Assembly (NCBI GenBank): GCA_947454705.1 | Contig: CANGKZ010000035.1 | Location: 1-54,833 of the forward strand | DNA from: Verrucomicrobiota bacterium | Lineage (GTDB): Bacteria; Verrucomicrobiota; Verrucomicrobiia; Limisphaerales; UBA9464 | DNA length: 54,833 nucleotides | Reading direction: 5' to 3' | Shown here: positions 1 through 54,833 of the stretch, in pieces | How positions within the stretch are numbered: position 1 is the stretch's first letter | Layout: every line of letters starts with the position of its first letter | The notes under the pieces: model-generated | Database searches by the model: none | The model's input: only the letters and a program-made list of their open reading frames with translations | What the model was told of the DNA's origin: nothing | Program-made: the position numbers and the translations under genes

Positions 1-45
1 GTCGGGCAACCCCAATGAAACGGCGTAGGCCTTTCCACGTCCGGA

Positions 46-74
46 TGATCCGCCTCGTCCCCTCGGCGGCTACG
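46..74 (+). repeat. Dispersed 29-bp repeat, copy 1
   Basis: The 29 bases beginning TGATCCGCCTCGTCC and ending CGGCTACG are identical at 42705-42733. Both copies lie on the plus strand in non-coding DNA, and a short ACGTCCGG block precedes each, directly here and about 40 bases further upstream in copy 2. They may be fragments of one larger degenerate intergenic element. Confidence 0.7.
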
Positions 75-277
75 GGGAGTGGGGATCCGATCCCATGCAT
101 CGGTGGAGGGCGGGGTTCCACCCACGCCCTATATTCGTTTGCGGACCCCGTGTGAGGTTGCAGGGTTTAGAACCAGACCTCCCGTCGCCGGAGGATGGTC
201 TCGTTCCGTCCAATCGGGTTGAGCGGGACGCGTTAAGGGGGCGGGAGCCGTTCTCGAATGAGGCGCGCGATTGATTG

Positions 278-299
278 GGGCGCGGGTGGATCCGCGCCC
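278..299 (-). terminator. GC hairpin after the acyl-CoA ligase gene (weak terminator candidate)
   Basis: An 8-bp perfect stem (GGGCGCGG / CCGCGCCC, 6-nt loop) lies about 35 bases past the stop of the minus-strand gene. No clear U-tract follows, so intrinsic termination is uncertain. Confidence 0.3.
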
Positions 300-332
300 T
301 CCACTCGATCGCAAGTTCCGGGCGTGCTTGGG

Positions 333-2009
333 TCAGGGGTTTTTCCCAGGGGCGCGGGATGCGAGTTCGGCGCAGAGGCGCTTTTTGTCGAATTTGCCCA
401 CGCTGGTTCGCGCAATCTGCGGCACCACGCGGATCTCCGTCAGAATCGCCCGCTTGTGCAGTGTGCCGTCGTCGATGAACCGGTGCAGAAACTTCGACAG
501 CACCCGCTCGTTCACCGCTTCGGCAAAACCGTCGCGCAACACCACGTCGGCGTGCGGACGTTCATCCCATTTCGGATCGGGCACGCCCACCACCACGACT
601 TCCTTCACGGCCTCGTGCTGGCTTAGTGCGTTTTCCAGTTCGAGGGTGGAGATCCATTCGCCTCCGATTTTGACCACGTCCTTGAGTCGGTCGGTGATCC
701 GCAGGTACCCGTCGGCGTCGCGGTAGGCGATGTCGCCCGTGTGCAACCATCCGCCGCGCCAGAGGGCCGCGCTGGCTTCGGGATTGGCGTGGTATCCGGA
801 GGTGAGCCACGGGGTGCGGAGGACGAGTTCGCCGACTTGATCGCGTCCGGGCGGAAGGAGGTTTCCCTCGGAATCCATGATGCCGGCATCGACCAGCGGC
901 ATGGGGAATCCGGTGCGCGTGACCACATCCAGGGCATCGGCCGGCGTCTGCCCTTCCGCGAGCTCCCGGGCCGGGTTTACGTGCGACACGGCAATGAGCG
1001 GGCCGGTTTCCGACATGCCGTATCCGCCCACGATCCGAATCCCGCGCTCGCGTGCGGCGCGGGCGAGTCCTGCGGGAAGCGGCGCACCGCCGATGACCAG
1101 TTTCAGGCGCGTCCAATCGACACGGGCCGATTCCGCATGATGCAGCAGGATCTGCAACAGCGTGGGAACGCAGTGTGAAATGGTGACCCGGTGGTGTTCG
1201 AGCAGGCGGAGAATCAGCGCGGGTTCGAATTTTCCGGCGTAGATTTGTTTCAGTCCCAGCAGGGTGGCGATGTACGGGAAACCCCACGCCTGGACGTGGA
1301 ACATCGGCGTGAGCGGGAGATAGATGTCGTCATCCTGCAGCGCGAACGGCTGCGAGTGCGCGGCAAAGGTCACGGCCCCGGCGAGGGCGTGGAGCACGAT
1401 CTGCCGGTGGGTGAAATACACGCCCTTGGGCTCGCCGGTGGTGCCGGTGGTGTAGAACAGCGTGGCGACGGTGTTCTCATCCAGATCCGGATACTGGAAT
1501 CCCGCGGGGGCGCCATCGAGGAGCGATTCGTAATCTCCATGCAGCGGAAGCGAGGTGGCCGGGGCCTTGCCATCGTCGGACAGCGTGATCCAGGTGCGAA
1601 CCTCGGGGAGTTGCGGCGCGAGTTCCTCGGCGATGGGGAGGAAGTCGGGATGGGTGAGCACCACGGTGTCGCCGGCGTGGCGGATGGTGTACCCGATTTG
1701 GTCCGGGGTGAGCCGCACGTTGACGGTGTGAAGCACGGCGCCAATCAGCGGGATGGCGAAGAACAGTTCGAGGTAGCGGTGGCTGTCCCAATCCATCACG
1801 CCCACGCGCGTGCCGGGGCGCACGCCGGCCTGCGTGAGCACGTGCGCGAGGCGTTCGACGCGGAGCATCCACTCGGCGTAGCTGAAATCGCGGAGTTCAC
1901 GATACACGATCCGCTGTCCCGGAGCCCACGTGCGGGCTCGCGTGAGGAGATCGCGGATCAGCAACGGCTGCGATTGGGGAGCAATCCAGGCGGATGCAGG
2001 GGTGGGCAT
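333..2009 (-). CDS. Fatty-acid/acyl-CoA ligase (AMP-binding, AlkK-like)
   Basis: Predicted cytoplasmic enzyme that activates a fatty acid with ATP and joins it to CoA through an acyl-adenylate. The 558-residue product shows the AMP-binding P-loop YTTGTTGEPKG (about 186-197), a GGYGMSETGP motif, the adenylation block WLHTGDIAY followed by DRLKDVVKIGGEW, and the C-terminal TSVGKFDKK with the usual catalytic lysine. Length fits medium/long-chain ligases of the AlkK type. The frame stays open to 2270 upstream, but that extension is low complexity and overlaps the DTW gene, so I chose the ATG at 2009, where family homology begins (MPTPASAW). It is the last gene of a minus-strand series. Substrate chain length cannot be read from sequence. 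Confidence 0.9.
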   Translation of the reverse strand: MPTPASAWIAPQSQPLLIRDLLTRARTWAPGQRIVYRELRDFSYAEWMLRVERLAHVLTQAGVRPGTRVGVMDWDSHRYLELFFAIPLIGAVLHTVNVRLTPDQIGYTIRHAGDTVVLTHPDFLPIAEELAPQLPEVRTWITLSDDGKAPATSLPLHGDYESLLDGAPAGFQYPDLDENTVATLFYTTGTTGEPKGVYFTHRQIVLHALAGAVTFAAHSQPFALQDDDIYLPLTPMFHVQAWGFPYIATLLGLKQIYAGKFEPALILRLLEHHRVTISHCVPTLLQILLHHAESARVDWTRLKLVIGGAPLPAGLARAARERGIRIVGGYGMSETGPLIAVSHVNPARELAEGQTPADALDVVTRTGFPMPLVDAGIMDSEGNLLPPGRDQVGELVLRTPWLTSGYHANPEASAALWRGGWLHTGDIAYRDADGYLRITDRLKDVVKIGGEWISTLELENALSQHEAVKEVVVVGVPDPKWDERPHADVVLRDGFAEAVNERVLSKFLHRFIDDGTLHKRAILTEIRVVPQIARTSVGKFDKKRLCAELASRAPGKNP

Positions 2010-2016
2010 GCGAATT

Positions 2017-2064
2017 CGGAGATCGGAGATCGGAGATGGGAGACCGGGGAATTGGAGACTGGGG
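2017..2064. repeat. Short GGAGATCG-type tandem repeat
   Basis: Degenerate repeats of a GGAGATCG/GGGAGAT unit fill the gap between the ligase start and the DTW gene. A related block lies at 40075-40104. It could be a slippage-prone spacer in the ligase leader. Confidence 0.6.
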
Positions 2065-2118
2065 TGCGGGTTCGTGGCGAACCAAAAACACCAGGGCGGA
2101 CCCGATCGGCTGCGAGAC

Positions 2119-2853
2119 TCAGTTGGACGGGGCGTCGAGTTCGCCGTCGGCGCGGGGCTTGGGCGGCGCGGGATTGGGGCGACGCTGATGGAGTCGCTCC
2201 AGAAGTTCCGGGACGGCGTCGCGAATCGGCGATTCAGCGAGGTAGGCTTCCGCGAGTTCCTTGCGTCCACGGGTGCGCAGCGTGACGTACACGTGGAGCT
2301 CGAAGTGGAGGCGAAGCTGCGTTTCGACGTCCTTCAGGCCCAACTCGCCAAGCAATCCCAGCAACGCCTCGATGGTGGAGTGTCGGCCGTCGCCCTGCTG
2401 TTCGCGGAGCGCGTAGCGGCTCGGGCCGGTGAGGCCGAGTCGGACGGTGCGTCCCCAGGATTCCACGCCGCGGAGCATGTCGCCCGATTCCCGCCAGCTG
2501 CCGTCGAGCAGCAACACCTGGATTCGGCTGGGATCAATGGGAGTCTCGCCCGGCCCGGCGGTGGGGATGGGTTCGCCGCGCGGATGCAGAATCCAGAGCT
2601 CCCGGTTCGGGACCACGATGTCGCCGTGCACCGGCGGCACGCCGCGGGTGTGAAGATGAATGCGCGAGCCGGGGATCACGCGTTCGATCAGTTTGCCCGT
2701 GCTGGTGGGACGCCACTGCTCCCGCGGGTGCATGAGGAGGTCCACCTGCAGCGGACAGCTCACCGGCGGCAAACCACCGCAAATGCACCAGCGCGGCGGA
2801 ATCCGACACCCGGGGCAACGCTCGGTGCCGGCGAGGACGACGCTTCGTGACAT
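2119..2853 (-). CDS. DTW domain protein (tRNA-uridine aminocarboxypropyltransferase-like)
   Basis: DTW-domain enzymes transfer the 3-amino-3-carboxypropyl group of S-adenosylmethionine to uridine in tRNA (acp3U). The 244-residue product has the N-terminal zinc-type cysteines CPGC...CIC (residues 13, 16, 23, 25), an MHPREQWRPT segment with the family's conserved H/P/E/R positions, and the signature region LLLDGSWRES (D117, W120). The DTW core reads DGSW rather than the common DxTW, a conservative Thr-to-Ser change. It sits 31 bp from the stop codon of the propeller gene upstream of it, so it is probably co-transcribed. The C-terminal tail is proline/arginine rich. Which tRNA position is modified is not predictable. 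Confidence 0.85.
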   Translation of the reverse strand: MSRSVVLAGTERCPGCRIPPRWCICGGLPPVSCPLQVDLLMHPREQWRPTSTGKLIERVIPGSRIHLHTRGVPPVHGDIVVPNRELWILHPRGEPIPTAGPGETPIDPSRIQVLLLDGSWRESGDMLRGVESWGRTVRLGLTGPSRYALREQQGDGRHSTIEALLGLLGELGLKDVETQLRLHFELHVYVTLRTRGRKELAEAYLAESPIRDAVPELLERLHQRRPNPAPPKPRADGELDAPSN

Positions 2854-2884
2854 GGATCAGAAATGGTACGTGCGTCACTGCGGC

Positions 2885-4273
2885 TCAGCGGGCGGCAGGA
2901 GCGCCGGGCTTGGACTCGGCGATGCAGTACAGGTTGCCGAAAGTGCGGATGAAGAGTTGCCGACCCGCGATCGCCGGCGTGGCCATGCACAATTCCCCGA
3001 GCGAATTGATGCGTTCGACCGAGTAGGAATCGCCGGCTGGAATCACGTAGGTGTCGCCATCTTCGCTGAGGCAGAACACGCGGTCGCGGTAGGCCCACGG
3101 GGAGGTGGTGAATCCGGCGGTGCCGTCGGTCTTGATCCGTTGCTTGGGGTACAATTCGGTTCCGCTCCGGGCATCGCGGCAGTTGAAGAATCCGAAGTCC
3201 CACAGGACGTACAGCCGATCCTTGTACACCAGGGGCGACGGATTGTAGGGGGAGGCGTTGGGCTGCATCCAGGCGATGGAGGCGCTCTGGAACACGCCGT
3301 CGGGGAGCGTGAGATCGCCTGTGGCTCCGGGGCGGACGGCGTACACCGGCTTGTTGGGCTTGAGGTTGTCGCCCACGTAGCCGGCGGCGAGGTAGAGCAG
3401 TCCGCCGGACTCGAACGGCGTCGGGATGGCGAGCGAGGACATGCCGCGCAGGGTCCAGAGTTCGCGTCCGTTCAGGTCGTAGCTGCGGACGCGATTGCGA
3501 CCCGAGATCACCAGCTCGGTGCGGGTAGCGGTTTTCCAGACGTACGGGGTGGCGTAGTTGGTGGGTTCGTCGCGATCCACCTGCCAGATCAGCTTTCCGG
3601 TGCGTTTGTCGTAGGCGGCGAGGGTGGAGTGTTCCTCGTTGTCGGCGACCACGTACACGCGGTCTTCATGCACCACGGGCGATGCGGAGGTGCCCCAGCC
3701 GTGGGCGGTCTTGCGGACATCGAGCGGCACGCTCCATAGGATCCTGCCCTTGAAATCGAGGCAGTAGAGCCCGATTTGTCCGAAGAGGACGAACAGGTGT
3801 TTGCCGTCGGTCACCGGTGTTTCCGAGGCGTAGGTGTTTTTGACGTGGATGGAGCTGGCCGGGGTGGCGGCGGCGAGTTCGGTGGTCCATTCCACCAAGC
3901 CGGTTCGGCGGTCGAGGCTGGTGGCGATCCAGCGGTGGCGGTTTCGCGAGGCAGGCCGTTCGCCTCCGAAGTAGAGTCCCTTTTTTGGTGCTTCCTCTTC
4001 GCCGTCGCTCACGGCGCTGGTGACGAACACGTGGTTGCCCGAGACGATTGGGGACGACCAGCCGCGTCCGGGAATCGGAGTTTTCCACGCGATGTTGGTG
4101 CCGGGGCCCCAGACGATCGGGAGTCGATCCGAGGTGCCAATGCCGCGGGAATCAGCGCCCCGGAATTGGGGCCAGGCGTCCTGAGCCGCGAGGGGAAGGA
4201 TCGCGACCGCGGCCAGCATCAGGGCGGATGCGGATCGACGGAGTCGGAGGATGGGATGGGACGCGCGCGGCAT
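2885..4273 (-). CDS. Secreted PQQ-like beta-propeller protein
   Basis: Predicted exported eight-bladed PQQ-type propeller of 462 residues. The N-terminus has a signal peptide (LRRSASALMLAAVAILPLAAQ), then WPQFRG, the usual opening of verrucomicrobial and planctomycete PQQ-like proteins. Blade motifs include DRRTGLVEW, DFKGRILW, DKRTGKLIW and DLNGRELW. The ATG at 4273 is preferred because the frame upstream (to 4342) runs against the preceding gene and precedes the signal peptide. The 74-bp gap to the DUF1501 gene suggests one operon. The family often scaffolds proteins or binds unknown ligands. A PQQ-dependent dehydrogenase activity is not supported, because I see no typical catalytic motifs. 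Confidence 0.85.
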   Translation of the reverse strand: MPRASHPILRLRRSASALMLAAVAILPLAAQDAWPQFRGADSRGIGTSDRLPIVWGPGTNIAWKTPIPGRGWSSPIVSGNHVFVTSAVSDGEEEAPKKGLYFGGERPASRNRHRWIATSLDRRTGLVEWTTELAAATPASSIHVKNTYASETPVTDGKHLFVLFGQIGLYCLDFKGRILWSVPLDVRKTAHGWGTSASPVVHEDRVYVVADNEEHSTLAAYDKRTGKLIWQVDRDEPTNYATPYVWKTATRTELVISGRNRVRSYDLNGRELWTLRGMSSLAIPTPFESGGLLYLAAGYVGDNLKPNKPVYAVRPGATGDLTLPDGVFQSASIAWMQPNASPYNPSPLVYKDRLYVLWDFGFFNCRDARSGTELYPKQRIKTDGTAGFTTSPWAYRDRVFCLSEDGDTYVIPAGDSYSVERINSLGELCMATPAIAGRQLFIRTFGNLYCIAESKPGAPAAR

Positions 4274-4347
4274 GCCGCATGGCGTAACTGACGACGGCGC
4301 GCGGGGCAATGCTTCATCCCGCGGGCCGCATGCGCGATGCACTCCGG

Positions 4348-5826
4348 CTAGGCCAGGATTTCCTGGATCACGTTGCCGTGGTCGAGCTCGAGGCGTTTGC
4401 GTCCGGGGACTTCGAGCCGGTGGGAATCGAGTCCGAGCTGACGCAGGACGGTGGCGTGGATGTCGGTCACGTAGCGACGGTTGTCCGCGGCGTGGAAGCC
4501 GAGTTCATCTGTTTGTCCGTACTGCACGCCGCCCTTCACGCCGCCGCCGGCGAGCCAGGCGGAGAAGGCCTGCGGGTGGTGGTCGCGTCCGCTGCCCTCG
4601 GCCCCGGGGGAGCGACCAAATTCGGTACCGAACACGACCAGGGTGTCGTCCAGCAGACCGCGTTGACGCAGGTCCTTCAACAATCCGGCGACCGGTTTGT
4701 CGACCTGGCGGGCGAGGGTGGTGTGGTTGGATTTGATTTCGCTGTGGGCATCCCAGGCGCCGCCGCCGCCTCCACCGTGGAAGATCTGCACGAAGCGCAC
4801 GCCGCGTTCGACCAAGCGTCGTGCCACGAGGCACTGTTCGCCGAAGGCCCGGGTGGCGTCGTCATCGAGTCCGTACATCCGGCGGATGTGTTCCGGCTCG
4901 CGTTCGAGCTGGAGCGTTTCCGGCACGCTGGCCTGCATCTGGAAGGCGAGCTCGTAGGACTTGATGCGCGCACGGAGGTTCGCGTCGTCCGGGTAGTCGA
5001 TCCCGGCGAGCCGGTTGAGCTTTCCGAGCAGGCTCAGGTTGGAGGCCTGCTGTTCGGCGGAGAGGGAGCCGGCCGGGGGCTGGATGAAGGGCAGGGGATT
5101 CTTCGGATCGGTGTTCAACCGGACACCGCCGTTCTCAGGTCCGAGGTAAGAGGCGCCGTAGGTGAAGGTGCCGCCGCAGCAATCGCCCGTCGGGGTGCCG
5201 AGCACCACATACTCGGGCAGGTTCTCATTCAAGGTGCCGAGTCCGTAGGCGGTCCAGGCTCCGAGGGTGGGATGCTCGAGCTCGCGCGGGTGGCGTCCCG
5301 TTTGCCAGGTGAGCTGGGCCCCGTGGTCGTTGTGAATGGTCCACAGGGAACGCACCACCGCGATTTCGTCGGCGCATTCGCCGATGTTTTTGAACCAATC
5401 GCCCACGGGCAGACCGCACTGTCCGTAGCGGCGAAATCCGGTCTGGAGCGGCAGGATGACCTTGCGGTTGCCGTGCGCAGGGTTGGCTCCGATGACGTCC
5501 TTGCCTTCGGTGGCGAGGACGCCTGCGTACGGGGTTTCAGAAATGGATTTGCCGGCGTAGCGGTTGAGCTCGGTCTTGATGTCGAAGCTTTCGACATGGC
5601 TGACGCCGCCGCAGAGAAACACCCAGATGACGGACTTGGCGCGCGGCGCGAAATGCGGTTTTCCGGTGGGCGGGGCCCAGCCTTCGGAATCGGCGCGGAC
5701 GCCGTCGCGAAACAGCATCGCCCCGAGCGCCAGCCCGGTGAACCCCATGCCGGTGTCCGCGAGAAAGGTGCGCCGTGACACGCCGGTGCAGCCCGGAGGG
5801 CGCTGCGAATGCTGGGAGGGATTCAT
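4348..5826 (-). CDS. DUF1501 domain protein, Tat-exported
   Basis: A 492-residue member of DUF1501, a sulfatase/alkaline-phosphatase-fold family of unknown activity abundant in Planctomycetes and Verrucomicrobia. The N-terminus carries a Tat motif (SRRTFLADTG) and a hydrophobic stretch. Recognisable blocks are KSVIWVFLCGGVSHVESFD, the FQMQASVPETLQLE segment, FGEQCLVARRLVERGVRFVQ, and the C-terminal FGTEFGRSPGAEGSGRDHHP, where His and Asp residues resemble a metal site. The leader before the ATG is pyrimidine rich (CTCCTTCTTCTCCG) with no Shine-Dalgarno sequence. It lies downstream of a DUF1549/1553 cytochrome gene, the standard partner of this family, with two hairpin repeats between them. 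Confidence 0.92.
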   Translation of the reverse strand: MNPSQHSQRPPGCTGVSRRTFLADTGMGFTGLALGAMLFRDGVRADSEGWAPPTGKPHFAPRAKSVIWVFLCGGVSHVESFDIKTELNRYAGKSISETPYAGVLATEGKDVIGANPAHGNRKVILPLQTGFRRYGQCGLPVGDWFKNIGECADEIAVVRSLWTIHNDHGAQLTWQTGRHPRELEHPTLGAWTAYGLGTLNENLPEYVVLGTPTGDCCGGTFTYGASYLGPENGGVRLNTDPKNPLPFIQPPAGSLSAEQQASNLSLLGKLNRLAGIDYPDDANLRARIKSYELAFQMQASVPETLQLEREPEHIRRMYGLDDDATRAFGEQCLVARRLVERGVRFVQIFHGGGGGGAWDAHSEIKSNHTTLARQVDKPVAGLLKDLRQRGLLDDTLVVFGTEFGRSPGAEGSGRDHHPQAFSAWLAGGGVKGGVQYGQTDELGFHAADNRRYVTDIHATVLRQLGLDSHRLEVPGRKRLELDHGNVIQEILA

Positions 5827-5844
5827 CGGAGAAGAAGGAGATTA

Positions 5845-5929
5845 GACACGGATTTCACGGATTTACACGGATGGGAGAAGGGGGGGCTTTGCGTTCGTTA
5901 ATCTGTGAGAATCCGTGCAATCCGTGTCT
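5845..5929. repeat. 85-bp hairpin element with terminal inverted repeats, copy 1
   Basis: The ends are GACACGGATTTCACGGAT (5845-5862) and ATCCGTGCAATCCGTGTC (5911-5928), an 18-bp inverted repeat with one mismatch that continues inward for about ten more pairs. The loop is G-rich. Transcription of this spacer would give a long stem-loop. No coding capacity, so MITE- or REP-like. Confidence 0.85.
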
Positions 5930-5973
5930 TAAAAACAGGGTGCGTTTGGCAGTGAGGAAAATGAAGGAAATGG

Positions 5974-6056
5974 AAACGGATTTCACGGATTTACACGGAT
6001 GGGAGAAGCGGGGCTTTGCGTTCGTTAATCTGTGAGAATCCGTGCAATCCGTGTCT
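5974..6056. repeat. 85-bp hairpin element with terminal inverted repeats, copy 2
   Basis: Direct tandem copy of the 5845-5929 element, about 129 bp further on, differing by a few bases in the G-rich loop and at the left tip. A left-arm fragment of the same family is at 47673-47704. Both full copies sit between the DUF1549/1553 and DUF1501 genes. Confidence 0.85.
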
Positions 6057-6067
6057 CGAAAAGGGGG

Positions 6068-8746
6068 TTAGCGGACGGTGATGAAGTCGTTGTGGTTGAA
6101 GAGCACCAGCACGAGGTTTTCGGCGTCGTGTTGAAGGTGGGTGCGGGCGATGGATTCGCTGACCGCGGCCGGAGTGAAGGCCTCAAGGCAGGATTGGAGC
6201 TCCGCAGCAGTGGGGCGCCGGGCCAGGATGCGTTCAAAGGCGCGGGTGATCAGAATTGAGGCATCGCCACGGCTTTCCTCGACCAGCTGCGTGCCGAGCT
6301 TTCGAGAGAGGGTGATGGCGAGTTCGCTGTTGCCGAGGGCCAGTGCCTGCTGGGGAATTACACTCGGGCGACGCACGTAGCATTCGGTCACGCTCGGGCC
6401 GTCGAAGATCTGCAGGAATTCCGACTGCTTCTCCGCGGCGTGCCGCAGGTAGAGGGAACGCCGCGGCGAGGTGAGGGCGAGCTTCTGGTCGATGTCGGGT
6501 CCGCCGCGGACGAGGTCGAGTCCGTCCGCGACCTGCAGCAGGGTGTCGCGCACGGCCTCGGCTTCGAGGCGACGGGCGTTCATGCGCCAGAGGTAGAGGT
6601 TGTCGGGATCGGCAGCGAGGTCGGCGGCATCGGGAGTGGCGGCGCGTCGATACGCCGCGCTGGTGAGCATGAGACGATGCAGCGTCTTGAAGCTCCAAGC
6701 CTGCTGGGATGCGGTGCCCGAGCCGGAGGCGGTCGAGGTCGAGGTCGAGGCCGCAGCGGAGGGCTGCATGAATTCCGCGGCCAGCCAGTCGAGGAGTTCC
6801 GGATGGCTCGGAGGACGGCCGTTGCGTCCGAAATCCGCCGGGGTGGGAACGAGGCCGCGTCCGAAATGTCGCAGCCAGACATGATTCACCGCCACGCGTG
6901 CGGTGAGCGGATTGCGCGTCTGCGTGAGCCACTGTGCGAGGGCCGTTCTCCGCCCCGTGCTGGTGGCCGGGAAGGTCTCGGCGGGCCTCGGGGTGTAGGC
7001 GGCGGTCAGCGGCTTGGCCGCGGCTTCGCGCGCGGCGGCGAGTTGCTGATCGGCCTCGGTCGATTTCTTCCGGGCCTCGGCCACGGCATTGGTGGCGGCG
7101 GTATCCAATTTGATACGTGCCTGGTGTGACTTCAGTTCGGCTTCGAACACGGCGAGGGCGCGTTGGAATCGGACCGCGTTGGTGGCGGCGCCGGAGTCGC
7201 CCGCTTCGGCCTTCAGGATGGACCGCAGGGCTGCGTGTTTGATTTCGGCGATGTCGAGTGCGAGCTGGGCTTCGGTGCGCTGGGCCCGGGTGGATTTGGC
7301 ATCGGAGCGGAGGCGTTCCAGTTCGGACCGGGCGGTCGTGACGCTTTGTTCGCTGGCGGAAAGGGTATCGCGGATGACGAACGGACGGCGGTCGGGCTGG
7401 CTGGCAGATGCGGGCAGGTTGACCGGTTGGATTTCGAGTCGTCCGCCAAACGCGGCAGGAACGCCGGGGGAGAGGATGTCGTTGGTGCGCGGATGGCGTT
7501 CGTCGCCGCGGACGAGGAAATAGGTGGGGGCGTTGGTGCTGTCGAAGGCCCGGGGGAGTCCGTCCTTGGTGGTGTCGAGCTGGCCGGGGAGTCGGTCGGT
7601 GCGGACCTGGTGCGGCTCAAAAATGGCACGGAATGCATAGTACTCGCGCTGGGAGATCGGATCGACCATGTGGTCGTGGCATTTGGCGCATCCCATGGTG
7701 ACGCCGAGGAAGGCCTGCGCGGTGTGCTTGACGGTGTCCTCGAGCCACTGCTCGCGGGAGAGCATCTTGTAATTGCGAACGAGGAATCCGGTGGCGCGCA
7801 GGGCGTCGGGATCGGCCGGGGCGAGTTCATCGGCCGCCAGCATTTCCCGGATCATTTGATCGTAGGGCTTGTCGGCGTTGAGGGATTCCACGATCCAGTC
7901 GCGCCAGCGCCAGATGTGGGGCTTGGAGTCGCGGACCTGTCCGCCATCGGCCCAGCCCGCCCAATCGCTGTACCGCCAGACGTCCATCCAATGGCGGCCC
8001 CAGCGTTCGCCGTAGCGCGGATCGTCGAGCAGACGGTTCACCACGCGTTCGTAGGCGTCGGGCGAGGAATCCGCGAGGAAGGCGTGGAGTTCCCCGGGCG
8101 ATGGATTCAGTCCGATCAAATCGACATACACGCGACGAAGCAGGACTTCGCGTGAGGCTTCGGGGCGCGGTGTGAGTCCGCGACGTTGCCATTCGGCGGC
8201 GAGGAAGAGGTCGATCGGATTTCGTGCGGCAGTCCCGGAATCTGCAGAAGGCACAGCGGGACGCACGACCGGGGCAAAGGGCTGCCATCGATACGAGGCG
8301 AGGAACTTGGCGAATTCCGACTGACGCGCGGACAAGGTGGCCAATTCTTGGCGGTTCGGGGTGTCGCTGGCGTTGCCCGGATTGTGGCCGAGGAGCAGTT
8401 CGGCTTCGTTGGGCACGCCATCGCCGTCGGAATCCTCCGCCGCGATGCGCTTCAGGCGGGTGATCAACTCTGGTTTTTCACCGGCTGCGTTGCGGTCGCG
8501 TCCGAGTTCGCGGAGGCGGTTGCCGAAGGGATTGTGCGGGAATTCGTCGAGGGATTCGGGCGCCTGGATCGAACTGGGCTTGTGGCAGGTGGTGCAGGCG
8601 GCGAGTGGGTGCGCGAGGAAACGGTCGTAATGACGATCCAGCGCGGCCCGGTGCGCCGGGATCGCACCCGCGCGGAGACACGACATCAGCACTGCGAGGC
8701 AGAGCAGGGGCATCCAGCCGGGGGAATTGGCGCGGGGTGAGGGCAT
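6068..8746 (-). CDS. DUF1549/DUF1553 (PSD1-type) planctomycete cytochrome c protein
   Basis: Predicted exported 892-residue protein of the PSD1/DUF1549-DUF1553 family, linked in the literature to polysaccharide-degrading planctomycetes and Verrucomicrobia; its reaction is unknown. After a signal peptide comes one CTTCH heme-c motif (51-55), then a calcium-binding-like DSDGDGVPNEAE segment. DUF1549 follows (LLRRVYVDLIGLNP, about 180) with its conserved GCAKCHDH (C353-H357), then a charged coiled-coil region and DUF1553 (NPLTARVAVNHVWLRHFG). A short STSTST tract, encoded by GAGGTC repeats near 6727-6749, lies inside DUF1553. The frame remains open to 10831, but that part is antisense to the neighbouring gene. 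ATG 8746 is chosen for the signal peptide. Confidence 0.92.
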   Translation of the reverse strand: MPSPRANSPGWMPLLCLAVLMSCLRAGAIPAHRAALDRHYDRFLAHPLAACTTCHKPSSIQAPESLDEFPHNPFGNRLRELGRDRNAAGEKPELITRLKRIAAEDSDGDGVPNEAELLLGHNPGNASDTPNRQELATLSARQSEFAKFLASYRWQPFAPVVRPAVPSADSGTAARNPIDLFLAAEWQRRGLTPRPEASREVLLRRVYVDLIGLNPSPGELHAFLADSSPDAYERVVNRLLDDPRYGERWGRHWMDVWRYSDWAGWADGGQVRDSKPHIWRWRDWIVESLNADKPYDQMIREMLAADELAPADPDALRATGFLVRNYKMLSREQWLEDTVKHTAQAFLGVTMGCAKCHDHMVDPISQREYYAFRAIFEPHQVRTDRLPGQLDTTKDGLPRAFDSTNAPTYFLVRGDERHPRTNDILSPGVPAAFGGRLEIQPVNLPASASQPDRRPFVIRDTLSASEQSVTTARSELERLRSDAKSTRAQRTEAQLALDIAEIKHAALRSILKAEAGDSGAATNAVRFQRALAVFEAELKSHQARIKLDTAATNAVAEARKKSTEADQQLAAAREAAAKPLTAAYTPRPAETFPATSTGRRTALAQWLTQTRNPLTARVAVNHVWLRHFGRGLVPTPADFGRNGRPPSHPELLDWLAAEFMQPSAAASTSTSTASGSGTASQQAWSFKTLHRLMLTSAAYRRAATPDAADLAADPDNLYLWRMNARRLEAEAVRDTLLQVADGLDLVRGGPDIDQKLALTSPRRSLYLRHAAEKQSEFLQIFDGPSVTECYVRRPSVIPQQALALGNSELAITLSRKLGTQLVEESRGDASILITRAFERILARRPTAAELQSCLEAFTPAAVSESIARTHLQHDAENLVLVLFNHNDFITVR

Positions 8747-8905
8747 TCGGGCGATCGACAGTGGATACCACGCGCCACGTCGATGGGCCAAGCGCGGAGG
8801 TGGGTTCCGGGGCACCAAAATCGAAGGAGAATTCCTGCTGAATTTCCCGGGCCTCCGCCGCATCGTATTTCCCAACATCCCGTGTCCGACCCTTTGTCCT
8901 TTCGC

Positions 8906-11900
8906 ATGCGAGCCCAGTCCAGTCCTCGAATTCCCTCCGCCCTGCGCGCCGCAGCGGTGTGGGTGGTCGCCTCCGCCTGGGGGGCCACCGTCGCCTCGGC
9001 CGCGCCCCGCGTGGATTTCAACCGCGACGTGCGCCCGGTGCTGTCCGACAATTGCTTCGCCTGCCACGGACCGGATTCGCAAAAGGTCAAAGGCGGGCTG
9101 CGCCTGGACGTGCGGGACAAGGCGGTCGCCCCGGCCAAGTCGGGCAAGAGCGCGCTGGTGCCGGGCAAGCCGGAGGAGAGTGAATTGGTGCGTCGACTGG
9201 ACACGACGGATGCCGATGACCACATGCCGCCGGCGGATTCGCACAAGACGATCACGCCGGCGCAGCGGGAGATGCTGGTTCGCTGGATCCGCGAGGGTGC
9301 GGAGTATCAGGGACATTGGGCGTATCAACCGTTGGTTCGTCCGGCCGCACCCGCGGGGCCCGCAGCCATCGATTTCCTGATCCAGAAGCGCCTGTCCACG
9401 ACGGGACTCAAGCCCGCGCCGGAGGCCGACCGCCGAACGCTTGCGCGTCGCTTGCACTGGGATTTGCTCGGGCTTCCGGCCACGGCCGAGCAGGTGGAGG
9501 AATTCGTCCGCGACAACGCCCCGGGGGCCTACGAACGGCTGGTGGAACGCCTGCTCGCTTCGCCGCACTACGGGGAGCGTATGGCCATTGGGTGGCTCGA
9601 TGTGGTGCGGTTTGCCGACACCATCGGGTACCATTCCGACACTCCGCGGAACATCTGGCCTTACCGCGACTACGTCATTCGTTCGTTCAATCGCAACAAG
9701 CCCTTCGACGTGTTCACGCGGGAGCAACTCGCGGGCGACCTGCTTCCGAACCCGGGAATCGAGCAGAAGGTGGGCTCCGCCTTCAATCGATTGCTGCTCA
9801 CCACCGAAGAGGGCGGCGCGCAGGCCAAGGATTATGAGTCGCGGTATCTCACCGATCGCGTGCGGGCCGTGGGGGCTGTCTGGATGGGGCAGACCATCGG
9901 ATGCGCGCAATGCCACGATCACAAGTTTGATCCGATCAGCACGCGCGACTTCTACTCGATGGGCGCATTCTTCGCCGATGTGAAGGAGACCATCATCGGA
10001 CGTCGCGAGGACGGCATGCTGGTGACCGACGAGGCGCAGGCGAAGGAATTGGAACACCGCCGGGCCGCACTCGCCTCGTTGGAACAACGGTTCGAAGGGC
10101 CGCTGCCGGAATTTGAGTCGGCGTACCAAAAATGGGAATCGCAGCTCACGCAGGCGGTGACCGGGGACCGTCGATGGACCACGGTGAAGCCGGAGTCGGC
10201 GGTGTCGGCCGGCGGGGCGACGTTGAAGATTCGCGACGATCGGTCGGTGCTGGCCTCGGGTTCGAAGCCGGACACAGACACCTACACGGTTCGGCTCGCG
10301 CGTTCGGCCGAGACGGCTTCGTTGACCGGCATTCGACTGGAAGTGCTGCCCGACGACTCGCTTCCTTCGAAGGGACCCGGCCGCGCCGGAAACGGGAATT
10401 TCGTGGTGACCGAAGTGGTGGCCCGATTGGAGAGCGCCGGCGGAGCCGCGCGTCCGCTGCATTTCCGCGGAGCCCGCGCCACGCATGAGCAGACCACTCT
10501 GGCGGAGAACAATCCGTACAAGGCCTGGACCGCGGCCTCGGCGATCGATGCCGATGCCAAGGGGACGAATCCCGGATGGGCGATCCTTCCCCACGTGGGC
10601 CGGACGCATCAGTTGCAGCTCGCACTCGATGGAGCGGTGGAGTGGAAGGCGGATGAGACCCTGGTGGTGGAGATTCAGCAGCGTCATGGCGACGGGCACC
10701 ATACCGTGGGGCGTTTCCGGTTGGCCGTGGCTTCGGATCCTGCGGCGGTGGAATCGGCCCCGGTGCTTCCGCCCGCGCCGGAACTCGCAGCCCTGGTTGC
10801 CAAGCCTGCGGATCAGCGGGATGCCGACCAACGCACGAAGTTGAAGAAGGCGTTTCGAGCCGAAGCGCCGGAGCTGGCGGCGTTGCGCGGGCAGGTGGAG
10901 TCGGCCCGGAAGTCGGTGACGGAATACGAAGGCACGATTCCGCGCTGCCTCATCACCGAACGGGGCGATCCCCGCACCGTGCGCGTGCTGCCGCGCGGCA
11001 ATTGGATGGTGGAAACCGGCGACGTGATGGAGCCCGCGCTTCCGGCAACGTTGAGCCGCGGATTCGCCAAGCCTTCGCGGCGGCTGACCCGGCTCGATCT
11101 AGCGGACTGGATCGTGTCCCCGGAAAACCCGCTCACCGCCCGCGTGGTGATGAACCGCATGTGGAAGCAGTTCTTCGGAATCGGGCTTTCGAAGGTGGTG
11201 GACGATCTCGGCGCGCAGGGCGAGACGCCGCTGCATCAGCCCGTGCTCGACTGGCTGGCCTGTGAGTTCCGCAGCAGCGGGTGGGATGTGAAGCACATGG
11301 TTCGCACGCTGGTGTTGAGCGAGGCGTACCGGCGTTCGTCGTCGGTTCCGCGCGAGGAGCTGGTGAAGGATCCCGACAACCGCGAACTGGCCCGGCAGGG
11401 ACGCTGGCGCGTGGAGGCGGAATTGGTGCGGGATCTCGCGCTGTCGTTCTCCGGAATGCTGGTGCCCGCAATCGGCGGACCGAGCGTGCTTCCGTATCAG
11501 CCGGATGGGTATTGGGAGAACCTGAATTTCCCGGTGCGGACCTATCCGGCCAGCGTCGGAGCGGATCAATATCGACGCGGCCTCTACACCTGGTGGCAGC
11601 GGTCGTACGTGCATCCGGCCATGCTGGCGTTTGATGCTCCGACGCGTGAGGAATGCGCTGCCGAACGTTCCCGCTCGAACATCCCGCAGCAGGCCCTCGT
11701 GCTGCTGAATGATCCTTCATACGTCGAAGCCGCCCGCGCGCTCGCGGTGCGCATCCTGCGTGAAGCGCCGAAGTCAGACGATCAACGTCTCGATTGGGCG
11801 TGGCGGCTTGCCCTTGCGCGTCATGCAGCACCGGATGAGCTGATGACACTGCGCGGGCTGTTGGAAAAACAATCGGCCGAGTACCGGAATGATCCGGGAG

Positions 11901-12028
11901 CGGTGAAGGCCTATCTCAGCACGGGCGTGTCTCCCGCGCCGGCGGATCTGGACCCGGCGGAACTCGCTGCGTGGACCGACATCGCGCGTGCGATCCTCAA
12001 CCTGCACGAGACGATCACCCGGTCTTGA
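8906..12028 (+). CDS. PSCyt1-DUF1549-DUF1553 planctomycete cytochrome c protein
   Basis: A 1040-residue exported protein that pairs with the downstream DUF1501 gene. Order: signal peptide (1-32), PSCyt1 heme domain with CFACHGPD (C50-H54), DUF1549 with GCAQCHDHKFDP (C333-H337), a central galactose-binding-like insert (about 440-620), and DUF1553 from about 720 (NPLTARVVMNRMWKQFFG, then RSNIPQQALVLLNDP near 930). Unlike the neighbouring paralogue at 6068-8746, it has the full PSCyt1 module. The ATG at 8906 gives a good signal peptide; the frame upstream to 8783 is low complexity. The 159-bp divergent spacer to the minus-strand paralogue should hold both promoters. Enzyme activity unknown. Confidence 0.93.
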   Translation: MRAQSSPRIPSALRAAAVWVVASAWGATVASAAPRVDFNRDVRPVLSDNCFACHGPDSQKVKGGLRLDVRDKAVAPAKSGKSALVPGKPEESELVRRLDTTDADDHMPPADSHKTITPAQREMLVRWIREGAEYQGHWAYQPLVRPAAPAGPAAIDFLIQKRLSTTGLKPAPEADRRTLARRLHWDLLGLPATAEQVEEFVRDNAPGAYERLVERLLASPHYGERMAIGWLDVVRFADTIGYHSDTPRNIWPYRDYVIRSFNRNKPFDVFTREQLAGDLLPNPGIEQKVGSAFNRLLLTTEEGGAQAKDYESRYLTDRVRAVGAVWMGQTIGCAQCHDHKFDPISTRDFYSMGAFFADVKETIIGRREDGMLVTDEAQAKELEHRRAALASLEQRFEGPLPEFESAYQKWESQLTQAVTGDRRWTTVKPESAVSAGGATLKIRDDRSVLASGSKPDTDTYTVRLARSAETASLTGIRLEVLPDDSLPSKGPGRAGNGNFVVTEVVARLESAGGAARPLHFRGARATHEQTTLAENNPYKAWTAASAIDADAKGTNPGWAILPHVGRTHQLQLALDGAVEWKADETLVVEIQQRHGDGHHTVGRFRLAVASDPAAVESAPVLPPAPELAALVAKPADQRDADQRTKLKKAFRAEAPELAALRGQVESARKSVTEYEGTIPRCLITERGDPRTVRVLPRGNWMVETGDVMEPALPATLSRGFAKPSRRLTRLDLADWIVSPENPLTARVVMNRMWKQFFGIGLSKVVDDLGAQGETPLHQPVLDWLACEFRSSGWDVKHMVRTLVLSEAYRRSSSVPREELVKDPDNRELARQGRWRVEAELVRDLALSFSGMLVPAIGGPSVLPYQPDGYWENLNFPVRTYPASVGADQYRRGLYTWWQRSYVHPAMLAFDAPTREECAAERSRSNIPQQALVLLNDPSYVEAARALAVRILREAPKSDDQRLDWAWRLALARHAAPDELMTLRGLLEKQSAEYRNDPGAVKAYLSTGVSPAPADLDPAELAAWTDIARAILNLHETITRS

Positions 12029-12125
12029 ACGGAGTCCAAAGTTGAAAGCCCAAAGCCCAAAGTCGATGGCTTCCAGTTTGAAGTTTTAATTCAGCATTTT
12101 TCATCTTTCGTCCGCTTTTTGTCTT

Positions 12126-13583
12126 ATGTCGCCTTTTGAAGAGATCCGCCAATTCCGGGGCCAGCAGCAAACGCGTCGCGTGTTTCTCGGGCGCGCCTCG
12201 CAGGGCCTTGGCGCGCTGGCATTGGCTTCGTTGTTGAAGCCCGGGTTGCTGGGCTCTGCCTCCGCGGCCACCGGTCCGGCGAAGGATCGCTGGCCCGGCG
12301 TGGTCCGGCCGCTGCACTTCCCGGCCAGGGCCAAGCGCGTGATCTGGCTCACCCAGGCGGGCGGACCGTCGCATCTCGAAACCTTCGACCCGAAGCCCAA
12401 GCTCGCGGCCATGCACGGGCAGCCGATGCCGGAGTCATTCACGAAGGGAAAACAGATCGCGCAGCTGCAGGGACAGAAGCTCACGTGCTTTGGTCCGCAG
12501 GTGAAATTCCAGCGGTTCGGCAAGGCGGGAACGGAAATCAGCGACCTCTTTCCGCAGATCGGATCGGTGCTCGACCGCATCTGCATGATTCGTTCGATGA
12601 CCAGTGAGGCGATCAATCATGATCCGGCCCACATGTTCATGAACACCGGATCCCAGATCGCGGGTCGGCCATCGATGGGCGCATGGCTCACCTACGGGCT
12701 CGGTTCGGAATCCGAGGATCTGCCGGGATTCGTGGTGCTCACCTCGCTGGGGCGGGGCGGACAGAATCAGCCGATCGCCGCACGCCAGTGGGCCGCGGGG
12801 TTCCTGCCCAGCCGATTCCAGGGCGTGCACCTGCGCGGCAAGGGCGATCCGGTGTTGTACCTCGGGAACCCGCCGGGCGTGACGCGGGATCGTCAGCACC
12901 GCGTGGTGGAGACGATCAACCAATTGAATGCGCGTCATGATTCCGTGGTGGATGATCCGGAGATCTCCACGCGCATCGCGCAATACGAGATGGCGTTCCA
13001 AATGCAGGCGAGTGTTCCAGAATTGATGGACGTCTCGAAGGAGCCGGTTCGCGTGCTGGAGCAGTACGGATGCAAACCCGGAGACGGATCCTTTGCGTCG
13101 AACTGCCTTCTGGCGCGTCGTCTCGCCGAGCGCGGCGTGCGATTCATTCAGTTGTATCACAAGGATTGGGACCACCACGGCGGGGTGAAGGAAGGCGTGG
13201 CGTTGAAGGCCCAGGAAGTGGATCGCGCCTGCATGGCGTTGATCACCGACCTGGAGCAGCGCGACATGCTCAAGGACACGCTGATCGTCTGGGCCGGCGA
13301 GTTTGGTCGCACGCCGATGAGCCAGGGCGACGGCCGGGACCATCACAACGCCGGCTTCACGGTCTGGATGGCTGGCGGCGGAGTCCGTGCCGGAACGGTG
13401 TATGGAGCGACGGATGAACTGGGCTATTCCGCGGTCGAGAATCCGATCGATGTCCACGATCTCCACGCGACCATGCTGCGGGCTCTCGGCATCGAGCACA
13501 CGCGTCTCGCGGTGAAGTTCCAGGGCCTCGATGCGCGCCTCACCGGAATCGCGGGGAAGGTGATCCCGGAGCTTTTGGCGTAG
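12126..13583 (+). CDS. DUF1501 domain protein (second copy)
   Basis: A 485-residue DUF1501 member following the PSCyt1-DUF1549-DUF1553 gene by 97 bp. The N-terminus has a Tat-like motif (TRRVFLGRASQG) and hydrophobic stretch ending in SAASA-type residues. Shared family blocks are KRVIWLTQAGGPSHLETFD, FQMQASVPELMDVS, ASNCLLARRLAERGVRFIQ, and WAGEFGRTPMSQGDGRDHH, which carries the probable metal-ligand His/Asp set. The ATG is preceded by a T/C-rich leader and no Shine-Dalgarno sequence. It is clearly paralogous to the protein at 4348-5826, though diverged. Likely periplasmic or surface role together with its cytochrome partner; activity unproven. Confidence 0.92.
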   Translation: MSPFEEIRQFRGQQQTRRVFLGRASQGLGALALASLLKPGLLGSASAATGPAKDRWPGVVRPLHFPARAKRVIWLTQAGGPSHLETFDPKPKLAAMHGQPMPESFTKGKQIAQLQGQKLTCFGPQVKFQRFGKAGTEISDLFPQIGSVLDRICMIRSMTSEAINHDPAHMFMNTGSQIAGRPSMGAWLTYGLGSESEDLPGFVVLTSLGRGGQNQPIAARQWAAGFLPSRFQGVHLRGKGDPVLYLGNPPGVTRDRQHRVVETINQLNARHDSVVDDPEISTRIAQYEMAFQMQASVPELMDVSKEPVRVLEQYGCKPGDGSFASNCLLARRLAERGVRFIQLYHKDWDHHGGVKEGVALKAQEVDRACMALITDLEQRDMLKDTLIVWAGEFGRTPMSQGDGRDHHNAGFTVWMAGGGVRAGTVYGATDELGYSAVENPIDVHDLHATMLRALGIEHTRLAVKFQGLDARLTGIAGKVIPELLA

Positions 13584-13600
13584 AGGCCGCAACAGCGGCG

Positions 13601-13632
13601 GTTGAAGGGTTGAAAAGTTGAAGCGTTGAAGG
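13601..13632 (+). repeat. GTTGAARN octamer tandem array
   Basis: Four consecutive 8-base units (GTTGAAGG, GTTGAAAA, GTTGAAGC, GTTGAAGG). Related arrays occur at 47262-47297 and 47624-47650, and in inverse orientation at 13811-13847. Confidence 0.8.
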
Positions 13633-13650
13633 GGAGTGCTGTGCTCTGCT

Positions 13651-13846
13651 GACTCGTATGGAGTGCCGCGTTTACGCGGCTCTGCTGTTGGACGCGGGGC
13701 CATCGAGCGGTTGGAAATCAACCCGCTGCATCCCTCGGGACGCGCCTCCCCGAACCGTCTGAAGACGGGACTCCAAACGAGTGAGTAAACCCTCGCAGCA
13801 GCGTCGAATTCCCCTTCAACCCTTCAACTTTTTTACCCCTTCAACT
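13651..13846 (+). repeat. About 197-bp dispersed element, copy 1
   Basis: Nearly identical to the reverse complement of 47262-47459. It contains two small palindromes, GCCGCG-TTTA-CGCGGC (13665-13680) and CCGTCT-GA-AGACGG (13755-13768), and ends in inverse GTTGAAGG octamers. No reading frame is conserved between the copies in a way that suggests a protein. Confidence 0.85.
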
Positions 13847-13888
13847 TCCGCTTCCAAGTCACACGCTTACCCAACTGCAAACGGAGTT

Positions 13889-15565
13889 CTACCGCTCCCG
13901 AAGCAGGTGGTAGGTGTGGCAGGTGGAGCAGTTCGACGGGCCGCCGCCGCCGGGACGGTGGCAGGTGACGCAGGTGGTTTGGGACGGGAGATTGATGTCA
14001 CCCGCGGCGTGGCTGGTGCGAACACCGTGGCAGCTTTCGCAGTCCTGCTGGGAGTGTCGCGCGTGGTTGAAGCGGCCTTTGAGCATCCATCGATCCGGCA
14101 TCACCGGGTGGGTTACCACGGCGAGGCGTTCGCGATCGGGCGTGACTTCATGGCAATACGCGCATCCGGCGTAGTGCGCGCGACGTTCGGCGCTCAGGCT
14201 GGGTTGCTCGCGTCGGGGATCGGTGGTGAAGACGACGAGCTTCTCCAGGTTTTCTCCGCTGCCGAAGGTCTGCCTCATTCTTGAGACGTTCTCGCGCGTG
14301 AAGGCATCGAGCTCGGCCTTGCGGGCTGGTTTCCCCTGCGATGCGAGTTCGCGGCTCCGCAGATCCGCATACGCTGCGGGAAGCCCGCGCAGCATGCCCC
14401 GGACGGCGGCGACATCGCCGTGCGGGAGTTTCAATTCTGGATGAACCGGATCGAACTGGAGGTCGTGACACGAGGCGCAATGGACGGCGTAACGAACCGG
14501 CGTCATTCCAACGCCGGTGGCATTGGGCGTGTGGCAATCGGAACAGGCGAGGGCCTTGCCGCCCAGGCGCACGGTGTCGCCGAGGTGGAGAGCGTGATCA
14601 AATTTGAGCGAATTGGGATCCTTCAATCCCGCGGTGCGGACCCCGAACTCGGGATGTCCCTCCCAGAAGGCGGTGAAGAGATTGGTGCGTCCTCCAGGTG
14701 GGCGAGGGGTGCGGAACACGACCTGTCCGGCGGGGACCGGTGGATCGAATTGAATCGAGGGGATGGTGCGTCCGCGCTCGGAGGAAGCAGCCATGACCGC
14801 GGCATCGGCATGGCAGTGGGCGCATTCGAGGTCCGACGGCGTGGGCATGCGCAGTCCGCGATGTTCGCGGTGACAGACGGAGCAGGAGTGGGCTTCCACC
14901 ACGTTGGGTTGGTGGAGTTCGTGTCGGTCGTGGCAGATGGCGCACGATTCGCGATCGATCGCGGTCATCGGCGTCACGCCCGGTTGGACGCGACGGAATT
15001 GATGCCGGCTGAGCATCCCGGGATTGGCGTCCATCGCGGTCTGCACCCAGGCCGAGAGGCTGGTGTTCGCCGCCTCGTGGCAGGCACCGCATTCATTGGC
15101 CGCCTGGAGATTTTGCGAAGCGAGGCGTCCAAAGGCCGCACCCTGATGCGGCTGCGAGACGGTGGCGGGGGTGATGAATTTCCATCGCCACGATCCGCCG
15201 AGGGCCAGCAGCAGAACTGCGATGGAGAGGGCGACGACTCCGAGCGTCACGCGTCCGCGGATATTGCGAAGGCTTCGCTGTGGGGCGCAGACGATTCCCG
15301 GGCATCCGCACGCCCCGGTGGGCGACGGGCCATCGGCACACGGTCCGCCGTGCTCCTTGGGGCGGGTGCATTTCCAACGGCCCTTTTCTTCCCCTGCGAC
15401 TTTCTCCAGAACCGGCTGGCAGTCCGGCGCGGCGGGGCAACCGCCCGATGGCGTGGGGCCGGAGCGGCACGGCTTGCCCTGGCAGGCATGTCCACACACC
15501 CAACCGTCGTTCGGACGCACGTAGGGCGTGCGCTCGGGACCGGACGATGGGGAAGGGGAAGACAT
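13889..15565 (-). CDS. Membrane-anchored decaheme cytochrome c with Cys-rich N-domain
   Basis: A 558-residue predicted inner-membrane cytochrome. Residues 1-100 are cytoplasmic by prediction and carry ten cysteines (24, 28, 33, 43, 49, 66, 76, 86, 88, 93) in two similar blocks, GKPCRSGPTPSGGC and GGPCADGPSPTGAC. One membrane helix follows (about 106-124). The periplasmic part has ten CxxCH motifs: CGACH, CAICH, CSVCH, CAHCH, CSDCH, CASCH, CAYCH, CESCH, CVTCH, CSTCH. It is the last gene of a redox operon, 80 bp after the cytochrome b gene. Likely role: accepting electrons from the membrane module and passing them into the periplasm. The Cys-rich domain may bind zinc or an Fe-S cluster; that is inference. 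Confidence 0.92.
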   Translation of the reverse strand: MSSPSPSSGPERTPYVRPNDGWVCGHACQGKPCRSGPTPSGGCPAAPDCQPVLEKVAGEEKGRWKCTRPKEHGGPCADGPSPTGACGCPGIVCAPQRSLRNIRGRVTLGVVALSIAVLLLALGGSWRWKFITPATVSQPHQGAAFGRLASQNLQAANECGACHEAANTSLSAWVQTAMDANPGMLSRHQFRRVQPGVTPMTAIDRESCAICHDRHELHQPNVVEAHSCSVCHREHRGLRMPTPSDLECAHCHADAAVMAASSERGRTIPSIQFDPPVPAGQVVFRTPRPPGGRTNLFTAFWEGHPEFGVRTAGLKDPNSLKFDHALHLGDTVRLGGKALACSDCHTPNATGVGMTPVRYAVHCASCHDLQFDPVHPELKLPHGDVAAVRGMLRGLPAAYADLRSRELASQGKPARKAELDAFTRENVSRMRQTFGSGENLEKLVVFTTDPRREQPSLSAERRAHYAGCAYCHEVTPDRERLAVVTHPVMPDRWMLKGRFNHARHSQQDCESCHGVRTSHAAGDINLPSQTTCVTCHRPGGGGPSNCSTCHTYHLLRER

Positions 15566-15575
15566 GGGCGGGGGG

Positions 15576-15609
15576 CCAATTAGAAATTAAAAATTAAAAA
15601 TTAAAAATG
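15576..15609 (-). repeat. A/T-rich AATTTTTAATT block before a start codon
   Basis: On the minus strand this reads CATTTTTAATTTTTAATTT and ends AATTGG about 10 bases before the decaheme ATG. Similar blocks precede the genes at 47835 (47751-47771) and 50072 (50025-50059), always oriented towards the start codon. In a GC-rich genome this could be a promoter or leader element. Confidence 0.6.
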
Positions 15610-15645
15610 AGGGAGCGGGGTGACTTGGTGCGTTGGACTTTGGAC

Positions 15646-16476
15646 TTACTTCGTTCCGACTCCGGCCGAGAATCCGAAGACGAGGACGATGTGAAACGCG
15701 GTGAACACAAGGAGGCTGTAGGTGAGCGGAATGTGGACGAACAGCCAGAGTCTCAGGCTGAGTTGAAGGGCGTGTTGTTCGTCGATGCTGTCCTTGCGTC
15801 GGACGAGCAGAACGAGTTCATCGAGGACTTTTTTCTGGTCGGCGTTGAGGAAGCGCTGGAGGTCTTCGAGTTTGTCGAGGAGACGCCGGGCGGTCCGATG
15901 CGTTCCCACCCAGTGCTGCCACAGGCTGCCGGGATCGACGAAATATCCGGCGAGGTGAAGATTGTAGAAATCGGCGATGGCCGCGGATTGCGTGGACACC
16001 ACGGAATCGAGCGCAAGCTGCTCGGCACGTTCCGCGAGTTGGCGTCGGACGATCGGAATGCGTTCGAACACCACTTCATCGCCGCACGCGGTGAGGCGGC
16101 GGGGCACCACACGCGACCAGAACAATCCGAGCACTCCGCTGAGAGCCACCGCGGTGTAGAGGACGGCAAGAATCCCTTCAAACCAGCCCGAGGGCCAGCG
16201 CCACCCGGTGTGGACCATGAACAGTCCGACCGAGAAATAGCCCACGTAGGCGTGGAGCTGGAGCCAGGTGCGGGAGTTGCCCAGCGGGAGGAAGGGGAGC
16301 TTTTTGCGCGCGTTGTACGCGGTGAGAAAGAGGCAGACGGCCAGCAGGGCCCATCCGGTGAGGGCCGCCATGTGGCGCAGCGAAGGGGCCAGCTGCGCGT
16401 GTCCAAACACCAACGCCACCAGGGCGGCGATCAGCAGGATGAGGCCGGCGAAGCGGCGTTGGACGAAGGGGCGCAT
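15646..16476 (-). CDS. Membrane cytochrome b-like protein, diheme pattern
   Basis: A 276-residue integral membrane protein with about five hydrophobic segments (10-28, 36-55, 75-92, 100-120, 242-270). Two helices each carry a pair of histidines 14 residues apart: H75/H89 (HAYVGYFSVGLFMVH) and H248/H262 (HIPLTYSLLVFTAFH). This spacing is what is expected for two stacked b-type hemes bridging helices, as in diheme cytochrome b subunits of membrane oxidoreductases. A soluble loop (about 125-240) separates the helix pairs. It starts 7 bp after the Fe-S gene, so it is co-transcribed. Probable job: moving electrons between the cytoplasmic Fe-S protein or quinone pool and the decaheme cytochrome. 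Exact family not recognised. Confidence 0.8.
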   Translation of the reverse strand: MRPFVQRRFAGLILLIAALVALVFGHAQLAPSLRHMAALTGWALLAVCLFLTAYNARKKLPFLPLGNSRTWLQLHAYVGYFSVGLFMVHTGWRWPSGWFEGILAVLYTAVALSGVLGLFWSRVVPRRLTACGDEVVFERIPIVRRQLAERAEQLALDSVVSTQSAAIADFYNLHLAGYFVDPGSLWQHWVGTHRTARRLLDKLEDLQRFLNADQKKVLDELVLLVRRKDSIDEQHALQLSLRLWLFVHIPLTYSLLVFTAFHIVLVFGFSAGVGTK

Positions 16477-16483
16477 CAGCGGG

Positions 16484-18214
16484 CTAGCGTTCCAACCATT
16501 GGGCGAGCCGGTCGAGGTGGGTGAGGTCCATGCGGGTCAACGCATCGTGCGGACACGCCCGCTCGCACGCGGGGCCACCGTACTGGTCGAGGCACAGATC
16601 ACATTTGGTCGCCTTCACGATCGGCCGCATTTCGGCATCGATGACAAATCCGCCGCGTTCGTTCCGCGCTTCGACCATTCGGATGGCTTCGTACGGGCAG
16701 TTGTTGGCGCAACTCGTGCAGCCGATGCAGGTGGACTGGTTGATCACCACGTTGCCGCCCGAGGCGTCGCGGTGGATGGCTCCGGTGGGACAGCCGATCA
16801 TGCACACCGGATCGACGCAGTGCATGCAGGCCTGCGCGACCTGAATGCCGGAGCTGATCGGTCCGTGGCGCAGGAAGCGCGGGTTGTTGTCATGCGTGGA
16901 CGCGCACGCGCGGACGCAATCATCGCAGCGCGTGCAGCGGTCCAGGTTGATCACCATGGTCGCCGTGCCGTTGAAGAAGCGACGGCTGGTGAGGAATTCC
17001 ATCAGCTCGGGGCCGATGCGTTCGGCGAACCCGCCCTGCTCGTGCAGGGGATCGACTTCCTCCGCGGTTTCCACGTTGGCCGGCATGGGTTCCGGCAGTG
17101 CGGACGCGGGTGCTCCGGGGAGGACGATTTCCTCCATCACGTGCGTGGGCACGAAGAGCGTGTGGGTGTAGCCAATGACGCGAAGCGACGCTTGAAAAGG
17201 AACGGTGCGGTCGGGATGGCGCCAGTTGTGGGCGATCTCGCGCAGACCGAAGGAGCGTCCGGCTCCGAGGTAATTCAGGGTGCGCTGCCCGTTGGCAAAG
17301 CGCTTGGTGAGGCGGGCGAATCCGGACCGGACGAACACCACGCCATCGGGATAGTCACCTTCCTGCGCAATCGGAGTTTCGCGCTCCGGGGCGTTGGAAC
17401 CGGACTGCGCGAGCTTCTTGTAATCGCCCGACCAGTCGTAGTCGCCAAAGGTGCCGAACTGGGTCTGTGCCGCGACGCGCTGGAGCTGTTCCTCGTTCAG
17501 ATGCTGGAACAGCGGGAACGACCGGAGTGCGTTGGAAAGCGTGTTTTTCCGGTACAGGGCATCGATGTGCGCGCGGAGGGTGGGATCGTACTTGAGAAGA
17601 TCGCGCAGGCCCTGCCAGCGGATCTCGAGGAGCTCGGTGTCGTCGGTGTCCGCCAGAATGGTGGCGGTTCGCGGCATGCGGCTCAGCGCGGCAATTTCAC
17701 CGAAGAATTCGCCGGCGCCCACGGTGACGGTCTTGTTCTGCTCGATCAGCCGGGGGACGTCCTGAAGAAACACGCGGGCCTCGGCGCCTTCACCGACCAG
17801 ATTACCAGTTTTGGAACCGAGCTCCTCCGGGGTGCGGACCTCGGGGTGACGGTGGTTGTTCCAAAGTTGGGCGACGATTTTGAAGAGCGACTTGCGGCCC
17901 GGGGCGCGACGGCCGAGGACCTCGTCGGGAAGCCCCGGTGGCAGCACGACGCGGACGGAGCCGCCGAGGATCATGAAGGCCGACGATCCGAAGTCGCCCG
18001 CGCGGACGATCAATTCGCCGCGTTGGAAACGGCGGATTCGGCAGTCGTTTTGCAGGATCGCGCGGAGCGGCTGGCGGCGGGGAAAGCTCTCCGGGTTCAT
18101 TTCCCGGAACGGCGCGATTCCGAGCAGGCGGTCGAGATCCGCCTCCACAAAGCCGGGGTCCAGCGGGCTGTCCCACCGTCCCGGTCGCTCCCCCTTCAGA
18201 ATCGTGTCGTCCAT
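16484..18214 (-). CDS. Two cyclic-nucleotide-binding domains fused to a four-cluster ferredoxin
   Basis: A 576-residue cytoplasmic protein. The first CNB-type domain (about 55-215) contains a good phosphate-binding cassette, GEFFGEIAALSRMPRTAT (168-185). The second (about 232-360) is degenerate in that region. The C-terminal part (about 420-560) resembles DmsB/HybA-type electron-transfer subunits with four cysteine sets: C427-C430-C433-C437, C463-C466-C471-C475, C496-C499-C502-C506, and C538-C541-C550-C554. That gives up to four [4Fe-4S] clusters. It lies between the FAD/2Fe-2S reductase (21 bp upstream) and the cytochrome b (7 bp downstream). The architecture suggests electron flow gated by cAMP, c-di-GMP or another ligand; gating is inference. 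Confidence 0.92.
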   Translation of the reverse strand: MDDTILKGERPGRWDSPLDPGFVEADLDRLLGIAPFREMNPESFPRRQPLRAILQNDCRIRRFQRGELIVRAGDFGSSAFMILGGSVRVVLPPGLPDEVLGRRAPGRKSLFKIVAQLWNNHRHPEVRTPEELGSKTGNLVGEGAEARVFLQDVPRLIEQNKTVTVGAGEFFGEIAALSRMPRTATILADTDDTELLEIRWQGLRDLLKYDPTLRAHIDALYRKNTLSNALRSFPLFQHLNEEQLQRVAAQTQFGTFGDYDWSGDYKKLAQSGSNAPERETPIAQEGDYPDGVVFVRSGFARLTKRFANGQRTLNYLGAGRSFGLREIAHNWRHPDRTVPFQASLRVIGYTHTLFVPTHVMEEIVLPGAPASALPEPMPANVETAEEVDPLHEQGGFAERIGPELMEFLTSRRFFNGTATMVINLDRCTRCDDCVRACASTHDNNPRFLRHGPISSGIQVAQACMHCVDPVCMIGCPTGAIHRDASGGNVVINQSTCIGCTSCANNCPYEAIRMVEARNERGGFVIDAEMRPIVKATKCDLCLDQYGGPACERACPHDALTRMDLTHLDRLAQWLER

Positions 18215-18235
18215 GTCGGTGCGATCGATCAGGCG

Positions 18236-19546
18236 TCAGGCGTCGAGAACCAGATCCGTCTTGGGACGGCAGATGCAGGTGAGGCAGGAGCCGGCTTCGC
18301 CCACGTTGGTTTCGCCGCCGAGGTATTCCACTTCGCCCTGTTTCACCGCGACGGAACACGATCCGCAGCTGCCGGCGCGGCATCCGCTGTCGATACGAAC
18401 CTCATTGGCCAGGGCGAAATCGAGGAGATTGAGCGTGGCTGGATCCCAGGCGACGACCTTGCCTGATTTGCCGAAGGTGACCTGAACCGCCTTCGCGCCC
18501 GCCCCAGTTGCTGTGGTGGCTGGCGGAGTGGCGTTGGTCTTCTTGATGGTCGCGGGACCGAAGGCTTCGTAGTGGATCTTGGCGTCCGGGACGCCCCACT
18601 CGGTGAGGCCCTCGTACATGGTCTTCATGAACGAGCCGTTGCCGCACAGATAGTAGTCGTAGTTGTTGGAGGGCAGGACCGACTTGAGAACGTCGGGCGT
18701 CAGTCGTCCGGCCGTGTGGTAGTCGCGGCCCTGGACGTCATTGGGGCCGGGCTTGGAGTAGCAGACCACGACTCGAATGTTTTCGGCGCGGGCGGCCAGT
18801 TGATCCAGCTCGGCCTTGAGCATGTGATCGCTTCGGTTCCGGCAGACGAAGAAGAACCAGGTCTCGCGTCGCGAACCGGTCGCGGCGATGTCGAGGGCCA
18901 TCGACAGCACCGGGGTGATGCCCACACCGGCGCTGATCAGGACGACAGGGGACTGCTTGGCGGTCTCGAGGTGGAAGTGTCCGGTCGGGGCCTTCACGTT
19001 GAGCAGGTCGCCCTCACGCACGGAATCGACGAAGAAGCTGGATCCCACGCCATCCGGAACACCGGGTTTGTCGGGCGGGGCTTTCTCTTTTTTGATCGTG
19101 ACGCGGTAGGATGAAGCGTCGCTCGGCGGTGAACTCAGCGAGTAGCAGCGGACCACCTGCTTGTCGCGTCCGGGAATATCGAGGCCGAAGGTGAGATACT
19201 GCCCGGGCTTGAAGGCGGGAATGGATTTGCCGTCGTGCGGTTGAAGGACGAACGAAAAGACGTCGGCGCACTCCGCGGCTTTTTTCACCACGCGAAATTT
19301 GCGCCAGCCGTTCCAGGACGACTTTTCATGCTCGATCTGGGTCCAGCGGCTTTTAGCCAGCCGGACTTCGTAGGCGAGACGTTCGCGCTCGAGCTGGAAC
19401 TGATGACGGGCCTGGGCCTGACGACGGAGGGATCCAATGACGGCGAGGGCCGTTTGAACCATGACCGCGGCCAGGAGGCCAAAGCCGATCAGGATGCCCG
19501 GACCGGCGTGCCAGGAGTCCGGGAGAAACGAGAGAAGGCTTTGCAT
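18236..19546 (-). CDS. Membrane-anchored FAD/NAD(P) oxidoreductase with C-terminal 2Fe-2S ferredoxin
   Basis: A 436-residue protein built like a phthalate-dioxygenase-reductase/NqrF-type enzyme. Features: N-terminal membrane helix (about 17-38), FAD-binding RCYSLSS (133-139), NAD(P)-binding SAGVGITP (205-212) and CGNG (301-304). A plant-type 2Fe-2S domain follows with C389, C394, C397 and a distal CLTC. Such proteins move electrons between NAD(P)H and one-electron carriers. As first gene of the redox operon it likely supplies electrons to the four-cluster Fe-S protein. The order FAD/NAD then 2Fe-2S at the C-terminus is that of phthalate dioxygenase reductase; the N-terminal helix recalls NqrF. 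Start ATG 19546 has no Shine-Dalgarno sequence and faces a divergent gene only 30 bp away. Confidence 0.92.
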   Translation of the reverse strand: MQSLLSFLPDSWHAGPGILIGFGLLAAVMVQTALAVIGSLRRQAQARHQFQLERERLAYEVRLAKSRWTQIEHEKSSWNGWRKFRVVKKAAECADVFSFVLQPHDGKSIPAFKPGQYLTFGLDIPGRDKQVVRCYSLSSPPSDASSYRVTIKKEKAPPDKPGVPDGVGSSFFVDSVREGDLLNVKAPTGHFHLETAKQSPVVLISAGVGITPVLSMALDIAATGSRRETWFFFVCRNRSDHMLKAELDQLAARAENIRVVVCYSKPGPNDVQGRDYHTAGRLTPDVLKSVLPSNNYDYYLCGNGSFMKTMYEGLTEWGVPDAKIHYEAFGPATIKKTNATPPATTATGAGAKAVQVTFGKSGKVVAWDPATLNLLDFALANEVRIDSGCRAGSCGSCSVAVKQGEVEYLGGETNVGEAGSCLTCICRPKTDLVLDA

Positions 19547-19576
19547 CGGACTTGCCCAGTGACTATCAATCGACGC

Positions 19577-20755
19577 ATGCGAAGTAAACCTCTTTGGCCG
19601 TCCAACGGAGGGTTTTTCGCGTCCATCGCCGGAGTGAGGGCTTTTGTGGGTGTTTTGGGCGGCATCTCGCTGGCTGTATCAACTCTGGTCGCGCAGGAGG
19701 GAATCACCCCGCGGTATGTCGGAAGCCTGTCCTGCGCCGCCTCGTCGTGCCACGGAGGCGCGGGCGAGCTGCGGGATCAATGGGTGCAGTGGAACTCGAA
19801 GGATGTGCATCGTCGCGCGGCGTCGACGCTCACGCTGGCCCGATCGACCCAGATCGCTCAGGCCGCGGGGATATCGGATCCGGCCAATCACGCCCGGTGC
19901 ACGACCTGCCACGCGCCGAATGCGGTGGTTCCCGAGGTGGCGCGACTGGCCACGCTTGATCGAACCGATGGGGTGTCGTGTGAGAGTTGTCATGCTCCGG
20001 CGGAAAGCTGGATCCGCACCCACACGCGCACATCGAAGGAAGGATTCACCTACGCCAACAAACTCGCGGCTGGGCTCCGGGATCTCCAGAACCCGTATGT
20101 CCGCGCGAATACCTGCGTGGCGTGTCACCAGCATGTGGACCGGGATCTGATCCAGGCGGGGCATCCGGAATTGATTTTCGAACTCGATGGGCAGTCGGTG
20201 GCGGAACCGAGGCACTGGAAGGAACCAGCGGGGGCTTCAGGCGCGCGGAACTGGTGGGTGGGACAAGCGGTGGCTCTGCGGGAAATCGCCTGGCAGATGT
20301 CGCGTCCCGGAGTGTCCGACGACAAGAGCGCCGCGCGTCAGGCCGGATTGCAGTGGATGCTGGACCGGACGGCCTCGGCGGTGCTAGGGGACACGACAAA
20401 GCTTGGATTTATCACGGACGCAACCGGACCGCAGGCATTGGCGGATCAGCGCGCGCGAGCCGCATCGGCTGTAGAGTGGCCGGTGGCGAAGACAATGGCT
20501 GTGTTGCGGATTTTGGCTGGAACGGCTGTGGATTTCCGCGATGCGAAAGTCGCGCGTGACGTGCAGGCGCGTCGTGCGGAACGGCTGGTGCTGGGGCTGG
20601 ATCGTTTGATGTCAGCTCTCGAACCGAAGGTGGAAGCGAAAGCCGAGAAGGAGCTGAAGGAACTGTTCCGCCTCGCTCAATCACTGCCCGATTTTGATCC
20701 GCCCGCCTTCGCTTCCGCGCTGGAACGGTTCGAATCCCGCGTGAAAGCGCTGTAA
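19577..20755 (+). CDS. Tetraheme cytochrome c, cytochrome c554-like
   Basis: A 392-residue exported protein with a signal sequence or anchor (about 12-39), then YVGSLSCAASSCHGG, a CX4CH heme site (C53-C58-H59) typical of the cytochrome c554/multiheme family, followed by CTTCH (108-112), CESCH (135-139) and CVACH (180-184). The C-terminal half (about 215-390) has no heme and is alpha-helical. The frame is open upstream to 19235, but that part is antisense to the reductase gene; the ATG at 19577 gives the signal peptide. It diverges from the redox operon and faces the porin-cytochrome operon tail-to-tail. Plausibly a periplasmic shuttle between the two multiheme systems. Confidence 0.88.
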   Translation: MRSKPLWPSNGGFFASIAGVRAFVGVLGGISLAVSTLVAQEGITPRYVGSLSCAASSCHGGAGELRDQWVQWNSKDVHRRAASTLTLARSTQIAQAAGISDPANHARCTTCHAPNAVVPEVARLATLDRTDGVSCESCHAPAESWIRTHTRTSKEGFTYANKLAAGLRDLQNPYVRANTCVACHQHVDRDLIQAGHPELIFELDGQSVAEPRHWKEPAGASGARNWWVGQAVALREIAWQMSRPGVSDDKSAARQAGLQWMLDRTASAVLGDTTKLGFITDATGPQALADQRARAASAVEWPVAKTMAVLRILAGTAVDFRDAKVARDVQARRAERLVLGLDRLMSALEPKVEAKAEKELKELFRLAQSLPDFDPPAFASALERFESRVKAL

Positions 20756-20790
20756 GTCGCGGGATTGATTTCGGTGCGCGCGGATTGGAC

Positions 20791-22080
20791 TCAGGGAACG
20801 AGACTAACCTGGTACCAGCGGTGCGGGGAGGGGCCGGGGGCCGAGTCAGTCCAATCGGTCGTGATGCCGGATGCTGTGAGTGGTGTCCCAAGAATGGTCC
20901 ATGGCGCATCCAGCGCGTCCCGCGTGAACACTTGGTAACGTGCCCCGGGTTGGCTTTCCCAGTGAAGAAGTGTTCCGGCCTCCGCCTTGAGACTCACCGT
21001 CAATGCGAACGGTGCGTGGAGTTCGCGCAGGGTTTGATTGAAGGTGTCGGTCATCACCAGCGATCCACGCGGGGTGATCACCAGTCCGTACGGATTGAAA
21101 AATCGGGCCGCGGTGTAGTTCCCATCGCCGCTGCCTTCGGCTCCCGCCAGACCCGCCACGGTGGAGACCTGTCCGCCGGGGGTGATGCGTCGCAGGGTGT
21201 GGAACCAGGCGTCGGTCACGTAGAGATTGCCCCGGGCATCGAAGGCCAGTTCGGCTGGTGTACCAAATCTGGAATCCTTCGTGGGTCCGTCGGCGCTGCC
21301 GTCCTCGCCCGGTTTTCCGGCGAGCAGGGTGACGGTGCCGTCGGGACTGACCCTGCGCAGGGTATGATTCAGGGAATCGGCCACCACCAGATTGCCGGAC
21401 CGATCGAGGGCCAGGCCCACCGGTCCATTGAATCGGGCAACATTCCCGGGGCCGTTCTCGTCGCCCCAGGATTCCGCGACGCCTGCGAACGAGGTGACCT
21501 GTCCTCGGGCGTCCATCCGGCGAATGAGGTGATTGCCGGAGTCGGCAACGAAGACATCGCCCGAGGCGGTCACGGCGAGACCCAGCGGCGCATTGAAGCG
21601 GACCTGACTGCCGATGCCATTGGTCGCACCGGTCACTCCGGCGAGACCTGCGGGGGTGGTGATCCGCCCGTTGCGATCGAGACGGCGCAGGGTGTGGTTG
21701 CCGATGTCGCTGATGTAAACCGTCCCGTCGGGAGCGACTGCCAGTGCTGACGGAGAATCAAATCGGGCCGCAGTTCCGACGCCATCCGCTGAGCCTGCCA
21801 GACCGGGGCCGCCGGCGATGGTGCTCACGATTCCTGCGGGGGTGATTCTGCGGACGCAGTGATTCCCGGAGTCGGCGAGGAGGAGGTTGCCGTCGGCATC
21901 GATCGCGAGGCCGACCGGATCGGCGAACCGGGCTGCGGTTCCCACGCCGTCCGAATGTCCCGAGATTCCCGCGCCTCCAGCGAGCGTTGCGACGGCATCG
22001 GCAGCTTTCGTCTGGATGCCTGTCAACAGCGCGAATGCGAATCCTATGCTGAGCAGGCGGAGGGCTCCGGAGCGGTTCAT
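20791..22080 (-). CDS. Secreted NHL-repeat six-bladed propeller protein
   Basis: A 429-residue exported protein. After a signal peptide (about 1-27) there are six NHL blades, each with a variant of ADSGNHxxRRI (ADSGNHCVRRI, SDIGNHTLRRL, ADSGNHLIRRM, ADSLNHTLRRV, TDAWFHTLRRI, TDTFNQTLREL). The final 80 residues form a module (LLHWESQPGARYQVFTRD...WYQVSLV) that also appears at the end of the protein at 36730-38694. The ATG overlaps the stop of the decaheme/LVIVD gene by 4 bases and has a good GGAGGGG site just upstream, pointing to translational coupling. Likely extracellular partner or scaffold of the porin-cytochrome proteins; ligand unknown. Confidence 0.9.
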   Translation of the reverse strand: MNRSGALRLLSIGFAFALLTGIQTKAADAVATLAGGAGISGHSDGVGTAARFADPVGLAIDADGNLLLADSGNHCVRRITPAGIVSTIAGGPGLAGSADGVGTAARFDSPSALAVAPDGTVYISDIGNHTLRRLDRNGRITTPAGLAGVTGATNGIGSQVRFNAPLGLAVTASGDVFVADSGNHLIRRMDARGQVTSFAGVAESWGDENGPGNVARFNGPVGLALDRSGNLVVADSLNHTLRRVSPDGTVTLLAGKPGEDGSADGPTKDSRFGTPAELAFDARGNLYVTDAWFHTLRRITPGGQVSTVAGLAGAEGSGDGNYTAARFFNPYGLVITPRGSLVMTDTFNQTLRELHAPFALTVSLKAEAGTLLHWESQPGARYQVFTRDALDAPWTILGTPLTASGITTDWTDSAPGPSPHRWYQVSLVP

Positions 22081-25000
22081 CGTCCCCTCCGTTGAAGACG
22101 TTCGCCGGCCGATGCGGGAACCGAAGGCGTTTCAGGTTCGCCGCGGAATTCGCGGGTGGGAGTGAGTTCGGTACCCGATTTGGTACGTGCGGCGGTGCCC
22201 TTGCGGCTGAGGTCCTCGACGCGGTATTCGGCGCCGGTGTGTTTGCCGGTGGCGGGATCGAGGTGGCGGAGCAGGAGGCCGAATTCCTCCTCGGTGAAGG
22301 GACGGCTTCCGCGTCGGCCGAACACCACGGTCTGCCCGCCGCTCTCGTCCACCACGCGGTCGCGGTCGAGTCCGCGGCTCACCGCCACGGCGGGGGAATG
22401 CGTGGGGAAGGTGGCGATCAATTTCGGTTCAGGCAGCGGACTGAAGCCGTAGTGGTCGGGCACGTTTTCCGGCGAAATCATCTGGAGCATGCGCAGGCCG
22501 TTTCGTCCGTCGGCCACCAGCGCGTACATGGAGGCGGCGATGCTGCCGATCTGCACGGCGCGCGCATCGTTGATCACTCCACCGGCATTGTAGTGGCGTA
22601 CGAGCGCGGGTTTCTCGGGGTTCTGGATGTCCACCAGGGCGAGGCCTTCGGGGCCGTTCGGGACGTAGAGATAGGTGCGCGCAACGTAGAGGCGTCCGGC
22701 GTGGGACAGCGGGAGGGTGGCCACCAGCCGCGGGGTGGTGGGGTGCTCGATGTTGATGACCTTGAGTCCGTCGGCATCGCTCACGAAGGCGTACCGGAAT
22801 TGGATCGCGATGGCGCGCGGGTGATTCAGCCCGGTGGTGAGTTCGCCGATGAGTTCCGGCGCGGGCTTGCCTTCTTTGAGAATTCGAACGCTGAACAGGC
22901 CGTTTTTTCCCACGACGTAGAGATGACTTCCGGCGAACGCGCTGTGTTCGGCACCGGTGAGTTTTCCTTCGGGGTTGAATCGGATGACCGGGTTTTTGCC
23001 GTCGAAGAAATTGTTGTCGGGGTTGCCATCCACCAGCGTGCCGACCACCGGCATGACGAGTCCTTCTTCACGATCGGTGACGTACACAAAGGCGTAGTTG
23101 AGGCCGATGGGTTGCTCTTCGTTGCCGGTGTAGATCTCGCCCGAGGTGGGATGTGTCTCGGTTTTGGGATAGGGCTGGCGGAGCGGATCCACGCCGAGGG
23201 TGGTGGGCAGGGTGACGCTGGTGGCGTAGCGCGTTTTCACCCACAGGCGCTGTCCGAGCGGGCTCACCGGGGCGCTGGTGATGCGTTCGCTGAAGCCCTT
23301 GTTATCCACGTTGGCGACGTCGAACACCTGGAAGCCTTCGGGTCCGTTGGCGGTGTAGAGGTATTCGCCGCGGAGGGTGAGATCGAGGATGTCGGCCCCT
23401 TCGTGATGATGGGATTCACGCAGGAGGGCGTGGTTGGTCTCGGTGTGGTTGCGGAAGGAGTCCGGATAGGCGAGGCGGTGCAGATGACTGCCGTAGGCGG
23501 CCTGGGGCTCCTCACGTTCGGTCCACACGACGGCATCGAGTCCGCCCTTCCCGGAGCCGACGTAGGCGTGGCGGCCGAAGAAGTTCACGGTGCCTGTTCC
23601 AAATCCGAGCAACGAGGTGATCCAGGCGTTGTTGCTGTTGTCGGCCGCAAGGTGGCAGTCGGTGCAGTTCTTGGTGGTGCCGACGGAGCTGGTGGTGTGG
23701 GGGAAGTGCGGGTTGTAGGCCTGTCCGCTGTAGCCCTCGGAGCTGACGGTCTGCTGCTGCGAATAGGTCCATTCGCGGTTGGAGTTCTGCGAGCTGACGA
23801 TGACCGCGCTGGAGGAACGCAGCACGCCGAGCCGGTGGCCCTTGTAGGTGGCGTCGATGCCGAGTTGGAAGACGTCGTCGCGCACCACCTGCGGATTGTA
23901 GGTGGTGTAGTTGCGGGTGGTGACGCCCTCGAACTTGTTGTTGGCCACGCGCTGGTTGGCGCGCATGGGGAGGTGGCATCCGAAACAACTGGTGGCCCAG
24001 GAGGTGTGGCAGACCTGGCAGCTGACGTTGGAATTGTCATGCGCGAGATCGCGCGCGCATTCGCTGGCGTGGTCTTCCTTCAACGGGGCGCGGTTCGACG
24101 CGTTCATCGGCTGGACGCCGCCCGGGACATCGCCCCAGTCGCGTCCGTTGCGGCGAAGCGTTTTGGCATAGGCGCTCTTCGCGTTGTAGCGGGGGGACTT
24201 GGGATCGATCGTGTCCACGACCTGCGGGACTTCCCATTCGCGGTCGGGAGCGAGCGAGCTGCGCTGGATGAGTTTCTTGCCTTCCCAGCGGAAGCGCGGG
24301 CCCCACGCGGTGTTGCTGGTTTTGAGGAGGTCGATGCCCGACTGCTTTTTCGTCGCCGCATCGTAGGGGCCGCCGGAGCCGCTGGTGATGAGGCTCGGGC
24401 GCGAGTTCACGGTGCCGTGGCAGTCCACGCATTCAATCGAGGTGACGGCGCGGGGCTCGGCGTAGAGGAGTCCGTTGCCGTGCATGTCGTGCAGGAAATG
24501 GCAGTCCACGCAGTGCATGCCGCGGGCGAGGTGGACGTCCTTCAGGTGGACGGCCTTGTCCCATTTGTGGTCGTCGTCGTGCGGGATGACGTTGTCCTCG
24601 AGGTCGAGCAGCTTGCCCTGGCGGTCGCGTTTGAAGATGGCGCGGAAGATCCAGCCGTGGCCGTGGTAGTCGGCGAACTGGGTGTGTTTCAGCTGCGGGT
24701 TGAGTTCGGCGACCTTTTCGAGGAAGTCGCGGTCGCCCCACAATCCGCGGGCCGCGGCGGCCTCGGGGTTCTCGCGATTCGCGGCGGCGATTTCTGCTTC
24801 GGTCGGGTTCTTCTGCTTCGCGGGATACATGAACTCGCCATCGGTTTCCTGATCCCACCAGGTGTAGCCGAGGAACGGATTCACAAAGAGGTTCCCCTGG
24901 TGCATGTGGCAGTTCATGCACTGCGAGGTGGGAATGGCGCGGGTGAAGACGTGGCGGATGGGGTGTCCGCGCTCATTTTTGGGAATGGTGGGATCGACGC

Positions 25001-26087
25001 TGTACGACAGCCCCTGGTGGCCGTATTTGGCGTAGTAGTCCGAGTGAGTGGGGGAGCGGTCGTTCGCGTACACGACATGGCAGGCGGAGCATCCACTCGA
25101 CCGGTAATCGCCGGGATGGTTGTTGCTGCCCATGAAGTCGAGCAGCGGGTCGTGCAGGCGGGTCTTCTGCAGGTTGAGGAACACGGGGTCGGTGCGGAGC
25201 TGGGTGCCGAGTCCGCGTTCGCTCAGGCGTCGCGCAGGTTTGCCCGGGGCTTCGGCGATGTTGGGAAGGCCGAGGGAATTGGGCCGTTCGCCGCCCTTTT
25301 CGAAAATGCGCAGGATGTTGCTGGGCTGGCTGACGGTGAAGCGCGGCAGGGGATCGAGGTAGGGCAGGATACCGTAAAGGCGTGTGGACTCGGGATCGAC
25401 AGGCACGGGGCTCTCGAGTCGCAAGGGCACGCCGTCGAGCCCGTAGGCCTGGCCGTAACGGTAATTGCGCTGGGAAAACGCACCGTTGTTGTACAGCGCG
25501 GCGCCCCAGAGCATGGCGCCGTGGCGCATGATGCTTTGTCGGACGTGCGCGACGCTGTCGCCGTGGCAGAGGCCGCAGGCGCGGTCGGCCACGCGGAGAT
25601 CGCCCGGGTTCACAAACTGGATGAACTCGGCTGACTCGTGGTTGAGCAGCACGGAGGATTCATTTGGATTGGCCGAGGATTCCCAAAAGGCCGGATTGCG
25701 CGGGGCCACGTGGGCCTTGTGCTGGGTCAATCCGGGCGCGGGATTTCCGCCGTGGCAGTCCGTGCATCCGAGCACCACGAAGGGCGAGGAATGCATGGAA
25801 TGCGAGTCGGTGGTGCGATGGCATTCCAGGCAGCCGCGGGACTTGGCGTGGGCTTCCTCGCGGGTCTGATCGATGCGATTTCGCGGCGGGCGTGCGGAGG
25901 CTTCGGCCGGGAGCGGAAGATCGGTGGGGACGGAAATGGCGGGGCCGTTGGCGGCGAGATAGCGGGTGAGCGCGGATTCCGCGCGGGCGGGGCGCGCCGC
26001 GAATCCGAGCATCGCGAGCAAGAACAGCAGGCCGGTCCAGTGCGGACCGGTTCCGCGGGACCAACGATGGGGGGATGGGGCGGTCAC
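22077..26087 (-). CDS. Decaheme cytochrome c fused to an LVIVD beta-propeller, exported
   Basis: A 1336-residue protein with a signal peptide (about 15-36) and ten CxxCH heme motifs: CLECH 86, CTDCH 108, CGLCH 171, CSACH 333, CMNCH 390, CVDCH 526, CVDCH 553, CQVCH 690, CFGCH 701, CTDCH 808. From about 865 to 1250 there are five LVIVD-like blades, e.g. YLYTANGPEGFQVFDVAN and YLYVPNGPEGLALVDIQN. Start is GTG at 26087 (frame MTAPSP), 11 bp after the outer-membrane protein stop. Position next to a large beta-barrel-like protein matches porin-cytochrome conduits, in which a multiheme cytochrome sits in or outside a barrel. Surface exposure is inferred. An alternative is a periplasmic octaheme-type reductase, but no catalytic CxxCK is visible. 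Confidence 0.92.
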   Translation of the reverse strand: MTAPSPHRWSRGTGPHWTGLLFLLAMLGFAARPARAESALTRYLAANGPAISVPTDLPLPAEASARPPRNRIDQTREEAHAKSRGCLECHRTTDSHSMHSSPFVVLGCTDCHGGNPAPGLTQHKAHVAPRNPAFWESSANPNESSVLLNHESAEFIQFVNPGDLRVADRACGLCHGDSVAHVRQSIMRHGAMLWGAALYNNGAFSQRNYRYGQAYGLDGVPLRLESPVPVDPESTRLYGILPYLDPLPRFTVSQPSNILRIFEKGGERPNSLGLPNIAEAPGKPARRLSERGLGTQLRTDPVFLNLQKTRLHDPLLDFMGSNNHPGDYRSSGCSACHVVYANDRSPTHSDYYAKYGHQGLSYSVDPTIPKNERGHPIRHVFTRAIPTSQCMNCHMHQGNLFVNPFLGYTWWDQETDGEFMYPAKQKNPTEAEIAAANRENPEAAAARGLWGDRDFLEKVAELNPQLKHTQFADYHGHGWIFRAIFKRDRQGKLLDLEDNVIPHDDDHKWDKAVHLKDVHLARGMHCVDCHFLHDMHGNGLLYAEPRAVTSIECVDCHGTVNSRPSLITSGSGGPYDAATKKQSGIDLLKTSNTAWGPRFRWEGKKLIQRSSLAPDREWEVPQVVDTIDPKSPRYNAKSAYAKTLRRNGRDWGDVPGGVQPMNASNRAPLKEDHASECARDLAHDNSNVSCQVCHTSWATSCFGCHLPMRANQRVANNKFEGVTTRNYTTYNPQVVRDDVFQLGIDATYKGHRLGVLRSSSAVIVSSQNSNREWTYSQQQTVSSEGYSGQAYNPHFPHTTSSVGTTKNCTDCHLAADNSNNAWITSLLGFGTGTVNFFGRHAYVGSGKGGLDAVVWTEREEPQAAYGSHLHRLAYPDSFRNHTETNHALLRESHHHEGADILDLTLRGEYLYTANGPEGFQVFDVANVDNKGFSERITSAPVSPLGQRLWVKTRYATSVTLPTTLGVDPLRQPYPKTETHPTSGEIYTGNEEQPIGLNYAFVYVTDREEGLVMPVVGTLVDGNPDNNFFDGKNPVIRFNPEGKLTGAEHSAFAGSHLYVVGKNGLFSVRILKEGKPAPELIGELTTGLNHPRAIAIQFRYAFVSDADGLKVINIEHPTTPRLVATLPLSHAGRLYVARTYLYVPNGPEGLALVDIQNPEKPALVRHYNAGGVINDARAVQIGSIAASMYALVADGRNGLRMLQMISPENVPDHYGFSPLPEPKLIATFPTHSPAVAVSRGLDRDRVVDESGGQTVVFGRRGSRPFTEEEFGLLLRHLDPATGKHTGAEYRVEDLSRKGTAARTKSGTELTPTREFRGEPETPSVPASAGERLQRRGR

Positions 26088-26098
26088 GGATTGCTGGT

Positions 26099-28618
26099 TC
26101 AGTAGGTGAGATTGAGTGCCAGGACACCACTGTAAAGAAAGGCATCGGGCTGGCCGGTGCGCCGTAATTCGAGGTCGTCGAATCCAGGAACCGGGTCGGT
26201 GCTGCGCCGGTACAAATCGCGATACCCGCCGCCGGGGATCAACACGCCGATTCCCGCGGTGAAGATGAGGTTGTCGGTGAGAAGGGGCCGGTATTGGAAG
26301 CCGAGGCTGAGATCGAACCCGAGTTCGGATCGGACGTTGTCCTGCAGGATGGCGGTCTGCAGCGCGTCGGTTTCGGCGAAGCGGAGGTAGTTGAAATTGA
26401 GAAACGTCCTGAGCTTGGGCGTGGTGTCGATGTCCACGCCGACGGAATAGATGAAAATGCCCGGATTGACGAAGTTCGCCTGACCCTGGGTTTTGCTCGT
26501 TCGCAAATTGGGGAACAGCGAGTTCGGCTGCTTCAGCGCCACGGCGGTTCCTCCGAGGTTCAGTCCTTGGTGCACGTAATAGCTGAACGCGCCGCCGGTG
26601 AAGTTGGGATTGTCGAGGATGCCGTCGAACCCGCCCGCGGTGGAGTCCGTGGCATCGTGATCACCGCTGGCGTAGAAGAACGAGGCCTTGTAGCGAAGCC
26701 AGTCGCGATCGTAGCTCAGTTCGAGCGCGGCCATCTGCGCGTTGAGATCCACGCGATGTCCGGCCAGCGGGTTGAAATCATCGCGTCCCACGGCCTGATA
26801 GAACTGGTGGCTGACGTTCCATCGGCCGATATGTCCATCGCCGGCCCATCCGAAATAGAACGCCTGAAGTCCGTGCGACACCGGGGTCCCGAACGGCGCG
26901 GGACGCACCAGCGAACCGGTGCGGTCGTAGTGGATTCCCGGTTCATCGAGATTCGCGGCGAAGGAAAGTTGCGAGGTGTAGCCGGGCCAAAAGAGGTCCT
27001 GACGATACGCGTTGGCGAAAAACACCTTCTGGTTCCGCTGATCGAAGCTGTTCAGCCCGGAGAAGGTGTCCTTCTCGCGCAGGTCGAATCCGGCGAGGTT
27101 GTACTGCCAGCGGTTGTTGTCCCAGTTGCCGAAGAGGCGTCCACCGAGGTTGACATCATTGAACAGGAATCCGCGGAAATCGTGATTGTATCCCTGGCTT
27201 CCGGCCTTCACGGCGAAGAAGTCGTAGTTGTCCGACAAATCACCCAGATGGTACTCGGCGCTGTATTCCTGCAACGCGAAGTAGGTCCGCGTGCGATCGA
27301 CATAACGAGCCCCGAGTTCGCCATCGCCGGCCTGTCCGAGCTGGCCATTGAGCAGGGTGCCGATGTCGCCCGGGTGCGAGACCCAGCCGTTGGGCGGTGG
27401 GGGTGTGTTGGGGCCGCGGTCGATTCCGCGCGGGTCGGGCGAGAGCAGGTTGTTCTCCTGCACCCGGGCGTAGTTCACGTTGAACACCGGGAGCAGTTTC
27501 ACCGACCAGTGGGGCGGCTTGAAGGAGGTTTCGCCCTCAAAGAGGTCGAAGGCGACGCCGAAGGTCTGCTGGATGCTGTACGACTCGCCGCGTCCGAAGA
27601 ACTCCGCGGAGTCGGCGCGTGCGGTGCTGACCGCCGACGGTGTGGGGACGCGTCGAAATTCCACCGCGGTGTCGCTGGTGGCGATGATGTTGAGAAACTT
27701 GTCCTGACCCCAGATCGGCAGGTCGCCCTTCAGACGCGATTGCTCATACGGATGCCAGAGTCGGGGTCCCGGTTTGTCGTACGGCTGCTCGCTGAGTCCG
27801 CTGGTGTAGCGTCGCCACGGGGTGAAGCCGAATCCGATCTCGTATCGATTCGGAACCGCGGTGGAAAACGGATGCGCCGCTTCGCCGCGTTCCGTGAGGG
27901 GATACTCCGGGGTGCCTTCGACGTGAAGCTCGAGCTTGCCGTTGATGCGGACATTCCGGCGTGGCAGTCGAAATTCCGGCGGCAGCGGGTCGATCCCGTA
28001 GCCCGGTTCGCCGGGCAGGGCGGCGGGACGGCGCGGGGGTTGTGGAGCGAGGACGCTTTCCTGCTGCGCGGTTCGCGGGCCCTTCAATGAATCGGGAATG
28101 GCATCGCCCTCGAACTTCGCCGCCGGTGCCGGCTCGGATTGATACAGCGGTTCCTCGGGCAGCGGCGTGGAGCGTCGCCCGCCGGGATCGGGATTGAACT
28201 GGGAACCCTGGGGAGTGGCCGTCGAAGGGTTGCGCACGATGCGCTGCCGCCGCCAGATGGGCAGTTCGGGAATCACGCGCCGGGGCGGGGCGGGGGCGGC
28301 ACCAGAATCGATACGCACCTCGGCGGGGGATTTGGGCGGAGTTCCGGTGCTGACGGTCTGGTTCGGGCGTGGTTGGTCCGGTGGAAGGGGCGTCGATTCG
28401 GGAGCCGGCTTGGTCGGGCGGATGGCGGTGCCCCGATGTTGGAACGGGTCTTCGGCGCTGAATGCGGACGAGGAAATCAATGCGGCAACGGAGGCGATCC
28501 GGGACAACGCGGCGGACCGCCCCAGAAATGAAACCTCGGGTTCCAGCCGGCGGCGCCGCGCGTGGGGAGGCTCCGCGGCGGTGGGCCCACTACCTTCCTG
28601 TCGATCGCGGGTGGGCAT
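26099..28618 (-). CDS. Large outer-membrane beta-barrel-like protein (putative porin of a porin-cytochrome system)
   Basis: An 839-residue protein with an unusually long N-terminus before a signal-like segment (RIASVAALISSSAFS, about 40-54), then a proline-rich linker (about 60-220). The C-terminal 600 residues have alternating aromatic/polar strand-like sequence and many Asp/Asn turns, ending ALNLTY with a terminal aromatic as in outer-membrane barrels. No CxxCH motif is present. It is first in a tight operon with the decaheme/LVIVD cytochrome (11 bp) and the NHL propeller. Porin-cytochrome conduits use large barrels of this kind. I do not recognise a named family; the barrel assignment rests on composition, C-terminus and context. 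Confidence 0.75.
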   Translation of the reverse strand: MPTRDRQEGSGPTAAEPPHARRRRLEPEVSFLGRSAALSRIASVAALISSSAFSAEDPFQHRGTAIRPTKPAPESTPLPPDQPRPNQTVSTGTPPKSPAEVRIDSGAAPAPPRRVIPELPIWRRQRIVRNPSTATPQGSQFNPDPGGRRSTPLPEEPLYQSEPAPAAKFEGDAIPDSLKGPRTAQQESVLAPQPPRRPAALPGEPGYGIDPLPPEFRLPRRNVRINGKLELHVEGTPEYPLTERGEAAHPFSTAVPNRYEIGFGFTPWRRYTSGLSEQPYDKPGPRLWHPYEQSRLKGDLPIWGQDKFLNIIATSDTAVEFRRVPTPSAVSTARADSAEFFGRGESYSIQQTFGVAFDLFEGETSFKPPHWSVKLLPVFNVNYARVQENNLLSPDPRGIDRGPNTPPPPNGWVSHPGDIGTLLNGQLGQAGDGELGARYVDRTRTYFALQEYSAEYHLGDLSDNYDFFAVKAGSQGYNHDFRGFLFNDVNLGGRLFGNWDNNRWQYNLAGFDLREKDTFSGLNSFDQRNQKVFFANAYRQDLFWPGYTSQLSFAANLDEPGIHYDRTGSLVRPAPFGTPVSHGLQAFYFGWAGDGHIGRWNVSHQFYQAVGRDDFNPLAGHRVDLNAQMAALELSYDRDWLRYKASFFYASGDHDATDSTAGGFDGILDNPNFTGGAFSYYVHQGLNLGGTAVALKQPNSLFPNLRTSKTQGQANFVNPGIFIYSVGVDIDTTPKLRTFLNFNYLRFAETDALQTAILQDNVRSELGFDLSLGFQYRPLLTDNLIFTAGIGVLIPGGGYRDLYRRSTDPVPGFDDLELRRTGQPDAFLYSGVLALNLTY

Positions 28619-28661
28619 TTTCTACTGGTTGTCCTAACAAGGAGCTCACTACGGTGCGAGC

Positions 28662-30380
28662 GTGAAACGCGGAGTTCTCGCAATTCTCTTGGCCGTGGTG
28701 TCGCAGGCCGCGTTTTCAATCGCGCTGGCGGAGGCGCTCACGGCGTCGGAAATCCGTCAGATCCTCGCGCAGGCCGCGAGCAAGGCGCTCGAGCAGGTAT
28801 CAAATCCGATCCACACCAATGCGGTGATCGCCGTGGCGGACCGCGAGGGCTACGTGGTGGGGGTGTGGACGGTGGACTCGAATTACCCGGCCAATCCCAA
28901 GTTTCCCGCATTTCTCCGCAACGCCATGGCCCGCGCCGGGACTGCCTCATTCCTGAGTAGCTCGCAGCACGCATTCTCGACCCGCACGGCAGGGTTCATC
29001 GTGCAGCAGCACTTCCCCCCGGGCATCGACAACACCCCGCCCGGACCGCTGGTGGGGGTGAATTTTTCCAATCTTGGAACGAGCGACGTCAATCGCTTCA
29101 AGGATCCGGCGGGGTACGATCCCTCAATCATCAGCGGCACCAACGGCGGAGTGCTTCCCGCGCTGATCACCGGCGGGCTCACCGGAGCCGCAGGCGGAGT
29201 GCCGCTTTACAAAAACGGCCAACTGGTGGGCGGCATCGGCGTGGCGGGCGATGAGGAAGCGGGTCAGCCGCTCGGAACGCAGCAGATCCGGGTGGGGACA
29301 AATCTCGTCTCCGTGGCGTCGCTCATCACTGGGTCGTTCTTCTACGAGCTGGCGATTTCCCCGGAACTCGCCCGCGTGCCCGACGTGGACGAGGTGGTGG
29401 CGCTGGCGGGGCAGGTCGGGTTTGCCCCGGATCCACGATTGTGGGGCAGCCACGTGTTCGTCGGGGGCATCGCGCTGACTTATATCGCCACGCCTCCGGC
29501 TCCTGCGGGGACGGTGCTCCCGCTCGCCAGCACCGGTGTGGCGGTGGCGGCATATCCTGTGGTTGCTCCGCCTCCGGTGGTGTATCCGGCAGCGACGCTT
29601 GGCGGGGTGACGGGCGAGATTCGCCAGCCGATCCGGGATGACCCGATGCTGCACGATCTCTCGCTGGCGAATGACACGATCGAGGGACAGGCGCGTCTGA
29701 CGGCGGCGGAGGTAAAATCCATTTTGGAACTCGGCGCAAGGCGTGCGCGGACGACGCGTGCGGGCATCCGGCTTCCCCGGGGACGTCCGATGCAGTGCTT
29801 CATCGCGGTGGTGGGAAATCCGGATCGGGATGATGTCTCGCCGCCGGTGCTGGGTGCGTTCTGCACGTCTCCCGATGCCACGCGCTTTTCCTGGGATGTG
29901 TCGGTGCAGAAGGCGCGCACGGCGGTGTTCTTTTCGGATGCGACGCGCGCGTTCAGTTCGAGGACGGTCGGTTTCCTGGCGCAGCGGTTTTTCCCGCCTG
30001 GAATCCAGGACACGGCGCCCGGAATCTTTGCGGGCCTGCAGGAGCAGTTCAGTGGCTTTCTGTACGAGGTTCAGAATCCGCTGAACGAAGTGGTGGTTTC
30101 CGTGCCTGCGGGGCATCCGGCGCTGGCAGTGACACCGGTGCCGATGAATCCGAATCTACCCAATGGGATCACGATTTTTCCCGGCGGATTCCCGCTGTAT
30201 CGAAACGGAGTTTTGATCGGAGCGGTTGGCGTGTCGGGCGATGGAATCGACCAGGACGATTTGGTTGCCGCGAGCGCTGCGCGGGATTTCCCGGCACCGC
30301 GATTGATCCGTGCCGATCGCTCCACCTACCGCGGAGCGCGTTTGCCCTACGCCAAATTCCCCCGCAATCCGGCGCTTTGA
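28662..30380 (+). CDS. Exported protein with two GlcG/HbpS-like heme-binding domains
   Basis: A 572-residue protein with a signal peptide (about 1-24). Two copies of a GlcG/HbpS-like domain follow: LTASEIRQILAQAA...VIAVADREGYVVGVW (from about 26) and LTAAEVKSILELGA...CFIAVVGNPDRD (from about 346). Both copies keep an insertion not typical of simple GlcG proteins: HAFSTRTAGFIVQQHFPPGI and RAFSSRTVGFLAQRFFPPGI. GlcG/HbpS proteins bind or degrade heme, or sense redox state. Start is GTG with AAGGAG 17 bases upstream. It diverges from the porin-cytochrome operon with only 43 bp between starts, so a heme-related link is plausible but unproven. Confidence 0.8.
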   Translation: MKRGVLAILLAVVSQAAFSIALAEALTASEIRQILAQAASKALEQVSNPIHTNAVIAVADREGYVVGVWTVDSNYPANPKFPAFLRNAMARAGTASFLSSSQHAFSTRTAGFIVQQHFPPGIDNTPPGPLVGVNFSNLGTSDVNRFKDPAGYDPSIISGTNGGVLPALITGGLTGAAGGVPLYKNGQLVGGIGVAGDEEAGQPLGTQQIRVGTNLVSVASLITGSFFYELAISPELARVPDVDEVVALAGQVGFAPDPRLWGSHVFVGGIALTYIATPPAPAGTVLPLASTGVAVAAYPVVAPPPVVYPAATLGGVTGEIRQPIRDDPMLHDLSLANDTIEGQARLTAAEVKSILELGARRARTTRAGIRLPRGRPMQCFIAVVGNPDRDDVSPPVLGAFCTSPDATRFSWDVSVQKARTAVFFSDATRAFSSRTVGFLAQRFFPPGIQDTAPGIFAGLQEQFSGFLYEVQNPLNEVVVSVPAGHPALAVTPVPMNPNLPNGITIFPGGFPLYRNGVLIGAVGVSGDGIDQDDLVAASAARDFPAPRLIRADRSTYRGARLPYAKFPRNPAL

Positions 30381-30395
30381 GCCGGGTGGATCCTT

Positions 30396-30427
30396 CCAGC
30401 CGTTTTTCCCGCCTGCTGGCTTTTTTT
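30396..30427 (+). terminator. Rho-independent terminator after the GlcG/HbpS-like gene
   Basis: A 5-bp stem CCAGC/GCTGG (30396-30400 with 30415-30419), 14-nt loop, then C and seven T. It lies 16 bases past the stop codon. The stem is short, but the T-tract is clear. It also argues that the next gene starts at 30467, not earlier. Confidence 0.5.
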
Positions 30428-30466
30428 CTGCCGATCATTAGGGTTTTCTCAACCTTTTCAGAGCTG

Positions 30467-31654
30467 ATGTTGACCTACCGAAATCACGCGGGACGCCTCC
30501 TTGTCGCGTCGCTGCTTGGGCTGTTGGCGGATTCCATTGCGACAGCGAAGGAGCCGCCAGCGCCGCTGGTTGAGATCAGCCCCGGCATTTCCTATGTGAA
30601 CCGCCGAATTCCGTCGGGGCCGTGGTCGATCCACATCGTTCAGGTAGATCGCCGACGCGCGGACCTGCGACTGGAGTCGCGTCACGCGGGCACGGGCGCC
30701 GTGGGATTGAACACTCTGACGGAACAGATCACCGCCGTGCCTGCCGCGCTGGGAAAAGTGGAAGTGGCGATCAATGGCGATTTTTATCAACGGGACCGCG
30801 CCTACGCCGGCGATTCGCGAGGGTTGCAGGTTGTAAACGGCGAGTTGATGAGTGCGCCGACCGGCGGGGTGGCGTTCTGGGTTGATGCCGCAGGAGCACC
30901 GCACGCCGGACCGGTGGCGTCGAAACTCTCCGTCACCTGGCCGGATGGCACCACCCAGCCGATGGGGCTCAACGAGGACCGCAAGGTGACCGAGGTTGTG
31001 CTTTACACGCAGTCCATCGGCGGCGCCACGCGCACCACCGGTGGACGCGAATGGGTGCTGGAACCGGCCGAGCCCGCGGCGTCGATGATTCCCACGGCCG
31101 GGGCGGCAGTCCGGGTTCGCATTCGTGAAGCGCGCGACGCCGGCAACACCCCGGTGGGAACCAACACCTGGGTGCTTTCCATGGGTCCCGCGCTCGCACG
31201 CAAAACGGCACCGCTTGCCCCGGGAGCCCTGCTGACGGTTCAACTCGCAACCGTTCCCGCGTTGCCGGGAGTGAACGCCGCCATCGGGGGTGGCCCAATC
31301 CTGGTGCACAACGGAAAGCGGCAGAAGGTGCAGGTGCCGTCCGGCGAGTCATATGAATTCAGTTCCATGGTGGAGCGGCATCCGCGGTCGGCCGTGGGGT
31401 GGAATGCAACGTCATTGTTCTTCGTGGAGGTCGACGGTCGCCAGAAGGATCTCTCCGTGGGAATGACCCTGGATGAGCTCGGGGAGCATCTGGCATCGAT
31501 CGGATGCGACGAGGCGATGAATCTCGATGGGGGCGGGTCCTCGACTCTGTGGGTGAACGGCGCGGTTCGGAACAGTCCGTGCGACGGCAAGGAGCGTCCA
31601 ATTTCCAACGCATTGATGGTGGTTCGCAGATCCGGATCGGCCGCAGCGAAATAG
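30467..31654 (+). CDS. Phosphodiester glycosidase (NAGPA domain) protein 1
   Basis: A 395-residue exported protein of the phosphodiester-glycosidase family, whose animal member removes GlcNAc from GlcNAc-phosphate-mannose. Bacterial members probably cleave phosphodiester-linked sugars in exopolysaccharide or teichoic-like polymers. Family marks: INGDFY (about 101), GLNEDR, AIGGGPILV, HPRSAVGWN, EVDGRQ and MNLDGGGSSTLW (about 350), followed by the C-terminal family motif GKERPISNALMV. The ATG at 30467 starts a normal signal peptide; a TTG at 30377 would overlap the preceding stop and a terminator. Another paralogue follows 50 bp downstream. Confidence 0.88.
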   Translation: MLTYRNHAGRLLVASLLGLLADSIATAKEPPAPLVEISPGISYVNRRIPSGPWSIHIVQVDRRRADLRLESRHAGTGAVGLNTLTEQITAVPAALGKVEVAINGDFYQRDRAYAGDSRGLQVVNGELMSAPTGGVAFWVDAAGAPHAGPVASKLSVTWPDGTTQPMGLNEDRKVTEVVLYTQSIGGATRTTGGREWVLEPAEPAASMIPTAGAAVRVRIREARDAGNTPVGTNTWVLSMGPALARKTAPLAPGALLTVQLATVPALPGVNAAIGGGPILVHNGKRQKVQVPSGESYEFSSMVERHPRSAVGWNATSLFFVEVDGRQKDLSVGMTLDELGEHLASIGCDEAMNLDGGGSSTLWVNGAVRNSPCDGKERPISNALMVVRRSGSAAAK

Positions 31655-31704
31655 TTTCGCTCCGGACCTGCAATTGGCATCGCTGCTGCTGAAATTCTAA
31701 GACC

Positions 31705-32910
31705 ATGAATTCAAGTTTCACCCCACTGCCCGATCCTCGCGATCATCGCGACGGGGGCAGGAGGTGGAGAACGGGATGGGTCTTCGTTCGCCTGGTGGTG
31801 GGTTTGATTCTTTCCCTCGTTCAAGGGATTGCGGGAGCGGGTGAGGTCGGAGCGCACGTCGAGCGGGGGTATGCGTACGTGCACGACGAAGTGAGCGAAA
31901 TTCCGTGGTCGATCCACGTGTTCAAGCTTGCGAGGTCCCATCCGGAGTTTTCGTTTTCGACCACTCTCGGAGCCACCAATCACATCGGAATGAGCACGTT
32001 GTCGGATCAGCTTCGCGCCCTCGATCCGGATCTGGGACAACCGATCGCCGCGGTGAACGGGGACTTTTACACCAACGAATCGAATGCCCCGGGCGACCCC
32101 CGGGATCTTCAGATTCATCAGGGCGAACTGGTCAGCGCCCCCGCCGGTCATGCGTGCTTTTGGCTGGATGCCGCAGGCCGCCCGAATTCAACCAACGTGG
32201 TCTCACTGCTCAGCTGCGTTTTTCCCAACGGGGTGCGTCGGTCGATGGGCTTGAACGAAGCGCGGGAGGCGGATGCGGTGGTGCTTTACACCCAACGGAT
32301 GGGGACCAGCACGCGCACGCAGGGGGGCGTGGAACTGGTCGTTGAGCCCATCGGTCCCAATGCGGGTCTGCCGTTGCGCGCGGAGTTGGAGATCATGGTG
32401 AAGGTCCGGTCGGTGCGGCGAGCGGGGGATTCGCCGATCCCGTCGGATGCCTGGATTCTCTCCATCGGTCCTTCCGTGGCGGCCAAGGTGTCGGAGCTTC
32501 GCGAAGGGATGATCCTTCAGCTTGAGACCCGCACGCTGCCGTCCATGGCGGGAGTCCAAACGGCGATCGGAGGCGGACCTACTTTGGTACGCGGTGGTCG
32601 TGCGATGGAATGGTCGGGCATTCTCATGCGACACCCGAGAACGGCGGTCGGGTGGAACAAGGAGTTCATCTACCTGGTCGAGGTGGACGGGCGGCAAAGC
32701 AAACTCTCGGTGGGAATGACCTTTCCCGAACTCGCGGCGTACCTGGTGAAATTGGGATGCGAGGAGGCGATGAATCTCGATGGCGGCGGATCCGCCACGC
32801 TGTGGGTGCGCGGTAACGTGATGAACAGTCCGTCGGAAGGGAAAGAGCGTCCTGGTGCCAATTCGCTGGTGGTGTTGCAGCCGCGCCTTCGTCACGCGCG
32901 AAACCCTTGA
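31705..32910 (+). CDS. Phosphodiester glycosidase (NAGPA domain) protein 2
   Basis: A 401-residue paralogue of the preceding gene, with the same order of motifs: VNGDFY (116-121), GLNEAR, AIGGGPTLV, HPRTAVGWN, EVDGRQ, MNLDGGGSATLW (about 355), GKERPGANSLVV. It has a longer charged N-terminus before a signal helix (about 26-45). The two adjacent copies arose by duplication and have diverged to roughly half identity by eye. Its stop overlaps the TTG start of the CotH-like gene by 4 bases, so these are co-translated. Substrate unknown. Confidence 0.88.
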   Translation: MNSSFTPLPDPRDHRDGGRRWRTGWVFVRLVVGLILSLVQGIAGAGEVGAHVERGYAYVHDEVSEIPWSIHVFKLARSHPEFSFSTTLGATNHIGMSTLSDQLRALDPDLGQPIAAVNGDFYTNESNAPGDPRDLQIHQGELVSAPAGHACFWLDAAGRPNSTNVVSLLSCVFPNGVRRSMGLNEAREADAVVLYTQRMGTSTRTQGGVELVVEPIGPNAGLPLRAELEIMVKVRSVRRAGDSPIPSDAWILSIGPSVAAKVSELREGMILQLETRTLPSMAGVQTAIGGGPTLVRGGRAMEWSGILMRHPRTAVGWNKEFIYLVEVDGRQSKLSVGMTFPELAAYLVKLGCEEAMNLDGGGSATLWVRGNVMNSPSEGKERPGANSLVVLQPRLRHARNP

Positions 32911-34436
32911 ATCTGAACTCAGCAGCTCAGAGATCGAAGATCCGCAGCGTTGGATGGCTGGCGTGGATCGCGTTTGCGCCGGTGCTTTGGGCGTCGGAGT
33001 TGTCCTCGGTGCCGGTTCACACGATTCGAATTACCGCCGATGCCGCGTCGGTGGCGCAGTTGCGGGCATCGCCCCGCGTGGATGTTTCGGCACGCGTGTC
33101 GATCGATGATCGCCCCGAGCAGTCGGTTCGGATTCATCTCAAAGGTTCCACGGGGAGTTTTCGTCCCGTGGACGATCGGCCCGGTCTGACGGTTCGGTTT
33201 GATCGCGAGGATTCGGGTCAACGCGGCCTCGGATACCGCACGTTGCATCTCAACAATTCGGTCGAGGATCCGAGCCTGCTGCAGGAAGCGTTCGCGGCTT
33301 CGGTATTTCGCGACGCCGGAATCCCTTCTCCAGAATTGGGACATGCTCGCGTGCTTTGGAACGGGGGCGAACGCGGCCTCTACGTGGTGGTCGCGGGGTG
33401 GGATCCGGAGTTTTTCGCCACAGCATTTCCAGGCCGGAACGCGCGATTGGTGAAGGACGGAGAGGCGCTGCCGGAGGTGGATGCACTCCTGAAGCAACCC
33501 GCCTCGGATGCGGGGCAAAATTGGGAGCAGATCCAGCGCGTTCTGGAGGTGGATTCCTGCGTTCGGTATTTCGCCGTGGAGGGAATCTTCGGGCATCGCG
33601 ATGGATCCCTTGCCGCTGGGAACAACCATCGATTGGTGAGGGTGGGCGATCCGGCGCGACTGATGATTCTTCCGCACGGGATGGATCAATTCGTGGGTAC
33701 GGCAGAGTTTCCGTGGCGTCCTGCGGCGTCGGGTTCGATTGCTCGCGCGATCCTCTCCACCGCGGAGGGCAGGGCGGGGTATGCGCATGCGGTGGCCGAG
33801 CTTCTGGGCCGTTTCGGGGACGAAGCGGCGTGGGTTTCCCGAGTGAACGCGCTCGCGGCGGGGCTTGAATCGGGACTGAGACCCGCCGAAGCGGATCGGG
33901 TGAGGCCCGCTGTGGACGCTTTGCGGCAACGGTTGCGGGACCGGCATCGGGGGCTGATCCGACAACGCGTCGCAGAGGAGGCATCGGTGAAATCGGGAGC
34001 GCCCGGGGTTGGACAGAGCCAACCCCTCGGCCCGTGGAGTGAACCCACGATGGTGGATGAAGTGGTGGCCTATCGGGTCGCCGCGAACGGAACGGAGCCG
34101 CCCAGCCTGTACGCGCGGCTTCCCCATGGCGGGGCGGTGGTGTGGCGCTGCACCCAGCGTCTGGAGCCCGGAAGGTACCAAATTCGGGGCCGTATTCGCA
34201 CGGCCGGACTCGCCCGGTTGGCGTTTGGAAAGAACCACGGCGCCGTGTTGCGGCTCGCCGGACGCGATGAGCGGTCTGTCTCATTCCTGGGGAACCAGCC
34301 ATGGACGGACACCGTGTTGGACTTCGAGGTTCGTGGAGCCGGGCCGCAGGAAATCACGGTTTTGTGCGAGGTACGTGGGTCCGCAGGGGAGGCGTGGTTC
34401 GATCAATCCGCCCTTCGATTGGAACGCCTTCCTTGA
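32907..34436 (+). CDS. CotH kinase-like exported protein
   Basis: A 509-residue protein with a signal peptide (about 12-30, WLAWIAFAPVLWAS). The middle part resembles CotH-family proteins: IHLKGSTGSFRPVDDRPGLTV (RGxSS-like region), NGGERGLYVVV, then HRDGSLAAGNNHRLV and ILPHGMDQFVG, where CotH kinases usually have WDxD. CotH in Bacillus phosphorylates spore coat proteins; bacterial homologues outside spore formers are mostly uncharacterised. Loss of the W in the WDxD-like motif raises the chance of altered activity. The last 130 residues look like a carbohydrate-binding jelly-roll (GRYQIRGRIRTAG...VLDFEVRG). Start is TTG overlapping the previous stop (TTGA), a coupled start; no ATG is available upstream of the signal peptide. 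Confidence 0.72.
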   Translation: MNLNSAAQRSKIRSVGWLAWIAFAPVLWASELSSVPVHTIRITADAASVAQLRASPRVDVSARVSIDDRPEQSVRIHLKGSTGSFRPVDDRPGLTVRFDREDSGQRGLGYRTLHLNNSVEDPSLLQEAFAASVFRDAGIPSPELGHARVLWNGGERGLYVVVAGWDPEFFATAFPGRNARLVKDGEALPEVDALLKQPASDAGQNWEQIQRVLEVDSCVRYFAVEGIFGHRDGSLAAGNNHRLVRVGDPARLMILPHGMDQFVGTAEFPWRPAASGSIARAILSTAEGRAGYAHAVAELLGRFGDEAAWVSRVNALAAGLESGLRPAEADRVRPAVDALRQRLRDRHRGLIRQRVAEEASVKSGAPGVGQSQPLGPWSEPTMVDEVVAYRVAANGTEPPSLYARLPHGGAVVWRCTQRLEPGRYQIRGRIRTAGLARLAFGKNHGAVLRLAGRDERSVSFLGNQPWTDTVLDFEVRGAGPQEITVLCEVRGSAGEAWFDQSALRLERLP

Positions 34437-34554
34437 ATTGGGGCGTCTGCCACGTTCTCGACCAGAAATGGAATCTTCCTAGGTGGCGCGGCATCTGCTA
34501 CCAAAACTCATCTTATCAAGGCCCTGTGACCCGTTTTGTCGGGGCCATTTTAAC

Positions 34555-35283
34555 ATGTTTGACCTTTCCAGAATGGCATCGCGTGCGTGGACCGAGGGTT
34601 CGGGCGCGCAGGGCGGAACCTCCATTTTCCGGCGTCCCCAGCGGGCCTTCACGCTGATCGAGTTGCTGGTGGTGATTGCCATCATCGCCATCCTGGCCGG
34701 ATTGCTCCTGCCATCGCTCTCCCGCGCCAAGGCCAAGGCGAATTCGACGCTTTGCCTCAACAACCTTCGGCAGACCTCGCTCGCGCTTCGGCTTTGGGCC
34801 AACGACAACAAGGAGAAGTATCCCTGGAACCTGTCGTACACCAACGGCGGCAGCCTGGATTCGCCGGATTGGACCGACCACCTGCGCATTGCGTCCAACG
34901 AGCTCGGGTCGATGCGCATTCTGGTTTGCCCCAATGACAAACTCCGCAAGCCGGGAACCAATTGGTCGTTCCTCGTCGGCGATCTGAACGTCAGCTACTT
35001 CCTCGGCACCACGTCCACCGAGACGCGTCCTCAAACGATTGTCGCCGGCGACGCCAACGTGCTCGGCGGCGGCGGTGGGCTCGATCCTTCGTGGAGCATC
35101 TTTCTCGGATCCTCGATCGATGCGGCCTGGGATCCCACCCTGCACGTGCGCAACGGCAATCTCGCCCTGGCGGATGGCAGCGTGAAGAACACCAAGACCC
35201 AGGGACTGCGCGAACAAATCAGCAGCTGCATCGCGATTGGCCAGACCAACGTGGTGTTTTCCAAACCCCGGGGGGTCTTTTGA
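34555..35283 (+). CDS. Pseudopilin-like protein, H-X9-DG family
   Basis: A 242-residue protein with a type IV prepilin-like N-terminus: [21 protein letters not shown] with cleavage expected after A31 and glutamate +5 at E36. The body has CLNNLRQ and ends with [12 protein letters not shown], an exact H-X9-DG motif seen in large Verrucomicrobia/Planctomycete pseudopilin families (DUF1559-like). The 31-residue leader is long for a prepilin. ATG 34555 is chosen over an earlier in-frame start at 34483, which adds sequence with no signal character. It begins a cluster with the genes at 35329 and 35991. Role in secretion or surface filaments unproven. Confidence 0.88.
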
Positions 35284-35328
35284 TCTGCGTTTCTTTTTTG
35301 GTACGCAACGGGAGCCGATGGTGACCTC

Positions 35329-35994
35329 ATGAATCGCGCCCGGGTCAAACTTCTGGTGTCGGTACTGGTGATTCTCGCCGCCGCCGCTGCGGTGTGGCGT
35401 TCGCTTCACGATGCCCCGCCGTCGTTCTCCGCTTCGGTTCCGTCCGAGATCGGACGCGTACTCGCCTTGGAAGCCGGCAAGCTGCTCAAGCCCGGCGGCA
35501 GAGTAATCGTGATCGCGCGCGACACCGAGGCGTTCACCCAACCGGCGTTCGATGCCGTGCTGCGTTCGCTCAATCAGACGTTGCGGGAGGCGGGAACGCC
35601 GCCGGTGGCGGTTCGATCGATTCAGCTGGATCCGCAGCGACCGCTCCAGGTGCCGCCCGGGGATTTCGTCGAGCTGCTGCGCAAGGCCGGAACCTCCGAT
35701 GTAATCGTCTCCCTGCTGGGGCCGCCGTTTCTATCTGAAGAGCAGCGCGCGTCGGTCGGCGTGGTGAAGCCGCGCGTGGTCGCCTTCTGGCCCGGCACGC
35801 TGGCGGAATATGCGAACCTCCGTCCCCTGTTCGAACAACGGCTGCTTTCCTCCGCGGTGATTCATCGACCCGAGGGCCTGGGGCTCGGGTTGGGGGGTAA
35901 AACGTCGACGCCTCCCGCGGAAAAGTTTGAAGCCCTGTATCAAATTGTGAACGGCAACGGGATTCCTCCCACACCATTGCCGGGACTGCCATGA
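35329..35994 (+). CDS. Membrane-anchored protein of unknown function
   Basis: A 221-residue product with an N-terminal membrane anchor (about 7-25) and a mainly alpha/beta soluble part (GGRVIVIARDTEAFTQPAFD, SDVIVSLLGPPFL, KPRVVAFWPGT), predicted to be periplasmic. The sequence pattern recalls substrate-binding or Rossmann-like folds, but I recognise no family motif. It lies between two pseudopilin-like genes and its stop overlaps the ATG of the second by 4 bases (ATGA), so the three form an operon and the product may work with them. Confidence 0.75.
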   Translation: MNRARVKLLVSVLVILAAAAAVWRSLHDAPPSFSASVPSEIGRVLALEAGKLLKPGGRVIVIARDTEAFTQPAFDAVLRSLNQTLREAGTPPVAVRSIQLDPQRPLQVPPGDFVELLRKAGTSDVIVSLLGPPFLSEEQRASVGVVKPRVVAFWPGTLAEYANLRPLFEQRLLSSAVIHRPEGLGLGLGGKTSTPPAEKFEALYQIVNGNGIPPTPLPGLP

Positions 35995-36692
35995 GAACCA
36001 GGAATCTCTTGCATCCCTCGGCGCGAACCGGATTGGGCGGATTTACCGCGCCGGATCTGATGGCGTTGATTGCAATTCTTTCGGTACTGGGCGCGGTGGT
36101 GGCGGTGCCGCTGATTCGCTCGAAGCGATCGGCCGGCGAGGCGGTCTGCGTGAACAACCTTCGCCAGATCGCGCAGGCGGTGAACCTCTACGCCGAGGAC
36201 CACGGCAAAACGCTTCCCGGTCCGGTGGCGGGGCAGGCCGGGGATTTCTGGTGGTGGTACAAGGAGCAGATCCGTCCGTACCCCAAACCCAAGGGCGATC
36301 GCGCCGCGCAGGACGCACAATTCGTGTGTCCAAGTGATCGTGGATATTCCGATCCCGCACCGTTTTCCAAGACCCAGCGGTTCGATTTCAGCAGCTACGT
36401 CTTCAACGGCGTGACGCTTCCCGGCATGCCTCAGATCGCCGGTTGGAAGCAATCGGCCCTCGTTGAGCCTGCAAAGACGCTGGTGGTGATGGAATGGGCT
36501 GCTCATGCGCCGATTTCGTGGCACCGCAGCCGCACGGGATTGAAGAACACGCCGTTCTACAACAATGCCGCCTGCGCGGTGTCCTTCACCGACGGGCACG
36601 CCGCGGTGATTCCGATCTATTACGACGGCTTCAACGCGGCCTACACCCGCGACCCGATCGCCGGATACGCCTACCGGTACTCGGGCAACTGA
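35991..36692 (+). CDS. Degenerate pseudopilin-like protein
   Basis: A 233-residue protein built like the pseudopilin at 34555, with VCVNNLRQIAQAVNLYAEDHG after the N-terminal helix and a C-terminal AVSFTDGHAAVIPI. The prepilin motif is altered: GGFTAPDLMALIAILSVLGAV has aspartate (D22) at mature position +5 where glutamate is normal, and the helix is preceded by 17 residues. The H of the H-X9-DG motif is replaced by N. It starts by a 4-base overlap with the upstream gene. Whether it is processed by a prepilin peptidase is doubtful; it may be a minor or specialised pseudopilin. Confidence 0.8.
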   Translation: MRTRNLLHPSARTGLGGFTAPDLMALIAILSVLGAVVAVPLIRSKRSAGEAVCVNNLRQIAQAVNLYAEDHGKTLPGPVAGQAGDFWWWYKEQIRPYPKPKGDRAAQDAQFVCPSDRGYSDPAPFSKTQRFDFSSYVFNGVTLPGMPQIAGWKQSALVEPAKTLVVMEWAAHAPISWHRSRTGLKNTPFYNNAACAVSFTDGHAAVIPIYYDGFNAAYTRDPIAGYAYRYSGN

Positions 36693-36729
36693 TCCGGTCG
36701 ATCGCTGCGAGTTCATTCGTCCTTTTTCT

Positions 36730-38694
36730 ATGTCTCGAATTTGGTTCACACGTTTCCCAGTCAGCCGGGCAATTCCCGCAGCGGGTTTCACCGGGATCGC
36801 CGCGTGCGTGGTCGCCGGGGTGCTGTCGATGGTGTCGCTCCATGCCGCGCCGGTGCTGGGACCGTGGGTGCCGCTCTTCAAGGGCATTGACCACGCCCGC
36901 GGCACCAATGCGCCCGACGCTTCAAATCCCGATCGGACGGTGGTCAACGTCGCGCGTGTGGATCTGACCGACCCGGACATCCGGCTCAAGCCCACGCCGC
37001 GGATTGCCACGGGCTACAACGACGGCTTCCGCGAAACCGGCGGCATGACCGTCAGCCGCTACCTGCAAACCCAAAAGGCTCAGCTCGCGATCAACGCGAA
37101 TTTTTTCGATCAGGGGCAATACTACCTGCCGGAGGGAACGCCGATGGATCTTGGCGGTTTGTCGATCCGCGAAGGCGAGGTGGTGTCTTCGCAGGACAGC
37201 GCGGTGGATTCCTCGGTGATTGCGTTCGATTCATCCAATCGGCCGTCGGTGATCTATACGAACTGGCCCGCCCAATCCACGGCCGGGGTTTTCACCGCCG
37301 TGGCCGGCGTGTATCCGGTGGTGGTGAAAGGGGCGAATGTGGCGCACAGCTATGCGAATTTGCCGGGAAATCTCCACGATGCCCAACCCCGCACCTTGTA
37401 CGGAATTTCGGCGGACCGGCGGTATCTTTATCTGATGACGATCGATGGTCGTCAGCCCGGCTACAGTGTCGGTGCCCTCGATTATGAATCGGCGAATTGG
37501 ATGCTGGCGGCGGGAGCGGCCGATGCGATCAACATGGACGGTGGCGGATCGACCACGCTGGTGATCGAAAACTCTCTGGGACTGCCGGAGCGACTCAACA
37601 GTTCCAGCGCGGTCGCGGACAGCGGCAAGGAACGCACCGTGGGCAGTCACCTGGCCGTTTTTGCGAAACCGCTGGCGGGGTTCTTCTCGGAGGTGAAGGT
37701 GATGGCCGATGACGAAGCCGCTTCGATTTCATGGAAAACGGGAGAATCTTCAGTGTCCTGGATCGAGTACGGTCCCACCGCGGACTTGGGTTCAAAGACC
37801 ACCGTCCCCGCGATTTCTGGAACCAACCATTCGGCGCTCCTCACCGGACTGACCGCCGGCACCGCCTACACGTATCGATTCGTGGCGACTCCGGCCTCCG
37901 GCACGCAGACTTCGCCGCTCTATGCGTTCACGACGACGAATTACAATGCGTTCCAATCACTGATCGAACTGACCAACACGTGGAAATTTTCCACCGCAGC
38001 CCAGTCGGGCACAGCCTGGGCCGGAAAGTCCCACAATGACGCCGCCTGGGCCGGTCCATCGCCGGGCGTGCTATGGGTCGATGTCCGGGTGGCAGGTGGC
38101 AACGCCTTGATTCCCTCGAAGTCAACCCAGCTTCAGGCGGATCCGGCCAATGCGGGCTATCCCTACACCACCTACTACTTTCGAACCCACGTTCAAGTGG
38201 CCAGCGCGGCGTTCAGCCGGGTGTTGATCGGGGAGGGATATATTGATGATGGCGCGGTGTTCTACCTCAACGGAGTTGAGGTCTCGCGCCTTCGCATGGA
38301 TCCCACGGCCGACATCACCAGCTCGACTCTGGCGCTTTCCTATCCGTGTTCGGGTGACGCCACGTGTGCGGATTCCCTGCAGTTGGATGGCACGCCGCTG
38401 GTGGACGGCGACAATGTCATCGCGGTCGAGGTTCATAACTACAATCTGCGGAGTGCCGACATGACCTTTGGCATGACCCTTCAGGCGGTCCGTTCGGCAC
38501 CGCCCGCGCCCTTGGTGGGTATCGCCAACGGTGCCACGGGAGCACTCGAACTTACCTGGGATCGTGGAGGCTTTGTGCTGCAGCAGGCCGACTCTCCGAC
38601 GGGGCCTTGGATAGAAGTTCCGGGGCCCGTGGTGATGTCGCCCCATGTCACAACGGCTTCGGCTTTGGCGCGGTACTATCGGTTGAATCGATAG
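36730..38694 (+). CDS. Phosphodiester glycosidase (NAGPA domain) protein 3 with FN3 and C-terminal modules
   Basis: A 654-residue exported protein. The NAGPA domain (about 60-315) has INANFFDQ (about 121) in place of NGDFY, TIDGRQPGYS, and INMDGGGSTTLV (about 268), then GKERTVGSHLAVF. A fibronectin type III-like domain (about 318-400: ASISWKTGESSVSWIEYG...YTYRFVAT) follows, then a galactose-binding-like domain (about 410-590: YYFRTHVQVA...GVEVSRLRMD). The last part is the short module LELTWDRGGFVLQQADSPTG...ARYYRLN, also found at the end of the NHL protein. The ATG is preceded by CTTTTTCT, with no Shine-Dalgarno sequence. Substrate unknown; extra modules suggest binding to a polymer. Confidence 0.88.
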   Translation: MSRIWFTRFPVSRAIPAAGFTGIAACVVAGVLSMVSLHAAPVLGPWVPLFKGIDHARGTNAPDASNPDRTVVNVARVDLTDPDIRLKPTPRIATGYNDGFRETGGMTVSRYLQTQKAQLAINANFFDQGQYYLPEGTPMDLGGLSIREGEVVSSQDSAVDSSVIAFDSSNRPSVIYTNWPAQSTAGVFTAVAGVYPVVVKGANVAHSYANLPGNLHDAQPRTLYGISADRRYLYLMTIDGRQPGYSVGALDYESANWMLAAGAADAINMDGGGSTTLVIENSLGLPERLNSSSAVADSGKERTVGSHLAVFAKPLAGFFSEVKVMADDEAASISWKTGESSVSWIEYGPTADLGSKTTVPAISGTNHSALLTGLTAGTAYTYRFVATPASGTQTSPLYAFTTTNYNAFQSLIELTNTWKFSTAAQSGTAWAGKSHNDAAWAGPSPGVLWVDVRVAGGNALIPSKSTQLQADPANAGYPYTTYYFRTHVQVASAAFSRVLIGEGYIDDGAVFYLNGVEVSRLRMDPTADITSSTLALSYPCSGDATCADSLQLDGTPLVDGDNVIAVEVHNYNLRSADMTFGMTLQAVRSAPPAPLVGIANGATGALELTWDRGGFVLQQADSPTGPWIEVPGPVVMSPHVTTASALARYYRLNR

Positions 38695-38774
38695 GGGGAT
38701 CGGAACCGACCCGTATCATTCTTTTCCAAGGAACCGCATTGCACCGAACCGACTCCCGTCATAATTTTTCTACC

Positions 38775-39158
38775 GTGAATCTCGCATCTCTCTCTGCATC
38801 GGACTTTGTTAGAATCGCGCGTCTTTTGAAGGTGAAGGAATCCCTTCTCGCGAAGGTGGCCGCCATTGACGCGGAATTGTCTTCATTTGAATCCGGCGGC
38901 GCTCCCGCCCCCCGCCGTGGGCGTCCCGCCAAGGCCGCCTCCTCCGCTCCGAAGGCTGGCCGGGCCAAGCGCGGCGCCTTGAAGGACACGATTATTTCCC
39001 TGCTCAAGGAAGCCGGTAAGGACGGTCTGAGCGTGAAGGACATCGCGGCCAAGACCGGGGTGAAAGGCGCGAACATTCACGCTTGGTTCTTCAACACCGG
39101 AAAGAAGATCAAGGAAATCCAGAAGGTGGGTAAGTCCACCCACGCCTGGGTGGCGTGA
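38775..39158 (+). CDS. Small DNA-binding protein with AT-hook and winged-helix domain
   Basis: A 127-residue basic protein. Residues 1-42 form a coiled-coil-like helix (FVRIARLLKVKESLLAKVAAID). Next comes an AT-hook-like RRGRPAKA (47-54) in an Ala/Lys-rich linker, then a winged helix-turn-helix-like domain (66-125: LKDTIISLLKEAGKDGLSVKDIAAKTGVKGANIHAWF). It resembles nucleoid or regulatory proteins rather than a specific repressor. The GTG start at 38775 is preferred: upstream the frame lies inside the preceding gene. Its stop overlaps the GTG of trmO (GTGA), so the two are co-translated, an odd pairing. Confidence 0.78.
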   Translation: MNLASLSASDFVRIARLLKVKESLLAKVAAIDAELSSFESGGAPAPRRGRPAKAASSAPKAGRAKRGALKDTIISLLKEAGKDGLSVKDIAAKTGVKGANIHAWFFNTGKKIKEIQKVGKSTHAWVA

Positions 39159-40012
39159 GTGACACCGGCCCATCGCCGGAGTCGAAAACGTTGACGCTCG
39201 ACCCGATCGGATTCGTCCGGTCGGGTCAGCGTTTAAAGTTCGATGCGCGGCATCAGCCCCGCGAGACCGAGACCGAATCCCACATCCTCGAGCTCGTTCC
39301 CGGACGTGACCTCGAACTCGCGCTCCGCGACCTCGCCGGGTTTTCGCGCATCTGGCTGATCTGGTGGTTTGATCGCAATCCCACCTGGCGTCCGCTCGTC
39401 CTTCCTCCCCAGGGGCCTGCGACCCGTCGTGGCGTGTTCAGCACCCGTTCGCCGCATCGCCCCAATCCGATTGGCATTACGCCTGTCCGACTCCTGGCGG
39501 TGGAGCGTCGTCGGCTGATTTTGGGCCCGTGCGACCTCGTGGATGGAACACCGGTGTTTGATATTAAACCCTACATCCCGGCCTACGATTCGTTTCCTGG
39601 GGAACAGGCTGGTTGGTGGGATGAAGTGCAGGCGGAGCTCGCGCAGCCTCCCGCGTTTCGGGTCGTCTTTTCCGCCAATGCGGCGACGCAGCTTCAATGG
39701 CTTCGCGAGCACTGGCAGATTGAATTTGAATCCCGGGTGGTGGAGCGGCTTGAACGTGATCCAACGCCGCACCGGACGCGTCGGATCCGGAGAACGCTGG
39801 CTGGACGCATGGAGCTTGGCTGTGGGGGATGGCGCGCGATCTTTGAAGTGTCGGGAAGCGAGGTCAACGTGACCTCGATCGAACCCGGGTATCCGCGCCG
39901 GTTTTTGGAAAATCTCCACCTGACCCGTGTGCCGGACCGCGAAGCTCAGCTGGCGTATCTGGAACGCTTCCCTGAAACGGCGATGCCTCCGGAGCCTGGT
40001 CTGGAAGCGTAA
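39155..40012 (+). CDS. trmO: tRNA (N6-threonylcarbamoyladenosine-37)-N6-methyltransferase TrmO (TsaA family)
   Basis: TrmO methylates t6A37 of tRNA(Thr) using S-adenosylmethionine. The 285-residue product has the family signature FSTRSPHRPNPIGIT (95-109), DLVDGTPVFDIKPY (127-140) and YDSF, and the C-terminal extension found in bacterial TrmO. Bacterial TrmO is typically of similar size. Start is GTG, overlapping the stop of the AT-hook protein by 4 bases (GTGA). A GCCCTT/AAGGGC hairpin lies just after the stop (40021-40039) but without a U-tract. Confidence 0.92.
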   Translation: MSDTGPSPESKTLTLDPIGFVRSGQRLKFDARHQPRETETESHILELVPGRDLELALRDLAGFSRIWLIWWFDRNPTWRPLVLPPQGPATRRGVFSTRSPHRPNPIGITPVRLLAVERRRLILGPCDLVDGTPVFDIKPYIPAYDSFPGEQAGWWDEVQAELAQPPAFRVVFSANAATQLQWLREHWQIEFESRVVERLERDPTPHRTRRIRRTLAGRMELGCGGWRAIFEVSGSEVNVTSIEPGYPRRFLENLHLTRVPDREAQLAYLERFPETAMPPEPGLEA

Positions 40013-40074
40013 ACTCCTGCGCCCTTAACGCCGAAGGGCAGGGATGAATTTGGAAAGCATGAAAGCAGGAAGGG

Positions 40075-40104
40075 GAGATCGCAGATGGGAGATGGGAGAT
40101 GGGG
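40075..40104. repeat. GATGGGA tandem tract
   Basis: Short tandem repeat of a GATGGGA/GAGATCG type unit, similar to the tract at 2017-2064. Confidence 0.6.
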
Positions 40105-40153
40105 GGCCGGATACTGGATGCTGGATTTTGGGGCCACCTTGGGCCGCGGGTCT

Positions 40154-40196
40154 TTGGAGTGCGGTGGCAGAGCGCAGCGTCGACACCGCTTTCGAA
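40154..40196 (+). repeat. 43-bp GC element, copy 1
   Basis: Core contains GCGGTGGCAGAGCGCAGCG then TCGACACCGCTTTCG; GCGGTG and CACCGC can pair. Copies: 42420-42463, 49874-49916, 54284-54326, all on the plus strand, each followed by GCAGAA/ACCGACC-like tail sequence and, further on, heptamers. Confidence 0.85.
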
Positions 40197-40389
40197 TACG
40201 TTCGCAGAATCAAACCGACCGGTCCGGTTGCGGTGGTTTACGCAAGGATACGCTCTCTGCGGTTTCGTGGTTCTCTAGTGCTGGATCCAAGTCTTATTCA
40301 AACCCTTCAACGCGCCAGAGGACAGGCGCACTCCACGACGTAGTCGCGATCTCGTCCCACCCGCAGCGAACTCCGCCAGGTCTTGGACT

Positions 40390-40407
40390 GCGGTAGTCCT
40401 CTACCGC
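40390..40407. repeat. Perfect GCGGTAG hairpin
   Basis: GCGGTAG-TCCT-CTACCGC, a 7-bp stem with a 4-nt loop, followed by TTTCG. It resembles the inverted ends of the 43-bp element and may be a shortened relative. Confidence 0.6.
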
Positions 40408-40433
40408 TTTCGTCGCGTGACATGGTCCGTTGA

Positions 40434-40474
40434 ACTTTGGACTTTGGACTTTGGACTTTGGACTTTGGACTTTG
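40434..40474. repeat. ACTTTGG heptamer array
   Basis: About 5.9 tandem copies of ACTTTGG. It ends seven bases before the stop codon of the minus-strand gene at 40481. Confidence 0.9.
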
Positions 40475-40480
40475 TTCGTC

Positions 40481-41398
40481 CTACCTCCAAACCTCGCCCT
40501 TCACCACATTGCCCGGCACATCGAGCCGATGGATCTGATTGATCGTCTTGAAATGCGCGTCGTCGCGGAATGACCACACCAGCCGCTTGTCCCGCGTGAT
40601 CTCAAACACGCACGGCTGGGTGCCCACATGACCGTGCCCGAGGTAATTGCAGATGACCGTGTTCCCATTGGGCAGGCGCTCGCATCCTGCAGTGAGCCGA
40701 AGCGGGTTGCCCGCGATGTCGAACTCGTTCACTTCCCAGATCGTTTGGCCCGCCGCGTTCACTTCGATGACATTGTGCCCGTCGCCGCAGGTGATGAGCA
40801 AGCGGCCGTTCGGCAGCGGCACCGCCGCATGCGGGTCGCCCGCCACCGGGATTGACCGGACCTCGACCCCGGTAGCATCGACTTCCACCACGCGATTCTC
40901 ACCCTTGAAGCAAACCAGATAGTGCCCGTTCGGCAGCTTGCGCGTGCCGCGGTATTGATTGTGGGCATGGATGCCGGGCTTCGATTTGAGTGGCACGACC
41001 AGCACGATCTTTCCCTTCGAATCGAGTTCCACAATGCGGCTCGTTCCCCCCTCAACCACCAAGGTTCGTCCATGGGGCAGGGGCTGACACGAGTGCACCT
41101 CGCACTCCTTCGGGGCGTGGTATTCCCAGATCACCTGATGGTCGAGTGTCACCTCCAGCGCGCCCGCGACGTGGCAGAGCAGGATGTGTCCGTTGGGCAG
41201 ACGCCAGCAGTCCTGCGGCGCTTTGCAGGGATGGCTCCACTCGATTTTCCCCTCGGCCGAGACCAGTTTCACCGCGCCATCGTTGTAGTCGCAGCACAGG
41301 AATGAAGGCGCGCCGGCCTGGAGTGCGAAGACGGCGGAGGACACCAGGGCCGTGGCAATCAGCCCGAGGCGGCGGATGTGGCGGAGCAGGGGAGGCAT
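40481..41398 (-). CDS. Secreted PQQ-like/arylsulfotransferase-like propeller protein
   Basis: A 305-residue protein with a signal peptide (about 9-28) and repeated blades marked by LPNGH/LPNGR: RLPNGHILLCH, PLPHGRTLVVEGG, KLPNGHYLVCF, PLPNGRLLITCGDG, RLPNGNTVICNY, with I/VW motifs (GKIEWSH, HQVIWEYH, GQTIWEV). Cysteines are frequent for a propeller. Similar proteins are widespread in Verrucomicrobia and Planctomycetes with no assigned reaction; the arylsulfotransferase label comes only from the blade pattern. It is a single gene divergent from the NYN gene. Confidence 0.8.
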   Translation of the reverse strand: MPPLLRHIRRLGLIATALVSSAVFALQAGAPSFLCCDYNDGAVKLVSAEGKIEWSHPCKAPQDCWRLPNGHILLCHVAGALEVTLDHQVIWEYHAPKECEVHSCQPLPHGRTLVVEGGTSRIVELDSKGKIVLVVPLKSKPGIHAHNQYRGTRKLPNGHYLVCFKGENRVVEVDATGVEVRSIPVAGDPHAAVPLPNGRLLITCGDGHNVIEVNAAGQTIWEVNEFDIAGNPLRLTAGCERLPNGNTVICNYLGHGHVGTQPCVFEITRDKRLVWSFRDDAHFKTINQIHRLDVPGNVVKGEVWR

Positions 41399-41571
41399 TT
41401 GGAAAATCTGAAACGAGCGCTTCGGAATTGCACGCGGTTTGACGTTTCGGGGTTCACTTTGGGTTTTTCGGGAGACGTTTCAAAATCGGGGCCGTCTCTG
41501 CGCACAAATCCGCGCGGAAACGGATTTTCGGCTTTGATTTCGTTTGCCGGGGCGTAAACCGGGATTGCTCT

Positions 41572-42390
41572 ATGAAGCCCAAACAAGATTCCGATTCCAC
41601 ACTGGCCGTGTTTCTCGATCTTGAAAACATGGTGCTGGGGGCACGCGATGCGCGGTTCCCGCCGTTCGATGTTCGCAAGGTCCTCGAGAAACTTCTCCTC
41701 AAGGGACACATCGTCGTGAAGAAGGCCTACTGCGACTACGAGCGGTACAAGGACTTCAAGAAGGGTCTCCACGAGGCGGCCTTTGAGTTGATCGAAATCC
41801 CCCACGTCCGCCAGTCGGGCAAGAACTCCGCCGACATCCGCATGGTCGTGGACGCCCTGGACCTCTGCTACACCAAGGGGCACGTCGATACGTTTGTCAT
41901 CATCAGTGGCGACTCCGATTTCTCCCCGCTAGTCAGCAAGCTCCGGGAGAACGACAAGACGGTGATCGGTGTTGGAGTTCGCAATTCCACTTCAGATCTC
42001 TTCCTGAACAACTGCGACGAATTCCTCTACTACGACGAGTTGGTCAGCCGGCCGCCGGCGCAGCGCGGGCGTCGGTCTGCCGAGGGCGGAAAGAGCGGCG
42101 GCTCCTCCACCCGCACCGCACCGGCTGTGACCGAGGGCGTGGATTTGGAGAAGGCCTTCGACCTCGTGGTGGAAACCCTCGAAGCGATCGAAGAGGAACG
42201 CGAAGACGAAGATCCCGTGTGGGCCTCGATGATCAAGCAGGCGATCAAGCGTCGCCATCCGGGCTTCTCGGAGCGCGCCAACGGCTTCCGGTCGTTCAAT
42301 GACTTGCTGCTCGAAGCGCAAAAGCGGGGACTCCTCCGCATGCAGCCCGATGAAAAATCCGGCGGCTACATCGTTCGCTCGAACGAATGA
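41572..42390 (+). CDS. NYN (PIN-like) ribonuclease-type protein with OST-HTH/LOTUS domain
   Basis: A 272-residue cytoplasmic protein. The N-terminal NYN domain (about 8-155) has the acidic residues of PIN-like nucleases: FLDLEN (D16), SADIRMVVDAL (D88, D94) and ISGDSDFSPLV (D114, D116). After a linker comes a C-terminal OST-HTH-like domain (about 188-270, DPVWASMIKQAIKRRHPGF...SFNDLLLEAQKRGLL). This NYN/OST-HTH pairing (LabA/Limkain-like) suggests RNA binding and cleavage. The ATG follows a T/C-rich leader without a Shine-Dalgarno sequence. Target RNA unknown. Confidence 0.9.
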   Translation: MKPKQDSDSTLAVFLDLENMVLGARDARFPPFDVRKVLEKLLLKGHIVVKKAYCDYERYKDFKKGLHEAAFELIEIPHVRQSGKNSADIRMVVDALDLCYTKGHVDTFVIISGDSDFSPLVSKLRENDKTVIGVGVRNSTSDLFLNNCDEFLYYDELVSRPPAQRGRRSAEGGKSGGSSTRTAPAVTEGVDLEKAFDLVVETLEAIEEEREDEDPVWASMIKQAIKRRHPGFSERANGFRSFNDLLLEAQKRGLLRMQPDEKSGGYIVRSNE

Positions 42391-42419
42391 TCCGTCCGTA
42401 GCGACGCACCGAACACCCT

Positions 42420-42463
42420 TTGGAGCAATGGTGGCAGAGCGCAGCGTCGACACCGCTTTCGAA
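42420..42463 (+). repeat. 43-bp GC element, copy 2
   Basis: Same core as 40154-40196, with one change near the left end (GAGCAATGG instead of GAGTGCGG), which weakens the hairpin. It lies 30 bp after the NYN stop codon. Confidence 0.85.
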
Positions 42464-42537
42464 ACCGCGTGCTGCGGAAGGCCGACCGACACCCATCGCG
42501 CCCGTCCGGTTCGACTTTGAATTTCGCCTCCCCTTTT

Positions 42538-42628
42538 GTAGCAGCCGCCGGGAGAAGGCGGATCACCCCAAGCTACGGAGTGGTCGTCGCTGGATTGGGC
42601 GCTGTCGGCGTGGTGGAGCGAAGTTCTA
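42538..42628 (+). repeat. 90-bp companion element, copy 1
   Basis: Begins GTAGCAGCCGCCGGGAGAAG and includes AGCTACGGAGTGGTCGTCGC. The first 64 bases match 54405 onward with four differences. In both places it lies about 120 bp after a 43-bp element, making a composite. Confidence 0.8.
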
Positions 42629-42704
42629 GAAGCCAACGCGAGGGGACTCGACCTCCGCACGTCCGGCCCAATGGAAATCCGGGTGAGTTTCCTGTCCCCC
42701 GGTC

Positions 42705-42733
42705 TGATCCGCCTCGTCCCCTCGGCGGCTACG
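42705..42733 (+). repeat. Dispersed 29-bp repeat, copy 2
   Basis: Identical to 46-74. Confidence 0.7.
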
Positions 42734-42860
42734 AAAACCCAAGCCCGCCGCGGTCAGCGTTCACGTACTCCTCTCCCTCAGAAACCTGCTTTCCTGCGTT
42801 CCAAATTCATCCCCTCTGGCGCCTTGGACTTTTTGCCTTTGGACCAAATCCGGGCACGAG

Positions 42861-42891
42861 AAAACGGCACCCCGCCGGAGGCAGGATGCCG
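42861..42891 (-). terminator. Rho-independent terminator of rpsT
   Basis: On the minus strand CGGCATCC pairs with GGGTGCCG (42865-42891) and is followed directly by TTTT. It lies about 95 bases past the rpsT stop. Confidence 0.65.
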
Positions 42892-42984
42892 CGTTGGTAA
42901 AACTGGGGGAAAACCCGGTGGAAGATTCAGGTCGGGGCCGCGAACGGCTTGGAACCCTCGTCTCCGATCGACCGGGTCAATTCC

Positions 42985-43281
42985 TCACTTCTTGGCAGCG
43001 GGAGCAGCAGCAGCAGCAGCAGCCGTCGCGTTCAAGCGGAGCTGGAGCCGGCTGCGCTTGCGGCTGGCGCTCTCCTTCTTGATCACGCCGCCCTTGGCCG
43101 CCTTGTCATAGGCAGAGGCCACGTCAGCGTACGCCTTCTTGGCGTCTTCGACTTTCCCGGCGCCCACGAGCGTCAGGTACTTCTTCTCCAGCGTCTTGAC
43201 GCGGGACTTGATGGACTTGTTGCGGGCGGCCTTCTTCGCATTGCTGCGGGCGCGCTTACCTGCGGACTTCGTATTCGGCAT
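42985..43281 (-). CDS. rpsT: 30S ribosomal protein S20
   Basis: S20 binds 16S rRNA in the small subunit. The 98-residue product has the typical basic N-terminus MPNTKSAGKRARSNAKKAARN and helices (KKAYADVASAYDKAAKGGVI, then KKESASRKRSRL). The end is an alanine tail (TAAAAAAAPAAKK) coded by seven GCT codons, a trinucleotide microsatellite at 43003-43023. Transcribed alone, with a clear -35/-10 pair upstream and an intrinsic terminator downstream. Confidence 0.97.
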   Translation of the reverse strand: MPNTKSAGKRARSNAKKAARNKSIKSRVKTLEKKYLTLVGAGKVEDAKKAYADVASAYDKAAKGGVIKKESASRKRSRLQLRLNATAAAAAAAPAAKK

Positions 43282-43305
43282 AAAGCGGACTTAAAATGAG
43301 CCGCG

Positions 43306-43334
43306 ACGGTATCGGGCAAGACGGGCTTGTCAAC
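43306..43334 (-). promoter_or_regulatory. Sigma-70-like promoter of rpsT
   Basis: On the minus strand a perfect -35 TTGACA (43334-43329), a 17-base spacer and TACCGT as a weak -10 (43311-43306), about 25 bases before the ATG. Start of transcription expected near 43299. Confidence 0.55.
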
Positions 43335-43343
43335 GGGTTGTTG

Positions 43344-43359
43344 AGGCTCTCTTGAGCCT
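43344..43359 (-). other. Small hairpin after the mscS-family stop
   Basis: AGGCTC-TCTT-GAGCCT, a 6-bp stem immediately past the stop codon at 43361; not followed by a U-tract on the minus strand, so at most a weak terminator. Confidence 0.35.
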
Positions 43360-43360
43360 A

Positions 43361-44674
43361 TCAGCCCTTTTTGCCAGCGGACCAGTCGGGTTCGGGACGG
43401 TGATACACGGTCTGAGTCGGGAATGCGAACTCGATCCTTTCGGCGTCAAAACGGCGTTTTACTTCGAGATTCAGCGACTGAAGGTCCGCCAGCTGCGCCG
43501 CGGCATCGGTTCCGTTCCAAAAATGGACCACCTGGATGTTCAGGGCCGAATCCAGGAATTTGTTGAAGGTCACCGTCGCCTCCTTGGTGCGCGGATGCTT
43601 CTTGAAAATGTCCTCCAGGATCTGCACCGCGCGCTCCACCCGGTCGGCCGACGTGTCGTAGGTGATGCCGAAGTTCAGCTCCGTCTTGATCGTCGGACGA
43701 CGCGTGATGTTGGTGATCGTGGTGTTGCCGATCGTCTTGTTCGGAACCGTGATCAGAAACCCGTCGAGCGCCCGCACGCGGGTCGAACGCAGGCCCATCT
43801 CCTCGACCGTGCCATCCACGTCGCCCACGCGAATGCGATCGCCAATCTGGAAGGGTTTGTCCACGAACACCGACACCGCGCCGAACAGATTCGACACCGT
43901 GTCCTGCGCCGCGAGACCGAGGGCCAATCCCACCACGGACACCGAGGCCAGCGCCGTCTTGATGTCGAAGTGCAGGTTGTCGAGCGTGGTCAACACCGAC
44001 ACCACCACCACCACGCCCTTGATCAGCTTTCCAATCAGGATCAGGAACTGGTCGTTGAAGGCCCGTTCATTCGTGGTCCCGGAATGGCGGCGCTTCCAGA
44101 TATCCACCATCGCATCGACCGCCCGCAGCAACACCACCAGGACGGCGAATCCCACGATCAAAATGGTGAGCTTGGAAACCCAGATCTGCAGCGTATCCGG
44201 CCATTCGAACAGGGCGAGACCGATGTGAAGCAGCACCACGAACAGCACCACTTTCACGGGCCCGTCCAGCAACCGGACCACCAGATCGTCCCAGGGTGTG
44301 TTGGTTCGCGAGGCCCAGCTCTTGAGCCGGTTTTGGATCACCCAGTCCACGGCCTTCGACACGCTGAAGGCCAGACCGAGGTAGATCAGCATCGAAAGAT
44401 ACTGCCAGCGCGGCCGTCGAAAGAGCTCCTCGCGAAGGAACGGAATCTGGTTCAGGCCGAACGACAGGGTGTCGCTGTATTGCGTTACCTGCGCGGTGAG
44501 TTTGTCCGCCTGCGCGGTGAGGGCGGGGGGAGATGAGGCGGCCGCGGAGTTGGTGCTGTCCGCCGCGCTCGCGGCACTGGGCCACACCGACCAGATCAGC
44601 ATCCCGGCAAGCAGGAGCATCGCACAACGAACCACGAGTTCCGCAGAAAGTATCCTTCGCATGGAGCTGGCCAT
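43361..44674 (-). CDS. MscS-family small-conductance mechanosensitive channel
   Basis: Inner-membrane channel that releases solutes on osmotic downshock. The 437-residue product has an N-terminal export signal (about 12-38), an extra periplasmic/N-terminal segment, about five membrane helices, then the MscS core. The pore-lining helix region is SVSVVGLALGLAAQDTVSNLF, followed by the beta domain IGDRIRVGDVDGTVEEMGLRSTRVRALDG and the C-terminal domain. It is longer than E. coli MscS (286 residues), as in other members with N-terminal extensions. ATG 44674 is used; an in-frame ATG at 44662 (MRRILSAE) is also possible. Single gene, divergent from the GlcD-type gene. Confidence 0.93.
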   Translation of the reverse strand: MASSMRRILSAELVVRCAMLLLAGMLIWSVWPSAASAADSTNSAAASSPPALTAQADKLTAQVTQYSDTLSFGLNQIPFLREELFRRPRWQYLSMLIYLGLAFSVSKAVDWVIQNRLKSWASRTNTPWDDLVVRLLDGPVKVVLFVVLLHIGLALFEWPDTLQIWVSKLTILIVGFAVLVVLLRAVDAMVDIWKRRHSGTTNERAFNDQFLILIGKLIKGVVVVVSVLTTLDNLHFDIKTALASVSVVGLALGLAAQDTVSNLFGAVSVFVDKPFQIGDRIRVGDVDGTVEEMGLRSTRVRALDGFLITVPNKTIGNTTITNITRRPTIKTELNFGITYDTSADRVERAVQILEDIFKKHPRTKEATVTFNKFLDSALNIQVVHFWNGTDAAAQLADLQSLNLEVKRRFDAERIEFAFPTQTVYHRPEPDWSAGKKG

Positions 44675-44771
44675 TTAGCCGGGGAATCTCCCGCTGGCAA
44701 GATCGCTCGCGGAGGATGTGCGGATCGTCATTTTGTTTGCCCGACTGCGCACACCGGGCGAGCGTTTTGCC

Positions 44772-46253
44772 ATGGCTTCCGTTTCAGCCCGTTCCGGTCA
44801 GTCCCATTTTTGGAAATCAACTTCTGCCTCCGCTTCGGAGTCTCCCGCACGGATTGATCCGCGTCGCGCTGCCCGCATGCGCAAGCTGCTGCAATCGCTT
44901 GCCGACTCCCTCGCCCCGGGCGAGGTGGTGTTCGATGACGCCACCCTGAAGGCGCATGCCGGCGACAAATGGTTTGCCAGCCACATGCCCGAGGCGGTCG
45001 CGCTGCCCAAGTCCACCGCGTCGGTGTCCGCCATTCTCGCCTACGCCAATCGCCACGGAATCCCCGTCACGCCACGCGGCGCCGGGCACGGCTATGTGGG
45101 CGGATGCGTCCCGCTGCACGGCGGCATCGCCCTCTCGCTCCGGCAGATGGATCGCATTGTGGACATTTCGCGCGATGACTTCGTGGCCGTGGTCCAGCCC
45201 GGCGTAATCACCGCAAAGCTTCAGGAAGCGGTGGAGAAGAAGGGGCTCTATTATCCGCCCGATCCGGCCAGCCGGGCCGAGTGTTCGATCGGCGGCAACA
45301 TCGCCACCAACGCTGGCGGACCGCGCTGCCTCAAGTACGGCGTCACACGCGATTACGTGCTGGGACTCGAAGTGGTGCTCAACGACGGCACGGTCACGCG
45401 TCTCGGTTCTCGCACGCACAAGAACAAGACCGGATTCGACCTGCACCGGATTTTCGTCGGCAGCGAGGGCCTGCTCGGCGTGGTGACCGAAGCCACGCTG
45501 AAACTCATTCCGCTCCCGCCGTTCCGGGCCTGCCTCGGTGTGGGTTTCTCGGGAATGCCCACTGCCATTCGTGCGCTGCGGGCGGTATTTGCCGCGGGGT
45601 TTCTGCCCAGCGCCATGGAGCTGGCCGATGAATTCACGCTCCGCGCCGCGCACCGTCGCACCGGATCCAAACGCCTCATCGGATGCGCCGCCCACATGAT
45701 CGTGGAACTCGACGGACAGGAGCGCAGCGTCCGAGGCGAGATCCGGGAACTCACGCGGGTGCTCAAGGAATTCGATCCGCTGTTTGTCGATCGCGGGTTC
45801 GGCCCCGAGGGATGCGAGAGCCTGTGGCAGTTGCGACGCCAGTTCAGTTACGCACTGCGGGACACCGGGCTGACCAAGCTGAATGAGGACATCGTGGTGC
45901 CGCGCGGAAAGCTTCAGGATCTCTTCCGCCTCGCAGGGGGACTCCAGCGCAAGCACGGGATCCAAGTCGCGTGCTTCGGTCATGCCGGCGACGGCAACAT
46001 CCACGTAAACCTCATGGTGGATGAAACCAGCACCGCGCAGAAGGAGTCGTCCGAGCGCGCGCTCGATGAACTCTTTCAAGGCGTCATCGCGCTGGGGGGC
46101 ACGATCACGGGCGAACACGGGATCGGCATCGCCAAGCAGCCCTGGTGGCCGCTCGCCGCGAACGCCGAAGTCCGCGGACTGCATCAGCGAATCAAAACCG
46201 CCCTCGATCCCAAGGGCATCCTCAACCCGGGCAAATTCCTCGACACTCCCTGA
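44772..46253 (+). CDS. FAD-binding oxidase, GlcD/D-lactate dehydrogenase type
   Basis: Predicted flavoenzyme oxidising a 2-hydroxy acid such as glycolate or D-lactate. The 493-residue product has the PCMH FAD domain with PVTPRGAGHGYVGG, VVQPGVITAKLQ, CSIGGNIATNAGGPR, and FVGSEGLLGVVTEATLKL. The C-terminal cap has GHAGDGNIHVNLM and ending GTITGEHGIGIAKQ...DPKGILNPGKF, typical of GlcD. The frame is open from a GTG at 44718; I favour the ATG at 44772, though 44877 (MRKLLQ), where the core begins, is also possible. No GlcE/GlcF partners are adjacent, so it may act alone. Confidence 0.9.
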   Translation: MASVSARSGQSHFWKSTSASASESPARIDPRRAARMRKLLQSLADSLAPGEVVFDDATLKAHAGDKWFASHMPEAVALPKSTASVSAILAYANRHGIPVTPRGAGHGYVGGCVPLHGGIALSLRQMDRIVDISRDDFVAVVQPGVITAKLQEAVEKKGLYYPPDPASRAECSIGGNIATNAGGPRCLKYGVTRDYVLGLEVVLNDGTVTRLGSRTHKNKTGFDLHRIFVGSEGLLGVVTEATLKLIPLPPFRACLGVGFSGMPTAIRALRAVFAAGFLPSAMELADEFTLRAAHRRTGSKRLIGCAAHMIVELDGQERSVRGEIRELTRVLKEFDPLFVDRGFGPEGCESLWQLRRQFSYALRDTGLTKLNEDIVVPRGKLQDLFRLAGGLQRKHGIQVACFGHAGDGNIHVNLMVDETSTAQKESSERALDELFQGVIALGGTITGEHGIGIAKQPWWPLAANAEVRGLHQRIKTALDPKGILNPGKFLDTP

Positions 46254-46264
46254 CGCCGTTCCGT

Positions 46265-46298
46265 CCCAACCTCGTTCGTCCGGTTGGGAGCATTTTGT
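46265..46298 (+). terminator. Rho-independent terminator after the GlcD-type gene
   Basis: CCCAACC (46265-46271) pairs with GGTTGGG (46282-46288), 10-nt loop, followed by AGCATTTTGT. It lies 12 bases past the stop. Confidence 0.5.
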
Positions 46299-46328
46299 AG
46301 TTTGAATGGATCCGTCTGAATCTCCCTC

Positions 46329-47234
46329 ATGGTCACCGCGCTGTTGGTGGCGGCCCGCATTGTCGCCAATCCGGTTTCCAACCTGTTTCAAAAACAGCTC
46401 ACCGCGCGCGCGGTCCATCCTATTGCGGTCATCGCGGTCACGCATTTTCTGCTGTCGTTGATCGCGGTGCCGCTGATGGCCTTTCCCTCGTTTCGTGCGA
46501 TCGGACCGGGGTTCTGGCCGAATCTGGTGGGATGCGCCGCTCTGGCCGTCGCGAGCAATGTGCTGCTGGTGTACGCGCTTCGGTCGGCCGATCTGTCGAT
46601 TCTCGGCCCGGTGAATGCCTACAAAGCCGTGATCAGCCTCGCGCTGGGGACCGTCGTGCTCGGTGAATTTCCCACTGCGTGGGGACTGGCCGGAGTGGGG
46701 CTGATCTTGTTGGGAAGTTACGGCGTGACCGATCGCGAACCCGGCGCGGCGCGTTCGGGCGGATTCCGCCGCTTCTTTGCCCAACGCGGCGTCCAGCTTC
46801 GCCTCGCAGCGCTGTTGCTCTCGGCCACCGAGGCGGTGTTTCTCAAGCGCACCCTGCAGGCGAGCGCGCCGGGAGCGACCTTCGTTTGGTGGTGTCTCGT
46901 GGGATTCCCACTCGCCCTGATTGCCGGATGGATCACACTCCGCGTCGGCAGAACTTCGATTCCCGCCCAGATCGTTGCGCTGCGGCTCCAACGCCGCACC
47001 TGCTGCTGGCTCGCCCTGACCACGGGAATCATGCAGGCCACCACGCTGTTCACCTTCGATCGACTCCCGGTGGGCTACTCCCTCGCACTGTTCCAAACCT
47101 CCTCGCTCATCAGCGTGCTGCTCGGGCACCGATTCCTGCGCGAAGGTCATGTGGGCCGCCGCATCACCGGATCGCTGGTGATGATCGCCGGTGCCGTGCT
47201 GATCGTCCTCCGCGGACGTGCGGGCCCGGGCTGA
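46329..47234 (+). CDS. EamA/DMT-family transporter
   Basis: A 301-residue inner-membrane protein with about ten hydrophobic helices in two halves, the drug/metabolite transporter plan. The first half has SNVLLVYALRSADLSILGPVNAYKAVISLALGTVVLGE, characteristic of EamA repeats; the second has ALFQTSSLISVLLGHRFLREG near the end. Substrate unknown. The leader before the ATG is CCTCA-rich without a Shine-Dalgarno sequence. An intrinsic terminator separates it from the preceding gene. Confidence 0.88.
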   Translation: MVTALLVAARIVANPVSNLFQKQLTARAVHPIAVIAVTHFLLSLIAVPLMAFPSFRAIGPGFWPNLVGCAALAVASNVLLVYALRSADLSILGPVNAYKAVISLALGTVVLGEFPTAWGLAGVGLILLGSYGVTDREPGAARSGGFRRFFAQRGVQLRLAALLLSATEAVFLKRTLQASAPGATFVWWCLVGFPLALIAGWITLRVGRTSIPAQIVALRLQRRTCCWLALTTGIMQATTLFTFDRLPVGYSLALFQTSSLISVLLGHRFLREGHVGRRITGSLVMIAGAVLIVLRGRAGPG

Positions 47235-47261
47235 GGAGGCGGGTTGAATCTGAAAACGGCA

Positions 47262-47459
47262 GTTGAAGGGTTAAAAAAGTTGAAGCGTTGAAGCGGGAAT
47301 CCAACGTTGCTGCGAGGGTTTTCTCATTCGTTTGGAATCCCGTCTTCAGACGGTTCGGGGAGGCGCGTCTCGAGGGCTGCAGCGGGTTGATTTCCAACCG
47401 TTCGATGGTCCCGCGTCCAACAGCAGAGCCGCGTAAACGCGGTACTCCATACGTGTGAG
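47262..47459 (-). repeat. About 197-bp dispersed element, copy 2 (inverted)
   Basis: Reverse complement of this segment matches 13651-13846 almost throughout, including the two palindromes (GCCGCGTAAACGCGG here at about 47428-47442) and the octamer end (47262-47297). The two copies face each other 33.4 kb apart. Confidence 0.85.
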
Positions 47460-47623
47460 GAACCCCGTCGCCTAAATCCGGCGCTGCGAGAGAAAATCAA
47501 CGCGGGGCAGAGACCGTTGAGACGTACCCAGCCGATGAATGGATTGAAGGCGCATCCAACGATTCATCTCCCTCTCCATCTGCGTTCATCCGCGTCCATC
47601 TGCGGTTTGAACTGCCGTTTTTG

Positions 47624-47650
47624 GGTTGAAAAGTTGAAGCGTTGAAGAGG
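47624..47650 (+). repeat. GTTGAARN octamer array
   Basis: About 3.4 units of the octamer found at 13601-13632. Confidence 0.7.
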
Positions 47651-47672
47651 CAGAAGGCGAATCTGCGAGGAA

Positions 47673-47704
47673 GACACGGATTTCACGGACCCACACAGAT
47701 TCCG
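47673..47704. repeat. Left-arm fragment of the 85-bp hairpin element
   Basis: Starts GACACGGATTTCACGGA, as the elements at 5845 and 5974, and continues CACACAGATTCCG, then stops; no right arm is present. Confidence 0.65.
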
Positions 47705-47721
47705 AAGCTCCGCCTCCGGCC

Positions 47722-47744
47722 TCTGGACTTTGGACTTTGGACTT
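47722..47744. repeat. Short TGGACTT heptamer array
   Basis: About three heptamer units, followed by an A/T-rich block at 47751-47771. Confidence 0.8.
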
Positions 47745-47750
47745 CTTCTC

Positions 47751-47771
47751 CCATTTCTAATTTTTAATTGG
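47751..47771 (+). repeat. A/T-rich CTAATTTTTAATTGG block
   Basis: Same type as 15576-15609 and 50025-50059; 64 bases before the start at 47835. Confidence 0.55.
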
Positions 47772-47834
47772 TCCGCCTTTCGCCGCGAACAATCCGCTTG
47801 CCACTCGCACCGTTCCTCGCGCATTTCGGCGGGG

Positions 47835-49724
47835 ATGTTTCCCCTCTTTCCCGGCCGCGGGCGTCGCACCCTGCTGGGCGTTGCTGCGTCTTTCGTGATG
47901 GCCGGTGCCGTACTTGCTCCAGCACCCACTCACGCCGCCGCCACTGCTCCCACGTTCGAGGCGTTGAATCAGGGGCCCTTGCGCCTGCGCCCCATGCCGG
48001 GAACGCAGGGATTCTCCTTCAGCCTCTACGGTGCGCCGGGCGATCTGAATTCCGTGCGCGAACTCACCGGAGTCCTCCAGCGCGAGCACCTCGCCAACGC
48101 CTGGGATCCCGGCCCGGGGCCCGGACCCGGTTCCGAGGCCGTCATGGAGTTCCTCGCCCGACTCCGCTGGCCCGTGGTGTTCTACTCCGGCGGGGAAATG
48201 CAGATTATGGGCGGCCGCGCCGTCTTCGGAGAGGAACAACGGAAACGTGTGCGTCCCCTCGACGACGCCGGCGTGTTCAACGCCTACCAGCTCGGCGAAT
48301 GGGGTTATTATTTTCACAACCTCGCCGCTACCGAATCCTGGTGGCGATCCGTTTACGGTGCCGAATTTGAGACCTACCGGCATCTCATGAAGCCCAAGGG
48401 GTTGGCCGGGTACTACCGTTTCCCCAAGGACCGACGCGAGTGCTACGACACCCTCCGGAATTATTTTCTCAGCCGCAGCCACGACCTGCTGGGCCGCGTC
48501 ATCAGCGTCACCGGCCACTCCCACTACGAAGCCTACGCCGGCGAATGGGGCGCCCGGTGCATCGGACTCGAGGTCGGCGAGAACATCGCCTTCACCCAGT
48601 CCAAGCTCGCCTTTGCTCGCGGGGCCTCGCGCCGCTGGGACAAACCCTGGTCCGTGCAGGTGAGTCCGTGGTTCCACGGATCCTGTACCACAAGTGGTCC
48701 ACTCCGGGCCGAAGGAGGCGTGACCCGCGGGCTCGATGCCGGACACTCATTGAGTTTCTACGAACGCATGTGGCTGCACGGATGGTTTGCCGGGGCCTCG
48801 ATGGTCACGCCGGAGAACAACATCGCGATTTTCTTCGAAAAGGCGGAAGCCCCCTGGACCCTGACCTCGCACGGACGCAAGGCGGCCGAGGTCTTCCAGT
48901 TCGTTCAATCACACGATCGCGGCATTCCCTTCATGCCCGTGGCCGTGGTGCTCGATCACCTCGCGGGTTACAACGGGTACATGGACAAGCCCTGGGGCAT
49001 TCTGCCTCCCACTCCGGGCGATCGCGAGGTGCGCGACCTGTTCGATGCCCAGCTTTTCCCCGGGGCGGATCACATCCACGCCCGGCCCGATCCGGCGAAC
49101 CCCGAGCAAAGCTACCTGCGTCCCACGCCGGTCGGAGAATGCGTGGACGTCCTGCTCAGCGACGCGCCGGCGGATCTTCTGCGCCGATACCCGATCGTGC
49201 TGCTGGCTGGGGACATCGAGTTCACCCCCGAAACCATCCAGACCCTCGACGCCGTCCTTCGCTCAGGCAGCCGGGTGATGATCTCCGCGCGTCATCGCGA
49301 CGCCCTCGGGAGCCGCTTTGCCACCCTCTCCCGGCGCGGATCCCTCGAGGTGCTTCCCGCATGGACCAATCCTGATACAGGCCGTCCCGCCGCGGTTCCC
49401 AATGAGCGACTGCGCGAGGTGGTTCGCAGCGTGATGCCGGTGGAAGTCGAGGCTGAAGGGCAGGGGGTGCAGTATCAGGTCAACCGCACGTCAACCGGCT
49501 GGGTGGTGGAGCTCATTCGCAACCGGGGCGTGGCCAAGAAGCCGGGCGAGCCGGCGGTTGTTGATCCCGCGGTCACCACGCGCGTGCGGCTGCATGCGCG
49601 GAAAAAATTTGGAGTGATCCGCGAATGGCGATCCGGAACGGAACAGCGCAACGCCCGCGACCACGAACTCACCCTCGGTCCCGGAGCCGTGGAATATGTC
49701 GAATTCCGGGAAACCAACCGCTGA
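47835..49724 (+). CDS. Secreted glycoside-hydrolase-like protein of unknown specificity
   Basis: A 629-residue exported protein (signal peptide about 10-35, ending THAAA). The main part looks like a TIM-barrel hydrolase: strand-like VVFYSGGE, YQLGEWGYYFHN, RVISVTGHSHYE, CIGLEVGENIAFT and HGWFAGASMVTPENN, with acidic residues in GEWG and LEVGEN as possible catalytic groups. It is followed by a domain like glutamine-amidotransferase-type trimerisation modules (YPIVLLAGDIEFTPETIQTLDAVLRSGSRVMIS) and a beta-rich C-terminus. This layout resembles beta-galactosidase/GH42-like proteins, but I do not recognise a specific family. The ATG at 47835 is chosen; the frame upstream crosses the repeats. Confidence 0.7.
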   Translation: MFPLFPGRGRRTLLGVAASFVMAGAVLAPAPTHAAATAPTFEALNQGPLRLRPMPGTQGFSFSLYGAPGDLNSVRELTGVLQREHLANAWDPGPGPGPGSEAVMEFLARLRWPVVFYSGGEMQIMGGRAVFGEEQRKRVRPLDDAGVFNAYQLGEWGYYFHNLAATESWWRSVYGAEFETYRHLMKPKGLAGYYRFPKDRRECYDTLRNYFLSRSHDLLGRVISVTGHSHYEAYAGEWGARCIGLEVGENIAFTQSKLAFARGASRRWDKPWSVQVSPWFHGSCTTSGPLRAEGGVTRGLDAGHSLSFYERMWLHGWFAGASMVTPENNIAIFFEKAEAPWTLTSHGRKAAEVFQFVQSHDRGIPFMPVAVVLDHLAGYNGYMDKPWGILPPTPGDREVRDLFDAQLFPGADHIHARPDPANPEQSYLRPTPVGECVDVLLSDAPADLLRRYPIVLLAGDIEFTPETIQTLDAVLRSGSRVMISARHRDALGSRFATLSRRGSLEVLPAWTNPDTGRPAAVPNERLREVVRSVMPVEVEAEGQGVQYQVNRTSTGWVVELIRNRGVAKKPGEPAVVDPAVTTRVRLHARKKFGVIREWRSGTEQRNARDHELTLGPGAVEYVEFRETNR

Positions 49725-49873
49725 GCGAGGCAGACGGGCGGAGGGAGTTAACAATGTTCAATTCAAAATAAAAAATGGGATTCGGCAGAAGCTGTGGAAC
49801 TATTTTTTTGAAGATCGAAAATCGAATTCCAATCCGAGTTTCGCCACTTGGCTTTCGAAGTTCGACCGACCCT

Positions 49874-49916
49874 ATGGAGTGCGGTGGCAGAGCGTAGCGT
49901 CGACACCGCTTTTGAA
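49874..49916 (+). repeat. 43-bp GC element, copy 3
   Basis: Same core with two base changes (GCGTAGCG, CTTTTGAA). Followed by CCCGCGTGCAGAAGAAAACC, as in copy 4. Confidence 0.85.
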
Positions 49917-49966
49917 CCCGCGTGCAGAAGAAAACCGACCGTCAACCCTCGTGTCCCTTCGGTTCG

Positions 49967-50014
49967 ACCTTGGACCTTGGACTTTGGACTTTGGACTTTG
50001 GACTTTGGACTTTG
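49967..50014. repeat. ACYTTGG heptamer array
   Basis: Two ACCTTGG units then almost five ACTTTGG units. Confidence 0.9.
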
Positions 50015-50024
50015 CCTTCCTCCC

Positions 50025-50059
50025 CAATTCTTAATTTTTCATTCACAATTTTTAATTGA
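50025..50059 (+). repeat. A/T-rich AATTTTTAATTG block before a start codon
   Basis: Contains CTTAATTTTTCATTCACAAT and TTTTTAATTG, 13 bases before the ATG at 50072. Confidence 0.55.
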
Positions 50060-50071
50060 TCCCCCCCCTCC

Positions 50072-53000
50072 ATGCTTCTTCCCTCGTTCCGCCTCGCGAT
50101 GGCTGGGCTTCTCCTTGGACTTGTCGGGCTGGTGCCGGTCCTCGCCGCCGCGCCGAGTTCCGCCGCCAACCGGTTTTCCTACCTCGACGAGTCCGATCCA
50201 TTCCACCCCACGCGCGCCTCGGCCAGGTTCACCACGCCGCAGTGGATCGGAGAGCCGGGCGTCGAGGCCGTGGTCATCCTTTCCATCGATGACCTCCGCG
50301 CGACCGATAAGTACGAGGCCTACCTGCGCCCGATTCTGGAACGGTTGAAGCAGATCGATGGACGCGCCCCGTTCGGTATTTTCTGCAACGCATGCCAGGT
50401 CGATGACCCGCGCTTCCAGCAGTGGAAAAAGGAGGGCGTTTCACTGGAGGTCCACACGCTCGCGCATCCGTGCCCGCTGCTTTCCACCAACGGATTCAGC
50501 GCTGCGTCCAACAACGTACTGGGCGGACTCGACCTGATCTCGCGCATCCCCGGGAATCAACCGGTCGCTTACCGGATGCCGTGCTGCGACTCCATGAATT
50601 CCGCGAGCCCGCGCTTCTTTGCCGAGCTGTTCCCGCGCCGGTCGCCCGATGGACACCGTCTGGCCATCGACTCCTCCGCGATGATGCGCTTCACGACCAA
50701 CGATCCCGCGCTGCCCCGGTCGATCGTCACCGCGTCGGGCCAGGACCGGTTCGCCAAGTATTTCCCGGTTCCCGCTCCGGGATCCAAGCCGGTGTCGCTC
50801 GGTGCGTTCGCCGGATTCATTGAGGATTATCCGTATCCCTATGTGATCGGACGCGGATGCTGGGAATTCCCCTGCGCGGTGCCCAGCGATTGGGAGGCCT
50901 TCAACATCCAGGGCGCCACCAACGCCATCACGCTGGCCGATTGGAAGGCCGCACTCGATGCCACCGTGGTGAAACAGGGGGTGATGACCATGATCCTGCA
51001 CCCCTACGGATGGAGCGCCCCGCAGCAGATCATCGAACTCATCGATCACGCAGTCGCCACCTACGGCACCCGCGTGAAGTTCCTCACCTTTCCCGAGGCG
51101 TTGGCGCGGATTGAGCGGAACGCCCTCGCCGGTGAATCCCTCCTCGATCTACCCGGTCCGACGCGGGCAGGGGAGATCGGAGGAGATCCCGGCGTGCGAC
51201 TGTTGGATGTGGACGGCGACGGCTTTCTGGACGTTGTGATTGGCAACGCGCGGAAACAGGTGACCCGAATTTGGAACCCCTCCACGCGCTCCTGGCGCGA
51301 GACGCCCACGCCGGCTGCCTTCGCGCGCGGCGGTGAGACTCCGACGGAAATTCGCTTCGGCGTCGTGCGGGCGGGAGTCACCGCCATGATGATTCCGGGA
51401 TCGGACGGCGGCGTCTGGGAATTCGTCTCCGGCGCGTGGCAGAAGCGGGTCGAACTCGCGCGCGGCCTCGAATCTATTCTCACCGCCCCGGCCCGCGCGG
51501 ATCGCGGACTCCGCCTTCGCGACTTCGATCACGATGGCTCCTGCGAATTGCTGGTCAGCAATCCCGGTCAAAACGCCATCTACGGCTGGGTCGAATCCGA
51601 GCAGCGGTGGAAGTTGCTTCCCTACAAGTTGCCCGACGGCGTGTCGCTCGTGGACGCCGCAGGACGCGACAACGGACTCCGCTTCGTGGATTTGAACGGC
51701 GACGGATTCGAAGACGTAATCGCCTCGAATGAGACTGCCGTCTCGATCCATCTGTGGGCCTCCGTGGTGCAGGATCATCTCGGGTGGAAGCGCGGATGGT
51801 CCCACGAAGTCGCGCGATACACCCGCGGATCCGCCGCGTCACCGCGCAACCCCATTCCACCCTTCACCGTTCGCGGCGAGAACCAGGGCGCATGGTTTCA
51901 CCGGGGGCATCTCGTCGTGCAGAACGAATCCACCTCGCCGCTGCCGGACAAGGTGTGGCGACGCTCCTTCCCGGACCTGATCGCGTTTCCCATGCCCGAG
52001 GCCAAGTCGCCCGAGGCCTCGCGCGCCAGCATCCGCGTGCGCCCGGGATTTCACGTCGAACTCGTCGCCGCCGAACCCACGGTCGTCAGCCCCATGGCCT
52101 TCGAATGGGATGCGTCGGGACGCCTCTGGGTCGTGGAAATGCGCGATTACCCGCTCGGCCTCGATGGCCACGGCAAGCCGGGCGGTGTGATCAAGGTGCT
52201 CACCGACATCAACGGCGACGGACTCCCCGACACCGCCACCGTGTTTCTCGAAGGCGTTCCGTTTCCCACCGGACTCATTCCCTGGCGCAAGGGAGTCCTC
52301 ATTGCGTCGGCCCCCGACATTCTCTACGCCGAAGACACCGACGGCGACGGCCGGGCCGATGTCCGCAAGGTTCTCTTCACCGGGTTTAATCCCGGCAACC
52401 AACAGCACCGCCTCAATGGATTCGACTGGGGCCTCGACGGCTGGATCTACGGCGCCAATGGCGACAGCGGCGGCAAGGTGAAGTCGATCGCCACCGGCAA
52501 AACGGTCGACATCAGCGGACGCGACTTCCGCTTCCGTCCCGACACCGGGGAATTCGAAACCGTCTCCGGCGGATCCCAATTCGGCCGCCACCGCGACGAC
52601 TTCGGTGAATGGTTCGGCGACGCGAATCCGATCTGGCTCTGGCACATTTCCATCCCCGAGCACTACCTCCGTCGGAACCCCGCGCTCGCCGTGAAGAGCG
52701 TTCGACACATGCTCGCCGATCGCGCCGACTCCACGCGGCTCTACCCCATCAGCACTCCGCTGCCCCGGTTCAACCAGCCCGAAACCTTCGGCCACGCCAC
52801 CAGCGCCAACAGCCCCACGCCCTATCGCGACACCCTGTTTGGCCCGGAGTTTGAGCGCAGCGTCTTCATCAGCGACCCCGTGTACAACCTCGTGCACCGC
52901 GAAGTGCTCGAACCCGATGGCGCCACCTTCACCAGCCATCGCGCCGCCGATGAACAAGACCGCGAATTCCTCGCCAGCACCGACGACTGGTTCCGCCCCA

Positions 53001-54226
53001 CCATGCTCAAGACCGGTCCCGATGGAGCCCTGTACCTCGCCGATTTCTACCGCGCCGTGCTTGAACATCCCGAATGGATCGCCCCCGAAACCCAGAGCCG
53101 CCTCCAACTCCGCGCCGGGGATGACCGTGGCCGGCTCTACCGCATCGTGCCCGATGGCGTCCGCCTGCGGCCTGTTCCAAATTTGGAACGCCTCAACGGA
53201 GCCGCGCTGGTGGCGGCGATGGAAAGTCCCAACGGCTGGCAGCGCGACACCGTGCAGCGTCTGCTGGTGGAGCGGGGCGACACCGCATCCGACACCGCGC
53301 CCGCGATCCGCCGGCTCGCCCTGACCTCGGCCAGTCCGAAGGTTCGAGTCCAGGCCCTCGCCACCCTGGGGCTGCTTCACCACGCCACACCCGATCTCCT
53401 CGTCGCGGCCCTTCACGATCTTCACCCGCGCGTCCGCATCCAGGCCCTTCAACTCAGCGAGACCCTCGCGTCGCAGCAGCCATCGACGGCGTTATTTGCT
53501 GCGGTTCTTGAGTTGGAATCCGATCCGGAATTCGCCGTCCGCCGCCAGCTTGCCTTCACCCTCGGTGCGTGGAAGCAGCCCGAAGCCGAGCGGGCGCTCG
53601 AACGCCTGGCGCAACGCGAAGGGGACCACGCGCAGATGCGTCCGGCGATTCTCTCTTCGGTGAGTCCCGGGCATCCCCTGATGAAACGGCTGGCCGATCA
53701 GCCCACCCGGACGGGGCCTGTCCCAACGCTCCCGCGGCTCGCGTCCAAGCCCAATCCCGACCGGGCGCGCATCGCGGCCCAGTACCTTTCCGGGACCAAT
53801 CCTGATCCAACCCATCCCGCCGATGCCAAACGCGGACGCGAGATCTTCCGCGAATCCTGCGCCGTCTGCCATCGACTGAAGGGCGAGGGCAACCCGGTGG
53901 GGCCGGACCTCGACATGGTCGCGGACAAGCCCGTGGACTGGCTCCTCACGGCAATCTTTGATCCCAACGCGGCGGTGGAAGCGCGCTACCAGGCGCAGCG
54001 AATTGTGACCCGGGGCAATGCCGAGTACATCGGACTGCTCGTCACGGAAACCGCGAACAACATCACCCTCCGAATGCCGGGCAACGTGGAGCAAGTGGTG
54101 CTGCGATCCGAGCTGCGCGAGACGGGGCCGTTGGGTCGGTCCCTCATGCCCGAAGGCCTCGAAGCCGCCCTCGAACCCCGCGACGTACGCGACCTCCTGG
54201 AATGGATCAAAGCCGCGAGGAAATGA
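50072..54226 (+). CDS. Polysaccharide deacetylase / VCBS propeller / PVC-type dehydrogenase / HEAT / cytochrome c fusion
   Basis: A 1384-residue exported protein (signal peptide 1-27). Order: a NodB-like polysaccharide deacetylase domain (about 55-350) with SIDDL (D73, D74) and HTLAH (H128, H132), the usual metal-site residues. Then FG-GAP/VCBS-like repeats (about 375-600: DVDGDGFLDVVIGN, DFDHDGSCELLVSN, DLNGDGFEDVIASN). Next a PVC-type membrane-bound dehydrogenase propeller (about 670-1040: RVRPGFHVELVAAEP, WVVEMRDYPLG, DINGDGLPDTATVF). HEAT-like repeats (about 1090-1200) follow, and last a PVC heme-binding domain with CAVCH (C1263-H1267). Deacetylase plus oxidising cytochrome in one chain suggests stepwise attack on a polysaccharide; that is inference. 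The ATG follows a C-rich tract with no Shine-Dalgarno sequence. Confidence 0.9.
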   Translation: MLLPSFRLAMAGLLLGLVGLVPVLAAAPSSAANRFSYLDESDPFHPTRASARFTTPQWIGEPGVEAVVILSIDDLRATDKYEAYLRPILERLKQIDGRAPFGIFCNACQVDDPRFQQWKKEGVSLEVHTLAHPCPLLSTNGFSAASNNVLGGLDLISRIPGNQPVAYRMPCCDSMNSASPRFFAELFPRRSPDGHRLAIDSSAMMRFTTNDPALPRSIVTASGQDRFAKYFPVPAPGSKPVSLGAFAGFIEDYPYPYVIGRGCWEFPCAVPSDWEAFNIQGATNAITLADWKAALDATVVKQGVMTMILHPYGWSAPQQIIELIDHAVATYGTRVKFLTFPEALARIERNALAGESLLDLPGPTRAGEIGGDPGVRLLDVDGDGFLDVVIGNARKQVTRIWNPSTRSWRETPTPAAFARGGETPTEIRFGVVRAGVTAMMIPGSDGGVWEFVSGAWQKRVELARGLESILTAPARADRGLRLRDFDHDGSCELLVSNPGQNAIYGWVESEQRWKLLPYKLPDGVSLVDAAGRDNGLRFVDLNGDGFEDVIASNETAVSIHLWASVVQDHLGWKRGWSHEVARYTRGSAASPRNPIPPFTVRGENQGAWFHRGHLVVQNESTSPLPDKVWRRSFPDLIAFPMPEAKSPEASRASIRVRPGFHVELVAAEPTVVSPMAFEWDASGRLWVVEMRDYPLGLDGHGKPGGVIKVLTDINGDGLPDTATVFLEGVPFPTGLIPWRKGVLIASAPDILYAEDTDGDGRADVRKVLFTGFNPGNQQHRLNGFDWGLDGWIYGANGDSGGKVKSIATGKTVDISGRDFRFRPDTGEFETVSGGSQFGRHRDDFGEWFGDANPIWLWHISIPEHYLRRNPALAVKSVRHMLADRADSTRLYPISTPLPRFNQPETFGHATSANSPTPYRDTLFGPEFERSVFISDPVYNLVHREVLEPDGATFTSHRAADEQDREFLASTDDWFRPTMLKTGPDGALYLADFYRAVLEHPEWIAPETQSRLQLRAGDDRGRLYRIVPDGVRLRPVPNLERLNGAALVAAMESPNGWQRDTVQRLLVERGDTASDTAPAIRRLALTSASPKVRVQALATLGLLHHATPDLLVAALHDLHPRVRIQALQLSETLASQQPSTALFAAVLELESDPEFAVRRQLAFTLGAWKQPEAERALERLAQREGDHAQMRPAILSSVSPGHPLMKRLADQPTRTGPVPTLPRLASKPNPDRARIAAQYLSGTNPDPTHPADAKRGREIFRESCAVCHRLKGEGNPVGPDLDMVADKPVDWLLTAIFDPNAAVEARYQAQRIVTRGNAEYIGLLVTETANNITLRMPGNVEQVVLRSELRETGPLGRSLMPEGLEAALEPRDVRDLLEWIKAARK

Positions 54227-54283
54227 GCAATCGGGAAGCACTGCGCCGGAACGCCCCTTCGTTTTTAATTTCCGCCCAACGTT

Positions 54284-54326
54284 TTGGAGTGCGGTGGCAG
54301 AGCGCAGCGTCGACACCGCTTTCGAA
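54284..54326 (+). repeat. 43-bp GC element, copy 4
   Basis: Core identical or nearly so to copy 1, followed by CCCGCGCGTATCAGAAAATC. Confidence 0.85.
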
Positions 54327-54404
54327 CCCGCGCGTATCAGAAAATCGACCGGAAGCCTTCGCATCCTCGTTCAACCCTGTTTTTCGGCTTCATTCCCCGT
54401 CTTC

Positions 54405-54500
54405 GTAGCCGCCGCCGGGAGAAGGCTGATCACCCCAAGCTACGAAGTGGTCGTCGCTCGATTGGGCGAGCTCGGCTGGGCGGAACTGGGGCAGTTCTCG
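54405..54500 (+). repeat. 90-bp companion element, copy 2
   Basis: Matches 42538-42628, with a few extra bases near the right end (CGGAACTGGGGCAGTTCTC). Confidence 0.8.
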
Positions 54501-54554
54501 AAGATCGCAGATCGGTTCGACGCAGAAGCTGGATCTCGGCCATTGGCTTTTGGA

Positions 54555-54686
54555 CTTTGGACTTTGGACTTTGGACCTTGGCCTTTGGACCTTGGACCTT
54601 GGACCTTGGACCTTGGACCTTGGACCTTGGACCTTGGACCTTGGACCTTGGACCTTGGACCTTGGACCTTGGACCTTGGACCTTTG
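54555..54686. repeat. Long CYTTGGA heptamer array (about 19 units)
   Basis: Three CTTTGGA units, one CCTTGGC, one CTTTGGA, then thirteen uninterrupted CCTTGGA units, then CCTTTG. All six frames are open; because 7 is not a multiple of 3, each plus frame reads the same GPWTLDL cycle and each minus frame SKVQGPR. Confidence 0.95.
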
Positions 54687-54833
54687 TAAAACCGCAGCTG
54701 GTTCGAGCAGACTTTGCAGAGGTTTGAGCAACTCAACCGCTTTTGGCTCGTTTTGACCAGCCGTTAAGCCGGTCTTAAAGCCTCCTCAAGGCGGCGGTAA
54801 TCGCACCGCTTCGGCAAACTCCACCAAAGGCAC

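Follow-up and report, generated by a model that had tools for sequence, protein, structure and literature searches.

In the porin–cytochrome systems of Shewanella and Geobacter (MtrCAB/Pcc), a barrel gene adjoins multiheme cytochrome genes. The MtrB barrel, which holds a cytochrome, has 26 strands, and electrons enter Mtr-type systems through a quinol dehydrogenase such as CymA. For the Verrucomicrobiota, He et al. 2017 (PMC5615132) report an octaheme–porin cluster, with strain IMCC26134 and 'Ca. Udaeobacter copiosus' among the carriers named. A ghost-rock karst cave metagenome study (June 2026; PMC13264449) describes, as its group 1, a decaheme gene of 4–5 kb that neighbours a porin with some 20 strands, a ferredoxin–NADP reductase being nearby in 7/11; its main text mentions neither LVIVD, propeller, alginate nor cyclic-nucleotide, and Verrucomicrobiota appear there in the introduction only.

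A nine-gene locus in a verrucomicrobial contig

The window, i.e. the whole 54,833-nt stretch of DNA that was analysed (assembly GCA_947454705.1, contig CANGKZ010000035.1, from a Verrucomicrobiota bacterium of UBA9464), carries nine linked genes that look like a full electron wire, leading from inside the cell as far as the outer membrane and made of components that differ from those of the familiar systems. In forward-strand numbering, the features are:

26099..28618, minus strand: PORIN, 839-aa outer-membrane protein with a proline-rich N-terminal part of ~285 residues and a predicted 18-strand barrel
26102..27721, minus strand: barrel domain of PORIN (residues 300–839), the portion kept across phyla
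22077..26087, minus strand: MHC, 1336-aa decaheme cytochrome with a C-terminal LVIVD beta-propeller (heme motifs, Pfam)
23652..25832, minus strand: heme-bearing part of MHC (residues 86–812; motif positions)
22371..23582, minus strand: propeller part of MHC (residues ~836–1239; structure-model matches)
20791..22080, minus strand: NHL, exported NHL propeller of 429 aa, an optional third gene (Pfam, locus survey)
19577..20755, plus strand: c554, exported tetraheme cytochrome (Cytochrome_C554 1.7e-9; motifs)
18236..19546, minus strand: FNR, with an N-terminal hydrophobic segment, an FAD/NAD-binding reductase and a C-terminal 2Fe-2S
16484..18214, minus strand: CNF, cyclic-nucleotide-binding domains (cNMP_binding 3.5e-25, 3 stretches) and four 4Fe-4S clusters
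15646..16476, minus strand: CYTB, membrane protein resembling cytochrome b, with four hydrophobic segments (weak Pfam, conserved His)
13889..15565, minus strand: IMDEC, with a Cys-rich N-terminal domain, one membrane span (106–124) and a periplasmic decaheme part
28662..30380, plus strand: HbpS, exported, with HbpS-like domains (PF03928 2.3e-19, 2 stretches), divergent from PORIN

A preliminary description had dealt with PORIN, MHC and NHL, and the head-to-tail order that it gave was confirmed, as were the 11-bp gap between PORIN and MHC and the 4-base overlap of MHC and NHL. Beyond these three genes lie an entry module (13889–19546), c554 (19577–20755) and HbpS (28662–30380), whose presence extends the pair to a putative chain that starts at NAD(P)H and ends at the outer membrane. 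The c554 reading frame is also readable from 19235 (ATG position checked). Two overlapping Planctomycete-cytochrome genes were at first suspected of being odd, an idea given up because their family domains do not overlap.

The predicted PORIN barrel and the MHC decaheme cytochrome

PORIN had been described as an outer-membrane-type protein with an aromatic C-terminus and no heme. Indeed, its translation contains no cysteine and ends in LTY, and structure prediction, proposed at the time as a check, gave a barrel: the AlphaFold2 model (mean pLDDT 67, strands mostly 80–95) shows one over residues ~300–838. The 20 or more strands that had been expected were not obtained, the model giving about 18 and being AlgE-like rather than similar to such large porins. 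Its closest fold is AlgE 5d5d (Z 23.8, 353 residues, 3.0 Å, 12% identity); AlgE matches in general (Z 21–24, 12–14% identity) are followed by Occ/OprD-type substrate porins (Z 18–21). At the sequence level, the 839-aa protein matched no Pfam family, including Alginate_exp (PF13372), which matches 2/59 in the homologue alignment (best 1.3e-4; 58 of the 59 listed homologues plus the window protein were aligned), and no barrel turned up at E up to 1 when PDB sequences were searched with a profile. MtrB was absent among the Foldseek and VIA matches listed for the model, an absence that excludes nothing. With 18 predicted strands versus 26 in MtrB, the decaheme protein may not fit inside, which counts against a conduit. 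The annotated PORIN start may be too far upstream: judged by eye, the signal-like segment sets in at about residue 35, and no more than 43 bp separate the ATG from the start of the neighbouring divergent gene.

The earlier account of MHC (1336 residues, ten CxxCH motifs, an LVIVD propeller) proved accurate: the motif occurs exactly ten times (residues 86, 108, 171, 333, 390, 526, 553, 690, 701 and 808) and LVIVD scores 38.1 bits in Pfam (cut-off 20.2). A chance origin of the ten motifs is excluded, since shuffling MHC 2000 times produced 0.016 CxxCH on average and never more than 1, and since nine motifs are kept in 75/75 aligned sequences and the first one in 74/75 (here and below, row counts for conserved motifs, His and Cys refer to long homologues). 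Besides the ligands within the 10 heme motifs, 13 other His are conserved, each in 95% or more of 77 rows. The structure model yielded nothing on the heme part, and its residues 797–1200 matched 6-phosphogluconolactonase 6nau (Z 29.5, 295 residues, 2.6 Å) and the surface-layer YVTN propeller 1l0q (Z 29.2, 273 residues, 2.2 Å). The propeller is also of the same general fold as BtuG of Bacteroides (Z ~25), a surface propeller that caps the BtuB barrel; the likeness is in fold only, BtuG having no hemes and BtuB being another type of barrel.

Membership of MHC in the OmcA/MtrC or ExtM family was rejected: there was no match to TIGR03507 (OmcA/MtrC) at E up to 0.1, and NF040943 (ExtM, the selenite/tellurite cytochrome) reached 54.4 bits where 800 are required (best stretch, residues 516–566). 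A similarity to eight-heme nitrite reductases (E 3e-4, ~50 residues) spans one heme-motif pair and was not regarded as a sign of relationship. The LVIVD fusion and the gene order are not peculiar to the window, as both recur across loci; the fusion is how the members of a large family are regularly built.

Linkage of the two genes was examined in 80 of 473 stretches (L031–L110; L001–L018 were left out, and more distant carriers go unseen in this sample), labeled as Verrucomicrobiota (75), Proteobacteria (two: L044 and L089) or 'bacterium' only (three: L043, L076 and L079). Of the 68 loci with at least 2.6 kb of upstream DNA, 64 have a PORIN homologue upstream of MHC and in the same orientation, the two genes overlapping or being separated by at most 60 bp in 52 of those 64. 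Neither of the two outcomes that would have overturned the preliminary proposal, a failed barrel prediction or decaheme homologues that never neighbour a barrel, was thus obtained. No PORIN homologue was found in the available DNA of the other four (L081, L101, L106 and L109), which speaks against a conduit. When 387 verrucomicrobial genomes were searched, MHC (E up to 1e-60) was present in 11, and the PORIN barrel (E up to 1e-5) in exactly these.

NHL, whose domain scores 115.9 in Pfam (cut-off 20), had been regarded as an added component of the system. It is optional: its gene adjoins that of MHC in 31/65 loci, and none of the 24 CDS that were compared on three sphingomonad plasmids matched it. 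An HbpS homologue is present in 48/80 loci and is divergent within 2 kb of PORIN in 27/57, a possible undercount given that these distances rest on mechanical start codons.

The proposed entry module and its counterpart in sphingomonads

Candidate redox ligands are conserved in CNF, CYTB, IMDEC and c554. CNF keeps exactly 16 Cys in 25/25 sequences and CYTB exactly 4 His in 24/24, as in a two-heme cytochrome b (its Pfam matches, Ni_hydr_CYTB/DUF4405, are weak and below cut-off). IMDEC has ten heme motifs in 22/22 rows; beyond these, exactly 10 His are conserved (24 rows). The c554 protein has one CX4CH and three CxxCH motifs, all four present in 21/21, and exactly 4 further conserved His (23 rows). 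One extra conserved His per heme in IMDEC and c554, 10 hemes and 13 His in MHC, and the invariant ligands of CYTB and CNF suit bis-His wires rather than open catalytic sites.

The entry module presumably feeds MHC. FNR, CNF, CYTB and IMDEC are all present at the locus in 18/80 cases, and in seven of the 80 (L056, L057, L064–L067 and L091, IMCC26134 included) they are followed by PORIN and MHC, in this order and on one strand. IMDEC and CYTB occur in all 11 MHC genomes, CYTB being weak in three (E 1e-11 to 1e-14). Two observations count against a conduit: among loci of at least 20 kb, IMDEC is found in 19/42 and c554 in 17/42, so that linkage of the two modules is common but not the rule; and six genomes of the 387-genome draw have the entry module with PORIN and MHC both absent, which indicates that it is not dedicated to the pair.

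A survey of 72,556 plasmid records placed full-length MHC on 13 of them and PORIN on the very same ones, 12 of which also carry a Sphingobium IMDEC; the Sphingobium plasmids are close relatives and not independent cases. The sphingomonad PORIN homologues cover residues 286–810 of the window protein at 38–39% identity. A Sphingobium megaplasmid has the same parts, with CNF fused to a Pyr_redox flavoprotein domain and an HbpS homologue inside the operon. FNR had no match in Sphingobium among the CDS compared (24 CDS, three plasmid stretches); that this position is filled by either of two unlike pyridine-nucleotide flavoproteins suggests NAD(P)H as the donor. No match to the Sphingobium IMDEC was found on the Sphingopyxis plasmid, which again argues against a conduit. 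The Sphingobium operon is preceded by a two-partner secretion pair.

Proposed electron route and alternatives

Based on the gene content, conserved redox ligands, predicted barrel and propeller folds, co-occurrence and linkage, we propose, with a probability of about 0.6, that the locus encodes a trans-envelope electron conduit, supplied by NAD(P)H and analogous to porin–cytochrome systems. We infer the following carrier order, in the outward direction. FNR would draw electrons from NAD(P)H and pass them, via its own 2Fe-2S cluster, to the four 4Fe-4S clusters of CNF, where transfer would be gated by cyclic nucleotide. The two b hemes of CYTB would then move them over the inner membrane to the membrane-anchored periplasmic IMDEC, and tetraheme c554 would ferry them across the periplasm to PORIN–MHC. 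The ten hemes of MHC, presumably exposed at the surface, would hand them to a cell-surface acceptor, for which humic quinones or metal oxides are obvious candidates, and the LVIVD propeller might cap the barrel or bind the acceptor. The preliminary description had already read PORIN and MHC as a conduit; the barrel model, the linkage and the co-occurrence partly support that reading, whereas the predicted strands are about 18 and not 20 or more, NHL is optional and the fusion is not confined to this locus.

A periplasmic reductase with its own uptake porin is the foremost alternative, although we consider it unlikely: PORIN would admit a small soluble anionic acceptor (a humic fragment, an aromatic acid or an oxyanion), which MHC would reduce with electrons from the NAD(P)H module described above; none would cross the outer membrane. 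The resemblance of the barrel to AlgE and then to Occ/OprD-type porins agrees with such a scheme, as does the absence of a lipobox from MHC, whose N-terminus is signal-like (by eye); this absence also counts against a conduit, since it leaves MHC with no evident surface anchor. The high conservation of MHC (mean column identity 51%; 45 of 68 homologues plus the window protein aligned) would also fit an enzyme acting on a specific substrate, and to that extent counts against a conduit. However, the further His of IMDEC, c554 and MHC leave no open heme site evident, and a mere uptake porin need not be tied so strictly to a cytochrome.

Electron uptake, in which the chain would run inward, with reduced humics, Fe(II) or another cell as the source, to make NAD(P)H or to feed the respiratory chain, is much less probable. 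In its favour, a two-part porin–cytochrome, PioAB, is described as harvesting electrons (PMC6831781), and two carriers, Sphingobium and Udaeobacter, are aerobes. Against it, NAD lies uphill for electrons that come from bis-His hemes, no energy-coupled pump is seen among the families of the module, and the cytoplasmic end is a pyridine-nucleotide flavoprotein in both phyla. Equally improbable is that PORIN exports or anchors a surface polymer, or MHC, with the redox proteins modifying it: AlgE is the best fold match, with Alginate_exp found in a few homologues and the secretion pair ahead of the Sphingobium operon, but the likeness is a shared fold at low identity, and the three annotated sphingomonad stretches have no alginate gene and no common polymer gene (L146 alone has a glycosyltransferase, ~2.8 kb downstream of MHC).

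The proposed conduit shares with MtrCAB/Pcc a barrel gene adjoining multiheme cytochrome genes, decaheme partners and the heme-plus-His pattern of a wire. Unlike in those systems, PORIN has neither a Pfam family nor a PDB-sequence barrel match and is predicted to be of the 18-strand AlgE type, MHC falls below the OmcA/MtrC and ExtM models, the propeller is fused to the hemes, and electrons would enter from NAD(P)H instead of through a quinol dehydrogenase. With the system of He et al. 2017 it has the phylum and the proposed role in common. The two appear to be distinct: in IMCC26134, a separate locus (L132) encodes an 8-heme cytochrome and, directly after it, a haem-free protein of 763 aa that is unrelated to PORIN, is absent from the window's genome and occurs in 5/12 carriers of the present system, IMCC26134 itself counted. 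Heme count, neighbouring protein and strain, rather than locus tags, suggest that L132 is the locus of He et al. Group 1 of PMC13264449, with its large decaheme gene beside a porin and a reductase nearby, is similar in anatomy, the level at which it was compared, and is likely to belong to the same family as MHC.

More tentatively, and at somewhat less than even odds, we suggest an independently evolved class of conduit, fed from NAD(P)H through a cyclic-nucleotide-gated Fe-S protein and not from quinol, with an AlgE-type 18-strand barrel probably too narrow for a full decaheme protein and a heme-fused propeller cap, and spread over two phyla (Verrucomicrobiota and sphingomonad megaplasmids). 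The barrel type poses a structural question, that of how electrons would pass through 18 strands. Since Sphingobium herbicidovorans MH is a cultured carrier, the role of the cytochrome in these phyla can be tested by gene removal. We know of no extracellular respiration in the cultured Sphingobium carriers; if the proposal is true, these strains and many uncultured Verrucomicrobiota would be equipped to pass electrons from NAD(P)H as far as the outer membrane.

The outer genes and their conservation

Genes of the window considered here
26099-28618, minus: PORIN, barrel-type protein of 839 aa with zero cysteine and a C-terminal LTY
22077-26087, minus: MHC, cytochrome of 1336 aa with exactly ten CxxCH motifs, beginning 11 bp past PORIN
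20791-22080, minus: NHL, propeller protein of 429 aa, with a 4-base overlap with MHC
19577-20755, plus: c554, exported tetraheme cytochrome, divergent from the reductase gene FNR
13889-15565, minus: IMDEC, decaheme protein (ten CxxCH motifs) whose Cys-rich N-terminal part is joined by a single membrane span

The positions and arrangement of PORIN, MHC and NHL, including the gap, the ten heme motifs and the overlap, are as the preliminary description gave them, and Pfam bore out the two propellers it had claimed (MHC has LVIVD repeats and NHL has NHL repeats, each exceeding its cut-off). PORIN matched no family in the Pfam scan. Shuffled MHC sequences contained 0.016 CxxCH motifs on average, with a maximum of 1 in 2000 trials.

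Relatives of MHC were sought in one genome per species, which gave 473 related stretches, the best 80 of which (57-87% identity) were kept. Among the 68 loci that extend 2.6 kb or more upstream, a PORIN homologue lay upstream of MHC on the same strand in 64, with an overlap or a gap of at most 60 bp in 52 of those 64; none was found in the locus DNA examined for the other four (L081, L101, L106 and L109). NHL comes after MHC in 31 of 65 loci and is therefore accessory. Each of the ten MHC heme motifs is present in 74 or 75 of 75 aligned sequences, and the propeller part falls inside the conserved alignment. The gap between PORIN and MHC, a few bases in most loci, reaches 914 and 952 bp in L099 and L102, which hold close relatives of the window's gene.

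HbpS, an exported protein with HbpS-like domains, is a linked part of the system: a homologue occurs in 48 of the 80 loci and is divergent from PORIN within 2 kb in 27 of 57. The family name would suggest, speculatively, a role in haem handling. Two similar-looking tandem genes lie at 30377-31654 and 31705-32910, the first matching the phosphodiester glycosidase NAGPA.

The putative entry module and its counterpart on sphingomonad plasmids

In the window, FNR (an FAD/NAD reductase with a 2Fe-2S domain), CNF (cyclic-nucleotide-binding and 4Fe-4S domains), CYTB (a cytochrome b561-like membrane protein, on a weak Pfam match) and IMDEC form a tight run, with gaps of 21, 7 and 80 bp and IMDEC last. 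All four genes are found in 18 of the 80 loci, in this order in every case, and precede PORIN-MHC on one strand in seven (L056, L057, L064-L067 and L091); of these, L066 comes from Verrucomicrobia bacterium IMCC26134, which has a complete genome. The c554 gene precedes PORIN on the same strand in eight loci (L085-L088, L092, L093, L095 and L098). By heme-motif count, a second decaheme protein of 485-601 aa is present in 21 of the 80 loci, directly before PORIN in some; IMDEC is its counterpart in the window. Beside the entry module, positions 6068-13583 hold two Planctomycete-type cytochrome/DUF1549/DUF1553 proteins (6068-10831, minus, and 8783-12028, plus; the frames overlap, the family domains are separate) and a DUF1501 gene (12126-13583).

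A protein search over 72,556 plasmid records recovered MHC in 13 of them (12 Sphingobium, 1 Sphingopyxis), with alignments that cover 91-93% of its length at 40-44% identity; two more, from Gloeothece, matched its propeller region only. The PORIN barrel was found on the same 13 records and on no others; the 12 from Sphingobium also matched a Sphingobium IMDEC. On the S. herbicidovorans plasmid pMSHV, c554, HbpS, PORIN and MHC form a series in which neighbours overlap or are no more than 2 bases apart; IMDEC, CYTB and CNF come next on the opposite strand. Heme motifs are kept in Sphingobium (ten in MHC, ten in IMDEC, four in c554, whose homologue has a fifth). FNR had no match among the sphingomonad plasmid coding sequences compared; at the N-terminus, the Sphingobium CNF has a Pyr_redox flavoprotein domain and the Sphingobium IMDEC has an FHA-like domain in place of the Cys-rich one. 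Because two different pyridine-nucleotide flavoproteins fill one slot, NAD(P)H is suggested as the inner end, which is our best evidence for it.

Two of these plasmid stretches (L145, 18942-19790; L147, 19226-20110) carry a metallophosphoesterase, annotated in L147 as CpdA (cAMP phosphodiesterase), beside the module with its cyclic-nucleotide-binding iron-sulfur protein, which hints at cAMP control. In L145 (Sphingobium), positions 458-8611, directly before the c554-HbpS-PORIN-MHC operon, hold a transporter of the two-partner secretion type and a frame of 2092 aa.

When aligned with the sphingomonad homologues (95% threshold), IMDEC has ten hemes and exactly ten other conserved His (24 rows), c554 four and exactly four (23 rows), and MHC ten and thirteen (77 rows). 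At an 85% threshold, CYTB has exactly four invariant His (24/24), as for two b hemes, and CNF exactly sixteen invariant Cys (25/25), as for four 4Fe-4S clusters. The simplest reading of these conserved ligands would be a wire of bis-His hemes and clusters, the heme pairing being presumptive.

Distribution and previously described systems

Of 387 genomes drawn from the window's phylum, 11 contained MHC (E up to 1e-60); they represent 8 genera and do not count as 11 independent events. The PORIN barrel (E up to 1e-5) was present in those same 11 and nowhere else. IMDEC occurred in all 11 and in six further genomes; CYTB occurred in all 11 (three weakly) and in seven further, six of which are the extra IMDEC genomes. 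At the thresholds used, neither PORIN nor MHC was found in any of these six. In this draw, then, the outer pair never occurred without IMDEC and CYTB, while the latter two have other uses too. Seven stretches from the six genomes were inspected: L139 and L143 hold a complete FNR-CNF-CYTB-IMDEC-like run plus a c554-like gene, L141 has FNR-CNF-CYTB and then multiheme frames, L138 has FNR divergent from CNF plus an IMDEC-like gene, and the make-up is less clear in the remaining three. In L139 and L143 the IMDEC variants measure 773 and 795 aa and align to that of the window mainly across its first ~370-450 residues.

The text of He et al. 2017 (PMC5615132) proposes for Verrucomicrobia a porin-multiheme complex, next to which lies an eight-heme cytochrome, and names IMCC26134 and 'Ca. 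Udaeobacter copiosus' among the carriers. A separate IMCC26134 locus fits that text: L132 (6423-11271) encodes, in a row, a NapC-like protein with six hemes, a cytochrome with eight (seven CxxCH and one CX4CH) and a haem-free protein of 763 aa; next comes a frame of 1445 aa that has YHYH and multicopper-oxidase domains. L132 is likely the 2017 octaheme-porin system, as matched by the paper's text and not by its figure's locus tags. PORIN is not the porin of that locus. The 763-aa protein is unrelated to PORIN, has no homologue in the window's genome and occurs in five of the 12 genomes searched, all 12 of which carry the present system, with IMCC26134 itself one of the five; the two systems therefore appear to differ. 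This separation concerns the likely octaheme porin only; between PORIN and MtrB or OmbB, neither kinship nor separation is claimed.

In a June 2026 study of karst metagenomes (PMC13264449), a first group comprises 11 clusters in which a 4-5 kb decaheme gene neighbours a porin of ~20 strands; 7 of the 11 also have a ferredoxin-NADP reductase. The anatomy is alike and, compared by description, this group probably belongs to the same family; its main text leaves LVIVD, propeller, alginate and cyclic nucleotide unmentioned. We found no further description of the system in the open-licence literature.

Predicted folds and proposed direction of electron flow

The PORIN model, built from 59 sequences, has a mean pLDDT of 67, with barrel strands mostly at 80-95. 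A barrel was indeed modelled for the 839-aa protein, with 18 strands (residues 307-838, counted by hand from the model's strand list) instead of the 20 or more foreseen. Among PDB entries the model matches AlgE structures best (5d5d, Z 23.8, 353 residues, 3.0 A, 12% identity), Foldseek agrees, and Alginate_exp matches 2 of the 59 aligned sequences. The MHC model is good in the propeller only, with blocks at 80-95 across much of model residues 800-1200 and a poor stretch near 887-960; the propeller matches others, such as one from an archaeal surface layer and those of the BtuG lipoproteins, which cap a barrel in Bacteroides. As the 18-strand barrel is narrower than that of MtrB, which has 26 strands, a decaheme threaded through PORIN is doubtful; the propeller might instead act as a cap, or the hemes might dock at the mouth of the barrel.

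The chief rival, which we regard as unlikely, is a periplasmic reductase supplied through an uptake porin of AlgE/Occ-like type; in its favor count the 18 strands of the barrel and, for MHC, the missing lipobox and high conservation. We favor, with a probability of about 0.6, an electron conduit that spans the envelope, is fed by NAD(P)H and runs outward. Its working principle would be that of porin-cytochrome conduits, with an MHC outside the OmcA/MtrC and ExtM families: electrons would enter at the NAD(P)H end and run outward across the envelope.
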